The position numbers and the translations under genes are program-made. Below, in pieces: positions 1-64,000 of a DNA stretch of 64,000 bases (positions are counted from its first letter, which is position 1; the number at the start of each line of letters is the position of its first letter). The DNA lies in the NCBI GenBank assembly GCA_903842065.1, contig CAIMKZ010000106.1, forward strand, positions 62,001 to 126,000. Reading direction: 5' to 3'. Below the pieces are notes generated by a model. The model worked only from the letters and a program-made list of their open reading frames with translations, was not told the DNA's origin and ran no database searches. This DNA is from an uncultured Acidobacteriaceae bacterium (GTDB lineage Bacteria; Acidobacteriota; Terriglobia; Terriglobales; Acidobacteriaceae).

Positions 1-653
1 AGCCTGCTGGTCGCATCCGTCAAGCGTCCTAGCTTGCTAAGTGCCAATAGAATATTTTCAAGCGCTAGCGGATATGGCTGGGATGATTTATTTTCATCAT
101 CGTCCGCAGGCCCCTTTAGATAACAAGCGTGCTCAAACCAGGCGAGCGCTTCCTCATATTCTCCGAGCAGGTAATGCGCCCACCCGATATTGTTTAAGCA
201 ATCACGGTGGAGTTCGATACTTAGAGTGTCAGGGTACTCAAGCGCTTGAGTGAAGGCTGTCAACGCGTCTCTGTGCTTGTCCAGAGCATTCAGCAGAAAG
301 CCGAGCTTTGCGAGTCTTTCTCCATTGTCAGGTTCAGCTTCTGCCGCGATTTTCGCCTCTGGAAGCGATTCCTCGGCGTTGGAGAGAGTCTGCTTGAATT
401 CTTCTACGGCCTCAATTAGCTCGGCGACAAGAGTAACCGGCGCCTCCTTGTCACACATAGCGAGCAAGGCGACTGCCAAATTGAACCCCCGAACAGCCGA
501 ATTTCCTTGTCTGAGGAAACTAAGCTCGATTATTGGATTGTCTATCTTCTGAATATCAGAGGCCGATATTGACTCTTCGAGTTTGTCGAATCCTTCATCA
601 GTGGTTCCGAATATCCCCTTCAAATAATTCGAGGCCCAAATATTTTCCAGCAT
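1..653 (-). CDS. TPR-repeat protein, C-terminus cut by window edge
   Basis: The minus strand is open from an ATG at 653 to the left edge (217 codons), so the gene is partial and its C-terminus lies outside the window. AGGAG sits 7 nt before the ATG. The first ~110 residues are acidic and unassigned (MLENIWASNYLKGIFGTTDE at the start). From about residue 115 two tetratricopeptide-like helical pairs can be read: one around AEPDNGERLAKLGFLLNALD, the next around CLNNIGWAHYLLGEYEEALA. TPRs mediate protein-protein contacts; no catalytic domain is visible. GC content is lower than in the neighbours. The specific role is unknown. Confidence 0.75.
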   Translation of the reverse strand, partial: MLENIWASNYLKGIFGTTDEGFDKLEESISASDIQKIDNPIIELSFLRQGNSAVRGFNLAVALLAMCDKEAPVTLVAELIEAVEEFKQTLSNAEESLPEAKIAAEAEPDNGERLAKLGFLLNALDKHRDALTAFTQALEYPDTLSIELHRDCLNNIGWAHYLLGEYEEALAWFEHACYLKGPADDDENKSSQPYPLALENILLALSKLGRLTDATSR

Positions 654-1249
654 CGACAATCTCCTGACGAATCCATAGTTGCCTGTGGTGAATTAGAGGA
701 ATGTCCCAATCATATACCCGGCTGATCTGTAGAATTCAGGCTGGTGCCCCAGCCAACCGTTTTCAAGTCCAGCCCACCACCACCGTTCATACCCCATCCA
801 TCGCAGTCGCCCCGCCACGGCGGGCAGGCGCGGCGACCGCGATGGGTGGGAGACCACAACCCTCACGCCCCCCCGAAACAATCCCCTCCCCGCCTTGCCG
901 GTTAATTCCACGAAACGCGCAACGATCATTCCCAGCAACTTCCGGTTCACCACCCCGTTGCCGATTAATTCCTGCCCACGCGTATCCTGAAAGTGCACCG
1001 ATTCTCCCTCGACAGAGGCCGCAAAACGGGGCAGCCTGTAAGCCCTTTATATTCTGCACTTACATAATAAAAACAGGTAAACCTTTTATTTTGACAATCT
1101 TGCGCATTTTGTGCTCAATATTTTTGCGCGCGATATAAATGGATTTTTTTCATATACTTATGCGAGGTTGAACCGGACTCCTCGCCTTTATGAACCGGGT
1201 GAGCACTACGTTTGCTACTATGGACTTCAAATAGAGGCAGGCACACGGT
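654..1249. other. Intergenic tract with short repeats
   Basis: No convincing gene. Open frames here are GC-rich shadows without ribosome binding sites. It holds one copy (895-921) of a 27-bp sequence found exactly again at 1827-1853 and a degenerate third copy near 956-982. The last 200 bases before the toxin-antitoxin pair are AT-rich and contain TTGACA at 1091-1096, a possible -35 element without a clear -10 partner. Confidence 0.5.
895..921 (+). repeat. 27-bp direct repeat, left copy
   Basis: Begins TTGCCGGTTAATTCCACG and is identical over 27 bp to 1827-1853, in the same orientation. The two copies bracket the DUF4258/MqsA pair. A diverged relative with the core GATTAATTCC lies at about 956-982. 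Confidence 0.8.
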
Positions 1250-1531
1250 ATGGAGTGTAGTCAGGTCTACTTTTCCCGTCATGCGGTGGAGAGATTGTTT
1301 CAGCGGGGCATTTCGGCTGAAACGATCTCTGAACTGCTGCTGTCGGGAGAGGTCATCGCCAGCTATCCTGAAGACAAGCCATATCCCAGCGTGCTGCTGC
1401 TGGGATTCGCGGAGCAGCAACCCGTTCATGCCGTGGTTGCACGCGATCCGGCGACGAGCTCATGCTATTTGGTGACGGTGTACCGTCCGGATCCTATGCT
1501 GTGGGGGTCCGGCTTCAAGACCCGGAGATGA
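1250..1531 (+). CDS. DUF4258 protein, putative toxin of a type II TA pair
   Basis: A 93-aa protein opening with SRHAVERLFQRGIS, the usual start of DUF4258 domains (FSxHAxxRMxxRGI), followed by a beta-rich core with VLLLGF and CYLVTVYRPDP. DUF4258 proteins are RelE/BrnT-like and are commonly encoded directly upstream of YgiT-type zinc-finger (MqsA) antitoxins, as here. The ATG is preceded by a purine-rich GAGGCAGG about 9 nt upstream. Its stop codon overlaps an in-frame ATG of the next gene (ATGA at 1528-1531), which suggests translational coupling. The toxin role is inferred from pairing and family; ribonuclease activity is not shown by the sequence alone. Confidence 0.8.
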   Translation: MECSQVYFSRHAVERLFQRGISAETISELLLSGEVIASYPEDKPYPSVLLLGFAEQQPVHAVVARDPATSSCYLVTVYRPDPMLWGSGFKTRR

Positions 1532-1545
1532 GTATGGAGACAAAC

Positions 1546-1770
1546 ATGACGTGCGTTCTCTGCAAGACAGGACATCCCGAGCCCGGCTCGGCGACCGTGA
1601 CGCTCGAACGAAACAGCACGGTGGTCGTTTTCAAAGATGTTCCCGCGGACGTATGCCCGAACTGCGGTGAATACTATCTCTCCGCAATTGTCACCGAACG
1701 AATCTGTAAGCAGGCCGAAGAGGCCGTCAAGCGCAATGCCGAGGTGGAAGTCCTGCGGTATGCGGCGTAG
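1546..1770 (+). CDS. MqsA/YgiT-type zinc-finger antitoxin
   Basis: A 74-aa protein with two CxxC pairs, C3/C6 (MTCVLCKTG) and C37/C40 (DVCPNCGEYY), the hallmark of the YgiT-type zinc-binding domain of MqsA antitoxins. It ends with RYAA, common in this family. Three in-frame ATGs exist (1528, 1534, 1546). I chose 1546 because family members begin M-x-C-x-x-C and GGAG lies 7 nt upstream; 1528 would overlap the toxin stop by ATGA. There is no C-terminal helix-turn-helix domain, so this is the short form lacking the usual MqsA DNA-binding part. The likely role is to neutralise the DUF4258 partner. Confidence 0.82.
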   Translation: MTCVLCKTGHPEPGSATVTLERNSTVVVFKDVPADVCPNCGEYYLSAIVTERICKQAEEAVKRNAEVEVLRYAA

Positions 1771-1826
1771 TCCATTCCCACGTGCAGCAAACAGGTCTCG
1801 ATTTTCAGCCTTCCCCACCTCCCAAG

Positions 1827-1853
1827 TTGCCGGTTAATTCCACGAAACGCGCA
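1827..1853 (+). repeat. 27-bp direct repeat, right copy
   Basis: Exact copy of 895-921, lying 57 bp after the antitoxin stop. The distance between copies is 932 bp, and only the TA pair and its leader lie between them. Confidence 0.8.
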
Positions 1854-1920
1854 TACTGGTCCTTAAGAGTCGCGCAAGATTCGAAATGCGGTACGGACAG
1901 GGGCTCCCCGCTGCATCAGG

Positions 1921-2053
1921 TCCCCAAAAAACACAGTTTTGCATCGGCTACGTCACGAATTGCATGCACAACGGACACTGTATTTTCGAGTCTATAATTA
2001 TGAAATCAAATAGCTTAGACCCAAAAACAGCCCCCTACCCCCTCCCCCCCTCC
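1921..2053 (+). repeat. Dispersed ~130-bp intergenic element, copy 1
   Basis: This stretch matches, in inverted orientation, 6625-6754. Shared blocks in order are TCCCCAAAAAACAC, TTrCATCGG, TGCATGCAC, and an ATG followed by AArCCAAAyAGCTTA-like sequence, then CAAAAAnnnnnCCTACCCCC and a C-rich tract. In each copy the ATG opens a short frame (MKSNSLDPKTAPYP here, MKPNSLTSKIAPTP in the other). There is no ribosome binding site. With the rest of 1771-2129 it forms the gap between the antitoxin and the ceramidase-like gene. Confidence 0.7.
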
Positions 2054-2129
2054 CTCAGGGGCTTCCAAAAAAACAAACCGGGCAGCCCCCGAAAGGTCTG
2101 CCCGGAAGATGTTGCTTCTGTTTATTTGC

Positions 2130-3629
2130 CTATTTGCCTGCCGACGACTGTTTCATCTCACCGAGCAGGTTGTCGATGCTCTTGATGACCGCGGCCGATG
2201 CGCCGCGCGCGTAGCCTGATCCGCGGGCTTCGCCGGTGAAGCGATCGTAACTCTGGTCGTCGACCATGTACTTGGCTCCGCCGTCGGCCATCGTCACAAC
2301 CATCGTATTGGCGTAGGGCGAGTGGGCCTTGATCTCCGCGCCGATGACCGAAGCCAGCTCAGGCCACATGCCGGCCAGAGCCACGTCGCCGATGCGCATG
2401 ACAAGCACCGGGAAATCGACATCCGGACCAGACGTGTAGCTGTAGGAGAGCGTCGGTCCGTTGGCCTGCGCATTGCTTCCCGACCGGCCCTGCGAGGGAA
2501 CCTTGAGGGTCTTGCGCAGAATGGAGATGGTGGGCTGAGTGGCTGGCTTGACGGCCTCTGCGGTCTGGATCACGTCCGCGCCGAGGCGCTCGCCAAGCAT
2601 GTCAAGCAACGTGAAGCCCGCCTCCTTGAGGTCGACGATCGAGACCGAGCCGTCGCGGTTGACGACGCTGCGGGTTGCCTGGAGGACTGGCTGCTGATCG
2701 ACCGACGCGCCCATGAGCAGGAAGGCCACCGCGCCCGAGCCATACCACTGCTCGATGTAACGTGCGGCCGCTCCGGACAGATCTGCCGACAGAGCCTTGC
2801 CGCCGGTCGAGTTGTCCTTGGACTGGTCCATGACGACCGAGCGCACGGGCCCGTTGTAGAGCACGGCTACGGGGTTGCCGTTGGCGGCATCAATACGGAT
2901 GACGCCGAGCGAGCGGTCCGTGTATCCGGCGGAGTTGCTGCCCTGCGCCCAGCCCTTGGGCGTGGGGATGTCGCGGTTGACGGCGATGCTGGTCGCGCCG
3001 AGTCCATATCCAACCTTGGCCGGCTGCATTGCGGCAACCGCCTGCTTGACGGCCGCATCGACGGCTGCTTCATAGGCCTTGCCATAGAGGGCCGCGCCGG
3101 GACCGCTGGACATGCCGCCGGGGCCACCCGGGCCGCCTGCCTGAGGGCCACCGGGGGCTCCAGGACCACCGGGGCCACCAGCCGGTCGTGCCGCGCCGCC
3201 AGCCTGGGGAGGTCCACCGGGACCGGCACCCTGAGGACCGCTGCCCGCTGGAGCCGCATTAGCGGGGCGCGGGGCCTGTCCGGCTGAGATGTGGGGGGCC
3301 GAGGTGGAGTGGGTGGCGAAGACGATAGCGTTTTCGGCAGGTACAGAGGCGATCTTGGTCAGAGCTGCCTTGATGACAGAGATGGGGCCTTCGCCGATCG
3401 AGGGTGTTTCGACGACCGCGATGGCGAAGCGGTGTGCGCCGTCGTCCATGATGAGAACGCGTACGGACGCCTGATCGTGAACCGAGGTGTAGTTCTCAAG
3501 GGGCAGCATCTCGGGTGTGGTTTGAATCTCGCTTTTGCCGGCTCCGGCTTTAAAATCCGCGCCGAAGACCGGTAGAGATGTAAGGGCAAGAACAAGCAAG
3601 AGTGCGCGCGCCGGACCCGCAATACGCAT
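2130..3629 (-). CDS. Secreted ceramidase-like protein with Gly/Pro-rich insert
   Basis: 499 aa with a signal peptide (residues 1-23, ending PVFGA). The N-terminal part (GAGKSEIQTTP, then HDQASVRVLIMDDGAHRFAI) follows the pattern of the neutral/alkaline ceramidase N-terminal domain (GxGxxDITP, HD, ARalvl). The family's metal-binding HTHSGP motif appears only as THSTSAPH (106-113). It is followed at once by a ~60-residue Gly/Pro/Ala-rich insertion (118-178). The second half (FPVLVMRIGDVALAGMWPEL) resembles the later ceramidase core (usually VxRIGDxxxxxxPGE). The expected lipid amidase chemistry is uncertain because key residues are altered. AGGAG lies 7 nt before the ATG. Acts outside the cytoplasm. 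Confidence 0.65.
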   Translation of the reverse strand: MRIAGPARALLLVLALTSLPVFGADFKAGAGKSEIQTTPEMLPLENYTSVHDQASVRVLIMDDGAHRFAIAVVETPSIGEGPISVIKAALTKIASVPAENAIVFATHSTSAPHISAGQAPRPANAAPAGSGPQGAGPGGPPQAGGAARPAGGPGGPGAPGGPQAGGPGGPGGMSSGPGAALYGKAYEAAVDAAVKQAVAAMQPAKVGYGLGATSIAVNRDIPTPKGWAQGSNSAGYTDRSLGVIRIDAANGNPVAVLYNGPVRSVVMDQSKDNSTGGKALSADLSGAAARYIEQWYGSGAVAFLLMGASVDQQPVLQATRSVVNRDGSVSIVDLKEAGFTLLDMLGERLGADVIQTAEAVKPATQPTISILRKTLKVPSQGRSGSNAQANGPTLSYSYTSGPDVDFPVLVMRIGDVALAGMWPELASVIGAEIKAHSPYANTMVVTMADGGAKYMVDDQSYDRFTGEARGSGYARGASAAVIKSIDNLLGEMKQSSAGK

Positions 3630-3709
3630 AGTATTTCTCCTAAAAATGATGGATATCCGTTTCTTAGGACGGAATGCGCCTGCCTAAAGACCCCTTTGCG
3701 GAGATGCGG

Positions 3710-4912
3710 CTAAACCAGCCCGGCCAGGTTGAGCAGGGAGAGAGCCACCTGCAAAGCCACCAGCGCTCCGGCGGCAGCGAAGGCGAGACGGGGGCGGGCG
3801 GACTCGTAGGCGTCGGCAAAGACTCCGCCGATGAAGGTGAAAAGGAAGGGGATGGCGCAGATCTGGAGCACGCCGGGGGCGGAAGTGACCAGCACCATGC
3901 AAACCAGAGCGCAAAGCAATGGAGCTGTGTTGCCGAAGTAGCGGGAGCGACGGGAGGCGGCGTAGAGGATGAGCGCGGCGGCGAAGGCAAGGGTGATACC
4001 AGCCATAGGCAGCGCGGCGAAGTAGGATCGCGCCGGGGCCAGGGAGAACCAGAAAAAAATATAGTTGGGGTGGAATAGCCCGCTGAATGCCCTGGGCGAG
4101 AATCCGTAGTCGGCAAAGACCAGTACAAGAGCGCCAAGGGCCGAGATGAGCAGAATGGGAGCAGCGAGCCGGCGGTTACGCTCGGCCAGCCAGAGCATGA
4201 AGGCAAGACCCGCAAGCACGGCGACAAAGAACGCGGCGAGATGCGACGCGGCGACCACGGCGAGAATGACCGAAAGCAGCACGATGCGCGGACGCCACTT
4301 GCGGCGCGGTCCCTGCATGGCGTGAGCCACACCAATGGCGGTGTAGATGCCGCCGTAGACGCCGAGGGCGGCGAGGATCTCCGGGCCGGGCATGGCGGTG
4401 TAGAACAGGGGGACGGGGCTGAAGCAGTAGAGGGCGAGTGCAGTGTATCCGCCGAGGTTTCCGTAGAGGCGGCGCGTGACCCACCAGAGGCAGCCGCCAA
4501 GCATGCAACCGGCGCCGAGGAAGGGCAGGCGGAGGAGGAAGCGAAGAGGAAGCCGGTTGCGGAGATCGTAGGCGCTTGTCTCGGCTCCTTGCTGAAAGAG
4601 GCGGTCCTCGGGCGTGCGGAAGTGGTCGAGCGCGCGCTCGGCGGCAACGGCGAGCGTGAACGGAAGTCCGACTAGGCGAGCGGGCAGGTAGCCGTAGTTG
4701 ATACCCCCGAATGATTTGTCGATGTATGAGAGGGGTGAGGTGCCTACCCAGGTCTCGCGTCCGAGATCGGCGTTGAAGTAATCCTTCCTGCCGAGGGGCA
4801 TGCGGGCGATGAGCCAAAGCCCCTGGACGAGGAAGATGGCCAGCAGGCCAGCGGCGATCTTCTGCGGGCGGTTGAATCGGAAGCGGCGGATGATGCCGAA
4901 GCGATGGCTCAT
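3710..4912 (-). CDS. Polytopic membrane protein, GT-C/ArnT-like
   Basis: About 400 aa, dominated by hydrophobic segments: one near the N-terminus (KIAAGLLAIFLVQGLWLIA) followed by some 8-10 more. After the first helix comes a loop with RKDYFNADLGRETW, in the place where GT-C glycosyltransferases (PMT/ArnT family 39) carry an Asp-containing motif. A dolichyl- or undecaprenyl-phosphate-linked glycosyltransferase is possible but not proven. The frame continues to a TTG at 4930; I prefer the ATG at 4912. Neither start has a clear Shine-Dalgarno. It follows the ceramidase-like gene's promoter side by about 80 bp, so the two could be co-transcribed. Confidence 0.6.
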   Translation of the reverse strand: MSHRFGIIRRFRFNRPQKIAAGLLAIFLVQGLWLIARMPLGRKDYFNADLGRETWVGTSPLSYIDKSFGGINYGYLPARLVGLPFTLAVAAERALDHFRTPEDRLFQQGAETSAYDLRNRLPLRFLLRLPFLGAGCMLGGCLWWVTRRLYGNLGGYTALALYCFSPVPLFYTAMPGPEILAALGVYGGIYTAIGVAHAMQGPRRKWRPRIVLLSVILAVVAASHLAAFFVAVLAGLAFMLWLAERNRRLAAPILLISALGALVLVFADYGFSPRAFSGLFHPNYIFFWFSLAPARSYFAALPMAGITLAFAAALILYAASRRSRYFGNTAPLLCALVCMVLVTSAPGVLQICAIPFLFTFIGGVFADAYESARPRLAFAAAGALVALQVALSLLNLAGLV

Positions 4913-5002
4913 GAGGGACGTACGGTACAAATCAGTCTACATGGGCGGTGGGGCGGGATTTGCGTAACCGGAGCGGGCAGTCCATGAGTCGGCAACTTAC
5001 CT

Positions 5003-5032
5003 TTGCAATTTCAGTGGTCAGACCACTATACT
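5003..5032 (+). promoter_or_regulatory. Promoter with 15-bp palindromic operator for the GH43 gene
   Basis: TTGCAA (5003-5008) and TATACT (5027-5032) are separated by 18 bp. Between them lies a perfect palindrome, AGTGGTC-A-GACCACT (5013-5027), abutting the -10. The TGGTC/GACCA half-sites resemble those of FadR-subfamily GntR repressors. The predicted transcription start is only 2-3 nt before the ATG at 5042. Confidence 0.6.
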
Positions 5033-5041
5033 GGCCCCACT

Positions 5042-6559
5042 ATGCTTACCCGTCGTGAATTCGCATTGAGTGCTGCCGCTGTTGCAGTGGCTGCGCGCGC
5101 TCCTTTCCTTGCTGCGCAGAGCGCTGGTTTCTATCGCAACCCGATTCTGGGCGGAGACCACCCGGACGGGAGCCCGATCCGCGTAGGCGACGACTTCTAT
5201 CTGACGCACTCGAGCTTCGATTACGCGCCGGGGCTGGTGGTCTATCACTCGCGGGACCTGATCAACTGGCGTCCGATCAGCGCGGGGCTGATGGGATATC
5301 ACGGCATTGTTTGGGCGCCGTATCTGGCCGAGTATCAGGGGCACTTCTACATCTACTTTCCGGCCGGTGGGCAGTTGAAGGTGGTTCACGCGGCGAGGCC
5401 TGAAGGCCCGTGGAGCGAGCCGATCGATCTTGGGATCAAGGCTATCGACCCCGCGCACATCGCGGAGAACGGAAGGCGGTTTCTACACATGTCTGCCGGG
5501 CGAGTGGCGGAGTTGTCGGCGGATGGGCTCTCAGTAATATCACCCCCGAAGACGGTCTTCGCTCCGTGGCCGATGCCGAAGTCGATCCGGATGGAGTGTA
5601 CGTGCCTCGAAGGGCCGAAGGTGATTGAGCACAACGGCTGGTTCTATATGAACGTGGCCGAGGGCGGAACGGGCGGGCCTGCGACTAGCCACTCGGTGGT
5701 TTCGGCGCGCAGCCGCCACGCCGAGGGTCCGTGGGAGTACTCGCCGTACAACCCGGTGGTGCACACCGAGTCGAGAGACGAACGGTGGATGTCGATGGGG
5801 CACGGGCGATTGGTGGATACGCCGGATGGCAAGTGGTACCTGACCGTGCATTCGTATGAGAAGGAGTATCGGGCGCTGGGAAGGCAGTTGCTGCTGCTGC
5901 CTGTGGAGTGGACCGCGGATGGATGGTGGCGGATTCCCGCCGGCGCCAAGGCCGATGGGGCTTTGCCGATGCCGGTTGCAGGGGCCGTGCAGGAGCCGTT
6001 CTTCGATCCTTCGGATGATTTCAAAGCGCCGGAGTTGGGTTTGCAGTGGGCGTTCTGGCGGGAGTACGACCGGGATCGCTTCAAGACCGGCGACGGGGCG
6101 CTGGTGCTTCAAGCGCGGGGGAGTTCGGTGGCGGACTCGGCGGCGTTGACTACTCCGGTGGGCGGCCACTCTTACACGGTCGAGGTTGATGTCGAGGTGG
6201 AGCCGGGGTGCGAGGCGGGGCTGCTGCTGTTTTACAATCCCGAGCACTACACGGGGATTCACTTGGGGCCGGACGGGATCATGATGAAGCTGCCGAACGG
6301 TTCGAACCGCGACCCGGGCGTGAAGAAGGCCACGCGCGCCATGCTGCGGATTGTGAACGACCGGCAGGAGATCGACTTCTGGTTCAAGTTTCCGGGCAAG
6401 GAGTGGGTGCGGGCGGAGGCGTCGGCAGAGGTCTCGGGGATGCACCACAACGTGCTGGGCGGGTTCCTCGACGTGAGGCCGGCACTGTATGCGTGCGGCA
6501 AAGGGCAGGCCAAGTTACGCGGCTTCCGGTATTGGCCGGAGGTGAAGACGCCGGTTTAG
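5042..6559 (+). CDS. Secreted GH43 glycoside hydrolase (xylosidase/arabinofuranosidase-like)
   Basis: 505 aa from the ATG at 5042. A Tat-like signal (LTRREFALSAAAVAVAARA) is followed by a five-bladed propeller typical of GH43. The three catalytic acids can be placed: base Asp in DHPDGSPIRVGDDFY, pKa-modulating Asp in AIDPAHI, and acid Glu in CLEGPKVI. The C-terminal ~190 residues (from about DPSDDFKAPELGLQWAFWR) form a beta-sandwich like the GH43 C2/XynB C-terminal domain, seen in beta-xylosidases. It probably removes xylose or arabinose from plant oligosaccharides in the periplasm. An upstream in-frame TTG at 5003 falls inside the -35 element, so 5042 is preferred. The short AGTGGTC palindrome suggests control by a GntR-type regulator that is not in the window. 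Confidence 0.85.
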   Translation: MLTRREFALSAAAVAVAARAPFLAAQSAGFYRNPILGGDHPDGSPIRVGDDFYLTHSSFDYAPGLVVYHSRDLINWRPISAGLMGYHGIVWAPYLAEYQGHFYIYFPAGGQLKVVHAARPEGPWSEPIDLGIKAIDPAHIAENGRRFLHMSAGRVAELSADGLSVISPPKTVFAPWPMPKSIRMECTCLEGPKVIEHNGWFYMNVAEGGTGGPATSHSVVSARSRHAEGPWEYSPYNPVVHTESRDERWMSMGHGRLVDTPDGKWYLTVHSYEKEYRALGRQLLLLPVEWTADGWWRIPAGAKADGALPMPVAGAVQEPFFDPSDDFKAPELGLQWAFWREYDRDRFKTGDGALVLQARGSSVADSAALTTPVGGHSYTVEVDVEVEPGCEAGLLLFYNPEHYTGIHLGPDGIMMKLPNGSNRDPGVKKATRAMLRIVNDRQEIDFWFKFPGKEWVRAEASAEVSGMHHNVLGGFLDVRPALYACGKGQAKLRGFRYWPEVKTPV

Positions 6560-6596
6560 GTTGTTAGGTTGTTAAGTCGTTAGGTTGTTAGGTGGT
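6558..6596 (+). repeat. GTTGTTAG-type short tandem repeat
   Basis: Immediately after the GH43 stop codon the units GGTTGTTA, GGTTGTTA, AGTCGTTA, GGTTGTTA and GGTGGTT follow each other. It is a microsatellite-like tract with no visible coding or terminator role. Confidence 0.6.
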
Positions 6597-6624
6597 TGCG
6601 GCCTCCTTGCGGGACGGCTCCCCT

Positions 6625-6754
6625 GGGGGGGGGGGGGGTAGGCGCGATTTTTGACGTTAAGCTGTTTGGTTTCATTTGTATAGATCCATAAATAAATGGT
6701 GCGTAGTGCATGCAGATGCGGTTTTTACCGATGTAATTTGGTGTTTTTTGGGGA
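6625..6754 (-). repeat. Dispersed ~130-bp intergenic element, copy 2, with G14 tract
   Basis: Read on the minus strand this repeats the block order of 1921-2053: TCCCCAAAAAACAC, TACATCGG, CTGCATGCAC, ATG-AAACCAAACAGCTTA, CAAAAATCGCGCCTACCCCC. It ends in an uninterrupted run of 14 C (14 G on the plus strand). The G/C homopolymer is expected to be prone to slippage. Confidence 0.7.
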
Positions 6755-7120
6755 CGCTTGTGCCCCGCACTGCCCTGCTCCGCACCCGGCATGTACTCCC
6801 CACACCAGGGTCCCCCCTCCCCTACCAAAAGTCTGTTTGATCTTTGTTTTCAGCAACTTAGGCGCGGATACTCACAGTTAAAGTCTTTCTTTTCATGGGG
6901 ATGAGGTATCCAGGTATTGAAAAGAAAGGAGTTGGTAATTCCCTTGCCGACTGGCTGGGCCGGCTGCGGGATGGATATTTTGACCACAGGAACAGAGTAG
7001 TACGGAATGGGGTAATTTTCGGCATCGGGGGGCGGGGCCGAAATGGCTGGCTTTCAGCGGGTTGCGAAGTTGGGGGATTGACACGCGGATTCCATCGCCT
7101 CCCGCCCTAACAAGTTAGGA

Positions 7121-7219
7121 CGGGCCACCCCCATTGGTGATGGAACCGGCTTCGAAAAACGGTTAGATGGGCCACCCGCCAGCCATATTGGTGGTGGAAC
7201 CGCTTCAAAAACGGTTGGA
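7121..7219 (+). repeat. Tandem ~50-bp repeat, two units plus a partial third
   Basis: Unit 1 (7121-7168) and unit 2 (7169-7219) both run GGGCCACCC ... ATTGGTGrTGGAACCG ... TTCrAAAAACGGTTrGAT. A third GGGCCACCCGC begins at 7220 and breaks off. The repeat lies against the 3' end of the next gene. It contains no reading frame shared between units. Confidence 0.65.
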
Positions 7220-7245
7220 TGGGCCACCCGCTGTGAATCCCCCAT

Positions 7246-7725
7246 TCACGATTGCTGCCGCGCATTCCTATGGATGCTCACCAGCCAGCGACGGCCGTGA
7301 TAGATCACGTACGGAATGAGCCCAAGCGTCAACGCCCAAGCGGCCGTGAAGAGGAACGCCTCAACCAAGAAGCTGATGATGTTCTCCCACGGAAATGAAT
7401 CACCCATCTGAACCCTCCGCAAGTCCATGTAAAGCTCTCCGCTAGGAGAATTCACTGTCCTGAACATCCAAAGAAATACGCCAAACAATAAAAAGACTGA
7501 GGCATTTTCCATTATCAGATCGATTCGCTTGTGCTGCCGTCTGACTTCTCCGGGGATCGGTGAGTTCTCGATTTCCCGTCTTCTATCTTCGATTATGCGA
7601 GCTTCTATGTTTTTCCCGATCCAACTCACGCGGAAAAGGTAGAAGACACCACATACCAGCGCCACGGCAGCCCAAGTGACAAGCAGTAATTGACCGTACT
7701 GGACGTAGAGCAGAAGGTACTTCAT
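7246..7725 (-). CDS. Small multi-span membrane protein of unknown function
   Basis: 159 aa from the ATG at 7725, chosen because GGAG lies 7 nt upstream; the longer frame to 7746 lacks such a site. Three hydrophobic segments are visible: residues ~5-30 (LLLVTWAAVALVCGVFYLF), ~80-95 (ASVFLLFGVFLWMF) and ~120-142 (FLVEAFLFTAAWALTLGLIP). Between the first two lies a charged cytoplasmic-type loop (ARIIEDRRREIE). I do not recognise a family. The gene stands alone between two repeat-rich tracts and has lower GC than its neighbours. Confidence 0.65.
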   Translation of the reverse strand: MKYLLLYVQYGQLLLVTWAAVALVCGVFYLFRVSWIGKNIEARIIEDRRREIENSPIPGEVRRQHKRIDLIMENASVFLLFGVFLWMFRTVNSPSGELYMDLRRVQMGDSFPWENIISFLVEAFLFTAAWALTLGLIPYVIYHGRRWLVSIHRNARQQS

Positions 7726-8093
7726 GGCTGTACTCCAAGCCCCCATTCCAACCAGCTAAGGCTGGAAAGGAAGTGAACGCAGACAGGGTTGGCTAGAAGA
7801 GTAGCACAGAGATCATTTCAGCTTTGGGCGCGTGGCCCGCCCAAGTTGTTCACGCATCATGCTCACATGACAAGTCCGTGCCCGACTCAATACGTGCTTC
7901 TTGCGTTTTGAGTGGGAGAGTACGAAGCTAATCCCGCCCGCTCATCGCAAAAGCGCGATACACGGGGCACAGCTTCTTCTCGGCTTGGCGGATTTTTCGG
8001 TTTTGAGTGGGGTAGTTTTGAGTGGGGTAGTTGTCTGGATGTAGACGTTTCAACGCGGCCCTACGGGACGCGGTCGATACATTTTGACCGTTA

Positions 8094-8139
8094 CCCGGGG
8101 TTGCGCCGGAACGCGAGAGCGTTCCGGCTTCACCCCGGG
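8094..8139. repeat. Large REP-like hairpin (first of four)
   Basis: Outer arms CCCGGGGT (8094-8101) and ACCCCGGG (8132-8139) enclose inner arms GCCGGAACGC (8105-8114) and GCGTTCCGGC (8119-8128) around a GAGA loop. Further hairpins follow: TCACCCC/GGGGTGA (8151-8167), CCCCACAAAC/GTTTGTGGGG (8223-8250) and CCCACCCTAGCCGC/GCGGCGAGGGTGGG (8315-8354). None is followed by a T-run. Confidence 0.7.
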
Positions 8140-8314
8140 CTACTTTCGATTCACCCCTCTGGGGTGATTGCGCGCGTTTGCAGTTGAGATTTCCCAGGTG
8201 CCTGAAATGCGAGGCATCTCCACCCCACAAACGAAGACCTGTTTGTGGGGACCCCGGCCTGGGGCAGCCGGTTTCAGTGGGTGGTTAAGAGTGGCGGGTT
8301 GAGAGTTGAGCTTT

Positions 8315-8354
8315 CCCACCCTAGCCGCAAAAACAGAGACGCGGCGAGGGTGGG
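8315..8354. repeat. 14-bp inverted repeat just upstream of ruvB
   Basis: Arms CCCACCCTAGCCGC (8315-8328) and GCGGCGAGGGTGGG (8341-8354) pair with one mismatch around a 12-nt A-rich loop. It ends about 10 bp before the likely ruvB -35 region. Confidence 0.6.
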
Positions 8355-8406
8355 GCACCGAGTTTTTGCTCTGTGCCACAGCTAGCCGCTACACTTCTCA
8401 TTAACC

Positions 8407-9444
8407 ATGATCAGAGGCCAGAAGAACGATCCGGAACGGCTGGTGAGCGCGGCGAAGGCCGACGAAGAGCTGGGGTTTGAGCTGAAGCTCAGGCCCAAGC
8501 GGCTGGGCGAGTTCATTGGGCAGGCCAAAGTGAAGGAGCAGCTTGCCATCGCGCTTGAGGCGGCGAAGAGCCGCGGCGAGGCTCTGGATCACGTGCTGCT
8601 TTCGGGGCCTCCCGGCCTCGGCAAGACTACGCTGGCTACGATTATTGCCAACGAGTTGGACGTGGGCTTTCAGCAGACCTCAGGGCCGGCGCTACAGATT
8701 CAGGGCGATCTGACGGCGATCCTGACCAATCTGCGCGAGCGGCAGGTGCTGTTTCTCGATGAGATTCACCGGCTGCAGCCGGTGCTTGAAGAGAAGCTGT
8801 ACACGGCGCTTGAGGACTACCAGATCGACATTATTATCGGGCAGGGTCCGGCGGCGCGGACGCACGTGATGGAGATTCGCCCGTTTACGTTTATCGGCGC
8901 GACGACGCGGCCGGGGTTGCTGAGCTCGCCGCTGCGGTCGCGGTTCGGGATATTGCTGCGCCTCGAGTTTTATACCGAGGAAGATTTGCGCGTGATTGTG
9001 GAGCGCTCGGCCGAGGTGATGCAGGTGCCGATCGATGCCGATGGCGCGGCGGAGATTGCGCTGCGCTCGCGGGGAACACCGCGCATTGCAAACCGATTGT
9101 TGCGCCGGGTGCGGGACTACGCGCAGGTGCGCGGAACGGGCTCGATTGACCGGGCGACGGCGAATGCTGCGCTGGAGATGCTTGAAGTGGACGCGCACGG
9201 GTTCGACGAGATCGACCGGCGGCTGCTGCTGGCGATTATTCAGAAGTACGATGGCGGGCCGGTGGGGTTGAGCACGCTGGCCGCGACGCTGGCCGAGGAA
9301 GTGGACGCGCTCGAAGAGGTCTACGAGCCGTTTTTGATTCAGATTGGATTTCTGGATCGCACGCCGCGGGGGAGAGTGGCGACACGGCTGGCGTATGAGC
9401 ATTTCGGGATTGCGATGCCGGGGCGGCAGTCAGGGTTGTTTTAG
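8407..9444 (+). CDS. ruvB: Holliday junction branch migration ATPase RuvB
   Basis: 345 aa, the usual RuvB length. It has the Walker A GPPGLGKT (67-74), Walker B/DEIH (118-121), the RuvB signature with sensor [19 protein letters not shown] (164-181) and the C-terminal winged helix ending in a typical [17 protein letters not shown]. RuvB is the hexameric motor that drives branch migration with RuvA and hands junctions to RuvC. ruvA and ruvC are not in the window, so the gene is separated from its partners. TACACT (8390-8395) precedes the ATG by 11 nt and no Shine-Dalgarno is visible, so the transcript may be leaderless. No LexA-like box is obvious. Confidence 0.97.
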
Positions 9445-9452
9445 CAAGTCAG

Positions 9453-9497
9453 CAAATAACAGCGGCGATGGACTTTGTCCATCGCCGCTGTTATTTG
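9453..9497. terminator. 21-bp perfect stem-loop between convergent ruvB and galU
   Basis: CAAATAACAGCGGCGATGGAC (9453-9473, 21 bp) pairs perfectly with 9477-9497 around a TTT loop. It sits in the convergent gap, where a bidirectional terminator would be expected, but it lacks a T-run on either side. Confidence 0.6.
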
Positions 9498-9542
9498 CGC
9501 AACCTACTTACCTATCTGTTCTAAAAGATGAGTTCTTGCTTT

Positions 9543-9571
9543 CCCAGGTGCCCAAATGCGAGGCACCTGGG
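9543..9571. repeat. REP-like palindrome CCCAGGTGCC
   Basis: CCCAGGTGCC (9543-9552) pairs with GGCACCTGGG (9562-9571). The left arm, CCCAGGTGCC followed by AAATGCGAGGC, recurs at 8193-8214. This is a short interspersed palindrome of the kind scattered between genes. Confidence 0.6.
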
Positions 9572-9622
9572 GCACCCGTCTGTATTGCTGAAACTAGCTC
9601 CGCTAACAACGCTAACTCCGCT

Positions 9623-10498
9623 CTATATTCCCAGCCCTTTGAGGTACTCGCGGAACTTTTCGCCGAACTCGGGGCGTTTGAGAGCGAACTCGACGGTGGC
9701 CTGCAACATGCCGAACTTGTCGCCGGCGTCGAAGCGCTTGCCCTTGAAGTTGTATCCGTAGACCTTCTCCTTTTTGAGGAGCGCGAGGATGCCGTCGGTG
9801 AGCTGAATCTCTCCGCCAGCGCCGGGCGTGGTCTTCTCAAGCAGATCGAAGACGCGCGGCGTAAGAATGTAGCGGCCGATGATGGCCTGGTTGGAAGGCG
9901 CTTTTTCAAGCTTGGGCTTCTCGACCATGCCGGTGCAGTTGTAGATGCGGGGGTTCTTCTTGTCAACCGAGCCGGCCAGGCAGCCGTAGGCGCTGATGGC
10001 GGGTCCATCGACGGCCATGGTGGCGATGATGGAGCCCTGCTTCTCGTTGAAGACCTTGATCATCTGCTTGAGGCACGGCGGATTGGCGTCGATGACGTCG
10101 TCGGGCAGGATGACGGCGAAGGGCTCGTCGCCTACCAACTCTTTTGCACACAGCACAGCGTGGCCGAGGCCGAGGGGCTCCTTCTGGCGCACGTAGCTGA
10201 TGCGGGCCATGGAGGCAATGCCGCGAGAGACTTCGAGGATCTCGTTCTTGCCGCGGCGCTCCAGGGTATGGTCGAGCTCAAAGCTGTAGTCGAAGTGGTC
10301 TTCCATGGCGCCTTTGCCGCGCCCGGTGACGAAGATGATGTGCTCGATGCCCGAGGCCAGCGCCTCTTCAACGCCATACTGGATGATGGGCTTATCGACC
10401 AGCGCCAGCATCTCCTTGGGGATGACCTTGGTGGCGGGAAGAAAGCGGGTGCCGAGGCCCCCGGCCGGGAAGACTGCCTTGCGTACTTTCTTGTTCAT
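9623..10498 (-). CDS. galU: UTP-glucose-1-phosphate uridylyltransferase
   Basis: 291 aa from the ATG at 10498, preceded by GAGGG 8 nt upstream. The frame continues 28 codons further but that part has no family similarity. The nucleotidyl-transferase signature PAGGLGTRFLPATK (11-24), the KEMLALVDKPIIQYGVEEA segment and GMVEKPK are canonical GalU. The enzyme makes UDP-glucose from UTP and glucose-1-phosphate for glycogen, exopolysaccharide and lipopolysaccharide synthesis. It lies 120 bp downstream of mfd on the same strand; a G/C hairpin at 10591-10611 lies between them. Confidence 0.96.
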   Translation of the reverse strand: MNKKVRKAVFPAGGLGTRFLPATKVIPKEMLALVDKPIIQYGVEEALASGIEHIIFVTGRGKGAMEDHFDYSFELDHTLERRGKNEILEVSRGIASMARISYVRQKEPLGLGHAVLCAKELVGDEPFAVILPDDVIDANPPCLKQMIKVFNEKQGSIIATMAVDGPAISAYGCLAGSVDKKNPRIYNCTGMVEKPKLEKAPSNQAIIGRYILTPRVFDLLEKTTPGAGGEIQLTDGILALLKKEKVYGYNFKGKRFDAGDKFGMLQATVEFALKRPEFGEKFREYLKGLGI

Positions 10499-10590
10499 GT
10501 GTTGAACCCTCTTGCGGCACGGGCCGCGCTGGATGGATTGCTTTTCAGCATCAAGCATACTCGCGCCAGAAGGGTTGAGCATTGCCGCTT

Positions 10591-10611
10591 GAGGGGGAGT
10601 TTGCCCCCCTC
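10591..10611 (-). terminator. Possible weak terminator after mfd
   Basis: GAGGGGG (10591-10597) and CCCCCTC (10605-10611) form a 7-bp stem just 3' of the mfd stop on the minus strand. There is no T-run, so it may only attenuate read-through into galU. Confidence 0.35.
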
Positions 10612-10618
10612 GAAAGGG

Positions 10619-14164
<3,546 letters not shown>

Positions 14165-14364
14165 GCCTGGTTAGTTTATCAGCGAGGTAGCTCTCGACGC
14201 TGCAAGCGGATACAGCAAGCGAACGCGCGTGTTGCGCGAAGACCTGTTTCAACACCGTCTTGCACTGTGGTTCGAAACGGTGTTCAGCGCACCGATTCTG
14301 AAACAACTTGTCGCGGTGGGTGCGTCTAAAGATCAAGGTCGGTAGCTTAATAGAGGTCGATAAC

Positions 14365-15591
14365 TTGAAATTTTTTAGAACGATATTGTTCTGGATGCAC
14401 TTGTGTGCCGGTTTTACGGCCGGGGTGGTGATCTTTCTTCTGGCGCTGACTGGCGCAGTGCGCGCCTTTGAGCAGCAGACCCGCGTGCTGCTCACTTCGC
14501 CGTCGGTGGTTCAGCCAGCGGGCGCAGTGCCTGCATCGGTGGAGGCGCTGGTTGCAGCCGCTGCGAAGAGCCGTAATGCGGTGCCCGAGCGTATCGAGAT
14601 CAACCGCGACGCAAACCGGCCAGCGCAGGCAAGCTTCGGTCTGGGCGACTCTGTATATCTGAATCCTTATACGGCCGAGGCGATTGCCAGCAGGAATAGC
14701 TGGGTCAATACATTCTTTGAAATTGCGGGCAACGTGCATCACGCGCTCGGAATGCAGCGCGACGATCCAGTGGGCCGCGCCATTACCGACTGCGCGAACT
14801 TTCTGTTTGTCTTCATCGTCGTTTCAGGCGCATATCTGTGGCTGCCGCGAGTATGGAATGCGGCCAACCTGAGGATGCGCACGCTGTTTAAGCCCGGCCT
14901 CAAGGGACGAAACATGGAGTGGAACTGGCATCACGTGATCGGCGTGTGGTGTCTGGTCCCGCTGTTCCTGATCTCTTTTACGGGCGTCTTCTTCAGCTAC
15001 ATGTGGGCAAACAATCTGTTCTACAAAGTGACGGGCACCGAGCGCCCGGAAGGCGAGATGGGCCCTGGCGCGCGCATGATGCCGCCTCCACCGCGCACGA
15101 TTGCGGCAGGCGGTATGGCAGAGCTGCTGCATCCGGCAGGAGCAAAGCGCCTGGATGAACTGGTGGCGGTGGCCGAGCGGCAGATGCCGGAGTGGCAGTC
15201 GATCAACATCGACATGCCGCAGGCTGAAGAGAAGACTGTGCGCATATCGGCGAATCCCGGCAACTATCTGCACCCTGAACTGAACAAGTACAACATGCGC
15301 ATGGAGCTGGACCGGCAGAGCGGAGCGGTTGTAAAGGCCGAGGGCTACACCGAGGCGAATGCCGGCACCAAGCTGCGCCTGTTTGCGCGCGGCCTGCATA
15401 CGGGTCAGCAGTTCGGTCTGTTCGGGCAAGGCATCGCGGCGCTGGCTGCGATCGGCGGCATGTTTTTGTGCTGGACGGGACTGGCGCTTACGGTGCGGCG
15501 GATGTTGAACGCCGCGAAGAAGCGCGAGAAGGCGCGGGCGCGGGCACAGGCCGGCGAACCCAGGGAAGCATTCGAGACCGCGGGAGCGTGA
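14365..15591 (+). CDS. PepSY-associated transmembrane protein (PiuB-like)
   Basis: 408 aa from a TTG at 14365. GAGG lies about 7 nt upstream, and the paralogue at 58850 also begins TTGAAA, which supports this start over the TTG at 14308. Four membrane segments are seen: ~5-28 (LFWMHLCAGFTAGVVIFLLALTG), one near ANFLFVFIVVSGAYLWLP, one near HHVIGVWCLVPLFLISFTGVFFSY, and a C-terminal one near IAALAAIGGMFLCWTGLAL. Between them lie periplasmic PepSY-like domains. A conserved WNWHHVIG could bind heme. The family is linked to iron uptake and respiratory ferric or flavin reduction; the substrate here is unknown. Two 13-bp direct repeats precede it (14336 and 14354). Confidence 0.82.
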   Translation: MKFFRTILFWMHLCAGFTAGVVIFLLALTGAVRAFEQQTRVLLTSPSVVQPAGAVPASVEALVAAAAKSRNAVPERIEINRDANRPAQASFGLGDSVYLNPYTAEAIASRNSWVNTFFEIAGNVHHALGMQRDDPVGRAITDCANFLFVFIVVSGAYLWLPRVWNAANLRMRTLFKPGLKGRNMEWNWHHVIGVWCLVPLFLISFTGVFFSYMWANNLFYKVTGTERPEGEMGPGARMMPPPPRTIAAGGMAELLHPAGAKRLDELVAVAERQMPEWQSINIDMPQAEEKTVRISANPGNYLHPELNKYNMRMELDRQSGAVVKAEGYTEANAGTKLRLFARGLHTGQQFGLFGQGIAALAAIGGMFLCWTGLALTVRRMLNAAKKREKARARAQAGEPREAFETAGA

Positions 15592-15691
15592 GGCGCGGCT
15601 CCGGGCAGCACTGAGCCATAATCTTCGTTGCGTTACACTGGCTATCGAACGGCGCCTGACGCAATGTGCGCGCCGAACGAGGTTCAGCGCG

Positions 15692-16714
15692 ATGATAGCA
15701 ATGCGACCTGTTACGTTTGCGGCTGTTGTGTTTTTGGCGGCGGGTCTTGCCGTGGGACAGTCCAACAAACAACAACCCTTACCTAAAAAGATTGCGTGGA
15801 CCTTTCAGGGGCAGGCCGACGACACGCAGGAGAGTGCGTGGGCCTCGGAGCATCGCAACTTTTCGAAGCTGGTGAAGGATGCGACGAAGGGGCGCATTGA
15901 GCTTGCGTACGTGAGCGACACGGCTCCCGATACCGGGGTGCTCGATGCGGTGAAGGCGCACAAGCTGAATCTCGGCTTCATGGGCGTGCACTACAAGCCG
16001 GAGATGGCGCTGATGAACTTCCCTTCTCTGCCCATCGTGCCCAACGACCGGCTGCCTGAGATTCTTGCCGCACTCAAGCCCGAGTTCGACGAGATCTGGC
16101 AGAAGCAGTTCGGCGTGAAGCTGCTGGCCTTTGGCTACTACCTGCCGCAGACGCTGTTTACGGCGCAGCCGGCCGATACGGTGGCGAGTTTGAGGGACAA
16201 GCGCTTTCGGCACTTCGGACCGAGCGTGATCGATTTGTATACGCGAGCCGGAGTGCAGCCGGTGGCGATTGCCAACGTGCACATGGTGCAGCAGAGCCTG
16301 ATCGACGGCAAGCTCGATGGAGCGCAGGGCGCGCTGCCGGCCTATGTGAACTGGGGCTGGGCGCAGAAGCTCAAGTACGTTTCGAACTGGCCGCTGGGCA
16401 GCGTCTACATGGCGCTGGTGGTGAACCTGGACGACTGGAATGCGCTGACGCCGGAGTTACAGCAGGAAGTTGAGAGCGCGGCCAACCAGCTTGAGAAGAG
16501 GCAGTGGCAGGGGCGGCAGGCGTATGTGAACGGGCTGCTGAAAAAAGCTGAGACAGACTTCGGATCGAAGGTCGTGAATCCCTCGCCGGATGAAGTGAAG
16601 AAGCTGCTTGAGAACGCGGGCCCGGTGATTGAAGACTGGAAGCAGCGCGTGGGGCCGGGGTCGGGGGAGATTCTGGCGGCGATTAATAAGGCGCTGGGGA
16701 CAGATTACAAGTAG
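15692..16714 (+). CDS. TRAP transporter solute-binding protein, DctP family (orphan)
   Basis: 340 aa with a signal peptide (cleavage near AAGLAVGQS). The fold pattern is that of DctP-type TRAP binding proteins: AWTFQGQADDTQESAWASEH near the start, GFMGVHYKPEMALMNFPSLP, then LRDKRFRHFGPSVIDLYTRAGVQPV, where the substrate-binding Arg usually lies. Such proteins deliver organic acids to DctQM permeases in the inner membrane. No dctQ or dctM is nearby, so it either works with permeases elsewhere or has another role. GAGG sits 9 nt before the ATG. It follows the PepSY gene by 100 bp on the same strand and may share its transcript. Confidence 0.85.
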   Translation: MIAMRPVTFAAVVFLAAGLAVGQSNKQQPLPKKIAWTFQGQADDTQESAWASEHRNFSKLVKDATKGRIELAYVSDTAPDTGVLDAVKAHKLNLGFMGVHYKPEMALMNFPSLPIVPNDRLPEILAALKPEFDEIWQKQFGVKLLAFGYYLPQTLFTAQPADTVASLRDKRFRHFGPSVIDLYTRAGVQPVAIANVHMVQQSLIDGKLDGAQGALPAYVNWGWAQKLKYVSNWPLGSVYMALVVNLDDWNALTPELQQEVESAANQLEKRQWQGRQAYVNGLLKKAETDFGSKVVNPSPDEVKKLLENAGPVIEDWKQRVGPGSGEILAAINKALGTDYK

Positions 16715-16851
16715 GCGGATTTCGTGAGAAGGGTTCAGAAAGGTGGTCTCGAACTGATTGCAAAGACCGCGACTGCGGGTAATTGGCTGCTGAAACTTCC
16801 GGATAGGCGGTCAATCATCCAGAATGGCCAAAACAACTGGGACGCGCAAGT

Positions 16852-17406
16852 CTATCGATGTCCACCTGAGGCAGCCGCCCGATTTTCTGGATCGATTAGA
16901 CATGGGCAACCCTCGGAGTTTAGCCCTTTGGGGTTCTTTTCGTTCTTTGCGCACATGGGCAACCCACCCTCCAAACCTTCTTTCCTTGCACAAGTGTCAT
17001 CAATGACATAGAACAGCGCAACAACGGAAATCCCATTTTGTCCCATGTTTTCATTTTCACTGTATGGTTTCAGAGCGATTATTTCAGATAGGCCGTTGAC
17101 AGCGATAATCTCATCATACAAGGGAAGATATGAAGGATGATTCGTTCTGCCGTTTACCTCTCCCAGCTTTTTCCCTTTCCTGTCTCTTAAGATAAAATTC
17201 GCGTAAGGCCATGGTACAGAGTAGAGGTTCAATGTGACTGATACGTCAGTGCGTGTAAGTCCAGGGGGAAGTGTACTCCATCTAGGCAGTCTCGAATCAT
17301 CTGCAAGTTGAAAGGATGACTCTGGGAAGTACTCACATCCCTTAATCGCCAAAGCAGAGAGAGTGCCGAAAGCCACGATTACAAGAGCAAGACGGCCAAA
17401 CCTCAT
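16852..17406 (-). CDS. Hypothetical exported protein with repeat-derived C-terminus
   Basis: 184 aa, start supported by GAGGAG 8 nt upstream. Residues 1-24 form a signal peptide or lipoprotein-like signal ending in KGCEY. The central part (DSRLPRWSTLPPGLTRTDVSVTLNLY, a type common in uncharacterised exported proteins) is expected to be a beta domain. After residue ~135 the sequence turns Gly/Asn/Pro-rich and is encoded by two copies of a GGGTTGCCCATGT repeat (minus strand). The original stop was therefore probably lost and the frame runs into intergenic repeat DNA. Function unknown. Confidence 0.6.
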   Translation of the reverse strand: MRFGRLALVIVAFGTLSALAIKGCEYFPESSFQLADDSRLPRWSTLPPGLTRTDVSVTLNLYSVPWPYANFILRDRKGKKLGEVNGRTNHPSYLPLYDEIIAVNGLSEIIALKPYSENENMGQNGISVVALFYVIDDTCARKEGLEGGLPMCAKNEKNPKGLNSEGCPCLIDPENRAAASGGHR

Positions 17407-17537
17407 AAGACGTACTCCTCACTTCTAGATTGCTTTTCAAGCATATCAATGTGGAATTGTCGCCAATTCGGAACTAACGGCTGGGTTGACTGTTTCGCAT
17501 CGCCCCTCCGAGGCTGAGGTCATATTTTCACAGCTAA

Positions 17538-17574
17538 CCCAGGACTGCGTTCGCTGAGGCGAACTTGTCCTGGG
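17538..17574. repeat. REP-like hairpin in the gap before the MFS gene
   Basis: CCCAGGAC (17538-17545) pairs with GTCCTGGG (17567-17574); an inner GTTCGC/GCGAAC stem is nested inside. A further palindrome GGCCCCTCCGGGGCC lies at about 17586. It serves as the intergenic region between two minus-strand genes and lacks a T-run. Confidence 0.55.
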
Positions 17575-17667
17575 CTAAATTCGCTGGCCCCTCCGGGGCC
17601 TATTCAGCGGTCGCATCGTTACCTATTGGGAAGTTTCGGCCAATGCATGTCGTTGATCGGAGGTTCC

Positions 17668-18963
17668 TCACACCTCGATAGGCCGTTCGGGGCGTACCAG
17701 GAGCCACGAGAGCGCGCCGAGCAGGACCAGCGCGGCGGCGACGTTGAAGGCCATCTTCCAGTCAAAGTGCAAGGCGAGCCAAGGCGTGAGCGAGGCGGTG
17801 AGCGCGCCGCCGATCTGGCCGCTCATGTTGACTGTTGCCGAAAAGACTCCGGAGTTGTGGCCGGCCAAGTCGGTTGAGACAGACCAGAAGGAGCTCTGCG
17901 CGAAGTAGAGGCAGCCTGCGCCGAGCGCCAGCAGCACGGCGGCGGCGAAGGGCTGGGAGACGTGCGAGCCGAGCACCAGAAACAACGAAGTGATGAGCAT
18001 GGCGACGAAGGCCAGCCAGCAGCGGCCGGCGCGCAGGCCCACCTTGCGCGTCAAGAGGTCGGAGACCGATCCGCCGCCGAGACAGAAGACCGTCATGCAG
18101 AAGAAGGGCATCATGGAGAACTGGGCGCTGGTCTTCAAGTTCAGGCCGCGGGCCTGGGCCATGTAGATGTAAAACCAACTGAAGAAGATCCAGGCCGTAT
18201 AGCCAAACGAGAAGTAGGCGAGCATGAGCGCGGGCAGGTCGCGGCGCGAGAAGAGGGCGCGCCAGGCGATCTTTTCCTCTTCGACGTGGGCGGCGGATGC
18301 GGTGTTGGTGGCGTAGGCGCTGAGACCTTCTTCGATGGCGCGGCGTTCGGCCTCGTTTACGGCGGGGTGATCCTGGGGGCGGTCGCGGGAGATGATCCAC
18401 CAGACGAGGCCGCCGAGTACGCCGAGAGCGGCGTCGAACCAGAAGGCCGCGCGCCAGCCGTGGGTGAGGATGATCCAGGTGAAGAGCGGCGGAGCGAAGC
18501 CCGAGCCCGCGCCGACGCCGGCGAAGATGAGGCCGTTGACGAAGCCGCGCTCCTTTTGCGGAACCCAGCGGGCGACGAACTGATTGGCCGAGGGGTAGAT
18601 GACGGCTTCAGCAAGGCCCAGTGCGCAGCGCACGGCGATGAGCAGGACGATGGCTTTCGAGAATCCCGAGGGCAGCAGCGCGGTGAGCACGTTGCAGACG
18701 GCCCAGACGGCGACCCCGAAGGAGATCACGCGGCGGGGGCCGAAACGAACGGCGAGTGCTCCGGCGGGAATCTGGAAGCTTGCGTAACCGAGGAGAAAGG
18801 CCGAGGCCAGCCAGCCGAGCTTCTGGTTGCCGAGGTTGAACTCCTGGCTTAGCTGGAGGCCGGCGATGGAGATGTTGGTGCGATCGACGAACGAGATGGC
18901 GCTGAGGACGAAGAGCCAGACGACGAGATAGAGATGGATGCGGGTGGGGCGCTGGGCGGGCAT
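17668..18963 (-). CDS. MFS transporter, anion:cation symporter family
   Basis: 431 aa with 12 predicted membrane helices. Helix 1 ends in SAISFVDRTNISIAG, the signature of the ACS family (hexuronate, glucarate, galactonate, phthalate symporters), and LGLAEAVIYPSANQFVARWVPQKERG is the typical helix 4-5 region. It probably imports a sugar acid or related organic anion with protons. GGAG lies 5 nt before the ATG. No catabolic genes are next to it, so the substrate cannot be named. The GH43 enzyme upstream in the window is on the other strand and distant. Confidence 0.85.
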   Translation of the reverse strand: MPAQRPTRIHLYLVVWLFVLSAISFVDRTNISIAGLQLSQEFNLGNQKLGWLASAFLLGYASFQIPAGALAVRFGPRRVISFGVAVWAVCNVLTALLPSGFSKAIVLLIAVRCALGLAEAVIYPSANQFVARWVPQKERGFVNGLIFAGVGAGSGFAPPLFTWIILTHGWRAAFWFDAALGVLGGLVWWIISRDRPQDHPAVNEAERRAIEEGLSAYATNTASAAHVEEEKIAWRALFSRRDLPALMLAYFSFGYTAWIFFSWFYIYMAQARGLNLKTSAQFSMMPFFCMTVFCLGGGSVSDLLTRKVGLRAGRCWLAFVAMLITSLFLVLGSHVSQPFAAAVLLALGAGCLYFAQSSFWSVSTDLAGHNSGVFSATVNMSGQIGGALTASLTPWLALHFDWKMAFNVAAALVLLGALSWLLVRPERPIEV

Positions 18964-19129
18964 GGGATCTCCGGAAAGCAGGGACTGGGGATTAGGGCTC
19001 AGGGCCAGAGACAGATTGAGTAGGCCTTGATCGGTGCTTCAGAGCAGGCCGAAGAGCCGTGCCCCTTCACAACAACAATGGACGGTTGCAGGTAGAGGGC
19101 GCCCGAAGGCCCCCCCTGAATTATGTGTC

Positions 19130-19885
19130 TCAACCGAAGGCGGCTGCAAAGCCGACCTTGAAGATCACCACGATGACCCACCAGCCAAAGACAACCGTGT
19201 AGCCGGTGCTACGCTTGACGCCTGCCACTGTCGCCAGACCGATCGAGATCAGCACCATCGACCAGATGCCGATGATGTCGAAGCTGTTGCAGAGAGCATA
19301 GAGCGCCGGGCTCGATGAAGCGGGATCGAGAAAGAGCGCGGCCGGGTTGGTGGGCGCAAAGTTTTTGATGTTGAACTGCTCCGGCGGCTGAAACCAGAGC
19401 ACGGCTATGCCGAGCAGAACCTGAATGGCGCTGGGGAGCCACGAGTAGTAGAGGACCGCGAAGATGCTGGAGAACTTGGCGCGTCCACCAAAGGCGAAGT
19501 TGATGCTTCCGAGCAGGACTGCGCCGATGATGGCAGCCGAGACGAGCCCAAGTACGGGTCCGGCGAGAAAGGCGCCTTTGGTGATGGCGACAGAGATGCC
19601 GACCGACTTGGCGAGCTGCTCCGGGCTGGCGTTGGCCAGCTGCGCCTGGGTCTTGGCGTTCATCTGCATCTGGTTGCGCACCACCTGCTCCATGCCGATC
19701 CGATTATTGACGGCGGCGAAGAACAGATAGCTGAAGATGGCCAGAATGACGAAGGGCAGCCACCAGCTGCGGCTCCGGTCGCGAATGTCCTCAAAGGTGC
19801 GCGTGGGCGTGGAGAAGATGCCGGTGACGCGCTCGATCTGGCTCAGGCCAACGGGAGCGGCGGCTATGGAATCGACTTCATTCAT
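19130..19885 (-). CDS. YIP1-family membrane protein
   Basis: 251 aa. The N-terminal amphipathic segment IERVTGIFSTPTRTFEDIRDRSRSWWLP is the usual opening of bacterial Yip1-domain proteins. Five hydrophobic segments follow (LPFVILAIFSYLFFAAV, AGPVLGLVSAAIIGAVLLG, YYSWLPSAIQVLLGIAVL, IIGIWSMVLISIGLATVAG, TVVFGWWVIVVIFKVGF). An AAGGAAGG lies before the ATG. The bacterial role of these proteins is unknown; in eukaryotes they act in vesicle traffic. Confidence 0.75.
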   Translation of the reverse strand: MNEVDSIAAAPVGLSQIERVTGIFSTPTRTFEDIRDRSRSWWLPFVILAIFSYLFFAAVNNRIGMEQVVRNQMQMNAKTQAQLANASPEQLAKSVGISVAITKGAFLAGPVLGLVSAAIIGAVLLGSINFAFGGRAKFSSIFAVLYYSWLPSAIQVLLGIAVLWFQPPEQFNIKNFAPTNPAALFLDPASSSPALYALCNSFDIIGIWSMVLISIGLATVAGVKRSTGYTVVFGWWVIVVIFKVGFAAAFG

Positions 19886-20017
19886 GGGCTTGCCTTCCTT
19901 GAACTGCCGGTTTGCACGCGCAAAAGGGCAGGGATTCCGTTTGGGCAGATTGTAGCGCGGTGGACGTGAGCGGGAACAGGGGTGAGACAGTGACTAAGGG
20001 GATAGTGGGCTAAGGGA

Positions 20018-20833
20018 CTAGTAGATCAACTGCATCTCGGGCTGGTTGGCTGCTCGCTGCGTTTTCGCGGGCTGGGTGATGCTCTTCTTCGACAAGCTCG
20101 CAGTCAACTGCGTGCTGGGCTTTGGTGTCTGAGCCAGCGTGGACGCGGCAGGCGTCTTTGGCTTGTAGACGGTGATGTGGAAGCAGGCCTGGCGGAACTC
20201 CTCTTCGACGTCGATCTTGCCGGCGGTGGAGTCGGCGCGGAGACGGCGGCGCATCCAGAGAATCTCAGCGCGGGTCAGATCGCCTTTGGAGATGTCGACC
20301 GTCGAACCCATGACGTGGGGGCTGAAGAGAGCGCCCTCGGCGGGCGCGGCGTTCGAGTTGGTGCGCTTGAGCAGCTTCTGGTAAGCGACGGTGCGCACGG
20401 CAGAACTGACCTCAAGCGGTGTTTGAAAGGCGGCCTCGTGATCGCGGGCCAGCGCGGTAAGGTACTGCGCGGTCCACGGGCGAGTGTAGCGGCGGCTCTT
20501 CGCCAGTTCGGAGTCTACGGTCAGGGCTTTCGAGACCGGCACGGGAACAAGCAGTCCATTCTTGACGCGGGCTGCGAGATCGCGGTTGTCTTCGATCGGC
20601 TCCAGCTTTTCCTCTTCCAGACGCTTGTCCTGGCGTTTGAGGATCGCGGCCGACCCACGCAGCGGCGCGGTTGAGGAGGCGCGAGAGGCTCTTTTGGCCT
20701 TCGCGACGGACGGCTTCGCTGCCGGCTTGCGGACTTTGACAGAAGTGCTTGTATGGGTAGAGGTCCGCGGCTGGCCTGCCAACGAGGAGGCCGCAACGGC
20801 GAGAGCGATTAGTAATGTGGCGATCCTGCGCAT
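20018..20833 (-). CDS. Exported DUF5715-like protein, possible peptidoglycan peptidase fold
   Basis: 271 aa from the ATG at 20833 (MRRIATLLIALAVAASSLAG signal peptide). The open frame extends to 20980 but would overlap aroB, so the shorter start is preferred. After a basic Lys/Ala-rich linker, the core has SSAVRTVAYQKLLKRTN and SPHVMGSTVDISKG, close to the Hx6D zinc site of LAS-type DD-carboxypeptidases (M15). EEEFRQACFHITVY follows. It may trim or bind peptidoglycan in the periplasm, but the full set of zinc ligands is not certain. It lies 94 bp downstream of aroB on the same strand. Confidence 0.65.
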   Translation of the reverse strand: MRRIATLLIALAVAASSLAGQPRTSTHTSTSVKVRKPAAKPSVAKAKRASRASSTAPLRGSAAILKRQDKRLEEEKLEPIEDNRDLAARVKNGLLVPVPVSKALTVDSELAKSRRYTRPWTAQYLTALARDHEAAFQTPLEVSSAVRTVAYQKLLKRTNSNAAPAEGALFSPHVMGSTVDISKGDLTRAEILWMRRRLRADSTAGKIDVEEEFRQACFHITVYKPKTPAASTLAQTPKPSTQLTASLSKKSITQPAKTQRAANQPEMQLIY

Positions 20834-20927
20834 GAAAAGAAGCGCGGACGTCCAGAGCCATTTCAGTGTAGGCGCAGACCGGCCATAAAACGAGTATCGA
20901 ACCGGGTTCGGCTGTGTCCGATAACTG

Positions 20928-22019
20928 TCAGGCTTGGGCCCGCTCGAGGACGTAATCGATGGCAAGCTGAATCTCGGCAACGGTCACATCTTCGACGATT
21001 CCGGCGTCGCCGATGCCCAGCGGCAGCACGAACCGGCGCACGCCGCCCACGTTCTTCTTGTCGCCGACCGTTGCGGCAAGCACCTTGGCCGGGCGGACAG
21101 CAAGCGCCGTCAGCGGGCCGTAGCGGTAGATGAGATGCTCCAACCGCTGCTGCTGGGCCACGGTGATCGTCTTGCGGAGGCGGGCGATAGCCAGCGCCGC
21201 CACCATTCCCCAGCCGACCGCCTCGCCGTGCAACAGAGCCTTGTAGCCGGTGGCCTGCTCGAAGGCGTGGCCGACAGTGTGGCCGAAGTTGAGGATCATG
21301 CGCAGGCCGCTCTCGCGCTCGTCCTTGTTCACCACGTCGGCCTTGATGCGAATGGATGCGGCTATCACCTTCTCCAGAGCCTTGGGGTCGCGGGCCAGAA
21401 CCTTGTCGGCCTGCTCTTCCATAAAGCGCACCAGGGCACGGTCGCGGATAATTCCGGACTTGATGCTCTCCATAAGGCCGGCTCGCAGTTCGCGGTCTGA
21501 GAGCGTGCCGAGCACACCTATATCCGCAAAGACAGCGCGGGGGTGATGGAATGCGCCGACGAGGTTCTTGCCCTCGGGCAGGTTCACTCCGGTCTTGCCG
21601 CCCACGCTTGAGTCAACCTGGGCAAGAATTGTAGTCGGCACCTGAACGCAGGAGATGCCGCGCATGAAGATGGAGGCGACGAATCCTCCGACGTCGCCGA
21701 CGATGCCGCCACCGAAGGCAATCAAAAGCGACCCGCGGTCGCCGCCGGCACGGATCATCTGGCGAAGCAGGGATTCGGCGCTGCGCAGGGTCTTGTGCGC
21801 TTCGCCGGGGGGCAGAAAGAGGACGACGGGCTCTTCAGGGAAGGAGCGCAGAAAGTCGTGGGACCACAGCGCCCAGATCTGGGGCGAGGTTAGGACAAAG
21901 ACCCGGCGAGGCAGCTTCTTGATGACCTTCTCGATGCGGGGCGCGAGGGACTCGATGAGTCCGCTGCCGGTGTGGACTTCGTACCGTGCCGAAGGGGTTT
22001 CAACTCGAATGGTCTGCAC
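20928..22019 (-). CDS. aroB: 3-dehydroquinate synthase
   Basis: 363 aa. The NAD-binding GGGIVGDVGGFVAS, the DSSVGGKTGVNLPEGKN loop and the metal ligands in LNFGHTVGHAFE and LLHGEAVGWG are all present. It converts DAHP to 3-dehydroquinate, the second step of the shikimate pathway. The start is a GTG at 22019 without a Shine-Dalgarno; TACGAT on the minus strand ends 6 nt before it, so the transcript may be leaderless. Confidence 0.97.
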   Translation of the reverse strand: MQTIRVETPSARYEVHTGSGLIESLAPRIEKVIKKLPRRVFVLTSPQIWALWSHDFLRSFPEEPVVLFLPPGEAHKTLRSAESLLRQMIRAGGDRGSLLIAFGGGIVGDVGGFVASIFMRGISCVQVPTTILAQVDSSVGGKTGVNLPEGKNLVGAFHHPRAVFADIGVLGTLSDRELRAGLMESIKSGIIRDRALVRFMEEQADKVLARDPKALEKVIAASIRIKADVVNKDERESGLRMILNFGHTVGHAFEQATGYKALLHGEAVGWGMVAALAIARLRKTITVAQQQRLEHLIYRYGPLTALAVRPAKVLAATVGDKKNVGGVRRFVLPLGIGDAGIVEDVTVAEIQLAIDYVLERAQA

Positions 22020-22092
22020 AGATCAATCGTAAAGCAAGCCCGTCACCGCCGGCCCTGGAACCGGCCGGCGGGGGCTTTGAGTTCGAGCCTGA

Positions 22093-22524
22093 CTAATCCT
22101 TATCTTTGAAGAGCGAGTCGAGGCTGTAGCGGCCCGGCCCGGCCAGGAAGACGGTCAGCATCGCGATCAGATAGAGCACCATCATCTCGCCCTGCTGGCG
22201 GCCGTGCTCAAAGTAGTTGAAGTGCTCGCGCATCGACCAGGCCACAAAGATCACGGCAAACGAGTACGCGGCAGCCCAGCGCGTGGCCAGACCCACGGCC
22301 ACCAGCAGCGAGCACAGTACATCGCCCACCGCGGCCAGAAAGATCATGGTGCCGACGCCGATGTGCAGAAAATCGGGAACGCGCGCAACCACGCCGTCAA
22401 ATCCAGTTGCTTTCTCCCAGCCGTGGCGCAGAAAGAGGCTGACACCGGCGCACACGCGCAGCACAAGCAGCGCCAGATCGGTGCTGGCTGGAACAAAGCT
22501 TAACTTCAATAGTCGAGTAAGCAT
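22093..22524 (-). CDS. DoxX-family membrane protein
   Basis: 143 aa with four hydrophobic segments. LVLRVCAGVSLFLRHGWEKATGF matches the DoxX opening, and GDVLCSLLVAVGLATRWAA the second and third helices. DoxX-like proteins are small quinone-interacting membrane proteins, in some bacteria linked to thiosulfate oxidation or thiol stress. An AAAGG lies shortly before the ATG. It is divergent from osmC, and both may respond to oxidative stress, but no shared operator is evident. Confidence 0.85.
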   Translation of the reverse strand: MLTRLLKLSFVPASTDLALLVLRVCAGVSLFLRHGWEKATGFDGVVARVPDFLHIGVGTMIFLAAVGDVLCSLLVAVGLATRWAAAYSFAVIFVAWSMREHFNYFEHGRQQGEMMVLYLIAMLTVFLAGPGRYSLDSLFKDKD

Positions 22525-22763
22525 AGAGAGCCTTTCGTCAACGGCGGAGTTTGCCTGATTGGGTTGGACGAATTATATAGCCGCCGCGGTTTGCCCCGCC
22601 TGCGGAGCGGCGTATTCTCGAAAGTGCAACCCCTGAACCCTTGTTCGCATCAAACAAGAGAAGCAGCACGGTCTGAGCAGACCGCCCCGGATGGCGGTTC
22701 CATTCGGATGGCGCATATAAGCGCGACACAATTTCTAACCAAACATTCCCAAAGGAGCACGAC

Positions 22764-23195
22764 ATGGCAAGCAAGGCAAGCGCAGTCTGGACTGGATCGC
22801 TCAAAGAAGGCAAAGGCACCATCTCGACGGCAACCGGCGTACTGAACAACGCCAACTACTCGTTCGCGACGCGGTTTGAGGGCGCAAACTCCGGCACCAC
22901 TCCCGAGGAGATGATCGCGGCGGCGCACGCCGGGTGCTTCTCGATGGCGCTGGGCGCGCAGTTGGGCGCGGCGAACCTCACGCCGGAGAGCATCGCCACC
23001 GAAGCAGCCGTAACGCTGGCCAAGACCGATGCGGGCTTTGCCATCACGCGCATTGTGCTGACCACCAAGGCCAAGGTTCCGGGCGCGACCAAGGAGACCT
23101 TCGACACCTGCGCGGCCAACGCCAAGGCAGGCTGCCCGATCTCAAAGCTGTTTGCAAACAACACCGAGATCGTGCTCAACGCGACGCTCGATTAA
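22764..23195 (+). CDS. osmC: OsmC-family peroxiredoxin
   Basis: 143 aa. Both redox cysteines are present: C58 in AAHAGCFSMALG and C124 in AGCPISKLF, in the positions of the OsmC/Ohr peroxidatic and resolving cysteines. The GxxxNPEE-like region reads ANSGTTPEEMIAAAHAGC, the OsmC subtype. It reduces organic hydroperoxides with dihydrolipoamide or thiol donors. AAAGGAG lies 7 nt before the ATG. Confidence 0.92.
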   Translation: MASKASAVWTGSLKEGKGTISTATGVLNNANYSFATRFEGANSGTTPEEMIAAAHAGCFSMALGAQLGAANLTPESIATEAAVTLAKTDAGFAITRIVLTTKAKVPGATKETFDTCAANAKAGCPISKLFANNTEIVLNATLD

Positions 23196-23323
23196 TCGGT
23201 TCAGATGGTAGTGTTTGGCGGGCCGTAGCCTCTGGCTCCGGCCCGGCTAATTTGACACCACCAGCCCCGTTTGAGAGACTCATAATTACTGCCGGTTCAG
23301 CAGATTGCTGAACTTGTAACCGT

Positions 23324-23410
23324 GCCGAAGTGGCGGAATTGGCAGACGCGCGTGGTTCAGGTCCACGTACTCGCAAGGGTGTGGGGGTTCGAGTCCCTTC
23401 TTCGGCACCA
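23324..23410 (+). tRNA. tRNA-Leu (CAG)
   Basis: An 87-nt class II tRNA. The acceptor stem GCCGAAG pairs with CTTCGGC, followed by discriminator A and an encoded CCA. The anticodon loop is TTCAGGT, giving anticodon CAG. A variable arm (TACTCGCAAGGGTGT) and T-loop GGTTCGAGTCC are present. It decodes CUG. Confidence 0.97.
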
Positions 23411-23540
23411 ACGGTCTTTCATATAGCTCTTATCTCCCGTTAAGCCATATATAAATTTAGGCTTACTCCAATTTTCTAATTCAATTCTGGTCATGGTTCC
23501 GGGCAGCGTTCCTTTGCCCGGGCAGTGGTTTGTTTGCGGG

Positions 23541-25889
23541 CTACGATGTCTGGCCGCGATGATCTTCCGGCCAGGCGTGTCGTGGATAGCGGCGCATCAG
23601 TTCGCGGCGGACCTGCGGGTAGAGCCGCGCCCAGAATCCGGCAAGATCGGTGGTGGTTTGCACCGGCCGCTGATTCGGCGCGAGCAGTTGCAGCACTACC
23701 GGCGTGCGCTTCGGGCCCAGGCGCGGAGACTCGTCCATACCAAAGAAGTCCTGAAGCCGAGAGGCGATCCACGGAGTCTTGCCGCACTCGTAGTGGATCT
23801 TTACCTGGCGGCCGCCTTTGAGGCGCAGTGTTCGAGGAGCGTTCTCGCTCAACCGGCGCGCATCGAGCCTCTGCTCAAGCCACGCGATGAAACGTTCGCC
23901 TGCACTTTTGAGCTCAGCAAAGCTGCGACAGGTCTGGCAGAACTCTCTGAAGAGCTCTGGGACCGGCGGCGCATCGATGCCGGCGAACTCGACGCGGCCG
24001 AGAAGATCGTCAAGCGCGGCCTCATCTGCAAATCGCCCGATGCCTGCTTCGATAGCTTTGTCGGCTAACATGCGGCCCGCTGCGTCTTTGTCGATCGGCG
24101 CGCCCGTGGATTGCTCGAGAACCAGAGCGCCGTAAAGCAGTTGGCTCACCTCGTCGACGCGCTCGGTCTGCCGATTCCAGGTCAATGACCTCTCTTCGCG
24201 CACCTGTTCCGGAAAGTGATCGAGGAGCCACTCCGGCTCCACGCGAGCGACAAGGCGAACCTGGGGCAGCGGCTTCTCCGTGCGATGTTCCACGTCGAGG
24301 GCCAGCATCAGCGAATACTGGGGCGGCTGGCCCACGATCTCAGCGGCCGTGCTATTGGCCAGCATCACCTGGTTTCCGGTCTTTCGCAGCGCAACACGAT
24401 CCGGAAAGCCCATCAACAGCGCTTGCAACAGCGCGTCGTCGTCGTTCGTGTCGGAGCGCGAGGGCTTGACGATTCCGAGCAGGTGCCGAAGCTGCTGCCG
24501 TGCCGCATCGCCAATCGGCTTGTCGATAGCCTCAAGTACGTCGCTGCGCTCAGTGCGCTCGCCAGCGCTCAACAGCGCCGCTGTAACGCACGCCGCACGG
24601 CCCGCACCGCGCTCCATGGCCTCGCCAATCATGCGCGACAGACGCGGATGAAGGGGAATGCGCATCAGCCCGCGCGCGTCTTCGCCGTGGGCCAGGAGAA
24701 GGTCCAGAAGCCGCTCGACGCTCTCGACTGCCGCATCGGGAGGCGGGTCGAGCCACTCGATCTGTCTGGGATCGTCGATCCCCATGGCACGCAAGGCAAG
24801 GCACAACTGAGCGAGATCGCTGCGTAGAATCTCCGGCGCCTGAAAGTCAGCGCGCCCCTGAAAATCCGCCTGCGAATACAAACGCAACACACGCCCCGGA
24901 CCGGTACGAGCAGCGCGCCCCGCGCGCTGGCGGGCAGAGGCCTTGCTGACGCGGCCGACGTGCAGCGTAGGCAGTCCTGTCCATGAGGAGTACGAAGCCT
25001 CGCGGGCCAGTCCGCTGTCGATGACGGTGCGAACACCTTCAATAGTGATCGAGCTCTCGGCAACATTCGTAGACAGAATGACCCTGGGCTGCACAGACGG
25101 CGACACGGCGCGATCCTGCTCGGATGGGGGTAGATCACCGTGCAAAGGCAGGACGAGCCGGTTGAACTTTCGCGCGATCGGTTCGCAGGCGCGGGCAGCA
25201 CGGCGAATCTCTGCCGCGCCGGGAAGAAAGACAAGAACCTCTCCGGCCTGCTCCTCGCGCAGCACGCGCTCCAATGCATCGCTCACCTGATCGTGCAGCG
25301 GCGCAGGCGAGTAAGGCGTGTACTCAATGGCGAGATCGAAGAGCCTTCCCGCCGAGCTCAGCACCGGACAGCCGCCGAGAAACTGCGCGACGGGAGCGGC
25401 CTCAAGTGTTGCCGACATCACGACAATACGCAGCTCCGGTCGCTTTTGTTGCAGGCGCTTCAGCAGAGCCAGAGCCAGGTCAGTTTCCAGATGCCGTTCG
25501 TGGAACTCGTCCAGAACCACGGCGCCGACACCGCGCAACTCAGGATCGGAGAGCATGCGGCGCGTGAGCACGCCTTCGGTCAAAAAGTGCAGCCGTGTCT
25601 GGGGGCCAGCCACCCGCTCAAATCGCACCTGATAACCGACCGTGCGTCCAACATCTTCGCCGAGTTCCCAGGCCACGCGCCGTGCCGCCAGCCGAGCGGC
25701 GATGCGCCGCGGCTCCAAAACAAGCACGTCGCCAGCCACAATCCGCATCAGCGCCGGAGGAATGCGCGTGGTCTTGCCGGCGCCGGGCTCAGCCTCGATG
25801 AGGAGATTCGGCGTCCGCTCAAGAGCAGCAAGTACGTCCGGAATCAGCGCATCGATCGGGAGAGGCGGCAGGTTGGGCACATCTACCAT
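23541..25889 (-). CDS. hrpB: ATP-dependent helicase HrpB
   Basis: 782 aa from the ATG at 25889 (MVDVPNLPPLPIDALIPDVL). The open frame runs on for 599 codons antisense to the next gene, but only this part is homologous. DExH-box motifs: Walker A EAEPGAGKTT (33-41), DEFH (127-130), SAT, STNVAESSITIEGV, and QRAGRAARTGPG. The C-terminal domain ends in a typical YPQVRRELMRRYPRHAWPEDHR. HrpB is a DEAH-type helicase widespread in bacteria; its RNA substrate is not firmly known. The tRNA-Leu gene lies 130 bp beyond its 3' end on the opposite strand. Confidence 0.95.
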   Translation of the reverse strand: MVDVPNLPPLPIDALIPDVLAALERTPNLLIEAEPGAGKTTRIPPALMRIVAGDVLVLEPRRIAARLAARRVAWELGEDVGRTVGYQVRFERVAGPQTRLHFLTEGVLTRRMLSDPELRGVGAVVLDEFHERHLETDLALALLKRLQQKRPELRIVVMSATLEAAPVAQFLGGCPVLSSAGRLFDLAIEYTPYSPAPLHDQVSDALERVLREEQAGEVLVFLPGAAEIRRAARACEPIARKFNRLVLPLHGDLPPSEQDRAVSPSVQPRVILSTNVAESSITIEGVRTVIDSGLAREASYSSWTGLPTLHVGRVSKASARQRAGRAARTGPGRVLRLYSQADFQGRADFQAPEILRSDLAQLCLALRAMGIDDPRQIEWLDPPPDAAVESVERLLDLLLAHGEDARGLMRIPLHPRLSRMIGEAMERGAGRAACVTAALLSAGERTERSDVLEAIDKPIGDAARQQLRHLLGIVKPSRSDTNDDDALLQALLMGFPDRVALRKTGNQVMLANSTAAEIVGQPPQYSLMLALDVEHRTEKPLPQVRLVARVEPEWLLDHFPEQVREERSLTWNRQTERVDEVSQLLYGALVLEQSTGAPIDKDAAGRMLADKAIEAGIGRFADEAALDDLLGRVEFAGIDAPPVPELFREFCQTCRSFAELKSAGERFIAWLEQRLDARRLSENAPRTLRLKGGRQVKIHYECGKTPWIASRLQDFFGMDESPRLGPKRTPVVLQLLAPNQRPVQTTTDLAGFWARLYPQVRRELMRRYPRHAWPEDHRGQTS

Positions 25890-26030
25890 CCAATAGCATG
25901 ACGCCAGCCGAGTCAATTTTGACCGGCGGATCGGCCCGCCATGTGCGTCTCCCAAGTGCCGCTGTCCGTCTATCTCTTTAGAACCTGCGCTTAGATCGGC
26001 ACCCCAACCCCGTCGCGCAGAGGAGCTCCC

Positions 26031-27674
26031 ATGAAAGCGCTCGCTCTCATCGCCCGCGGCCTGCTCTTTGCCGCCCTTGCCGCCACAGTTATCGCCCAAA
26101 CCAAAACCGCTCCCGTCACCATCGACACCGGCAAGGTCGCCGGCTCGGTCCTCGACAACGGCGTCCACGCCTACATCGGCATCCCCTTCGCAGCGCCGCC
26201 CGTGGGCGATCTGCGCTGGCACGAGCCCATGCCCGCTAAAGCCTGGGCCAGCGTTTACGACGCCGTCACTCCCAAGCCCGGCTGCGCTCAGCGCGCCCCC
26301 GCCAACCGCACCCCGGGCGCATTCTCTGAGCAGTACTCCGAAGACTGCCTCTACCTCAACGTCTGGACCCCTGCCACGGCAAAGGCTGGCGCCAAGCTGC
26401 CCGTCATCGTCTGGATCTACGGCGGCGGATTTACCGGCGGCTCGGCCAATATGCCCGGCTACTCGACCATGCACTTGGCCGCCAAGGGCGTTGTAACCGT
26501 CAACCTCGCCTACCGCGTCGGCGTCTTCGGCTACTTTGCCCATCCGGAGCTGACAAAAGAGACCGGCCACAACGCCTCCGGCGACTGGGGCTCGCTCGAT
26601 CAGGTGGCAGGCCTCAAGTGGGTACAGCGCAACATAGCGGCCTTCGGTGGCGACCCGGCCAACATCACCCTGATCGGCCAGTCGGCCGGCTCTGAGTCCG
26701 TCTATCAGCTCCAGGCCAGCCCGCTGGCCAAGGGCCTGTTCACCAAGATCAGCGCCTGGAGCGGCGCGGATCTCGCCCCCGGCGGCCAGGTGCCTCGCAC
26801 CCTCGCCGAAGGCGAAGCCACCGGCATCAAGGTTCAGCAGATGTTGAATGCCAAAGACCTGGCCGCCATGCGCGCGGTCCCTACGGATCAGGTATTCGCC
26901 GCTCTCACATCGACTCCCGGAGCACAGGCCGGCCCCGGCGGCGGCATCCAGACTCGCCCCTTCGTCGATGGCTGGTTCCTGCCCACCGCGCCCCACGAGA
27001 TCTTCGTCGCCGGCAAGCAGAACGACGTGCCGCTCTACACCTCTTCCACGCAGTCCGATCTGGGCAGCGCCATGCAGATCTACGACGGCGTAAAGACACT
27101 CGCCGATCTGCACAAGCTCGTTCCCACCGTCTTTGGCGACGCCGCCGACGAGTTCTTCAAGCTCTTCCCGGCCGCCAACGACGAGGAAGCACGCAAGGTC
27201 GCGCTCATCGTCTCCGGCGACACCGGCTTTGGCATCAGCAACCGCGACTGGGCCCGCGACCAGGCTCTCTACGGAAAGCAGGTCGTCTATCTGGCCCAGT
27301 GGGCGCACGTGCCACCCGCCAACAAGACCGGCCCTGCCTTCGGCGCATTCGGCGACGGCCCCGCCCACGGCAGCGACATCGCCTACTGGCTCGGCACCTG
27401 GGTAGTGAACACTAACCGGGACTGGAGCGCGTGGGACAAGGAACTCTCTGAGAAGATGCAGGACACGCTCATCACCTTTGCCCGCACCGGCAATCCCACG
27501 ACTGCTGCCGTCAAGGTTCCGCGCTACGATCCGAACGATGAGCACCGCGTGGTCTTTGGCGACACCATCTCGATCGAAAAGATGAACACCGCGCAGGTCG
27601 AGTTCCTGCGCGCGCACGCACCCAAACGCGCCGCCCCCGCAGCGCCTGCGGCTCCGGTTCCTGTCGCGCGGTAG
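26031..27674 (+). CDS. Secreted type-B carboxylesterase
   Basis: 547 aa with a signal peptide (residues 1-22). The nucleophile elbow is GQSAGS (Ser218), the oxyanion hole YGGGFTGGS, and the type-B mark EDCLYLNVWTP; a catalytic His is likely in GPAHGSDIAYWLG. It hydrolyses carboxylic esters in the periplasm or outside. AGAGGAG lies 5-6 nt before the ATG. It begins a plus-strand run with a class-C beta-lactamase-like protein and a second, related esterase (29210). The protein ends in an Ala/Pro-rich tail. Confidence 0.9.
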   Translation: MKALALIARGLLFAALAATVIAQTKTAPVTIDTGKVAGSVLDNGVHAYIGIPFAAPPVGDLRWHEPMPAKAWASVYDAVTPKPGCAQRAPANRTPGAFSEQYSEDCLYLNVWTPATAKAGAKLPVIVWIYGGGFTGGSANMPGYSTMHLAAKGVVTVNLAYRVGVFGYFAHPELTKETGHNASGDWGSLDQVAGLKWVQRNIAAFGGDPANITLIGQSAGSESVYQLQASPLAKGLFTKISAWSGADLAPGGQVPRTLAEGEATGIKVQQMLNAKDLAAMRAVPTDQVFAALTSTPGAQAGPGGGIQTRPFVDGWFLPTAPHEIFVAGKQNDVPLYTSSTQSDLGSAMQIYDGVKTLADLHKLVPTVFGDAADEFFKLFPAANDEEARKVALIVSGDTGFGISNRDWARDQALYGKQVVYLAQWAHVPPANKTGPAFGAFGDGPAHGSDIAYWLGTWVVNTNRDWSAWDKELSEKMQDTLITFARTGNPTTAAVKVPRYDPNDEHRVVFGDTISIEKMNTAQVEFLRAHAPKRAAPAAPAAPVPVAR

Positions 27675-27701
27675 ATCGCGCGGCACATGGAGGCATACAT
27701 C

Positions 27702-27734
27702 GGAAGGCCTGCCGGATCTTCACGCAGGCCTTCC
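27702..27734 (+). terminator. Hairpin after the first esterase
   Basis: GGAAGGCCTGC (27702-27712) pairs perfectly with GCAGGCCTTCC (27724-27734) across an 11-nt loop, 27 bp after the stop. There is no T-run, so termination may be partial. Confidence 0.5.
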
Positions 27735-27810
27735 GCAACCAGTTCTCCGGTCTACTTCCCCTGAGCAGATCCGGCGAATCGAAACACCCTAACCTTCGGA
27801 GGAAACTTCT

Positions 27811-29088
27811 ATGAAGAATGCTTCCAACAAGTTCCTGGCGCTTCTACTGCTGGCTTCGGGCGCGTTCGCACTGAACGCGCAGTCGCTCCCACAAAGCACT
27901 CCTGCCGAGCAGGGCATGTCTGCCAAGCGAATCGCGCAGCTCAAACCGCTTCAGGAAAAGTACGTGAAGGACGGCAAGCTGGCCGGCGGCACCATTCTCA
28001 TCGCCCGCAATGGCAAAATCGTCTACAGCGACACCTTTGGCGCCATGGACCAGGCGTCCGGCAAACCGATGCAGAAGGACGCCATCTTCCGCATCTACTC
28101 GATGACCAAGCCCATCATCACTGTGGCCGCGCTCACCCTCTACGAGCAGGGCAAGTTCTCGATGCTTGACCCGGTGTCAAAGTACATTCCCGAATTCAAA
28201 ACCATGAAGGTGGCCATCGACACTAAAGACGCGAGCGGTAAGCGCATCTACTCCCTGGTCCCGGCCGACCGGCAGATCACGGTGCTCGATCTCTTCCGCC
28301 ACACCAGCGGTATGAACAACGCCGGGCCCAAGGACGAAAGCGGCGAATCGATTTTTACCAAGCTCAATATCAAGAACCACACGCTGGAAGACGGAATCAA
28401 GCTGCTGGCCGGCGCGCCGCTCGTGCATCAGCCCGGTACCGGCTTCGACTACAGCCCCGGCCCCGACGTGATCGGCCGGCTCATCGAAATCTGGTCAGGC
28501 AAGCCGCTCGACGTGTATCTCGACGAGGCCGTCTTCAAGCCGCTGCACATGGTCGACACCGGATTCTGGGTTCCCAAAGACAAGTGGAGCCGGATTGCGA
28601 CCCTCTACGACGCAGGCCCGGACGGCAAGATCGTCAAGGCCACCGACGACGCCCAGGAGGGCTACAAGCAGAAGCCCATCTTCCTCTCCGGAGCCGGCGG
28701 CCTGGCCTCAACCACCATGGACTACGCCCGCTTTGCCCAGATGCTGCTGAATGGCGGCACGCTCGAAGGCGCGCGCATTCTCAGCCCCAAGTCTATTGAA
28801 TTGATGAGCTCCGATCTGCTGGGCGAGCTGCCCATCTACGGCGGTCCGGTGGTGCCGGGCTACGGCTTTGGGCTTACCGTGGCTGTGAATCGCGGACCGG
28901 CCAAAACCGCTTCGGTCGGCTCGGCTGGCGAGTACTACTGGGAAGGCGCGGCCTCGTCGATCTTCTTCGTCGACCCGAAGGAAAAGCTCATCACCGTTTA
29001 CATGATCCAGAAGCGCCGTGGAGTCGAGGTCAGCCGCGAGTACAAGCGCCTGGTCTACGCCGCCATCGACACCACCAACAACAAATAG
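27811..29088 (+). CDS. Secreted class-C beta-lactamase-fold serine hydrolase
   Basis: 425 aa with a signal peptide (ending LNAQS). The SxxK motif is SMTK (97-100) and the YxN-like triad residue is in FDYSPGPD (Y214); an HTSGM box follows the family pattern. The third KTG-type box is replaced by GSAGEYYWEG, as in many esterase- or peptidase-like members (EstB/PBP4*-type). Hence ester or peptide hydrolysis is more likely than antibiotic resistance. GGAGG lies 8 nt before the ATG. It sits between two related carboxylesterases. Confidence 0.88.
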   Translation: MKNASNKFLALLLLASGAFALNAQSLPQSTPAEQGMSAKRIAQLKPLQEKYVKDGKLAGGTILIARNGKIVYSDTFGAMDQASGKPMQKDAIFRIYSMTKPIITVAALTLYEQGKFSMLDPVSKYIPEFKTMKVAIDTKDASGKRIYSLVPADRQITVLDLFRHTSGMNNAGPKDESGESIFTKLNIKNHTLEDGIKLLAGAPLVHQPGTGFDYSPGPDVIGRLIEIWSGKPLDVYLDEAVFKPLHMVDTGFWVPKDKWSRIATLYDAGPDGKIVKATDDAQEGYKQKPIFLSGAGGLASTTMDYARFAQMLLNGGTLEGARILSPKSIELMSSDLLGELPIYGGPVVPGYGFGLTVAVNRGPAKTASVGSAGEYYWEGAASSIFFVDPKEKLITVYMIQKRRGVEVSREYKRLVYAAIDTTNNK

Positions 29089-29209
29089 CCTGAGGCCTTC
29101 TTCTGCCTGCAATCGGCTGCCATCCACATACAGCCAATTCGGGTAAAATCCTCACGACACAAAAAGTCGCATCGCTTATGTACCTGTTTGAAATGAGAGG
29201 ACCAAAGAT

Positions 29210-30808
29210 ATGAATTGGAAGCACGCAATTCTGCCCGCGGCGCTGGTCGCCATCGCCGCAACTGTTTTTGCACAGACGGCGCCCAAGGGAATTACTGGCC
29301 CGGTCAAAGTCGCCGGCGGCACGATCCAGGGTGTAGCCGGAACTGACAAGTCCATCACCGACTTCAAAGGCATTCCCTTCGCCGCGCCGCCTGTCGGCAA
29401 CCTGCGCTGGCGCGCGCCGCAGCCGGTCGTTCCGTGGCAAGGCGTCCGCAAGGCCGACAAGTTCGGCAACTCCTGCATCCAGAAGCTCGTCTACGAGCGC
29501 AAGCCCTGGACCTACGAGTTCATGGCCCACAACGACATCGGCGAAGACTGCCTCTACCTCAACGTCTATACCCCGGCCAAAACCAGCGGCGAAAAGCTGC
29601 CCGTATATATGTACATCTACGGCGGCGGCGGCGTTGAGGGCTCGAGCGCCGTTCCTGTCTACGACGGCGAGGGTCTGGCTAAGAAGGGCGTCATCGTTGT
29701 AACGCCCAATTACCGGCTCGGCATCTTTGCCAGTTTCGTGCATCCGGAACTCTCGGCAGAGGCGCCCTACCACGCCTCCGGCAACTACGCCATCCTTGAC
29801 GTCGTCGCTGCGCTCCAGTGGATCAAGGCGAACATCGCTCAGTTTGGCGGCGATCCCGATAAGGTAACCATCGGCGGCCAGTCGGCCGGCTCCGGACAAG
29901 TCACGAACCTCACCGCCAGCCCTCTCGCCAAAGGTCTCTTCCGCGGCGCAATCAACGAAAGCGGCGTCACCATCGCCTCCGGCAACAACTTCGCGCCGAT
30001 AACCCTGGCTCAGGCCGAACAGCAGGGTGTCGCCTTCGCCAAGGCCAAGGGAGCGAACTCACTAGCCGACCTGCGCAAGCTGAGCTGGATGGAGATTCTC
30101 GATCCACTGCCCGCCGGACCCGACGGCAAGGCGCCCACCTTCCGCTTTGGAAACGTTGTCGATAACTACGTCCTCACGGCCTCGGTCGCCGACACCTACG
30201 AGCAGGGCAAGCAGAACGATGTTCCCCGCCTCGCCGGACTCAACAAGAACGACAACTCCGGCCCCGAACCGCATCCCAGCATCACCGCCGCCGCCTTCAA
30301 GGAACAAGCCCAGAAGCGCTACGGCGACCTGACCGCTGCCTTCCTCGCGCTCTACCCCGCCGGCTCCGACGACGAAGCCAAGACCGCGTACACCGAAGCT
30401 ACCTGGGACTACAACCGCATGAACACCTACGAGTGGTCCCTGTGGCGCAACAAGACCGCCAAGACACCCGTATACACCTACTTCTGGGATCACGCCCTGT
30501 CCGGCCCGGATGCCGACAAGTACGGCGCATTCCACACCTCTGAGGTGCCGTATGTGCTGAACTCGCTCAACATGACCACCGGCCGCAATATCACCGACGC
30601 CGACCGCAAGGTCGCCGACACCGTGTCGAGCTACTGGGTCAACTTCATCAAGACCGGCAACCCCAACGGCGCGGGCCTGGCTCACTGGCCCACCACAACA
30701 GAAGCTCCCGGCATGACGATGGAGATCGGCGACAAGAACGCGCCCATCCCCGTGGCCGGCAGCAAGGAGAAGTTCAACTTCTTCGAGAAGTACTACACCA
30801 AGAAGTAG
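29210..30808 (+). CDS. Secreted type-B carboxylesterase, paralogue of the gene at 26031
   Basis: 532 aa with a signal peptide (ending AATVFAQ). Nucleophile elbow GQSAGS (Ser225), oxyanion region YGGGGVEGS, EDCLYLNVYTP, and a His in GAFHTSEVPYVL. It shares long stretches with the first esterase (FKGIPFAAPPVGNLRW-type start and LTASPLAKGLF), so the two arose by duplication. GAGAGGA lies upstream of the ATG. Substrate unknown; the pair plus the beta-lactamase-like enzyme suggests breakdown of esterified plant or microbial polymers. Confidence 0.9.
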   Translation: MNWKHAILPAALVAIAATVFAQTAPKGITGPVKVAGGTIQGVAGTDKSITDFKGIPFAAPPVGNLRWRAPQPVVPWQGVRKADKFGNSCIQKLVYERKPWTYEFMAHNDIGEDCLYLNVYTPAKTSGEKLPVYMYIYGGGGVEGSSAVPVYDGEGLAKKGVIVVTPNYRLGIFASFVHPELSAEAPYHASGNYAILDVVAALQWIKANIAQFGGDPDKVTIGGQSAGSGQVTNLTASPLAKGLFRGAINESGVTIASGNNFAPITLAQAEQQGVAFAKAKGANSLADLRKLSWMEILDPLPAGPDGKAPTFRFGNVVDNYVLTASVADTYEQGKQNDVPRLAGLNKNDNSGPEPHPSITAAAFKEQAQKRYGDLTAAFLALYPAGSDDEAKTAYTEATWDYNRMNTYEWSLWRNKTAKTPVYTYFWDHALSGPDADKYGAFHTSEVPYVLNSLNMTTGRNITDADRKVADTVSSYWVNFIKTGNPNGAGLAHWPTTTEAPGMTMEIGDKNAPIPVAGSKEKFNFFEKYYTKK

Positions 30809-30839
30809 CAAATCTGGAATCCACCATGCATCAGGGTGC

Positions 30840-30865
30840 CCCGGGTCTCGATTCTGAGACCCGGG
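30840..30865. terminator. Bidirectional hairpin between esterase and marR
   Basis: CCCGGGTCTC (30840-30849) and GAGACCCGGG (30856-30865) form a 10-bp perfect stem in the gap between convergent genes. Confidence 0.55.
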
Positions 30866-30880
30866 AAACACCTGCACCAT

Positions 30881-31327
30881 CTACTTCCCGGTCCGCTTCT
30901 CAAGCTTCCTGAGCGACTTCAGCATCTCGGCCAGCGCGCTCTTGCCGATCTCCTTCTCGAACTCCCGCTGCAACTCGTCGAACTCGCCGATCACTCGCAC
31001 GGCCGCCTTCTTCCCCGCCGGCTTCAAGGCCAGCAGAAACCCGCGCGCATCTTCGGGATCGATCTTGCGCTCCAGCAGCCCCTTGCCCTCAAGCGACGAG
31101 ATGCAATGGCTCATGTTGCCGCGAGTTGTCCCGAAGGTCTCAGCCAGCTGCGAGGGCTTTGCCTCGCGCGATTGCTCGAAGTAGAGCGAGGCCAGCACCA
31201 GCCCTTCGAGGAAGTTCAGCCGGTCGGCCTCCAAAACCTTTGCGGCCAGGCCCTCGAACCGCCGCGCCGCCCGTGAGACGGCAAACATCGGGCTTTCTTT
31301 CAGGAATGCTTCAATTCGCATGCTCAT
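30881..31327 (-). CDS. MarR-family transcriptional regulator
   Basis: 148 aa from the ATG at 31327. The winged helix-turn-helix reads PSQLAETFGTTRGNMSHCISSLEGKGLLERKIDPEDARGFLLALKPAGK, with the DxR wing motif (DPEDARG) intact. It is likely a dimeric repressor. A perfect 15-bp palindrome sits right at its own promoter (31329-31343), and the BtuB-like receptor gene starts divergently 86 bp away, so it probably controls itself and the receptor. TAAATT ends 8 nt before the ATG and no Shine-Dalgarno is seen. Confidence 0.88.
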   Translation of the reverse strand: MSMRIEAFLKESPMFAVSRAARRFEGLAAKVLEADRLNFLEGLVLASLYFEQSREAKPSQLAETFGTTRGNMSHCISSLEGKGLLERKIDPEDARGFLLALKPAGKKAAVRVIGEFDELQREFEKEIGKSALAEMLKSLRKLEKRTGK

Positions 31328-31328
31328 A

Positions 31329-31343
31329 GCTAAATAATTTAGC
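31329..31343. promoter_or_regulatory. Palindromic MarR operator over the marR -10 element
   Basis: GCTAAAT-A-ATTTAGC is a perfect 15-bp palindrome. On the minus strand it overlaps a -10-like TAAATT, with TTGATT 16 bp upstream as -35. Binding here would block marR transcription and could also affect the divergent receptor gene. Confidence 0.65.
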
Positions 31344-31413
31344 ACGTAAACTATCTAAATCAATACAAAACTATCCTTGTATCGCACTCTGTTTTCCTTA
31401 ATGATTAGAACAA

Positions 31414-33258
31414 GTGCTCAAGACTACAGCCATCTTCGCGGCCATCATCGCCGCCGCTCTTCCAGTATCCGCTCAGTCCGCGGCTTCCCCCGCGCCCATC
31501 AAGGCCGAGACCGTCACCCTGGTTGTTATAGGAACCGCAACGCCTGTCCCGCTGGCCGAATCCACGCGCCCGGTTGACGTCATTCCGCTCGAACCTCTCC
31601 AACTCACCGCCGAGTCTCCGCAGGACGTGATCCGCCAGAACCCTTCGGTCTTTATTCAGCAGCGCGGCGCGGGCGGCGGACAAGCCGACGCCGTCATTCA
31701 GGGCGGCTCCTTCGCCCAGACGCTCGTGCTCGTCAACGGCTTCCGCATCAACGACGCTCAGACCGCGCACCACAACCTCGATCTGCCCATTCCGATGGAA
31801 GCAATGGACCAGATCCAGATTCTGCCCGGCGCCGGCTCAACTCTCCACGGAATCGACGCTCTCTCCGGCGTCATCGATCTGCTGACCGCGGCTCCCCAGC
31901 ATAGCTCCCTTCGCCTGCGACTGGGCGAAGGGAGCTACCAGGCAAACGAAGAGTCGCTGCTCGGCTCGCTGGTCCGCAAGAACTGGTCCGCGCGCATCAC
32001 CGCCGATCGCAACTTCTCGCTCGGCTTCATCGCCGACCGCGACTACCGCAACATGAACGGCTCGGCGGAGTTTTGGCGCTCCTCGCGCCTCGGCATTACC
32101 GACCTGCTCTTTGCCACTTCCGATCGCTCCTTCGGCGCGGCCGGATTCTATGGCAACTACCCCTCCTGGGAGCGGACCAAGAGCTTCTTTACCGGCATTC
32201 GTCAGGACTTCGGCGGAAACACCAGTGCCGCCTTCGGTTATCGTCGCCACACCGACGAGTTCATCCTCGTGCGCACCAACCCCGCGCTCTACGAGAACAA
32301 CCACATCGACAGTTCCTGGCAGGCCTCGCTGCGGCGGACCCAGACCATCGCGAAGACTTCGGCGCTCTTGTTTGGCCTTGAGGCCGACGGCGACCGCATC
32401 CACTCGAATAATCTTGGGCTGCACGCCCGCAACCAGGGCGCGGGCTACATCGATCTCGACCTCCGCCCCGCAGCACGGCGCTTCTCGCTCTCAGTCGGCG
32501 CGCGCGAAGAGATCTTCTCCGGCGGCCGCGCCGTCTTCAGCCCGCAGCTTGCCGCGGGCTTCCGTCTCGCATCCAACTGGCGGCTCCAGGGCGCAATCGG
32601 CTACGGCTTCCGCATTCCCACATATACCGACCTCTACTACGCAAGCCCTGCCACCAAGGGCAACCCGGCGCTCAAGCCCGAGTCGGCGTGGAACGGCAGC
32701 GGCGGCGTCACCTACGCCACGCGCAAGCTCACCTTTTCGGCAACCTGGTTTTATTCCCGCCAGCACGCGACCATCGACTATCTGAAAGCGGCAACGCTAC
32801 CCAATCCGTGGCTTCCCGCCTCCTGCACTGCCGCCAACGTCTGGTGCGCGGCCAACATCAACGGCCTGCACTTCGCGGGCGCCGAGACCTCGCTCCAGTG
32901 GAACCCAACTCGGAGCCAGTCGATCCGCCTTGCGTGGACCGGACTCGCGGGAGGACAGGGCGCGCTCCACGGCCTCCAATCTCAGTACGTGTCGAATTAC
33001 CCGGTCAATAACTCTCAGGCTCAGTGGACCGTGCGGCTTCCCCGCTCCATCACTGTCGAAAACCATCTCCAGGTCGCCAATCGTTACCAGTCCACGCCCT
33101 ATCCGGTGTGGAACCTGAGCGCCGGCCGCAACGCGGGCCGGCTGCGCCCCTATATCCGCATGACGAACCTGAGCAACACCGGCTACCAGGAGATCGCCGG
33201 AGTTCCCATGCCCTCGCGCACCATCATGGGTGGCTTCGTCGTCCAGCTCGGCGATTAG
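31414..33258 (+). CDS. BtuB-like TonB-dependent outer-membrane receptor
   Basis: 614 aa with a signal peptide (MLKTTAIFAAIIAAALPVSAQ). The plug domain has ESPQDVIRQNPSVFIQQRG and LPGAGSTLHGIDALSGVIDLLT, typical of BtuB/FepA-type plugs; a 22-strand barrel follows. The start codon is a GTG at 31414 with no clear ribosome binding site. It probably imports a scarce cofactor, metal complex or siderophore through TonB. No cobalamin riboswitch is visible upstream, and the C-terminal residue is not aromatic (ends VVQLGD). Divergent marR suggests small-molecule-responsive control. Confidence 0.85.
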   Translation: MLKTTAIFAAIIAAALPVSAQSAASPAPIKAETVTLVVIGTATPVPLAESTRPVDVIPLEPLQLTAESPQDVIRQNPSVFIQQRGAGGGQADAVIQGGSFAQTLVLVNGFRINDAQTAHHNLDLPIPMEAMDQIQILPGAGSTLHGIDALSGVIDLLTAAPQHSSLRLRLGEGSYQANEESLLGSLVRKNWSARITADRNFSLGFIADRDYRNMNGSAEFWRSSRLGITDLLFATSDRSFGAAGFYGNYPSWERTKSFFTGIRQDFGGNTSAAFGYRRHTDEFILVRTNPALYENNHIDSSWQASLRRTQTIAKTSALLFGLEADGDRIHSNNLGLHARNQGAGYIDLDLRPAARRFSLSVGAREEIFSGGRAVFSPQLAAGFRLASNWRLQGAIGYGFRIPTYTDLYYASPATKGNPALKPESAWNGSGGVTYATRKLTFSATWFYSRQHATIDYLKAATLPNPWLPASCTAANVWCAANINGLHFAGAETSLQWNPTRSQSIRLAWTGLAGGQGALHGLQSQYVSNYPVNNSQAQWTVRLPRSITVENHLQVANRYQSTPYPVWNLSAGRNAGRLRPYIRMTNLSNTGYQEIAGVPMPSRTIMGGFVVQLGD

Positions 33259-33275
33259 TATGAACACCAAAACGT

Positions 33276-33320
33276 GATGGCCGGGGAGCGTTACATCGCT
33301 CCCCGGCCATCTTTCTTCTT
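33276..33320 (+). terminator. Strong rho-independent terminator after the BtuB-like gene
   Basis: GATGGCCGGGGAGCG (33276-33290) and CGCTCCCCGGCCATC (33297-33311) form a 15-bp perfect stem with a 6-nt loop, followed by TTTCTTCTT. It lies between convergent genes and may also stop der transcripts (minus strand reads ACGTTTTGG after the stem). Confidence 0.85.
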
Positions 33321-33339
33321 ACGTTAGCTTTTCTGTTTA

Positions 33340-34812
33340 CTAACTCCCCTTTTTCTTCTCGTTTCGCGCCTTCACCTTGAACCAGATCGGTGTCCCCTTG
33401 AAGCCGAAGGCCTCGCGAATCTGATTCTCAAGGAAGCGCTCGAAGGCAAAGTGCAGCTTGATGTCGCGGTCCGTGAACAGCACAAACGTCGGAGGAGCCA
33501 CCGCGGCCTGCGTCATATAGAAGATGCGAATGCGCTTCGACATCGGCACCGGCGCGCGCTGGAAGTCGATCTTTTCGACGAAGCGGTTCATCTGCCCCGT
33601 TGTTACGCGCTTGCGCCGCTCCGCAGCCACCGTAATCACCTCGTGCAGCAGCCGCATCATGGCATGGTCGCCGGGCTTGGCGTCTTTCGCCGAGAGAAAC
33701 ACCACCGTCGCGTAGCTCAAGTACTTGAGCACATTTCTGAGCTGGCGCTCGAAGATCTCGCGATCCGCCCATGGCTTGCCGTCGGTCCTGCCCGATGTGA
33801 CCGCGTCCCACTTGTTCACGACGACAATTACGCTGCGTCCGCTCTCGTGCGCGTAGCCGCCAATGGTGGCATCAGCCGCCGTCACGCCCTCGGTGGCGTC
33901 GATTACCAACAGCGCCACGTCGGCCGCTTCAAGATGCCGCCGCGCCATGACGACGCTCAGCTTTTCGGCCATCATGTGGGTCTTGCCCTTGCGGCGGATG
34001 CCGGCCGTGTCGACGAACCGCAACTGCGAGCCTTCAAACTCCACCAGTTCATCGACCGCGTCGCGCGTCGTTCCCGCAATCGGCGAAACAATGGCCCGCG
34101 TCGTTCCGGTCAACGCATTGAGCAGCGTCGATTTGCCCACGTTCGGCTTGCCGATGATCGCAATCGAGGTCTCATGCATCTCGAACTCGCCGTGGGAACG
34201 CATCTTCACCGCGTCTTCGGATTCGTCTTCAAACGGCTCGACCTCGGCCTCCTCCGCAACACTCTCACTCTCAGGAATAGCCGCCGATACCGCGTCAAGC
34301 AGATCGCCGATGCCCAGCGCGTGTTCGGAGCTGATCGGGTAAACCTCTTTCAGGCCCAGCCGGCGGAAGTTCTCCGCCTCGGCCGCCATCGCCTCGCCCT
34401 CGACCTTGTTCACGGCCAGAAAGACGGGCTTCGACCCGCGCTGCAACAGCCGCACCAGATCGTAGTCGGGACTCGCCAGCTCGGTCCGCGCATCCACCAC
34501 AAGGATCAGCGCGTCGGCCTCTTCGAGTGCCACCTTGGCCTGGTTGTAGATCTCATGGGGAATCAGCTCGGGATCGTCGGGCACAATTCCGCCCGTGTCC
34601 ACAAGCCGGAAGTTGCGGCCCGCCCATTCATACTCGCCGTAGATGCGGTCGCGCGTGATTCCGGGCTCGTCGCCCACGATCGAGCGGCGGCTCCGAGTGA
34701 GTCGATTAAAGAGCGTGGACTTGCCCACGTTCGGCCGCCCCACAATGGCAACCAGCGGCAACTGGGCCGCTCCCGGCTTTACCGGTACTACAGATCTGCG
34801 ATACGTAGGCAA
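33340..34812 (-). CDS. der: GTPase Der (EngA)
   Basis: 490 aa from a TTG at 34812, chosen because GGGGAG lies 5 nt upstream; an earlier GTG at 34845 has no such site. Two tandem GTPase domains: G1 GRPNVGKST (25-33) and GKPNVGKST in the second, with DTGG/DTAG G3 boxes, and a KH-like C-terminal domain ending RNEKKKG. Der is essential for assembly of the 50S ribosomal subunit. In the first domain the G4 motif is NKVE instead of NKxD (GAG codon), while the second domain keeps NKWD. Confidence 0.96.
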   Translation of the reverse strand: MPTYRRSVVPVKPGAAQLPLVAIVGRPNVGKSTLFNRLTRSRRSIVGDEPGITRDRIYGEYEWAGRNFRLVDTGGIVPDDPELIPHEIYNQAKVALEEADALILVVDARTELASPDYDLVRLLQRGSKPVFLAVNKVEGEAMAAEAENFRRLGLKEVYPISSEHALGIGDLLDAVSAAIPESESVAEEAEVEPFEDESEDAVKMRSHGEFEMHETSIAIIGKPNVGKSTLLNALTGTTRAIVSPIAGTTRDAVDELVEFEGSQLRFVDTAGIRRKGKTHMMAEKLSVVMARRHLEAADVALLVIDATEGVTAADATIGGYAHESGRSVIVVVNKWDAVTSGRTDGKPWADREIFERQLRNVLKYLSYATVVFLSAKDAKPGDHAMMRLLHEVITVAAERRKRVTTGQMNRFVEKIDFQRAPVPMSKRIRIFYMTQAAVAPPTFVLFTDRDIKLHFAFERFLENQIREAFGFKGTPIWFKVKARNEKKKGS

Positions 34813-34962
34813 ATGTTCTCCCCGGCAGACGGCCCCTAGCCGCACCGCCCTATCTTTAAGTTTACCGTCCGGTTTCGCCCGCCCCCGGAATTAGCTTTCT
34901 CTCATTTGCAGCCGCTCCCGATGGCCCAAAACCTGCCCCCGAGCCCCTGGAGGAGTAAACCC

Positions 34963-35187
34963 ATGCACATACAGGGTGAAATTCCAGCCATTGGCAGCGC
35001 CGACTTCTACGGAATCTTCTCGAACCAGCCGCCTGTAGATGCCCGCAGCCCTGCCCGTCGCCGCCGCGCAGCCGGCAATGACGGCCCCGCCAGCCTCAGC
35101 CCGGAAGAGATTGAGCTGATCGATCAGTGGACCAGCGCCGCCCACACTAGTCACCCCGAAGACACCCCAAACACTGGCATCCTCTAA
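34963..35187 (+). CDS. Small protein of unknown function
   Basis: 74 aa from the ATG at 34963, with a very good GGAGGAG 7 nt upstream; the frame is open further 5' but without a site. It starts MHIQGEIPAIGSADFY, has a basic middle (RRRR) and an acidic tail (SLSPEEIELIDQW). No membrane segment or known domain. It lies 65 bp before dinG on the same strand and could be its operon partner. Confidence 0.6.
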   Translation: MHIQGEIPAIGSADFYGIFSNQPPVDARSPARRRRAAGNDGPASLSPEEIELIDQWTSAAHTSHPEDTPNTGIL

Positions 35188-35252
35188 ACTCAGCGCAGTC
35201 CCTCCCCGCTCACCCATAGAATGAAGGGAACGCCTTAGCCTTCTCGCCTGCG

Positions 35253-37241
35253 ATGCCCTTCTCTGAACCTTCATCCCGCGCACTGCCCAGCCTCCACGAG
35301 TTCTTCTCGCCCGGCGGCATCCTGGCCCGTTCTCCGCTCCCCTACGAGTACCGGCCCGGACAGCTTGAGATGGCCAAGGCCGTCGAGAAGGCGTTCACCG
35401 AGCGCAGGCACCTCATAGTCGAAGCCGGCACCGGAACCGGGAAGACCCTGGCCTATCTGCTGCCCGCGCTGCGTACTGGCCAGCGCGTCATCGTCTCCAC
35501 CGGCACCAAGGCTCTACAGGATCAGCTCTTCTTCCGCGACATTCCCTTCCTCGAAACTCTGCTCGGCGATCTGCGTGTCTGCTATATGAAGGGCCGCGCC
35601 AACTACCTCTGCCGCCACAAGCTGGTGACGCTGCGCGACCAGCCGATTCTTTCGGGTTTGGAAGAGATCGACGAGTATAAGCAGATCGCCGAGTGGGAGA
35701 AGCAGACCGAGACCGGCGACCGCGCCGAGCTGGGCGACCTGCCCGAGACCAGCTCGCTGTGGCAAAAGCTCGACGCGCGGTCCGACGCCTGCATCGGCTC
35801 CCAGTGCCCGGATTATCAACGGTGTTTCATCACCGAGATGCGCCGCCGCGCCGCCGAGAGCGACGTCATCATCGTCAACCACCATCTGTTCTTTGCCGAT
35901 GCGGCCGTGCGCCAGATGGCCGCCGCCGCGCCCGACGCAGGAATCCTGCCCGAGGCCGCCGCGGTCATCTTCGACGAGGCCCACGAGCTTGAAGAGGTAG
36001 CCTCAAGCTACTTCGGCCTCTCGGTCTCAAACCTGCGCTTCGAGGAGCTGGCCCGCGACACCGAGACTTTGCTGCGCGCCCAGCAGAGCGCCGTCAACAT
36101 TGTGCCGCTCACCCAGCAGTTGCGCGACCGCGCCCGGCTGCTCTGGTCCGCGCTACCCGTGGGCGACGGCCGCCAGCCCTTCCAGGACCGCGAGGGTTTT
36201 TTAGAAGTTTCGGGAGATTTATATCTCGGCGTGAAGACCACGCTGCGCCAGCTCGAAGCCGAGCTGGACCGGCTTACAGGAGTGGATGAGGCGCCGGCCC
36301 TCAAGGGGCGCGCCGCGCGGCTGCGCACCGAGCTTGAGTTCGTGCTCGAATCGAACGCCAGCAACATGGTCTACTGGCTCGAGCGCCGCGGCGACGGCCC
36401 CACTGCCTCCAGCCGAAGGGCAGCCGCACGCAGCGCCAGAATCACCTACCTTCAGGCCACGCCCATCGACGTCTCCGAGCTGCTTCACGAGCGGGTATTC
36501 GAGCAGATTCCCACGGTTGTGCTCACCTCGGCCACGCTCACCGTGCAGGGCGGCTTCGAACACATTCGCCGCCGGCTTGGCCTCGGGGAAGCTCGCGAGC
36601 TCGTCGTTCCCAGCCACTTCCGCTACGGCGAGCAGGCCCTCTTATACCTGCCCCCCGACATGCCCGACCCGCGCTCGGCAGACTTCCCCGAGGCCGCCGC
36701 CCGCTCCATCCGCCGCGTGCTCGAACTGTCGCGGGGCCGCGCCTTCTGCCTCTTCACCAGCTACGCTCAGATGCGCACCCTCTACGAGCTTCTGCTGCCG
36801 GTCCTCGACTTCCCCCTTCTGCTCCACGGCACCGCTCCGCGCAAGGCGCTGCTCGAAGAGTTCCGCAATACTCCCAACGCCGTTCTCTTCGGCACCTCAA
36901 GCTTCTGGCAGGGCGTCGATGTGCAGGGCGAGGCGCTGAGCTGCGTCATCATCGACCGCCTGCCCTTTGCCGTGCCCACCGACCCCATCGTTCAGGCCCG
37001 TATGAAATCGATAGAGGAAGCCGGCGGCAAACCCTTCTTCGACTACCAGGTCCCCGAAGCCGTTCTGACGCTCAAGCAGGGCTTCGGCCGGCTGATCCGC
37101 TCGCTGGAAGATCGCGGCGTTCTGGTCCTCCTCGACCCACGCATCCGGACCCAGCGATACGGACGCACCTTCATCCAGAGTCTGCCGCCATATCGGGTGA
37201 CGCAGACGATTACGGATGTGGAGGCGTTCTTTGGGCGATGA
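35253..37241 (+). CDS. dinG: DinG-family ATP-dependent DNA helicase (XPD-like)
   Basis: 662 aa. Walker A AGTGTGKT (58-65), DEAH box FDEAHELEEVA, and the C-terminal helicase motif LKQGFGRLIRSLEDRG. Four cysteines (one in GRANYLCRHK, three in DACIGSQCPDYQRCF) fit the 4Fe-4S site of XPD/DinG helicases. It unwinds DNA 5'-3' at forks, R-loops or damage. TAGAAT ~30 bp upstream may be its -10. The last ~30 codons recur at 42750-42833, downstream of the regulator/receptor module; see findings. Confidence 0.92.
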   Translation: MPFSEPSSRALPSLHEFFSPGGILARSPLPYEYRPGQLEMAKAVEKAFTERRHLIVEAGTGTGKTLAYLLPALRTGQRVIVSTGTKALQDQLFFRDIPFLETLLGDLRVCYMKGRANYLCRHKLVTLRDQPILSGLEEIDEYKQIAEWEKQTETGDRAELGDLPETSSLWQKLDARSDACIGSQCPDYQRCFITEMRRRAAESDVIIVNHHLFFADAAVRQMAAAAPDAGILPEAAAVIFDEAHELEEVASSYFGLSVSNLRFEELARDTETLLRAQQSAVNIVPLTQQLRDRARLLWSALPVGDGRQPFQDREGFLEVSGDLYLGVKTTLRQLEAELDRLTGVDEAPALKGRAARLRTELEFVLESNASNMVYWLERRGDGPTASSRRAAARSARITYLQATPIDVSELLHERVFEQIPTVVLTSATLTVQGGFEHIRRRLGLGEARELVVPSHFRYGEQALLYLPPDMPDPRSADFPEAAARSIRRVLELSRGRAFCLFTSYAQMRTLYELLLPVLDFPLLLHGTAPRKALLEEFRNTPNAVLFGTSSFWQGVDVQGEALSCVIIDRLPFAVPTDPIVQARMKSIEEAGGKPFFDYQVPEAVLTLKQGFGRLIRSLEDRGVLVLLDPRIRTQRYGRTFIQSLPPYRVTQTITDVEAFFGR

Positions 37242-37302
37242 TTTGGGTGGAGTGAATTGTTCCAGACTGAACTTCAGCAGTTCCAGATGATTTGAGTCGC
37301 GG

Positions 37303-38592
37303 CTACCAGAAGTACGTTGCGAGTATCTTCACGTGGCCGGCATTTTCGGGAGCAGATTCGGTACGCAGCACAGCTTCGAAGTTGATCCCTTTCCACCCTT
37401 TCGGGGCCAGGGTAGCGACTTGCTGAAACCCCTCTTCGGTAGTAATGAACTCTCCTGCGCCCTCTGTGCCCTCGGGACGGAGACCGCCGATGATGAGGAC
37501 CGGACTCGCGCTTAGATTGCTGTAAAACCTGGCGACAATCGCATAGTCACTTGGATCATGGGACGGAGGATCGTGTGCGACTCTCCAGGTGGAAATCGAC
37601 TGCGGGTTCCATTGATCCACAATCACTCGCTCCTGATGGGGCAGGGTGTCGACCCATGGAGTCGTGCGGAACTGGTAACGGAGAGGCTCAAGAAACTGAT
37701 CGGTCAAGGGGTTGTTGGGGCCCCCGATCAGCACTAGAGCCTTGTTACGAAGCTCCGCCATGGTCATTGTTGACGCCGAGAGGATATTACAGTCGCCTTT
37801 CTTGAATATAAAGAAGGCGGTACAGATTCTCGATACCCAGGCCGGATCGTTGAGCTTCCAATCGGAGGTGTCCTGCGAAGGGGATCCCGATGCGCCCGGC
37901 GGCTGGCTGCTGTTGGTCTCCGGAAGCTGGCGGGGGGGAATCGTAGTAAGAAACGTGTTGCCAGCAATAATAATCGCCGGTTGGTTGTTATGCAGTACCG
38001 GCTCCCAGAGAGCATGCTCGCCCGCTTCATTCTGGGCGTAGCGCCATATTCCCGCGCTCGTCCCTACAAGGATCAGAAGCGCGGTCAAGGCGGCCCTCCA
38101 CCAGGGATTCCAAAGCCAGACCCACGCCTTTCGTAACCTGGAAGCACGCGGCCGGTAGGCGACAGTCGACGTCGTCTCAAAGTAAAGGTCGCTGGGCTGG
38201 AAAGGAGGGGGCGTTGCTCCCGGTGCAATGAAGTAAAACTCAGCGATGTAGCTGCCTGGCCGCAGATCGATGCGAACCGGCTCTTCCGGATAGTCACTGA
38301 AGTACATGTGCATCCGCTTGCGCACTTCGACGGCGGCGTTGCGAACGATCGAATCGTTTCCGGCATCCCAATCCGGCTCGCGGCCGAAGATCTCGGCGCC
38401 CAGGATGCGCTCTTTCAGTACTTCGAAGTTGCCGGTAAGCGAATTGCGAACGATGAATTCCAGAAACGCCGGATAGCGTTTGCTCTTTCGGAACTGATCG
38501 CTCTCAATGATAGAACGCACTGTTGCTTCGACCGCCTCCAAATGCAGGGCGGTCAGATCGGGATAACGGATGATCTTTTGATCTGGAAGCAC
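37303..38592 (-). CDS. Regulator A: membrane-anchored winged-helix-like protein with periplasmic domain
   Basis: 429 aa. Residues ~33-120 form a cytoplasmic domain with FRKSKRYPAFLEFIVRN, VLKERILGAEIFGREPDWD, DSIVRNAAVEVRKRM and VRIDLRPGSYIAEF. The last two blocks resemble the recognition helix and wing of OmpR-type winged helices (LRKKL, then GxGY). One membrane helix follows (~165-184), then a ~240-residue periplasmic domain ending ILATYFW. A paralogue lies at 56789. Divergent to receptor A, so a role as one-component sensor-regulator of that receptor is inferred; no family name known to me. The start is a GTG; TATACT (minus, 38602-38607) ends 9 nt before it. Confidence 0.7.
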   Translation of the reverse strand: MLPDQKIIRYPDLTALHLEAVEATVRSIIESDQFRKSKRYPAFLEFIVRNSLTGNFEVLKERILGAEIFGREPDWDAGNDSIVRNAAVEVRKRMHMYFSDYPEEPVRIDLRPGSYIAEFYFIAPGATPPPFQPSDLYFETTSTVAYRPRASRLRKAWVWLWNPWWRAALTALLILVGTSAGIWRYAQNEAGEHALWEPVLHNNQPAIIIAGNTFLTTIPPRQLPETNSSQPPGASGSPSQDTSDWKLNDPAWVSRICTAFFIFKKGDCNILSASTMTMAELRNKALVLIGGPNNPLTDQFLEPLRYQFRTTPWVDTLPHQERVIVDQWNPQSISTWRVAHDPPSHDPSDYAIVARFYSNLSASPVLIIGGLRPEGTEGAGEFITTEEGFQQVATLAPKGWKGINFEAVLRTESAPENAGHVKILATYFW

Positions 38593-38736
38593 AGTAGCAA
38601 AAGTATATCGGGAACAACCGTTTGAAACATGAATGGAACCTTAAGCCCAGTGCCTGCCCGCATTTTCGAGGAAGATTCCCGAAGAAGGAAACTGCGGCGG
38701 ATTGCGGTCGCGGTTGCGAAAATGGCAGGGGAGTAC

Positions 38737-38751
38737 TTAGCTTAAAGCTAA
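38737..38751. promoter_or_regulatory. 15-bp palindrome, possible operator
   Basis: TTAGCTT-A-AAGCTAA is a perfect inverted repeat around a single base, in the AT-rich part of the divergent region. Confidence 0.5.
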
Positions 38752-38788
38752 TTAGTTGAATAATTTAGAGGTGCGATGCTGTACCAGT

Positions 38789-38817
38789 CTCCAGTTAAAG
38801 ACGGTCTTTAACTGGAG
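38789..38817. promoter_or_regulatory. 29-bp perfect palindrome, operator or RNA hairpin
   Basis: CTCCAGTTAAAGAC (38789-38802) and GTCTTTAACTGGAG (38804-38817) are exact inverted repeats around one G. It lies 135 bp before receptor A. As DNA it could be a dimer-binding operator; as RNA a stem with forced tight loop. Confidence 0.6.
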
Positions 38818-38951
38818 AAATTGTGCATACAGGCTTAGATTGGCTGCCAGTTTGGCAATTCAGTCTGGCGCGACGCGTACGCTCCCGGTTCTTGGAGAGG
38901 AGTGATGTGCGTTGCCGCGCCCGGCATGGATGAGGCCTTTGGGAGGACAGC

Positions 38952-41900
38952 ATGGCAAGCAGAATTACTACCCGCAGTATTGCGGGTTTTCTATCCACAC
39001 TGGCGCTGGTTAGCCTTATGGCGATCCTGTCGTCTTCGCGGTCCGAGGCGCAGAGCTTTGGATCTATCGTAGGCACTGTGACCGACGCTTCCGGCGCCGT
39101 GGTGCCGGGTGCAACCATTACGGTGACCAACACCGGGACCAACGAGACACGAACCGTCAAGTCGAGTGCTGCCGGCGACTACCAGGTCGTCAATCTACAG
39201 CCCGCAGTATATAAAGTGCAAGTGCAGGCAACCAACTTCAAGCGCTTTGTGAGCGATCGCGTGGAGGTGCAGGTCGGAAGCGCCTTCCGCGTGAACGTCG
39301 CGCTCCAGGTGGGTTCCGCCACAGAGACGGTTGAAGTCAACACTCAGGCGCCGTTGCTGCAAACGGAGTCGGGAACCCTGGGCTCGCAGGTAGAAGGCAA
39401 GACAGTTCAGGCGATGCCGCTCAACGGCCGCAACACCATGGCTCTGATCGCGCTGGTTCCCGGCGTGGTGCCGCAGGGGTCCACCTCTGGCGGCGTGGGA
39501 TTGAATCAGGGCGACCACACCAACAACAGCGGCTGGGGCAACTACCAGATTGGGGGCTCCATCGCCGGCCACGGCGTGGTGTTTGTAGATGGCGCGCCGA
39601 ACAACTCGCTGGGCGGCAACACCGTCGGCTTTGTTCCCGTGCAGGACGCGGTCCAGGAGTTCAAGGTGTCCACCTCCGCGATCAGCCCCGAGTTCGGTCG
39701 CTTTGGCGGCGGGGTAGTGGAGATGAGCACCAAGAGCGGCAGCAATGCCTGGCACGGCACCGCCTACGAGTTCTTCAGAAACACGGTTCTTGACACCAAT
39801 ACCTACGGCTGGAACGCCTCCAACGCCGCATCCGGCTCCAAGACGCGCCAGAAGCTGAACCAGAACCAATATGGCGGGCTGGTCAGCGGTCCGGCGATCA
39901 AGAACAAAGCCTTCTTCATGTTCAACTATGAGGGATTCAAGGTCCGGTCTGGCCTGAGCGATGCGTTCAACATTCCCGATGCGGGCATGATGAGCGACAC
40001 CGACCCCAGCGTTCCATGGGATCTGACCGCAGCCTCAAGCGATCCAAACAAGACGATCTCCAACTGGACGAAGGGAAGCTGCATTACCGGTTACACCAAC
40101 GGAAGAACGCACTTCAAGCCCTCCTGCATCGATCCGGACTCCAAGCTATTCAAGGAGTTCTACCCGGACGTAAACCAGGCGAAGTCGGCCACCAACCCCA
40201 TCCAGTTCTACAACGGGAACCCCATCACCGGCCAGGCGCCCAACTACAACGTGGCCTACGTTGTCGGCGTCGATACGAGCCAGTACAACGCGCGCGGCGA
40301 TGTGAACCTGGGCGCCAAGCAGCACATCTTCGGCCGCTATTCCCACATGAGTTCGAAGGATATTCCGGCGGATGAAGTGCTCAGCGCCCACGGCTACAAG
40401 ACCGCCAACGCCGGCAGCAACTACTTCACGCATCAGGGCGTGCTTGGCGACACCGTGACCATCAACCCCACCACCATCGCCGACTTCCGCCTCTCCTTCC
40501 TGAGGAACTACAACGACAATATGCAGCAGAGCGCTGGCGATCCCGCCACCAAGACGTTTATCAGCTCGCTGGGCGCCGGCTGGGCGCCGGTAAGCGCGGC
40601 AGCCAGCCAGGTCCATCTACCCAAGCCTCAGATCGGTCCGTTTGGGCCGGGCGGCAGAGACGGACTGTACACCTTCCGTGCCATGGGCGGCTGGAGCTGG
40701 GGCTGGAGCGATTCGACGTCCTTCAGCGCCAACATCACCAAGATCCGGGGAAGCCACACCATCAAGTTCGGCGGCGAGATCCGGTTCATGGACCAGACCA
40801 GCGGTGGAGTGTGGACGCCCGACGGCGGACTCAACTTCGGCTCCGACTACACCACGGACGAATGGGCCAACTTCCTGCTGGGCCTGCCCGACTCGGTCAA
40901 CATCAGCACCTCGGCCAGCTCGGGCGCGTTCAACTGGTATCAGGGCTACTACGGATCCGATACCTGGACCGTAAACCGCAAACTGACTCTGAGCGCCGGC
41001 GTTCGCTGGGAGCTGCCCGGAGCCGTCGCGGAGCGGAAGAACAACTCCACCGTGCTCCTTCCCGATTACATCTCTTCGTCGGGCATAAGAGGCACACTGG
41101 CGCTTACCAACTCCAACCTGTGGAAAGATAGAACCACCGAACCGGCTCTTCATGCTCTGCTCTCGCCCCGCGTTGGCTTTGCCTATCGCGTGAAGAGCGA
41201 TCTGGTTGTGCGCGGCGGTTATTCGCTCACCTACCTGGCTCCGGATCTGGGCACGGTGCTTCCCGGCAACAGTATTGTCAACTCGGCGAATACCAGCGCC
41301 AATAACCCCCAGCAGAGCCAGAATCCCGTTCTCAATCCGAGCGCCGTCTACTATACGACCTCGAATCCGTTTGGATCGGGCGCAAACGCGCAGCAGATCT
41401 TCCAGCCGGTCGGGCGCAAGTATGTCAATAATTTCGCTGGCTGGTTCCAGTCAGGACATGTAACCGGACAGGCGGATGACGGCTACTCCGGCCAAGACAT
41501 CTCCGGACCGGTTCCGACCAACACAATGTCCTACATGGAGCAGTGGAACCTCGCCGTGGGCCGTCAGTTCAAGGGCCAGCAATCCGTCGAGGTCGGCTAT
41601 GCCGGCGCGCTCGCCATTCACCTGCTTCCGGCCGGCGGCAGCTGGGGTATCGATCAGCCCACATGGGCGCAAATCGCGGTCATCAAGAACTGCCCGAACG
41701 ACGATTGCGTCTATCAGAACATGCCGTATCCCAACTACCACAGCGTTTCCAACTCCAACGCCTACAACGGGACCATCAACTACAACTCGTTGCAGATTCG
41801 CTATGAGAAGCGCTTTGCCGCCGGCGCAGCCATTACCAGCGGCTATACCTTCTCCAAGTCGCTCGGCGACTCCGACACCACCATGTCCTGGCTCGACAGC

Positions 41901-42578
41901 GGCGCCGACGGCATGCCTCAGGACTACAACAACATCAAGGGCGAACATTCGATTCTGAGCTACAGCATCAAGAACCGCTGGGTTTCCAGCTTCGTGCTCG
42001 ATCTGCCCGTGGGCAAGGGAAAGAAGTACTTTAACAACGAGAACGGCATCGTCGATCGAGTCATCGGCGGCTGGGGAATCAACGGCATCACAACACTCCA
42101 GTCGGGGCAGCACCTGCTGCTGACCGATGGCAATGGCGACGCCCTGGCAGGCTCCCACGGCCACGGCCTCAACGCCGGCCAGCTCCGCCCCGACTATATC
42201 GCCGACTGCGATAAGCTGAAGGGGATCGGCGGAAGCCAGCAGAAGCGTATGAACGGGTGGTTCAATACAGCCTGCTTCCTGGCCCCCGATGCGAATCCCT
42301 CCAACCCCCATCCCGGCCCTTATGCCCTCGGCAACGAGCCCCGTGTCGATTCCAACCTGGTAGGCTCGGGAATCGCCAACTGGGATTTCACCGCTCAGAA
42401 GACAACCAGAATCACGGAAAAGACCAACCTCGAATTCCGCATGGAGTTCTATAACCTCTTCAACCGCCGCCAGTGGAACCTTCCGAATGGCGACGTTTCC
42501 AGCCCCGGTTTTGGCACCATCAACGACCAGCAGAACAATCCTCGCCAGATGCAGGCCAGCCTGCGGTTCAACTTCTAA
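38952..42578 (+). CDS. Receptor A: TonB-dependent receptor with N-terminal Cna-B-like domain
   Basis: 1208 aa with a signal peptide (to about SEAQS). Residues ~35-120 form a carboxypeptidase-regulatory/Cna-B-like domain (GSIVGTVTDASGAVVPGATI). The TonB plug follows (QVEGKTVQAMPLNGRNTMAL, VQDAVQEFKVSTSAISPEFG), then a long barrel ending in SLRFNF with terminal Phe for BAM recognition. This is the acidobacterial SusC-like/OAR-type receptor class, thought to import oligosaccharides or other large substrates. There is no SusD partner. GGGAGG lies upstream of the ATG. Divergent to regulator A and followed by a dinG fragment. Confidence 0.92.
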   Translation: MASRITTRSIAGFLSTLALVSLMAILSSSRSEAQSFGSIVGTVTDASGAVVPGATITVTNTGTNETRTVKSSAAGDYQVVNLQPAVYKVQVQATNFKRFVSDRVEVQVGSAFRVNVALQVGSATETVEVNTQAPLLQTESGTLGSQVEGKTVQAMPLNGRNTMALIALVPGVVPQGSTSGGVGLNQGDHTNNSGWGNYQIGGSIAGHGVVFVDGAPNNSLGGNTVGFVPVQDAVQEFKVSTSAISPEFGRFGGGVVEMSTKSGSNAWHGTAYEFFRNTVLDTNTYGWNASNAASGSKTRQKLNQNQYGGLVSGPAIKNKAFFMFNYEGFKVRSGLSDAFNIPDAGMMSDTDPSVPWDLTAASSDPNKTISNWTKGSCITGYTNGRTHFKPSCIDPDSKLFKEFYPDVNQAKSATNPIQFYNGNPITGQAPNYNVAYVVGVDTSQYNARGDVNLGAKQHIFGRYSHMSSKDIPADEVLSAHGYKTANAGSNYFTHQGVLGDTVTINPTTIADFRLSFLRNYNDNMQQSAGDPATKTFISSLGAGWAPVSAAASQVHLPKPQIGPFGPGGRDGLYTFRAMGGWSWGWSDSTSFSANITKIRGSHTIKFGGEIRFMDQTSGGVWTPDGGLNFGSDYTTDEWANFLLGLPDSVNISTSASSGAFNWYQGYYGSDTWTVNRKLTLSAGVRWELPGAVAERKNNSTVLLPDYISSSGIRGTLALTNSNLWKDRTTEPALHALLSPRVGFAYRVKSDLVVRGGYSLTYLAPDLGTVLPGNSIVNSANTSANNPQQSQNPVLNPSAVYYTTSNPFGSGANAQQIFQPVGRKYVNNFAGWFQSGHVTGQADDGYSGQDISGPVPTNTMSYMEQWNLAVGRQFKGQQSVEVGYAGALAIHLLPAGGSWGIDQPTWAQIAVIKNCPNDDCVYQNMPYPNYHSVSNSNAYNGTINYNSLQIRYEKRFAAGAAITSGYTFSKSLGDSDTTMSWLDSGADGMPQDYNNIKGEHSILSYSIKNRWVSSFVLDLPVGKGKKYFNNENGIVDRVIGGWGINGITTLQSGQHLLLTDGNGDALAGSHGHGLNAGQLRPDYIADCDKLKGIGGSQQKRMNGWFNTACFLAPDANPSNPHPGPYALGNEPRVDSNLVGSGIANWDFTAQKTTRITEKTNLEFRMEFYNLFNRRQWNLPNGDVSSPGFGTINDQQNNPRQMQASLRFNF

Positions 42579-42730
42579 CCTCTCAACCTGAAGGCAAGGC
42601 GAAAATGAGCCTTGCCCTGCTTCAGCGGGACGCCTCCGGGCGTCCCGCTTCTTTGTGGCGCATTCGCGTTTCAAGCACAGCCCGCGGAAGCCCCGCCTGC
42701 GGCCGGTGGCCGGCCTAACTTCGCTTGGGC

Positions 42731-42833
42731 CCGCATAACGAATCGGCGCTACGGACGCACCTTCATCCAGAGTCTGCCGCCATATCGCGTGACGCAAACC
42801 ATCACGGACGTAGAAGCCTTTTTCGCGGGCTAA
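42731..42833 (+). pseudogene. dinG 3'-end fragment
   Basis: The frame reads ARITNRRYGRTFIQSLPPYR and continues with VTQTITDVEAFFAG before a TAA. The 26 residues from RYGRTF to EAFF are identical to the end of DinG at 37241. A 38-bp core is identical in DNA (42750-42787 and 37158-37195); beyond it all nine codon differences, plus one just before the core and one at its edge, are synonymous. Nothing upstream of 42731 matches dinG. It is not a gene by itself but the mark of a recombination event; the rest of 42579-42975 holds no gene. Confidence 0.85.
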
Positions 42834-42975
42834 GCATTTCCCGTGCTTCCTATCGGACACTTACCGGGGCAATGTATCGATCGTACTGAAGCAACTTATA
42901 TCGATTCCGTAATACAATGCCCTTGAAGGGCTGCACTTCCGAGCACATTTCCGGTTACCTGGAGAAGAGACACCT

Positions 42976-43953
42976 ATGAGTTTTCTCGGCTCAATCAAAA
43001 AGGCGGCACGAAAAAACAACGCGGTAAGGCGGCTGATCTCCATCCGCGATCTGCGCAGATTCCGCGCCGTGAACTCGCCGCGACGGCTGATCTTTGAGCC
43101 TATCTCCGCCTGCAATTACAGGTGTCCCAAGTGCATTTACCCGGAGATGGAGCGCGCCAAGCGGCCCGTGGATCTTGAGAAGTTCCGTCTCTTTCTGACG
43201 AACTGGAACTCCACATATGGCCCGTTTGAAAGCGTGGAGTTTACCGGCGCCGGAGAGGTTCTCTCTTTCAGCGGGTTTGTGGAGATGGTTGCGATCGGCG
43301 CCCAGGTCATGCCCTCCATGCGAATGGTCACGACTTCCAACATGGGCCTTTTCGATGTCGATACGGCGAGAAAACTGGTTCAAAACGGACTGCGCTCCTG
43401 GCAGGTTTCGCTGGACTCCGTCGATCCGGCCGAGTACGCACTGATGGTCGGCGTCAAGTCGGCCAGCGTCGAGAAGATTCTGAAAGACATTGCCGCCCTG
43501 TGGCAGATCCTTCAGGAGAATCCCTCGCCGCTCAACCGCCTGGCCATTCTGGCGCATCGTCCGCTGGATGCCGATTACGACCGCAAGTGCGACGAAATCG
43601 AAAGTGCCGTCAAGGGTATCTGCTCGGAGTTTTCCCGTTCGCCCTATCAGAGCCTCAACGGAAGAAAGCTTGAGGAGCAGTTCGTCTTGTCTGAAAAGCT
43701 CCTTTATCGCTCCGACCGTTATCCCATGCCCTGTGCCTATCTTTGGACCGACCTTGTCGTCCTCAACGACGGCACGGTGCGTATCTGCTGCAGCGACATG
43801 TTCGACTCGCCGGTGAACTTCGGCAACGTCTTTACCGACACGCCGCAGCAGATTGTTGCCAACCTCACCAGGCGCGAATATCAGGCCGCTCATGAGACCA
43901 ACCGGATCGGCTCGCTCTATCTTTGCGATAAGTGTCACGCCCCGCACTCCTGA
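42976..43953 (+). CDS. Radical SAM protein with SPASM-like C-terminus
   Basis: 325 aa. The CX3CX2C cluster site is CNYRCPKC (C46, C50, C53), with EFTGAGEV as the SAM-binding GGE-like motif and SLDSVDP in strand 4-5. The C-terminal part has CAYLWTDLVVLNDGTVRICCSDMF and LCDKCH, cysteines spaced as in SPASM/twitch domains that hold an extra Fe-S cluster. Such proteins modify peptides, sulfatases or cofactors. No precursor peptide gene is recognisable nearby, so the substrate is unknown. GGAGAAGAG lies before the ATG. It begins right after the dinG fragment. Confidence 0.88.
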   Translation: MSFLGSIKKAARKNNAVRRLISIRDLRRFRAVNSPRRLIFEPISACNYRCPKCIYPEMERAKRPVDLEKFRLFLTNWNSTYGPFESVEFTGAGEVLSFSGFVEMVAIGAQVMPSMRMVTTSNMGLFDVDTARKLVQNGLRSWQVSLDSVDPAEYALMVGVKSASVEKILKDIAALWQILQENPSPLNRLAILAHRPLDADYDRKCDEIESAVKGICSEFSRSPYQSLNGRKLEEQFVLSEKLLYRSDRYPMPCAYLWTDLVVLNDGTVRICCSDMFDSPVNFGNVFTDTPQQIVANLTRREYQAAHETNRIGSLYLCDKCHAPHS

Positions 43954-44191
43954 TGGCTGAAGCCGGGGAAGATGGTGTTCGACTTGTATGACCCGCCGGG
44001 GACGGCCTGCGCGTTGCGCTCCTGTGACTCCGGGCCGGTAAGTTGAACCCATTCAGCCGGATCGAGGGCGGCTCATACTCATTTCCATTCGCCTGTGTGT
44101 TTCGCCAGGCGTCTGAAAGTTCTTGCCCGCCGGCTTCCCGGCGACGGCTTCGCCGCCGATTCTATTTACCGGTCGGGCAAACTCCTCTAAA

Positions 44192-44992
44192 ATGTCCTCA
44201 GTGCCTGTAACCAAGCCTTTGCCTAATTCTGCTTCGTCTCGCGCCCGGCGTTCCGCCGGTCCCGCGCCTGCCGCCGACCGCGCGTCCGCCGTACTGCGCC
44301 TCTACAACTCCCCCGAGGCACGGCGCGTCAAAGAAGAGATCTGCCACGCGGGCCGCAAGCTGTGGCTGCGCGCCTTTGTCGATGGCAACGGCGGCAACAT
44401 CTCTCACCGCATCGGGCCCAATGCCGTCCTCTGCACACCAACGCTGGTGAGCAAGTACGACCTTACGCCTGCCGACATCTGCATGGTCGATCTCGACGGC
44501 AACCAGCTGGCCGGCACCCGGCCCGCAACCAGCGAGATGCTGCTGCATCTGGAAATTTACAAAGACGTGCCGCAGGCCAAAGCCGCAGTCCACTGCCATC
44601 CGCCTTACACCACGGCGCACGCCATCACCGGCGTTGAACCCGATGGCCTGTTGCTGCCCGAGTACGAGATGCTCATCGGCCGCGTGGCCATGGCCCCTTA
44701 CGAGTCACCCGGCACGCTTGAGTTCGCGCGCACCATCAAGCCCTACGCCGCACAGCACAACGCCATCATCCTCGGCAACCACGGCGTCATCTGCTGGGGC
44801 GAGACGGTCACCTGGGCCGAGTGGCAGGTTGAGGTGCTTGAGAGCTACCTCCAGGTTCTGGCTATCGCCAAAGCCTCAGGCCGTCCGCTGCGGCACATTC
44901 CGGCCGCAAAGGCCGGCGACCTTCGCGCCCGCCGTCTGGCCATGGGATTCCCTGACAACGGCTCCTCAAAAGCGCGCAACCGCAAGGCCTGA
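44192..44992 (+). CDS. Class II aldolase/adducin-family protein
   Basis: 266 aa from the ATG at 44192. The zinc site is made of HCHPPYTTAHA and the His of LGNHGVICWG, and the catalytic-type Glu is in RPATSEMLLHLEIY, as in L-fuculose-1-phosphate aldolase. NGGNISHRIG is the typical phosphate-binding start. It likely cleaves or decarboxylates a sugar phosphate; the exact substrate cannot be told. An earlier in-frame start at 44123 adds low-complexity sequence and is not preferred. It is followed by pncA after 37 bp. Confidence 0.88.
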   Translation: MSSVPVTKPLPNSASSRARRSAGPAPAADRASAVLRLYNSPEARRVKEEICHAGRKLWLRAFVDGNGGNISHRIGPNAVLCTPTLVSKYDLTPADICMVDLDGNQLAGTRPATSEMLLHLEIYKDVPQAKAAVHCHPPYTTAHAITGVEPDGLLLPEYEMLIGRVAMAPYESPGTLEFARTIKPYAAQHNAIILGNHGVICWGETVTWAEWQVEVLESYLQVLAIAKASGRPLRHIPAAKAGDLRARRLAMGFPDNGSSKARNRKA

Positions 44993-45029
44993 GGCCACGC
45001 TCCCGCGCAAGCTTTGAAATAATTCAACT

Positions 45030-45659
45030 ATGCGGATCTTGCCCCACGACGTCCTGCTGGTAGTCGACGTACAGAACGACTTTTGCCCCGGCGGCGCGCT
45101 GGCGGTTGCCGAGGGCGACCAGGTCATTGAGCCCATCCACCGCATCGCGCCATTCTTCGAACACATTGTGCTTACCCAGGACTGGCACCCCGCCAACCAC
45201 ACTTCGTTTGCTGCCAACCACCCCGGCAAGCAGCCCTTCGAATCGATCCAGTTGAGCTACGGCGAGCAGACACTTTGGCCGGTCCACTGCGTGCAGGGCA
45301 CAAAGGGAGCCGAGTTCCATCCGGCACTCCACTTGCCTCAGGCTGAGCTGATCCAGCACAAGGGCTACGAGCGGGAGATCGACTCCTACTCCGCCTTTTT
45401 TGAGAACTACCGCAAGACGCCCACGGGCCTGGCCAGCTACCTGCGCGAACGCGGCCTCGGACGCGTCTTCCTCGCCGGACTGGCCTACGACTACTGCATC
45501 GCCTACTCGGCACTCGACGCGCGGCAGCTCGGCCTGGATGCCATCGTCGTCCGCGACGCCTGCCGCGCCATCGACCTCTCGGGCTCGGTGGCGCGCATGG
45601 AAGCCGAGTTCGGCAAGGCCGGCGTGGTGGTGATTGAAAGCAAAGATATCTGCGGTTAG
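45030..45659 (+). CDS. pncA: Nicotinamidase
   Basis: 209 aa. The cysteine-hydrolase triad is in place: D13 (VVDVQNDFCPGG), K111 (HKGYEREIDSYSAF) and C156 (LAYDYCIAYSALDA). The metal site DWHPANH (51-57) identifies it as PncA rather than an isochorismatase. It converts nicotinamide to nicotinate for NAD salvage. It lies 37 bp after the aldolase gene and may be co-transcribed. Confidence 0.94.
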   Translation: MRILPHDVLLVVDVQNDFCPGGALAVAEGDQVIEPIHRIAPFFEHIVLTQDWHPANHTSFAANHPGKQPFESIQLSYGEQTLWPVHCVQGTKGAEFHPALHLPQAELIQHKGYEREIDSYSAFFENYRKTPTGLASYLRERGLGRVFLAGLAYDYCIAYSALDARQLGLDAIVVRDACRAIDLSGSVARMEAEFGKAGVVVIESKDICG

Positions 45660-45683
45660 CCCCTTCCTCAAAGCAACTCGCCT

Positions 45684-45735
45684 TTGCACAGCGAGGGAGC
45701 CTCCGCTATCCTGAAGCAGCACCTAATTCGGTGCT
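45684..45735 (+). promoter_or_regulatory. Promoter and operator of the Phd/ParE-type TA pair
   Basis: TTGCAC (45684-45689) and TATCCT (45707-45712) are 17 bp apart. Directly downstream is the inverted repeat AGCACC-TAATTC-GGTGCT (45718-45735), which ends 13 bp before the antitoxin ATG. This is where Phd/YefM antitoxins usually bind for autoregulation. Confidence 0.6.
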
Positions 45736-45748
45736 TACTGAGGCCGCG

Positions 45749-46036
45749 ATGAACATCACCACCGACATTCAATCCATGACCGCCTTCCGCCGCAACCCCG
45801 CCGGCTTTGTGAAGCAGCTCAAGAAGAGCAAGCGTCCCATAGTGCTTACGGTCAACGGCCGGGCCGCAGCTGTCATTCAGGATTCTGAGAGCTATCAGCA
45901 TCTCCTCGACACAGCCGCTCGCGCCGATGCGCAGGAAGGCATTCGCCAGGGAATCGAAGACGCCACAAAGGCACGCCTTCGCCCTGCGCGTCAGTTCTTC
46001 ACAGAGTTTGAAGCTGCCCATGGCATTCAGCGTTAA
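45749..46036 (+). CDS. Phd/YefM-family antitoxin
   Basis: 95 aa from the ATG at 45749 (GAGG 5 nt upstream). The DNA-binding half has TDIQSMTAFRRNPAGFVKQLKKSKRPIVLTVNGRAAAVIQDSESYQ, the typical Phd/YefM fold with the VLTxNGxxxAV strand. The C-terminal half (EGIRQGIEDATKARLRP) is the toxin-binding helix. It overlaps the toxin gene by 17 nt, giving tight co-translation. Confidence 0.9.
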   Translation: MNITTDIQSMTAFRRNPAGFVKQLKKSKRPIVLTVNGRAAAVIQDSESYQHLLDTAARADAQEGIRQGIEDATKARLRPARQFFTEFEAAHGIQR

Positions 46037-46334
46037 CATCACGAGCCGCGCCGAGCGCGATCTCACCGCTCTCTACGCTGAGATCGATGCCGTCGAATCC
46101 CTGGCCGCCAGAAAGTGGTATGTCGGCCTCAGGCAAGCCATCCTGAGCCTCGAAGAACTCCCGGAGAGAGCGCCTGTCATTCGAAGTCCCGGCGGAATCC
46201 GGCAGTTGCTTCACAGGAAAAAGCCTCATGTCTACCTGATCCTCTTCCGGATTCGTATGAGGCCGCGGCAGGTAGACGTGCTGCACATCCGCCACGGCGC
46301 GCGGCTGCCATTTTTGAGATCCGACGTGGAATAG
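46020..46334 (+). CDS. RelE/ParE-family toxin
   Basis: 104 aa from the ATG at 46020, beginning MAFSVNITSRAERDLTALYAEID, the usual ParE/RelE opening. It continues with a two-helix hairpin (SLAARKWYVGLRQAILSLEELPERAPVI) and a beta-sheet ending VDVLHIRHGAR, characteristic of ParE/RelE-superfamily toxins. It is either a gyrase poison (ParE) or an mRNA interferase (RelE); the IRHGAR C-terminus fits the superfamily but does not decide. It overlaps its antitoxin by 17 nt. Confidence 0.9.
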   Translation: MAFSVNITSRAERDLTALYAEIDAVESLAARKWYVGLRQAILSLEELPERAPVIRSPGGIRQLLHRKKPHVYLILFRIRMRPRQVDVLHIRHGARLPFLRSDVE

Positions 46335-46426
46335 TTACCGCCTGCGCACCTCGCCCCGGCTCCCCGCTCAAACCGCTAAAATAGAAGCAGAGCGGACCCT
46401 TCCGCCCCCGAATTGAGTCCCCGAAA

Positions 46427-46804
46427 ATGTATGAAGTAACCGTAGAATCCGACTTCAGCTCTGGCCACTACCTGCGCAACTACGTAGGCAAGTGCGAGAA
46501 CCCGCACGGCCACAACTACAAGGTCCGCGTCACCCTGGCCGGCGCCTCGCTCGACGACACCGGTTTGCTGCTCGACTTCAAGCTGCTCAAGCAGGTCATG
46601 CGCCCGGTCATCGAGCGCCTCGACCACTTCATGCTGAACGACATCGAGCCATTCACGGTGATCAATCCCTCGGCCGAGAACCTGTCGAAGTATTTTTACG
46701 ACGAGACCAACAAGCAGCTGGCCGAGATGACGCAAGGGCGCGTCCGCGTAAAGGACTGCACCATCTGGGAGACCGACACCACCACCGCTACCTACTACGA
46801 GTAA
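46427..46804 (+). CDS. queD: 6-carboxy-5,6,7,8-tetrahydropterin synthase
   Basis: 125 aa. The zinc ligands H14, H27 and H29 (FSSGHYL, NPHGHNYKV) and the catalytic C23 (GKCENPHGH) are all present. The C-terminal Glu lies in CTIWETDTTTATY. It makes the pterin intermediate of queuosine/7-deazaguanine synthesis. No other que gene is nearby. TAAAAT at about 46377 may be its -10. Confidence 0.95.
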   Translation: MYEVTVESDFSSGHYLRNYVGKCENPHGHNYKVRVTLAGASLDDTGLLLDFKLLKQVMRPVIERLDHFMLNDIEPFTVINPSAENLSKYFYDETNKQLAEMTQGRVRVKDCTIWETDTTTATYYE

Positions 46805-46822
46805 AGAACGGTCCAGGCTGGC

Positions 46823-47461
46823 TCAGTTCCCCGCCTTCGCCTTCAGGTATTTATCGAACGGAATCTGAAACGGGAACAACTGTTCGCCATCGGCGCTGCG
46901 CAGCTTGTTGATGTACATATCGGCGCCGCGCAGGGGACTCGCACCCGGCACCACGTAGAACAGGAAGCCGGCCCGCGTAGTATGCGCCTCCACAGCCAAA
47001 GCCCCGTACTCAAAGGTATCGAAGTCCTGCTCAACCTCAGCGTTCTTGTTCTTTGGCTTGAGCTTGATCCCCGGCAGCGGACCGGGCAGGGGAATCGACG
47101 TGGGCTTTGTGCGCGGATTCATCATTCGCTCCACGTCCTCGGGCAGCGCCGCCTGAATCCTCTCGCCCTCGGCCGTCTCAAACAAAATCCGCGCATCGCG
47201 CAGCGAGATGGGCTTGTCGCCAAGGTTGGTCACGATCAACCGAATCGGAATTACGCCGTACTTCGCATATTCGATACGGAAGATCGACTGCTTCTCTTTG
47301 GTCTCATAGGGCTCGACCGCGATCGCCACCTTCTCCTGGTCGTGGACCTCGACCGCTGGAAAGCCCGTGGCGGGAGTCACAGGTGGCGGCGTGTGGTCGG
47401 CGGCAAGCGCCGGCAGCGCCAGACCAAGCATCAGCAACGAGATAAAAGCAGGAATTCGCAT
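46823..47461 (-). CDS. Hypothetical exported protein
   Basis: 212 aa from the ATG at 47461, with signal peptide MRIPAFISLLMLGLALPALAA. A Pro/Thr-rich stretch is followed by a predicted Ig-like beta domain (VIPIRLIVTNLGDKPISLRDARILFET) and a conserved PLRGADMYINKLRSADGEQLFPF-like end. I cannot name the family. It is probably a periplasmic protein. It converges with queD. Confidence 0.7.
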   Translation of the reverse strand: MRIPAFISLLMLGLALPALAADHTPPPVTPATGFPAVEVHDQEKVAIAVEPYETKEKQSIFRIEYAKYGVIPIRLIVTNLGDKPISLRDARILFETAEGERIQAALPEDVERMMNPRTKPTSIPLPGPLPGIKLKPKNKNAEVEQDFDTFEYGALAVEAHTTRAGFLFYVVPGASPLRGADMYINKLRSADGEQLFPFQIPFDKYLKAKAGN

Positions 47462-47537
47462 CGCACCCGACTGTATCATTTTAAGGTCAACCTTCCGCAC
47501 TTTTGGTTAGACATGGGAATGGTGGATTCCGTCACGC

Positions 47538-48836
47538 ATGGTTCTTGCTCTCTACAATCTGGCGCTGCTCGTGGGCCTCATCCTGGCCTCGCCCTTGTGG
47601 CTGTGGAAGATGGCGACTACGCGCAAGTACCGCGTGGGGCTTCTTGAACGGCTGGGGTGGCTGCCAAAGCGCCTTAGAACCCTGTCCAATACGCAAAGGC
47701 GCGAAGCGCTTTGGGTGCATGCGGTGTCGGTGGGCGAGGTGCTGGCCGTCAGCCGCCTCATCGCCGAGCTTGAACGCGCCCTGCCGGATCTCGAAATCTT
47801 CATCTCCACCACAACCCGCACCGGCCAGGAGCTGGCCCGCGACCGCTTCGGCGCCGAGCGCGTCTTCTACTGCCCGCTCGACCTGCCCTGGGCGGTAAAC
47901 GCCTGGCTCAACGCTCTCCGGCCCAGACTATTCATTCTGGCCGAAACCGAATTCTGGCCCAACCTGCTCACCGGCTGCTTCCGGCGCGGAATCCCCGTAG
48001 CCGTGGTCAACGCCCGCATCTCCGACCGCTCCTGGCCCCGCTACTGGAAACTGCGCCGCCTCTGGTCGCCGTTCCTCAGCCGGCTCACCGCAGTCCTCGC
48101 CCAGAGTTCGGTTGACGCCGATCGGCTCCGCGCCATCGGCTGCAACTCGGCAAGCGTATCCGTGGCGGGCAACCTCAAGTTCGACGTTCGCGCCGTGCAG
48201 GAGGCAGAAGCCACCCTCATGCTCCGCGCCGCCGGCTCAGGCCTTCGCTTCGTCGTTGCCGGCTCCACGCTCGAAGGTGAAGAGTCGGCCCTCCTCGAAG
48301 CCTGGCCCAAGCTTCTCGCTGCCGATCCGAACCTCGTTCTCGTCCTCGCCCCACGGCATCCGGAGCGCTTTGCCGCAGTTGCCGCGCTCCTCGGCCGCTC
48401 AGGTCTGAACTGGACCAGGCGGTCAGAGTGGACGGCTGACTCGCCGGTGATCCTCCCCGGCCACATCGTCCTGCTCGACACCATCGGCGAATTGGCCAGC
48501 ATTTATTCGCTCGCCTCGGTGGCCTTCGTCGGCGGCAGTCTCATCCCCGCAGGCGGACACAACCCGCTGGAGCCAGCGCAGTTCGCCATCCCCATCGTGA
48601 TGGGCCCGAGCTACGAGAACTTCCGCGCCATCGTCGAAGAGCTCCTCGCCCACAACGCTCTCTGCATCGCGGAAAAAGACTCCCTCGCCGCCACACTCAT
48701 CGAACTGCTGGTTGATCGCTCCACCGCAGAAGCTATGGGTGCGCGCGCAAAGCAGGTCTTCAGCGAACAATCCGGCGCTACGGCGCGATGCGTCGAAGCC
48801 CTGCGAGCGATCGTTACCCGAGAGCGGCAATCATGA
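47538..48836 (+). CDS. waaA: 3-deoxy-D-manno-octulosonic acid transferase
   Basis: 432 aa. N-terminal membrane anchor (LYNLALLVGLILASPLWLW), then WVHAVSVGEV, the ETEFWPN motif and the GT-B C-terminal LGxxGGSLIPAGGHNPLEPA-like region (VGGSLIPAGGHNPLEPAQF). It adds Kdo to lipid A precursor at the inner membrane. Its stop overlaps the lpxK start (ATGA at 48833-48836), so both late lipid A steps are translationally coupled. Confidence 0.95.
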   Translation: MVLALYNLALLVGLILASPLWLWKMATTRKYRVGLLERLGWLPKRLRTLSNTQRREALWVHAVSVGEVLAVSRLIAELERALPDLEIFISTTTRTGQELARDRFGAERVFYCPLDLPWAVNAWLNALRPRLFILAETEFWPNLLTGCFRRGIPVAVVNARISDRSWPRYWKLRRLWSPFLSRLTAVLAQSSVDADRLRAIGCNSASVSVAGNLKFDVRAVQEAEATLMLRAAGSGLRFVVAGSTLEGEESALLEAWPKLLAADPNLVLVLAPRHPERFAAVAALLGRSGLNWTRRSEWTADSPVILPGHIVLLDTIGELASIYSLASVAFVGGSLIPAGGHNPLEPAQFAIPIVMGPSYENFRAIVEELLAHNALCIAEKDSLAATLIELLVDRSTAEAMGARAKQVFSEQSGATARCVEALRAIVTRERQS

Positions 48837-49792
48837 GCGACTCTGCCCCAATGCGCCGCCTGCTGCTGCCGCTCGTGCCGCTCTACAGGCTGGGGCTCGC
48901 AATCCGCGAGTGGCAACTCCGCCGCACTCCGCCCCAGCGGCTCAACCGGCCCGTCATCTCCATCGGCAACCTTTCTACAGGCGGCTCCGGCAAGACTCCG
49001 CTTACTATCGCTCTGGCCCAGGCACTCACCCGCCGGGGCATGAAGGTCAATGTGCTTTCCCGCGGCTACGGCAGGCGATCCGCGCTTCCGCTTTCGGTGG
49101 ACCCCAACGGCACTGCGGACCTCTACGGCGACGAGCCGCTGCTGATCGCCCGCGACGCCAGCGTTCCCGTTTACGTCGCCGCCGAACGCTACCGGGCTGG
49201 TTTGCTGGCCGCGCAATCAGACCCCAAACAAATCCACATCCTCGACGACGGCTTCCAGCACCGCCGACTCCACCGCGACGTGGACATTCTGCTCGTCACC
49301 GCCAGCGATTTGAACGACCGCCTGCTTCCCGCCGGAAATCTTCGCGAACCGCTGAGCGCTCTCAGCCGCGCAAGCGTAATTGCCATACCCGAACCCAGCC
49401 TCGAAGCCCGACTCAAATCTCTCGGTTGGAATGGCCCCATCTGGCATCTCCGCCGCACCATGGACGTGCCCGCCATCGTCGGCCGCGTCGTCGCCTTTTG
49501 CGGCATCGCCCGGCCCGGGCAGTTCTTCGAGGGCCTCTCCAGCGCAGGACTCAACGTGGCCAGCCGCGTCGCCTTCCGCGACCACCACCGCTACGACACG
49601 CACGACCTGGACTGCCTGCGCGACGCCGCCCTCAACATACGAGCCGCCGCCCTTATTACTACCGAGAAGGACCTCGTCCGCCTGGGGCCACTGGCCGCCA
49701 CACTCGCTCTGCCCCTCCATACGGCCAAGCTCCGCATCGAGATCGAAGACGAGTCCGCGGCTATCGACTGGCTGCTGAACAAAATCCTCTAG
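48833..49792 (+). CDS. lpxK: Tetraacyldisaccharide 4'-kinase
   Basis: 319 aa from the ATG at 48833. The P-loop is STGGSGKTPLT (GGSGKT 50-55); SRGYGRR, GDEPLLIAR and DDGFQHRRLHRDVDIL are signature LpxK segments. It phosphorylates the 4' position of lipid A disaccharide. With waaA this shows a lipopolysaccharide-type outer membrane. A hairpin terminator lies 50 bp downstream. Confidence 0.95.
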   Translation: MSDSAPMRRLLLPLVPLYRLGLAIREWQLRRTPPQRLNRPVISIGNLSTGGSGKTPLTIALAQALTRRGMKVNVLSRGYGRRSALPLSVDPNGTADLYGDEPLLIARDASVPVYVAAERYRAGLLAAQSDPKQIHILDDGFQHRRLHRDVDILLVTASDLNDRLLPAGNLREPLSALSRASVIAIPEPSLEARLKSLGWNGPIWHLRRTMDVPAIVGRVVAFCGIARPGQFFEGLSSAGLNVASRVAFRDHHRYDTHDLDCLRDAALNIRAAALITTEKDLVRLGPLAATLALPLHTAKLRIEIEDESAAIDWLLNKIL

Positions 49793-49840
49793 ACAGCTCC
49801 CACGGGCCGGGCTTCCCTCGTTGTTCTCCGCAAGTGAAAA

Positions 49841-49869
49841 CCCCCTCCGCATAGGAGATGCGGAGGGGG
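49841..49869 (-). terminator. Terminator between convergent lpxK and the ferredoxin gene
   Basis: CCCCCTCCGCAT (49841-49852) and ATGCGGAGGGGG (49858-49869) form a 12-bp stem. On the minus strand it is followed by TTTTCAC, so it best fits termination of the ferredoxin transcript; it probably also stops lpxK. Confidence 0.75.
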
Positions 49870-49883
49870 CGTGAAGCTAACGG

Positions 49884-50291
49884 TCACGGTCCGGGAGGAG
49901 GACCCTGCTGACCCGGCGAGATTCCGGCGGGCGCCGGTTGTACACCCACACGCATCGTAGACGGCTTATGCGGCTCCGCGGCATACTCGCCGTACTTGCC
50001 CAGCCGTTCTTCCACGTTGGTCAGGTTCGGCGATGCGTTCAGGAAGTAGTTCGTGTCGATGCCGTGCGTGGCGCTCATCGGCACAATCGGGAACATGTGG
50101 CTGTGCAGCGAGAGCTGCAACGCCTGGCCAAGGCAGGCGTAGTAGCACATGCCGCAGGCCTGGCAGTTCTCAGGGTAGGCGATGATGGACTTGTTCTCCT
50201 TCTCATCGAAGCGATATACATCCATCGGGCAGATGTTGATACAGTTTCTGCAGCCGATGCAGGCGTTCAGATCGTATCTCTCAATAGCCAT
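49884..50291 (-). CDS. 2x[4Fe-4S] ferredoxin-like subunit
   Basis: 135 aa. Two cluster motifs: C11/C14/C17/C21 and C43/C46/C49/C53. The first reads CIGCRNCINICP, as in AprB-like and other iron-sulfur subunits. The C-terminus is Pro/Gly-rich. It has no signal peptide, while its likely flavoprotein partner 30 bp upstream does have a Tat signal. It may therefore cross the membrane bound to that partner. It would pass electrons to or from the flavoprotein. Confidence 0.85.
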   Translation of the reverse strand: MAIERYDLNACIGCRNCINICPMDVYRFDEKENKSIIAYPENCQACGMCYYACLGQALQLSLHSHMFPIVPMSATHGIDTNYFLNASPNLTNVEERLGKYGEYAAEPHKPSTMRVGVQPAPAGISPGQQGPPPGP

Positions 50292-50321
50292 GTCTACAGA
50301 TCCTTTCAGAGCTTGAGGGCG

Positions 50322-52187
50322 TTACAGTTTCAAGTCGGCGGGCACACCGGCTGCTGTCCATTCCTTCTTCACCGGCTCGGAACTCATCACCGGCTTGCCA
50401 TCAGCGCCCTTCTTTTGCAGGATGATCTTTAAGAACTCCTGGTCGTTGCGCTTCGGGTAATCTTCGCGGAAGTGCGAGCCGCGGCTCTCGGTCCGGGCCA
50501 GGCAGGCGCGGAGCTTGAGTTCGCAGGCGTTGATCTTGTGCTTGACCTCGTGGCAGAGGCGCAGGCCGTGGCCGTTGCGGGCCAGCAGCTTGGGCGCAAC
50601 GTTATCGCGCATGTACTCCACGTGGGTCAAAGCAGCCTTCAGCGCGGCCTCTGACTTGTTCTTGATCACCCAGTACGGAGCCATGGTGCCCTGAAGCACG
50701 TCGCGAGCCCAGGTGGGGCTGAAGCCCTTGTCGAGCTTCAACGGCTGCTCGATCTCGTCCTTGGCCTTGGCGATGTTGGCTTCGGATATCTTTGTCAAAG
50801 AAACCTTGCCTGCGTAAGCCGAAGCGGCCTTGCCCGCGTGGTCGCCTTCAATCGAAACGAAGCACGAGGTGAAGCCGTTGCCCATCGGATAGGCGCCGCC
50901 GCCGGGGCCGGTCCAGTGGATGCCGTCGCCGGCCACATAGAGGCCGGGGATGCCGGTGTTGCCTTCCGCGTCGTCTTTGCCGCAGTAGACGCCGCTGGCC
51001 AGGTGCATGCACATGGCAACAGCCGCGCCCGGCGCGTCGAACTCGACATACGGCGTAATCACCTTGCCCATGCGGACTTCCTTCGGGTTCTTGCCGTAGT
51101 TCGTGGCTCCCGAACCGCTGCGCGCCGGCACCTGGTGCGAGATCTTCTCCGAGTCGATATAGCCGAGGCCGTCGGGGCTGGTGGGCTTCTTGACCAGGTT
51201 GGTATCGCAGTTCTGCTTGGAGCGCTTTACGCCTTCAAGGGTCGTGTTGCCGCCACACAGAAAGTTGGGATCGAAGTACCGGGCGTCGGAGCCGATCCAG
51301 TTGTTGCCCGGAGCAAAGGACTGGTGCGTGTGGAAGTCCTCGTACTCCTTGCCGGCGATGGGCAGGCCCAGGTTGTAGGCGATGTACTCGCCGTCAAATG
51401 TGTTGTCGCCGATGGGGTGGCCGGTGGGAATGATGCAGCCGTTGCCCATGGCCATGACTACGGACTTGGCATGGACGGTGATAACCGCTCCAGTGGTGAA
51501 CTGGAAGCCGATGGCGCCCACGCACTTGCCGTCCTGCACGATGACGTGGTTGACCATCACATGCTGGAGCCAGGGGATCTGGTTCTTGTCGAGCATCTCG
51601 ACAAACTTCGGCCGCCGCTCGTGGTCCTTGACCACGTTGTCGCGGTAGCCGTAGTAGTCGCGCGTCTCCATGTACTTGGTCTCGACCATGCGCGGATACA
51701 TATCGAGGCAGCCCCAGCTCTTGATGCGGTCGTACATGGCCCTGGACTCTTTGATCCAGATGTCGATCCAGTCGAGGTTGCCGATGTACTCCGAGCCGTA
51801 GCGGATCGACTCGCGGACCAGCTGCGCATCGTCGCCCAGTTCAGGATCGAAGAAGTTGAAGGTGCCCGGCCAGGGCGACTGACCGGAGTAGCCCGGCCGG
51901 CCCTTGTCGACCAGCATCACGTTTTTGCCGGCCTTCTTGGCCGTGTAAGCGGCGTTGACGCCGGCGTATCCGCCACCGATCACCAGCACGTCCACGCTGT
52001 ACTCGGTCTGCTTGGGCCGGTCGGACTCATAGGTGTCGGGAATGGGAAGTTCCTTCGTGACACGGCCGCTGTTGCCCTGCGCGGCGACGGCCGCAGGAGT
52101 CGCAGCCAGCACGCTTGCTGCTGCAACCCCGCCCGTGCCCAGGGTGACGTTTCTTAAGAAATCTCTTCTCGATTTGGTTGTGCTCAT
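50322..52187 (-). CDS. Tat-exported FAD flavoprotein, fumarate reductase/AprA-like
   Basis: 621 aa. Twin-arginine signal SRRDFLRNVTLG (RR 7-8) and hydrophobic stretch to AAVAAQG. FAD-binding VLVIGGGYAGVNAA (G71, G73, G76), then SPWPGTFNFFDPE and the late FAD segment GLYVAGDGIHWTGPGGGAYPMGNG. The C-terminus has ESRGSHFREDYP, the SdhA/FrdA-family motif. Together with the ferredoxin gene it forms a soluble two-subunit redox enzyme without a membrane anchor. The substrate is unknown; fumarate-like or sulfur compounds are possible by family. A small ORF and receptor B lie upstream on the same strand. Confidence 0.85.
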   Translation of the reverse strand: MSTTKSRRDFLRNVTLGTGGVAAASVLAATPAAVAAQGNSGRVTKELPIPDTYESDRPKQTEYSVDVLVIGGGYAGVNAAYTAKKAGKNVMLVDKGRPGYSGQSPWPGTFNFFDPELGDDAQLVRESIRYGSEYIGNLDWIDIWIKESRAMYDRIKSWGCLDMYPRMVETKYMETRDYYGYRDNVVKDHERRPKFVEMLDKNQIPWLQHVMVNHVIVQDGKCVGAIGFQFTTGAVITVHAKSVVMAMGNGCIIPTGHPIGDNTFDGEYIAYNLGLPIAGKEYEDFHTHQSFAPGNNWIGSDARYFDPNFLCGGNTTLEGVKRSKQNCDTNLVKKPTSPDGLGYIDSEKISHQVPARSGSGATNYGKNPKEVRMGKVITPYVEFDAPGAAVAMCMHLASGVYCGKDDAEGNTGIPGLYVAGDGIHWTGPGGGAYPMGNGFTSCFVSIEGDHAGKAASAYAGKVSLTKISEANIAKAKDEIEQPLKLDKGFSPTWARDVLQGTMAPYWVIKNKSEAALKAALTHVEYMRDNVAPKLLARNGHGLRLCHEVKHKINACELKLRACLARTESRGSHFREDYPKRNDQEFLKIILQKKGADGKPVMSSEPVKKEWTAAGVPADLKL

Positions 52188-52252
52188 GGGTGATAGCTCC
52201 CTGTTTCTGTTGTTCCCGGCGTTATTGAAATCCTTATTTTGCGCAGACGTAG

Positions 52253-52441
52253 CTATTGGCTTCCATCTCGCTGCCCGTTCATTTGTATCTGGAGACAGGA
52301 GGCGATTGCCTTGCCCTGCTGGCAGAAGCCCTGAGCGGCCAGAACAATAAAAGCCAGAGCGAGTCCGGCCAGCCGCACGATCGTTCCGCGAAACCCTGAG
52401 CGGAAAGCGCCCGGTTCACACCATGCTGCACAGGAATCCAT
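52253..52441 (-). CDS. Small putative exported peptide upstream of the flavoprotein
   Basis: 62 aa from the ATG at 52441, with AGAGG about 7 nt upstream. One hydrophobic stretch (IVRLAGLALAFIVLAAQGFC) could be a signal peptide or membrane anchor; the rest (QQGKAIASCLQIQMNGQRDG) is polar with a single Cys. No homologue known to me. It is 65 bp before the flavoprotein gene and could be its third component. It may also be a chance frame. Confidence 0.45.
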   Translation of the reverse strand: MDSCAAWCEPGAFRSGFRGTIVRLAGLALAFIVLAAQGFCQQGKAIASCLQIQMNGQRDGSQ

Positions 52442-52651
52442 GTTGATCCTCTCGCATTTCACTGGGAACTTATTCCATTGACGGCACCCGGGCGGCAAAA
52501 GTTCCTGAGCGACGATTGGCGTTTCTACCTGGAAAAAGAGGGGGCGCCGAACATCGCCGCCCCGCTGAAATCTCTCCCGGGCAACCGCGCCTGGCACGAC
52601 GCCCGGGAGAGATGAGTGAGTGGACTGCCTCTATCGCTGCAAAACGAACGG

Positions 52652-55600
52652 TTAGAACTTCAACCGCAGGCTGAGCTGCACGAGACGAGGCGCGTTGATC
52701 TGCGACTGAATCGTTCCGAAGTTCGAAGCTCCGCGAGTCATGATCGGAGGCGCGAACTGCGTACGGTTGAAGACGTTGAAGAACTCGCCGCGGAATTCGA
52801 GACTGGTCGTCTCCCAGATCCGCGTCGACTTCAGCAGCGAGAAGTCCCAGTTGTCGACGCCTTGGGAGCGAATCTGGTTGTCGACGCGAGGCTCGTTGCC
52901 CAACGCCCAGCCTACCGTGCCGGCAGCAGTGCCCGGCGCTACGAAGCAGGCGGTATTGAACCAGCCGTTGACGCGCGCGCGCGTGGAGCCAGAGATGGTC
53001 TTTGTGCATCCTGGCACAGAATCCGAGCGCAGCGGACCCGCGCCCAGAGTGCCGTAGTTGCTGCCACTGCCGCCAAGGTTGTTGCCGGTATTCTCGGCCA
53101 CGGCCAGTGCAAAGCCCGACTGGAAGCTGGTGATGCCGTTGAAGGCCCATCCACTTACAACGCGTTCCATAACGCCGCTAACATTGTTCAGATACTTCTG
53201 TCCTTTGCCGAAGGGCAGGGGCAACACATAGCTGACCACAAGGCGGCTGGGAACGTTGAAGCTCAGTACAGAACGCTCAGCCTTGTGATTGTCCATGTCC
53301 TGGATATTGCCGTAGCCGGTGCCACTGGAGGAACTCGAGGCCTTCGGCTCCAGGTTGGTGTTCATCGAATCGGTGTCGCCGATCATCTTGGCCCAGGTAT
53401 AGCTGCTCATGAGCACGCCGCCCGAACGGAAGCGCTTCTCAACCTTGACCTGAAGGGCATGGTAGATGACGGCGCCCCAGTAGGGGTTGGCATCGAAGAA
53501 GTTGCTGTAGTACGGATAGGGCCTGAGGCTCTGACCAAGCGAAACCGACTTCGAGTATCCGCCCATGGGCGTGGTCAGGGTCTTGTTATTGGCCGATGCC
53601 GTGAGGGCGCTGCCCTGCGACCAATACTGGCGCGGCAGTTGGTTCATGCCGCCGGCGATAGCCGGCAGGTGAGAGCCTTTGGCTCCGGCATAGCCCACAT
53701 CGATCATCCAGTCGCCCTTCATCTGGCGGCTGATACTCAGGTTCCACTGCTGGTTATACGGGTACGCTGAGGTCGGCTTTGCGCCGGTAATCGCCGAGGT
53801 CCACAGGCGCTTGGTCATGAAGCTCGGATCGGTGCGGCCGGTCGGCAACAGCAGGCCGGTCGGGAAGGGGTTGGCCATCGTAACAAAATTTGCGCTCATC
53901 GGCGAAAGGCTCAAGGTATCGTTAGCAAGCGACGACGTAGCGCTGTTGACCGAGGAGCTCGCCGGAGCCGCGTTGCCGCCCGCGTACATATCGGGAGGCA
54001 GATACGTCACTCCATAGCCGCCGCGGATGACCAGGTTGCTCATGGCGCGGTAGGCAAAGCCCAAACGCGGCGCTACCAGGCTGATCTGCGGCTTCTGAAT
54101 CGTGCGGGGTCCATAGAGCGACGAACTGACCAGACCCAGCGTGCCACGGATACCGGTATAAGGATCGACGGCATCGGGCAGCAGTTCAAGCAGCTTGTCG
54201 TGCTTTTCGCCGATGCTGCCCGGCATCTCGTAGCGCAAGCCGATGTTCAACGTCAGCTTGCTGTTGTACGTCCAGCTATCCTGCACGTAGAAGGCCCTGT
54301 AGTAGTTGAAAGCCGCCACTGAGCTGACCGTGCTGAGGCTGGCGTTCGATGCATAGCCCAGCAGGAAGTCCGCCCATTCGTCGCCGGTGAAATTCACCTT
54401 GCCTGAGGTGCCGGTAAAGTTGTAGTTGCCGCTGCCGGTGGCAAGGTTGCCGGTGTTATCGGCTTCCATCATGCGGAACTCAGTGCCGATCTTCACGCTG
54501 TGCTTGCCGGAGATCTTGGTCAGGTTGGCGCTCAACTGGTAGTTGGACAAAGCGGTCTGGTTGAACGGGCCGCGAAACCAGCCGTAGCTGAAACTACGCT
54601 GGCCGTTGAATCCGAATTGCGGAGGAAGGTGCGCCTGCTCCTGCGTGATAAACGAAGCACCCGGGAAGAAGGCCGATTCATCCACGTTGGTCTGCGGCCT
54701 GGTAGTGTCGTAGTGCTGACGGAGCCAGCTCACGCGCACATCCAGAATCGTGGTCGGATTGATCGTGTACGTATCGCCCAACACCACCATATTCGTTGTA
54801 TTTACGGTGGAGCCGTTGCCGCTGATGTACTTGGTCACCGTCGGGAACTGCATCCAGGAGATGTCGCCCAGATGCCAGTACGTGTAGCGGCCAAAGAGGC
54901 GCTGCTTGGAGCTCAGGTTCACGTCCACGCGTGCGTTGTACTGCTTCTGATCGTTGCCCACCGGCACATTGACGATGTAGTTGTAGTTGTTTGTCACGCC
55001 ATAGGTGCCATAGGGCTTGCCGGCGCCGTTATAGGAGTAGCCGGTGGCAGTGATCGGCGGAAAATACTGAACCATCTGCTTGGCGGCCGAGTTGATCGTG
55101 CAAGTGCTCGTATCCCAGTAGTTGCCGCTCGCGCTCTGTTTAATACAGCTCGAGTTAGGGATGGGATTATTCGATGCATCGTAAAGCGCAGTCTTAGGAT
55201 CGTACACATTCACGATCTGGTTGGTTCCATCTGTGACGTTGGTGGTGACACCAGCCTTGGCCGCCTGGTAGGGGATCTTGCCCGCCACCATGTCCGTGGT
55301 CGGTACGTTCACCGAAGAGTACTGGGCAAAGCGGATGATGGCCTGTTCCCAGGTGCCCATGAAGAAGGCCTTGTTCTTCCAGATCGGGCCGGAGGCGCCG
55401 GCGCCAAACTGGTTCTCAAGGAACTTCAGCGGTGTGTTGGGCGTGCCTGCGGTCTTCTGAGACTTCTTGTTAAACCAGTCGTTGGCGTTGAAGTCGGTGT
55501 TGCGGTGATACTCGTAGGCGGTGCCGTGGAAGCTGTTGGAGCCGCTCTTGGTGGTCATGTTGACCACGCCGCCGGAGAAGCGTCCAAAGTCCGCGCTCAC

Positions 55601-56335
55601 CGAGTTCGAGGCCACGCTGAACTCCTGGATGGCGTCCTGCGTGGGCACCAGCGCCATGGTGTTGCCCAGAACGTTGATGGCCACGCCATCGACATATGCG
55701 GCGCTCTGGTTGGCCATGCCGCCGCCGATCTGATAGTTGCCCCAGCCCTGGCTGTTGGTGTTGCCGGAGTTCTGGTTGGCTGCCGTCGAGTTCAACGAGG
55801 CGCCCTGTGGCACCACGCCGGCCGTCAGCGCGATCAGGTTCATCACGTTACGGCCGTTCAGAGGCATCTCCTGTACCGTCTTGCCCTCGACCTGCTGGCC
55901 CATCTGGCCCGACTCAGTCTGAAGCAGCGGAGTCTGCGTGGTTACTTCCACGGTCTCGGTGGCCGCTCCAATCTCCAGGGCAGCGTCGATACGCGGAACC
56001 GAGCCGACCTGCACCTCGATCGGGTTGCGCACAAAGCGCTTGAAGTTCGCGGCCTGAATATCCAGCTTGTAAGACGCCGGCACCAGGTTCACAAAGTTGA
56101 AACCGCCGGTTGCATCCGACTTCATCGTACGAACTTCGTTGGTGCCGGTGTTGGTGACCGTGACTGTCGCGCCCGGGACTGCCGCGCCGCTTGTATCGGT
56201 CACGGTTCCCACGATGCTGCCGTAGAAGCTTTGCGCCTGAAGGCGTGCGACCGGTACTGCCAGCAGCGCCAGAATCGTAATGGCTGCCGTCAGACACCAG
56301 CGCAGGCCCGCGGAGTTCTTTTTGCTTCTCTTCAT
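52652..56335 (-). CDS. Receptor B: TonB-dependent receptor with N-terminal Cna-B-like domain
   Basis: 1227 aa from the ATG at 56335 (GGGAGG 6 nt upstream); the frame continues 81 codons but without similarity. It begins with a signal peptide (MKRSKKNSAGLRWCLTAA), then the Cna-B-like domain (GSIVGTVTDTSGAAVPGATV), plug and large barrel ending SLRLKF. Its N-terminal third is clearly related to receptor A (QVEGKTVQEMPLNGRNVMNL), the barrel less so. It is expected to import a bulky substrate through TonB. Regulator B is divergent to it; the flavoprotein operon lies downstream. Confidence 0.92.
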   Translation of the reverse strand: MKRSKKNSAGLRWCLTAAITILALLAVPVARLQAQSFYGSIVGTVTDTSGAAVPGATVTVTNTGTNEVRTMKSDATGGFNFVNLVPASYKLDIQAANFKRFVRNPIEVQVGSVPRIDAALEIGAATETVEVTTQTPLLQTESGQMGQQVEGKTVQEMPLNGRNVMNLIALTAGVVPQGASLNSTAANQNSGNTNSQGWGNYQIGGGMANQSAAYVDGVAINVLGNTMALVPTQDAIQEFSVASNSVSADFGRFSGGVVNMTTKSGSNSFHGTAYEYHRNTDFNANDWFNKKSQKTAGTPNTPLKFLENQFGAGASGPIWKNKAFFMGTWEQAIIRFAQYSSVNVPTTDMVAGKIPYQAAKAGVTTNVTDGTNQIVNVYDPKTALYDASNNPIPNSSCIKQSASGNYWDTSTCTINSAAKQMVQYFPPITATGYSYNGAGKPYGTYGVTNNYNYIVNVPVGNDQKQYNARVDVNLSSKQRLFGRYTYWHLGDISWMQFPTVTKYISGNGSTVNTTNMVVLGDTYTINPTTILDVRVSWLRQHYDTTRPQTNVDESAFFPGASFITQEQAHLPPQFGFNGQRSFSYGWFRGPFNQTALSNYQLSANLTKISGKHSVKIGTEFRMMEADNTGNLATGSGNYNFTGTSGKVNFTGDEWADFLLGYASNASLSTVSSVAAFNYYRAFYVQDSWTYNSKLTLNIGLRYEMPGSIGEKHDKLLELLPDAVDPYTGIRGTLGLVSSSLYGPRTIQKPQISLVAPRLGFAYRAMSNLVIRGGYGVTYLPPDMYAGGNAAPASSSVNSATSSLANDTLSLSPMSANFVTMANPFPTGLLLPTGRTDPSFMTKRLWTSAITGAKPTSAYPYNQQWNLSISRQMKGDWMIDVGYAGAKGSHLPAIAGGMNQLPRQYWSQGSALTASANNKTLTTPMGGYSKSVSLGQSLRPYPYYSNFFDANPYWGAVIYHALQVKVEKRFRSGGVLMSSYTWAKMIGDTDSMNTNLEPKASSSSSGTGYGNIQDMDNHKAERSVLSFNVPSRLVVSYVLPLPFGKGQKYLNNVSGVMERVVSGWAFNGITSFQSGFALAVAENTGNNLGGSGSNYGTLGAGPLRSDSVPGCTKTISGSTRARVNGWFNTACFVAPGTAAGTVGWALGNEPRVDNQIRSQGVDNWDFSLLKSTRIWETTSLEFRGEFFNVFNRTQFAPPIMTRGASNFGTIQSQINAPRLVQLSLRLKF

Positions 56336-56788
56336 TGCTTGCCTCCCATGGTTGAACTGCTGATACTTCGAATCGAGAGCGCCTGGCGAAACCATTCCGA
56401 ATCGATAAATGCCGGCTTGAATGGATCTGCGCCACATATGTTTTTCGCCGCTTCGCGCTCCCACGCATTCGCTAACCCCAAACAGATGCACGCTCCGCCT
56501 CTGCCCGTGGCTTTTAGCCGGCTTCGGTGGGTTTGCGGTCTGCGTCCGCTCAGGGCTCTCCCGTGAATAGTGCGACAAACCTATCCCTTCTATGCCGAAA
56601 GGTCACGTCCCGTACCGTATCGTCAATTCATCTTGTGGCAGCGCAAAGACTTACGCGCCCATTTTGAGCTCGCCAGAACTGTCGTATCGTACGGCCATTC
56701 CGGACACAGACTCTCCGTTTGTCCAGCCCACTTCAGGGTTATACTTGTATCCAAATCAGAACAACGACTATTGCAGGCGTGATACAAG
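56336..56788. promoter_or_regulatory. Divergent region between receptor B and regulator B
   Basis: 453 bp without a gene. TTGTCC (56719-56724) and TATACT (56740-56745), spaced 15 bp, may form the regulator promoter, giving a leader of about 37 nt. CCGTAC and GTACGG half-sites occur near 56613 and 56693. No palindrome comparable to the 29-bp one in locus A is seen. Confidence 0.4.
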
Positions 56789-58093
56789 ATGCAGCGCGGA
56801 GATGATGTGCTAAACGGCGAAGCTGTGCACTCGATCCAGTGGAGCAAGACACAGCGCGAGGCTGTGCTTGCTGAGACGGATCGCGTTCTCGCCGATCCCA
56901 CCTTCCGCAAGAGCCACCGCTGTGTAGCTTTGATGCGGCGCATGGTCGAACTCACTCTCGATGGCGGGCATAACGGCGTCAAAGAGCGCACACTCGGCAT
57001 TGAGGTCTTCGGCCGCGACCCGGACTACGACAGCAACTCCGATCCCATCGTCCGCATGACGGCCAACGAGATTCGCAAGCGACTCGCCCAGTACTACCAG
57101 GAGAACTCTCCCCGGCAAGGCGTCCGAATTCACCTGGTTCCCGGCTCTTACCTGCTCGAATTCCATTTTGAACAGCCGGAGCAGCCTGCCCCGCCGTTTC
57201 AGGCTCATCCGGAGCCGGGCGCGGAACACCATCTAACTGTGAGCCACAGCACGGCTCATGCCGGAGCCGTCAGTACAGTGCTGACATTTTCACTCCAACG
57301 CACGTGGTTGATCTGGAGTGTCGTAGCTCTACTGGTTCTCGCCGCCGCTTTCTTTGTAGCGCGATCGAGCTTCCGCTCTTCCCAATACCTGTTCTGGAAG
57401 CCGCTCCTCGAATCCAAAGAGGCTCCCCTCACCTGCATCGCTGACGATCCGGCACTCCAGTGGTCGGGGGGGGCGAACGATGCGGTAAAGCTCCAGACGA
57501 TTGCCGCGATGCTCGCAAAGCGCGAGCTGCCCACCACAACCTACCAGCCCCATTCGCCTCGAACCATACCGTACATGGACGCGAAGGTCGCTAGTCAAGT
57601 CACTCGCTGGCTGGTCGAGCAAGGCTCAACCACCTCTCTTGAGCCTGCGTCGAGCCTCACCCTCCAGGATCTCCGCGGCCGCCCGGCCGTACTAATTGGA
57701 CTGTTCGACAACCCATGGACCCTGGCCCTGATCAAGAATCTGCGTTTCAGCCCCGGAATCGATCCCTACTCCGGACTTCGCTGGATCGCCGATGCCAAGG
57801 ATCCTACCCAGCGAAACTGGGCCTACGCCTTGCCCGAGACCGTTGAAGCGGATGCCGATTATGCGCTCATTACAAGGTTCTTCGACCCGGAGACCGGAAA
57901 CTGGGTCGTGATTATTGGCGGCCTTGGCCAGCGCGGTACAGAGGCCGCGGCGGCACTGCTAACCTATCCCGACTATGCTCCCCTGCTTCCTGCCGCTGTG
58001 CGCTCCAGCACCAACTTCCAGATCGTGGTCAAGTCCAGCATCATCAAAGGAAATGGCGGACCGCCGCAGGTCGTCGCGTTCTATGCCTGGTAG
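56789..58093 (+). CDS. Regulator B: membrane-anchored winged-helix-like protein, paralogue of regulator A
   Basis: 434 aa. Cytoplasmic part ~39-127 has FRKSHRCVALMRRMVEL, VKERTLGIEVFGRDPDYD, DPIVRMTANEIRKRLAQYY and VRIHLVPGSYLLEFHF, matching regulator A block by block. A single membrane helix (~173-191, WLIWSVVALLVLAAAFFVA) and a periplasmic domain ending VVAFYAW follow. The periplasmic part is less conserved (VLIGLFDNPWTL against VLIGGPNNPLTD), as expected for a ligand sensor. It is divergent to receptor B. No kinase or receiver domain is present. Confidence 0.7.
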   Translation: MQRGDDVLNGEAVHSIQWSKTQREAVLAETDRVLADPTFRKSHRCVALMRRMVELTLDGGHNGVKERTLGIEVFGRDPDYDSNSDPIVRMTANEIRKRLAQYYQENSPRQGVRIHLVPGSYLLEFHFEQPEQPAPPFQAHPEPGAEHHLTVSHSTAHAGAVSTVLTFSLQRTWLIWSVVALLVLAAAFFVARSSFRSSQYLFWKPLLESKEAPLTCIADDPALQWSGGANDAVKLQTIAAMLAKRELPTTTYQPHSPRTIPYMDAKVASQVTRWLVEQGSTTSLEPASSLTLQDLRGRPAVLIGLFDNPWTLALIKNLRFSPGIDPYSGLRWIADAKDPTQRNWAYALPETVEADADYALITRFFDPETGNWVVIIGGLGQRGTEAAAALLTYPDYAPLLPAAVRSSTNFQIVVKSSIIKGNGGPPQVVAFYAW

Positions 58094-58141
58094 CTTTCCA
58101 CTGGCTCCCGGCAGGCGGTAGCGGGCAGACTTTTAGCATCC

Positions 58142-58152
58142 TATACCGGAAT
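58142..58152 (+). promoter_or_regulatory. TATACCGGAAT motif, shared with the PepSY promoter
   Basis: TATACCGGAAT at 58142-58152 is the exact reverse complement of ATTCCGGTATA at 58802-58812. The first lies 68 bp before ccdC-like, the second 38 bp before the PepSY start. A common regulator site is possible; an 11-bp match can also be chance. Confidence 0.35.
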
Positions 58153-58219
58153 TTTGTATCCTAATAGAAGTACGGTTTGCGCCGATCTGCCAAGCCGGCT
58201 CCCCCACGGAGGTCTACTC

Positions 58220-58687
58220 TTGCACATCCCCGTTGCTTTCATGGCGCTCGCCTCGGTTGCCGGTCTGGCAGGCGTACTCATGTGGCGCGTGCGCGAGGGC
58301 CGCACCGCCGTTACCGCACGAAAGCTACTCATTCCCCCCATGGGCATGGCCACCGGCTTCTGCATGTTCTTTGTGCCCGCCTTCCGCATCCCCGGCACCT
58401 GGGCGCTGGCCGCATTCCTCGTCGGAGCTATTGCGCTCGCCTGGCCCCTGCTGGCCACCTCCACCCTTGAGCGCCGCGGAGACACCATCATGATGAAGCG
58501 CTCCGGCGCGTTCTTCGCCGTGGTTGTCGCTCTGGCTGCCATCCGCTACTTCGCCCGTGAATACTTCGATGCGTATCTATCGATCGAGCAGACCGGCGGA
58601 CTATTCTTCATCCTCGCCTTCGGCATGATCCTGCGCTGGCGGATGAACCTCTTCCTCAAGTACCGGCAGCTCGTGGCCTGCCAGTAG
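58220..58687 (+). CDS. CcdC-family membrane protein
   Basis: 155 aa from a TTG at 58220, chosen because GGAGG lies 7 nt upstream. Five hydrophobic segments, with LMWRVREGRTAVTARKLLIPP and MGMATGFCMFFVPAFRIPG, fit the CcdC/DUF1453 family linked to cytochrome c maturation. ILRWRMNLFLKY at the end is typical. It has no CcdA partner here. It shares an 11-bp upstream motif, in inverted orientation, with the following PepSY gene. Confidence 0.75.
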   Translation: MHIPVAFMALASVAGLAGVLMWRVREGRTAVTARKLLIPPMGMATGFCMFFVPAFRIPGTWALAAFLVGAIALAWPLLATSTLERRGDTIMMKRSGAFFAVVVALAAIRYFAREYFDAYLSIEQTGGLFFILAFGMILRWRMNLFLKYRQLVACQ

Positions 58688-58849
58688 CGGCCGGCTACAA
58701 GCCGCGCATCTATCCTCCCCATAACATAATTCCTGCACAAAAAAACCGCCGAAAATCGCGCGGTACAGGCAACCTCCGCCTGTATGATCCGTCTAATACC
58801 TATTCCGGTATATCCGATTCTATTGAAATGAAAGCAGGAGGATCTCTCC

Positions 58850-60217
58850 TTGAAAGCTGTACGTAGTGTGTTTTTCTGGCTCCATCTGATCGCCGGATGC
58901 CTGGCGGCAGTCGCCATTTTCATCATGTCGGTAACCGGCGTTGTGCTGGCTTACGAAAACCAGATCATCGATTGGGCAAGCCGGCCCGCCGCCGAAAGCC
59001 AGCCCGCTGGAGCCATCCCCGCATCGATCGAATCGATTGTCGCCGGGCTGAACAACGGCACCCAGGGTCCCTCGCAACTCGTCCTTCACAGCGATCCCTC
59101 CGATGCCTATGAAGCGCGTTACGGCCGCCAGCGCACTGTCTACGTGAGCCCCTCGTCTGGCGATGTGATCGGCCAGCCCTCGGAAGGCGCGCGCCAGTTC
59201 TTCGCCCTCATGACGCAGTGGCACCGCTCCCTCGGCCTCGGAATGCAGAATGCAATCGGCCGCGGAGTGGCCGATGCCGGAAACCTCATCTTCCTGCTCC
59301 TCGTATGCTCTGGTCTGTATCTGTGGCTGCCGAATATCTGGAAGGCAAAAGCGGTGAAAGCCCGGGCGCTGTTCCGCGGCGGACTCAAAGGCAGGGCCCG
59401 TGAGTGGAACTGGCACCATGTAATCGGCATCTGGTGCCTCATCCCGCTCTTCTTCGTTGTGTTAACTGGCGTCGTCATCTCTTACCCATGGGCATCGAAC
59501 CTTCTCTATACGCTCACCGGAAGCCCGGTGCCGGTTCGTGGCGGTCCGCCGGGCGGACCCGGTGGTCCCGGAGGCCCTGGTGGACAGCAGCGTGAGCAGG
59601 GATCTGCGCGAGGAGGCGAGCAGCGCGGAGGACAGGCTGGTCAAGATCGCCAGCAGGCCTCGGCACAGGGCGAAGGTCAGCGCGGACAGCGCGGCGGCCA
59701 GAGCCAGGGCGCTCCCGATGGCCAGCGCGGACCCGCGCGCCAGCAGGCGCAGGGCGAGCCCGCTCCTCCTCCCGCTCCCACCTTCAAGAGCCTCGATGAG
59801 CTGGTCGGCGTAGCCAAAGCACAGGATCCCGACTGGAAGACGATCAGCATCGATATCCCTTCGGCACAGCAGAAGACGGTCAGCTTCACGGTCAACACAT
59901 CTTCCAGCGGCGGTCAGGTATCCAACACGCAACTGGTTGTGAACCGCGAGACCGGCAGCCTCCAGCCCGCCCGCGGCAATGCCAATACCAGCCTGGGCCA
60001 GAAGCTGCGCATGTGGGCGCGCTTCCTGCACACCGGCGAGCAGTTCGGCTGGCTCGGCGAGACGATTGCGCTGCTGGCTACGCTGGGCGGCGTCTTCCTG
60101 GTGTGGACCGGTATCTCGCTCGCCATCTGGCGGGCTATGGCGGCATGGCGCCGCTCCATCGACCCCGATGTCAAGTCAGGACCATCCGTCGAAGAAGAGG
60201 CCGAGTCGGCCTCCTGA
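58850..60217 (+). CDS. PepSY-associated transmembrane protein with Gly/Gln/Arg-rich linker
   Basis: 455 aa from a TTG at 58850, with a strong AGGAGG 8 nt upstream. Four membrane segments match the paralogue at 14365 (FFWLHLIAGCLAAVAIFIM at the start and LGGVFLVWTGISLAIW at the end), with the same WNWHHVIG motif. Unique to this copy is an ~83-residue low-complexity linker (229-311) of GGPGGPGG, QQ and RGG in the periplasmic part. It may act as a ferric or flavin-linked reductase partner; this is inferred from the family only. Confidence 0.82.
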   Translation: MKAVRSVFFWLHLIAGCLAAVAIFIMSVTGVVLAYENQIIDWASRPAAESQPAGAIPASIESIVAGLNNGTQGPSQLVLHSDPSDAYEARYGRQRTVYVSPSSGDVIGQPSEGARQFFALMTQWHRSLGLGMQNAIGRGVADAGNLIFLLLVCSGLYLWLPNIWKAKAVKARALFRGGLKGRAREWNWHHVIGIWCLIPLFFVVLTGVVISYPWASNLLYTLTGSPVPVRGGPPGGPGGPGGPGGQQREQGSARGGEQRGGQAGQDRQQASAQGEGQRGQRGGQSQGAPDGQRGPARQQAQGEPAPPPAPTFKSLDELVGVAKAQDPDWKTISIDIPSAQQKTVSFTVNTSSSGGQVSNTQLVVNRETGSLQPARGNANTSLGQKLRMWARFLHTGEQFGWLGETIALLATLGGVFLVWTGISLAIWRAMAAWRRSIDPDVKSGPSVEEEAESAS

Positions 60218-60255
60218 CAACGCAGCCCGGGCTGATCCCATCGACCCCAAAGAAC

Positions 60256-60288
60256 ACCGGCCGTTCAGGCATACCCTGAACGGCCGGT
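60256..60288. terminator. Bidirectional hairpin between PepSY gene and the mutarotase-like gene
   Basis: ACCGGCCGTTCAGG (60256-60269) pairs perfectly with CCTGAACGGCCGGT (60275-60288), loop CATAC. It lies between convergent genes; no T-run of more than one T follows. Confidence 0.6.
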
Positions 60289-60304
60289 CCTGTATTGCAG
60301 GTAC

Positions 60305-61345
60305 TTATCTAGCCGCCGGTAACGTGTAGGCGTCGTAGCTCAGCTTCCAACTGAAGTCCTTGCCCGGCTCGATGCTGTAGCTGATAAAGGGCTCAATGGC
60401 AAAGGCCGACCGAATGCTCCACACCACCGCTTGCAGCAGCGGCTTGTCACCCACAGCGTGCCAGCCGATTCCGAGCTTCTTGTTCTCAAACCGGAAGTCG
60501 TAATCCCTGGCATCGGGCCCGAAGCCGATGGTCGACACGCGCAGCGAATCCTTGCCTGCGAGCGGCCGCGTAAAGTTGATCGTCTTGCCGAGGAACGCAA
60601 GCGGCACGCCGTCGAGCGAGTCCGTGGTCCTGGGCTCGTATGCGAACATCATCGAGTAGTCCGGCCCCGGCGTCTGGTCGTCCCAGCGCTGGAAGTTGTG
60701 GTCGTAGGTCATGCCGTTGATCGTCTTCGTGCCGGTGTTGCGCAGCGTGTGCTCGATCGTCATCTGCGCCTTGCCCGGCACCAACGAGACCTTCTTCGTG
60801 TACACGTATCCGAAACCCGAGCCGGGATCGTTGACCGTCTGTGTGAACGTGACCGAAGAGGCCGTGCGCTTCACCGTCCACTTGCCCCGGTTCACGATCT
60901 CGTAGAGCCGGAAGTGGTCGTACTTCTTCTCGTCGGGTTTGCGCAGCACGCCCACGCCGATCTTCACAAAGGTGCCGCCTACTTTAGCGTCCTCCCAGCC
61001 GAAGGCCGAGCGCGCAGGCAGCGATGCGAACTCCTCCGGCACGCCCACCATCGTGGTGGTGGGGCCGGTGACGATATCGTCGCCGCGAAATTCGAGATCG
61101 AGCACGTTGGGATCGGTCTTTGTGTACCACTTCCCGATCAGGTTGTGGCCTTTGTAAACCAGGCTCGCCACCTGTCCCGACCAGTCAAAACGCGTCCCCT
61201 TGTAGTAGCCCTTCTCGGCATCGGGCAGGTAGACGGTCGCCTTGATCTGGCCGTTCGAAATGCTGGCGGTGGGGTTCTGCGCGGCGGCAGCAAGGCTCAG
61301 GCAAGTTGCGGCCAGAACCACCAGGATTGCAATAGGCCTTCTCAT
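60305..61345 (-). CDS. Secreted aldose-epimerase-fold protein
   Basis: 346 aa from the ATG at 61345 (signal peptide MRRPIAILVVLAATCLSLAAAA). GGAG lies 12 nt upstream, a rather long distance. The pattern ISNGQIKATVYLPDAEKGYYKGTRFDWSGQVASLVYKG is that of galactose-mutarotase-like beta-sandwich proteins, and MTYDHNFQRW holds a possible catalytic His. It probably binds or isomerises a sugar in the periplasm. The open frame extends to 61492 without similarity. Confidence 0.7.
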   Translation of the reverse strand: MRRPIAILVVLAATCLSLAAAAQNPTASISNGQIKATVYLPDAEKGYYKGTRFDWSGQVASLVYKGHNLIGKWYTKTDPNVLDLEFRGDDIVTGPTTTMVGVPEEFASLPARSAFGWEDAKVGGTFVKIGVGVLRKPDEKKYDHFRLYEIVNRGKWTVKRTASSVTFTQTVNDPGSGFGYVYTKKVSLVPGKAQMTIEHTLRNTGTKTINGMTYDHNFQRWDDQTPGPDYSMMFAYEPRTTDSLDGVPLAFLGKTINFTRPLAGKDSLRVSTIGFGPDARDYDFRFENKKLGIGWHAVGDKPLLQAVVWSIRSAFAIEPFISYSIEPGKDFSWKLSYDAYTLPAAR

Positions 61346-62033
61346 AGAGATCGCTTCTCCTTGGGGGGGGACTGGCCACGGCACATTTTCACTCACACAG
61401 CCATACATCCAGGTCCGAAGCCATTCTATATGGAGGGGCAGGATGCCGGCGCGGTTGATTGATGACGGCAGCCGGCTGGAGTCAATCGGCATTTCTATCT
61501 CGATAGGTCGTCAGGGAGGCCAGATAATCCCGAGCGATCCACCCCGCTGTTGGCGATGAAATAAAGTACAGCTTCACCAGATCTTCGATAGTTTGGGTAC
61601 TTTTATATTACCTTCGCGCACAACTTTAGATTACTAACCTAAGTAAAAGGAACCTATCTCTGATCACCTGATTCGAGGGCTGATTTTACCGCTCGCAATT
61701 AGCATGAATAACCAGTATTTTCAATAACTAATTAGTTGCTATTGTCTTGAAATTCAGTATCATGGTCGATACTGGCCGCGCACGATTCCGGTGCTTTGGC
61801 CATGCAAGGCAAGGCGAAGGAGCTATTCGGTCTGACCCCTGCATAGCGCCAAGGGGAAATGGTAGTGCTATCTTCGGCAACCTGACAGGTTACCAACTTC
61901 TCTTATTTTCTTAATTCAGATAGCCGCCTCCCCAAAGCGTCCGCTAGTCCCCGTAAGACATCCAGGGGCAACGAGCGATCGTTCGGGCTTGACGTTCCAC
62001 TCCACGCTGTACGGGACCCCAGGAGGAACTCAG
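61346..62033. promoter_or_regulatory. Long leader region of the repeat protein gene, possible structured RNA
   Basis: 688 bp without a gene. 61560-61760 is AT-rich. A 20-bp inverted repeat CAGTATC-ATGGTC-GATACTG (61755-61774) overlaps a possible -10 (GATACT) with TTGAAA 15 bp upstream. From about 61800 to 61900 the sequence can form CCCCT/AGGGG and ATAGCGC/GTGCTAT stems that interlock, and a GG-AACCT/AGGTT-CC hairpin. This resembles a cis-regulatory RNA but I cannot match it to a known class. Confidence 0.35.
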
Positions 62034-64000
62034 ATGTCGCACACTCCCCATTTCCACACAGAAGCAACTCCGTCGACACTTTCCGTGATCCGCCGCGACG
62101 CAGCATCGATCGCGCATCGGCTCAGCAGGCGGGCGTTAATGCTGCTCCGTGGCATGAAGGCATCCTTGTTTCTCGCCGCTCTGGCGGCCCTGTTCGTTCC
62201 CGCGCAAAGTGTGTTTGCGGCCACTCCCTCCGCCCTGCTTACGCCATCGAGCCTGACCTTCGGCAACCAGTCCGTAGGCACCACCAGCTCGCCCTGGACT
62301 GTAACGCTGACGAACAACGGCAACGGCACCCTGCATATCTCGTCGATCAACATCGGCGGAGCCAACCCAACGGCTTTCACCATCGCCACCCAGAACTGCG
62401 GTACAACACTCGCGGCAGGCAATAACTGCACCATGGGCATCACCTTCTCGCCTGTGGCGGCAACAAGCTATTCGGCAACGCTCAACGTCATGGATGACGC
62501 ATCGGGCAGTCCCCACTCGATTCCGCTCACCGGTACGGGCACCGCGCTCAACGCCTTCCTCGCGCCCTCGTCGCTCAACTTTGTCGATCAGGCAACGGGC
62601 GTAACCAGCACCGCGCAGACGGTCAATCTCACCAACTCCAGCAACGGCCCCATCACCATTTCCAGCATTGCCATCACCGGGACCAATGCCTCGGCCTTCA
62701 GCCAGACCAATAACTGCGGAGTAACACTGGCCGCCAACTCCAACTGCACGATTCTGGTTACATTCACGCCTCCCTCGTCCGGTAGCTTCACGGCCAACCT
62801 GGTGGCCACCGACAACGCCGCCAGCAGCCCGCAGTCGATTCCGCTCAACGGAACATCGCCATCCACCAGTCCAGCCGCTCTGCTTACTCCATCGAGCCTG
62901 ACCTTCGGCAACCAGTCGGTGGGGACAACCAGCACGGAATGGACGGAGACGCTGACCAATAACGGCACCGGCGTGCTGCATATCTCCTCGATCGCCATCG
63001 GCGGAGCCAACCCAACGGCCTTCACCATCGCCACGCAGAACTGCGGCGCGACGCTGTTGCCCAACACGCACTGCACCATGGGCATCACCTTCTCTCCGGC
63101 GGCGGCAACCAGTTATTCGGCAACTCTCAGCGTCACCGACAACGCGTCCGGAAGCCCGCAGTCGATTCCTCTAACCGGCACCGGCACAGCGCTCGTTGCC
63201 AACCTCGCGCCCTCCTCGCTTAACTTCCCCAACGCGACCATCGGAGTTGCCACCAGCGGGCAAGTGGTTTCGTATACCAACTCCAGCAACGGCCCCATCA
63301 CTATTTCCAGCATCGCCATCACCGGGGCCAACGCCTCGGCATTCAGCAAGACAACCACTTGCGGCGCTACGCTGGCAGCCAACTCCAGCTGCACGATCGA
63401 GATCAAATTCACGGCCCCCTCGGCCGGCAGCTTTACGGCCAGCCTGGTCGTGACCGACAACGGCTCCGGCAGCCCGCGCTCGATTCCGCTCACCGGAAGC
63501 GCCAGTGCAGCCAGCCCCTCGGCGCTGATTACTCCGTCGAGCCTGACCTTCGGCAACCAGACCGTGCACTCCACCAGCTCACCCTGGAATGTGAATCTGA
63601 CCAACAACGGCGCGGCGACTCTGCACATCTCGTCGATCGCCATCGGCGGAGCCAATGCAAGCGCCTTCACCTTCGCCAGCCAGACCTGCGGAGCAACGCT
63701 TGCCGCCAACACCAGCTGCTCCATGGGCATCACCTTCACGCCGTCGTCTACAGGCAGCTACTCGGCCACGCTGAGCGTCACCGACGACGCCTCGGGCAGC
63801 CCTCAGTCGATCCCGCTCACAGGCACCGGCACCGCCATCAACGCCTTCCTCGCGCCCTCCTCGCTGAACTTCGTCAATCAGCAGGTCAACGTGCCGAGCA
63901 ACTCGCAGCAGGTAAACCTGGACAACTACAGCAACGGCCCGATGACGATCAACAGCATCGCCATCACCGGGATCATCAGTTCGGCGTTCAGTTACACCTC
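62034..64000 (+). CDS. Choice-of-anchor-D (ASH-like) repeat protein, cut by window edge
   Basis: The plus strand is open from the ATG at 62034 to the right edge (655 codons); AGGAGG lies 7 nt upstream. The N-terminus is long and charged before a signal-like hydrophobic stretch (MKASLFLAALAALFVPAQSV at about residue 42). Then ~108-residue Ig-like domains alternate in two types: one opens with SLTFGNQSVGTT, the other with LAPSSLNFVDQ. Each holds NCG-type cysteine pairs (QNCGTTL and NNCTM). Two domains form a ~215-residue, 644/645-bp unit repeated at 62236, 62880 and 63524. The protein is probably a large surface or secreted adhesin-like molecule. Confidence 0.85.
   Translation, partial: MSHTPHFHTEATPSTLSVIRRDAASIAHRLSRRALMLLRGMKASLFLAALAALFVPAQSVFAATPSALLTPSSLTFGNQSVGTTSSPWTVTLTNNGNGTLHISSINIGGANPTAFTIATQNCGTTLAAGNNCTMGITFSPVAATSYSATLNVMDDASGSPHSIPLTGTGTALNAFLAPSSLNFVDQATGVTSTAQTVNLTNSSNGPITISSIAITGTNASAFSQTNNCGVTLAANSNCTILVTFTPPSSGSFTANLVATDNAASSPQSIPLNGTSPSTSPAALLTPSSLTFGNQSVGTTSTEWTETLTNNGTGVLHISSIAIGGANPTAFTIATQNCGATLLPNTHCTMGITFSPAAATSYSATLSVTDNASGSPQSIPLTGTGTALVANLAPSSLNFPNATIGVATSGQVVSYTNSSNGPITISSIAITGANASAFSKTTTCGATLAANSSCTIEIKFTAPSAGSFTASLVVTDNGSGSPRSIPLTGSASAASPSALITPSSLTFGNQTVHSTSSPWNVNLTNNGAATLHISSIAIGGANASAFTFASQTCGATLAANTSCSMGITFTPSSTGSYSATLSVTDDASGSPQSIPLTGTGTAINAFLAPSSLNFVNQQVNVPSNSQQVNLDNYSNGPMTINSIAITGIISSAFSYT

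Follow-up and report, generated by a model that had tools for sequence, protein, structure and literature searches.

How did a second copy of the end of an intact helicase gene come to lie beyond a regulator and a receptor gene, about 5.5 kb from the first? The question is raised by the draft genome (106 contigs) of an uncultured soil Acidobacteriaceae bacterium, from which a window of 64,000 nt was analyzed; all coordinates are positions in that window. According to the original prediction, an element had entered at the 3′ end of a dinG gene, rebuilt the gene with its own end and left the old end behind as a fragment, with homologous exchange via the helicase gene as an alternative.

A Helicase Gene End Is Repeated beyond a Regulator/Receptor Module

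The gene in question (35253–37241, forward strand) is intact and encodes a DinG-family helicase with a Helicase_C_2 domain (Pfam). The family assignment behind the name dinG stands, but NCBIfam favors YoaA (745.5 bits, with a cut-off of 680), whereas the DinG scores fall below their cut-offs; we therefore refer to the gene as yoaA. It is followed by a divergent gene pair, i.e., a putative regulator (37303–38592, reverse strand) and a TonB-type receptor (38952–42578, forward strand) with a carboxypeptidase-regulatory domain and an outer-membrane barrel (PF13620, PF25183), and then by an in-frame copy of the last ~33 helicase codons (42732–42833), just as had been noted. On the right flank, both on the forward strand, lie a radical SAM/SPASM gene (42976–43953; PF04055, PF13186) and a class II aldolase gene (44123–44992; PF00596); several relatives also carry the latter downstream of the helicase gene. 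It had also been stated that these two genes are all that the interval holds and that it lacks an integrase, and indeed none was recognized there.

The two gene ends, both on the forward strand, share a core of 38 identical base pairs (37158–37195 and 42750–42787), exactly as claimed, forming a direct repeat on both sides of the cargo; the first copy is the probable crossover block. On the 3′ side of the core, the tail of the intact gene (37196–37241) and that of the fragment (42788–42833) differ at 10 of 13 codons. All of these differences are synonymous, as had been reported, although the number given then was nine. The ends are also unlike in their final two codons and stop, GR-stop in the intact gene and AG-stop in the fragment. 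On the 5′ side, the fragment has a short upstream arm (42732–42749, forward strand, encoding RITNRR) with weak homology to the helicase gene, 11 of its 18 bases being as in the own gene and 13 of 18 as in the best relative; from 42730 onward the fragment aligns to locus L041 with 78% identity over 95 bp. The fourth and fifth residues of the arm, N and R, occur at that place in none of 89 relatives, a point that we count against our best explanation.

The repeat of the helicase-gene end is not due to chance. When a DNA profile of this gene end was run against the downstream stretches of 68 loci from the genus, the fragment scored E = 3.5e-16, whereas unrelated forward matches began at E = 0.51 and the best match on reversed sequence had E = 1.1. 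Among 3,252 pairs of compared genes whose tails share no more than 5 of 13 codons, the 57 nt before the tails never contained 38 identical nucleotides in a row (longest, 30), which makes recombination at the core likely and a simple duplication not. Outside the core, the fragment tail matches the own gene at 29/39 bases and several other species better (L041, 33/39; L059, L051, L025 and L007, 32/39 each); the nearest to the own tail is L048 (36/39). Taken as a whole, the fragment does match the own gene best (87% over 78 bp), a result that had been named as counting against recent integration, but this is because of the 38-bp block. These comparisons support the view that the two gene ends have different ancestries and were left by recombination at the helicase 3′ end.

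Codon Usage Points to the Fragment as the Probable Native End

Which of the two ends is the older? The comparisons lend moderate support to the fragment being the old native end, displaced, and the intact gene carrying that of a newcomer. Relative to the body of the own gene, the codon style of its G-rich tail is deviant (z = −5.27), whereas that of the fragment tail is not (z = −0.54); none of 54,783 body windows from 90 genes reached |z| = 5.27. In L033, the closest relative by protein identity, 1 of 10 codons was identical to the own tail and 7 of 10 to the fragment tail, and when the own gene was compared with L033, none of 568 body windows was as low as 1/10. Over 89 genes, body similarity correlated negatively with similarity to the own tail (rho = −0.29, p = 0.006) and positively with similarity to the fragment tail (rho = 0.23, p = 0.03). 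These 90- and 89-gene comparisons exclude the own loci L001 and L002, identical duplicates, and genes cut or unreadable at the end.

The relatives themselves are split, which makes the polarity less sure: 48 of the 89 are nearer to the own tail and 30 to the fragment, with 11 ties. The corresponding figures for the ten closest relatives are 5, 3 and 2 by protein identity and 4, 3 and 3 by body codon identity, and polarity by nearest relatives was accordingly dropped as an argument. The polarity evidence spans 13 codons. L068, which is close by gene body, has all 9 of 9 codons in common with the own tail and shows the same codon switch (z = −4.8) without a remnant, and in G063, another genome with a remnant, the polarity looks reversed or unclear. 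The own codon just 5′ of the core, CGA, occurs in none of 30 C-rich relatives, whereas the CGC of the fragment occurs in 20 of the 30; on this evidence the crossover would sit upstream of the core. Codon switches beyond |z| = 3 were seen in 5 of 90 helicase-gene ends and 3 of 131 other gene ends, a difference not clear enough for codon style by itself to make a convincing case for recurrent tail replacement.

Tail Remnants Recur in the Genus with Unrelated Cargoes

Same-strand tail remnants downstream of an intact helicase gene were found at 4 of the 68 genus loci (the own genome, G063, G095 and G026), the examined downstream stretches of the other 64 containing none. The four cargoes are unrelated, comprising the regulator/receptor module, two toxin-antitoxin pairs and an 11.3-kb gene set. 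At three neighbor genes no tail remnants were found (pncA, 0/30; QueD, 0/29; waaA, 0/24; together 0/83), a contrast that we regard as modest. The G026 remnant rests on an ungapped scan and is weak (E = 0.0034, vs. E = 0.0036 for a minus-strand control match at waaA in G021).

The distance from the helicase gene to the next conserved gene ranges from 3 bp to more than 15 kb, and the content between them is variable: 120 open reading frames (117 of 153, plus three picked by hand) contained 88 Pfam families, the commonest occurring in three. The next conserved gene lay within 60 bp at 4 of the 68 loci, none of them with a radical SAM flank. In Terracidiphilus gabretensis S55 (L055), pncA comes almost immediately after the helicase gene. 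The radical SAM gene was in fact found in none of the 67 other downstream stretches, and the predicted empty site, with the helicase gene followed directly by that gene, was not seen; neither a conspecific genome nor an exact empty site was found.

A wider search of the family for second helicase ends (398 genomes drawn, genus members included; E = 0.01) missed the decayed remnants in G095 and G026 and so does not establish rarity outside the genus. Candidates from other genomes were rejected: two broke at contig positions 5 and 2 and continued on another contig (G278 and G446, respectively), one was a single gene in two pieces (G372), one was a distant helicase (G205), and one stopped at a contig end (G044). 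Among the literature matches listed, none was recognized by title or abstract as describing dinG or yoaA as an insertion site; yoaA is mentioned twice in PMC4723332.

The Regulator Was Found at This Site in No Other Locus

The regulator belongs to no Pfam or NCBIfam family, and a search with its AlphaFold model (mean pLDDT 80.9, pTM 0.56) gave no structural match at E ≤ 0.001. The model suggests an N-terminal part made of helices and a small pair of strands, a long helix (residues 163–192) that may cross the membrane, and a further domain; its regulatory function is inferred. Between the divergent genes lies a 31-bp palindrome (38788–38818) with 15-bp arms and a 1-bp spacer, a possible operator.

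The module is not shared by all relatives: a tblastn search (E = 1e-10) of the available downstream stretches did not detect the regulator here at any of the other 67 loci, and a receptor-like gene was seen here only in G009 (23%–33% identity). Neither gene served as a guide to the donor. With members in 84 of 149 genomes, the regulator family is too large, and the best other match, at 35%, is in the own genome; for the receptor, with two candidates scored per genome, the best other match was a paralog in the own genome (51%) and the best elsewhere reached 44%. A plasmid search gave four distant matches, in Pseudoalteromonas (42%), and a phage search gave none. Viral contigs contained four helicase genes, with 32%–34% identity over nearly the whole length.

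A Proposed Single Homologous Crossover and Its Alternatives

Our best explanation, held with slightly less than even confidence, is that circular or repeat-flanked DNA entered by one homologous crossover inside the 38-bp block, at a hotspot poor in integrases. Besides the regulator and receptor genes, the incoming DNA would have carried a yoaA 3′ end that encoded the same amino acids in different synonymous codons. Recombination with the resident yoaA inside the block identical in both would have left the resident gene with its body and the last codons of the newcomer, and its own last codons would have moved to the far side of the cargo to become the fragment. Direct repeats at both ends and a gene end that was not lost are as expected from one such crossover, which argues for host homologous recombination rather than an integrase of the element. 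Circularity, dependence on RecA and the donor are all inferred.

Another route is homology-facilitated illegitimate recombination, in which a linear donor would have paired via the yoaA 3′ end on the left, its right side being joined by chance or through a microhomology of 3–10 bp in the resident tail. We consider it doubtful. The homologous anchor required at one end is present as the 38-bp block, the CGA codon of the own gene agrees with a donor tract that began upstream of the core, ComEC-family genes occur in all four remnant genomes, and random right-hand joints would allow for the many loci without a remnant; PMC5361080 proposes insertions of this kind for effector modules of Vibrio cholerae. 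However, PMC3240628 describes resident DNA as usually deleted at the joint, whereas here the resident gene end was kept, and this route does not by itself account for an identical block that has diverged sequence to either side. An element that targeted the yoaA 3′ end with an integrase since lost is decidedly unlikely. It would explain a gene end duplicated across the cargo, and three of the four remnants do have neighboring upstream edges in the profile (positions 143, 149 and 153), but the edge in G063 is at position 49, the cargoes differ, two being a toxin-antitoxin pair alone, and none of the four genomes had a PF00589 (tyrosine recombinase) match between the helicase gene and its remnant; in the own genome, the closest such match on the contig is ~270 kb away. 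Two remnant contigs are short (7.0 and 7.6 kb) and that of G063 stops ~190 bases past the remnant, so that recombinase genes beyond would be missed.

Local duplication of the gene end, with the cargo interrupting later and the copies then diverging, is highly improbable. The whole-length match to the own gene favors it, as do the R and I in GRTFIQ, present in both copies and together in none of the relatives listed. It was rejected on the tail divergence, 10 synonymous changes without an amino-acid change adjoining 38 identical bases, and on the greater similarity of other species outside the core; the odd codon style of the own tail also speaks against it. An error of assembly or binning that joined the sequences of two strains would be conceivable in a draft genome, but is scarcely credible, given that the module lies inside a 425-kb contig, that the repeat is only 38 bp, and that like arrangements occur in other assemblies. 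Of the original prediction, then, two ancestries and, with moderate support, the polarity remain, the case against simple duplication was borne out, and the homologous exchange that it offered as an alternative fits better than an integrase-borne element, which was not supported.

Discussion

Phage 21 and e14 target the 3′ end of icd, and SGI1 is described as integrating at the 3′ end of trmE. As in those systems, the target gene is whole, a second gene end lies beyond the cargo, and there is a direct repeat; unlike them, our locus has no integrase that we could find and a small cargo, and several unrelated cargoes occur at the one site. The type VI effector modules of Vibrio cholerae, as presented in PMC5361080, resemble it in having no integrase, an upstream homologous anchor and displaced resident 3′ remnants, but here the target, a repair gene, stays intact and no deletion is evident. 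Many transfer hotspots are without integrases, according to PMC5635113, which also notes repair genes; variable content beside a conserved gene, here a repair gene, is a feature in common. The model in that paper is double recombination at both flanking genes, whereas our locus shows duplication of a single gene end.

We also think it possible, though unlikely, that the yoaA 3′ end is a common landing pad for integrase-free mobile cassettes in the genus, with tail-bracketed cargo looping out and re-entering. Homologous recombination between two yoaA tails would yield a circle with one tail. This circle could re-enter any genome of the group at yoaA and would on each occasion supply the gene with another end, the previous one staying on as a remnant. 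The same path would then serve receptor modules as well as toxin-antitoxin pairs and larger gene sets. The entry of cargo into hotspots is mostly deduced from population statistics; at this site, individual events have left scars that can be read, i.e., a second gene end, an identical block the size of a crossover, and a codon switch. With as many as four cases, differing in age, in a single genus, the route is testable, and it would show one way in which receptor genes spread in Acidobacteria.

Repeat of the helicase gene end around a regulator and receptor

The DinG-family helicase gene (35253-37241), which scores 745.5 bits against the NCBIfam YoaA model (cut-off 680), is followed by a putative minus-strand regulator gene (37303-38592), a TonB-type receptor gene (38952-42578) and an in-frame piece of a helicase gene end, the fragment (42732-42833). 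Beyond the fragment lie a radical SAM gene, an aldolase gene, and genes that we take to be pncA, QueD and waaA, these labels and that of Der upstream being assigned by reading translations alone.

The helicase gene and the fragment share a core of 38 identical bp (37158-37195 and 42750-42787). The next 13 codons, which in the intact gene lie in its own tail (37196-37241), differ at 10 of 13 positions, every change being synonymous; the purely synonymous divergence noted in the original prediction thus held, with a count of ten codons rather than nine. Among 3,252 gene pairs with no more than 5 of 13 tail codons in common, none was identical over 38 nt within the preceding 57 nt; the longest identical run there was 30 nt. 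Because gene ends so dissimilar flank a block so alike, they most likely recombined at the core.

The regulator matched no family in Pfam or NCBIfam, and a search with its predicted model (mean pLDDT 80.9, pTM 0.56) found no solved structure at E ≤ 0.001. The model has an N-terminal part made of helices plus a small pair of strands, a single long helix that may span the membrane, and another domain. Between the divergent regulator and receptor genes lies a perfect 31-bp palindrome with 15-bp arms (38788-38818); three like regions of the window contained none with arms longer than 8 bp. From the gene arrangement, we infer that the putative regulator controls the receptor. Another divergent receptor/regulator pair occurs at 52652-58093 (receptor about 40% and regulator 32% identical to those of the module), and similar-looking pairs of large, divergently oriented ORFs at 10619-15591 and 23541-29088, the second proteins of which align with the module regulator at only 17-20%.

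Ancestry of the two gene ends

The third-base style of the own tail (z = -5.27) was reached by none of 54,783 windows across 90 genes, while the fragment tail (z = -0.54) has an ordinary style for the gene body. With the closest relative by protein identity (L033, 85%), the own tail has 1 of 10 comparable codons in common and the fragment tail 7 of 10; none of 568 body windows was as low as the own tail. Across 89 genes, body similarity correlated with own-tail similarity at rho -0.29 and with fragment-tail similarity at rho 0.23. Against the fragment as the native end, L024, whose body codon identity equals that of L033, shares 4 of 7 codons with either tail and so does not decide, and L068 matches the own tail at 9 of 9. 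The ten closest genes by body codon identity divided into four nearer the own tail, three nearer the fragment and three ties (five, three and two by protein identity), and all 89 into 48, 30 and 11. The codon preceding the core points to a crossover farther upstream, and the fragment's arm before the core carries residues seen there in 0 of 89 relatives. On balance, the fragment is still considered the native end, though with only moderate confidence. Differing ancestry of the two ends is the firmer reading, because their nearest matches differ (L041 at 33/39 for the fragment tail, L048 at 36/39 for the own tail) and they match each other at 29/39.

Four intact helicase genes (L068, L006, L053 and L034) show an abrupt codon-style shift in their last 13 codons (|z| > 3), possible footprints of past end exchange.

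Gene-end remnants in relatives

In the genus, a common order is helicase gene, variable stretch, pncA, QueD, waaA. We took the stretches downstream of 68 loci (67 genomes, 719,658 bases); they reached at least 1 kb in 65, 6 kb in 41 and 12 kb in 31, and remnant counts are therefore lower bounds. A conserved neighbour was reached in 36 of 68: 4 had it within 60 bp, 8 at 60-1000 bp, 17 at 1-4 kb and 7 farther out than 4 kb. In 12 further loci none was met over more than 10 kb. By tblastn (E 1e-10), the regulator and radical SAM gene were absent from the other 67 stretches, and a receptor-like gene was also found in G009 (23-33% identity). Of the named loci, L072 and L108 each have a distantly related receptor-like gene downstream.

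A DNA profile built on the helicase gene end, searched with filters off, found four remnants downstream of intact helicase genes, every one on the gene's strand: in G063 (11.3 kb from the gene, E 2.9e-52), in this genome (the fragment; 5.5 kb, E 3.5e-16), in G095 (0.74 kb, E 5.1e-7, with indels) and in G026 (0.63 kb, E 0.0034). The next forward match had E 0.51, and the best on reversed sequence E 1.1; an ungapped scan gave G026 a score of 13.6, against -21.9 for the runner-up position and -9.1 for the top score in five shuffles. Control searches with the ends of pncA (30 genes), QueD (29) and waaA (24) turned up no persuasive remnant: two strong second matches fell at truncations or splits in the gene itself, and the fainter ones (E 0.0036 for waaA in G021, E 0.038 to 0.49 for the rest) were mostly minus-strand, those of the waaA end being taken for a putative related gene.

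The intervening DNA comprises nine ORFs in G063, a Gp49-family toxin with a helix-turn-helix partner in G095, and a ParE toxin with a ribbon-helix-helix partner (just below the Pfam cut-off) in G026. The G026 pair also occurs in its near relative G102 (91% over 559 bp), where a profile search of the downstream stretch found no helicase-gene remnant. Broken pncA-like pieces lie 3' of the helicase gene at the locus of the weak G026 remnant (L039:5828-6029). In the window, the pncA- and QueD-labelled genes flank a PhdYefM antitoxin and ParE toxin (45731-46334), and G095 has a similar pair immediately 5' of pncA.

Helicase-gene ends also travel to other places, since in G032 a 3' end fragment (L143:13612-13790, contig C25), which matches the end of the genome's own helicase gene at 91% identity over 162 bp, is located away from that gene and adjoins a DNA methylase gene (N6_N4_Mtase). 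Among 398 genomes drawn for a family search, at a threshold that misses decayed remnants, no further bracketed arrangement was seen. G023 has two diverged helicase genes (contigs C332 and C242), the second cut by the contig start, reflecting either a mixed bin or a true second copy. Nearly whole DinG-family helicase genes (L235-L238, 32-34% identity) occur in viral-collection contigs of up to 157 kb.

Mechanism of insertion

A circular molecule entering the chromosome by a single crossover would produce the scar seen at the helicase-gene end. This route fits because there are direct repeats at both ends and diverged flanks around an identical block, and no gene end is lost. The main rival is linear DNA joined by homology at one end and illegitimately at the other. 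Such a homology-facilitated route has been proposed for Vibrio effector modules (PMC5361080) and usually deletes resident DNA (PMC3240628).

An element carrying an integrase and inserting at the helicase-gene end would leave the same scar, but is less likely, as no integrase was found. PF00589 had no match between gene and remnant in any of the four remnant genomes, nor elsewhere on the remnant contigs of G063, G026 and G095, which are short in G026 (7.6 kb) and G095 (7.0 kb); in this genome the contig's nearest match lies at a distance of about 270 kb. Reading the nine G063 ORFs revealed no recognisable integrase. A set of 120 ORFs from the hotspot matched 88 Pfam families, the commonest with three members, and the 25 of these 88 families that were listed included no integrase or transposase. 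ComEC-family genes, compatible with DNA uptake, are present in all four remnant genomes. In the integrase-poor hotspots described in PMC5635113, the core genes at the flanks show more recombination and are often repair genes.

Homologous recombination is a more likely agent than an integrating element. The original prediction of integration into the end of dinG was right in outline, and its direction of exchange is only moderately supported. The arrangement at this gene end, recurrent and with no visible integrase, is a real and informative variant of gene-end insertion.
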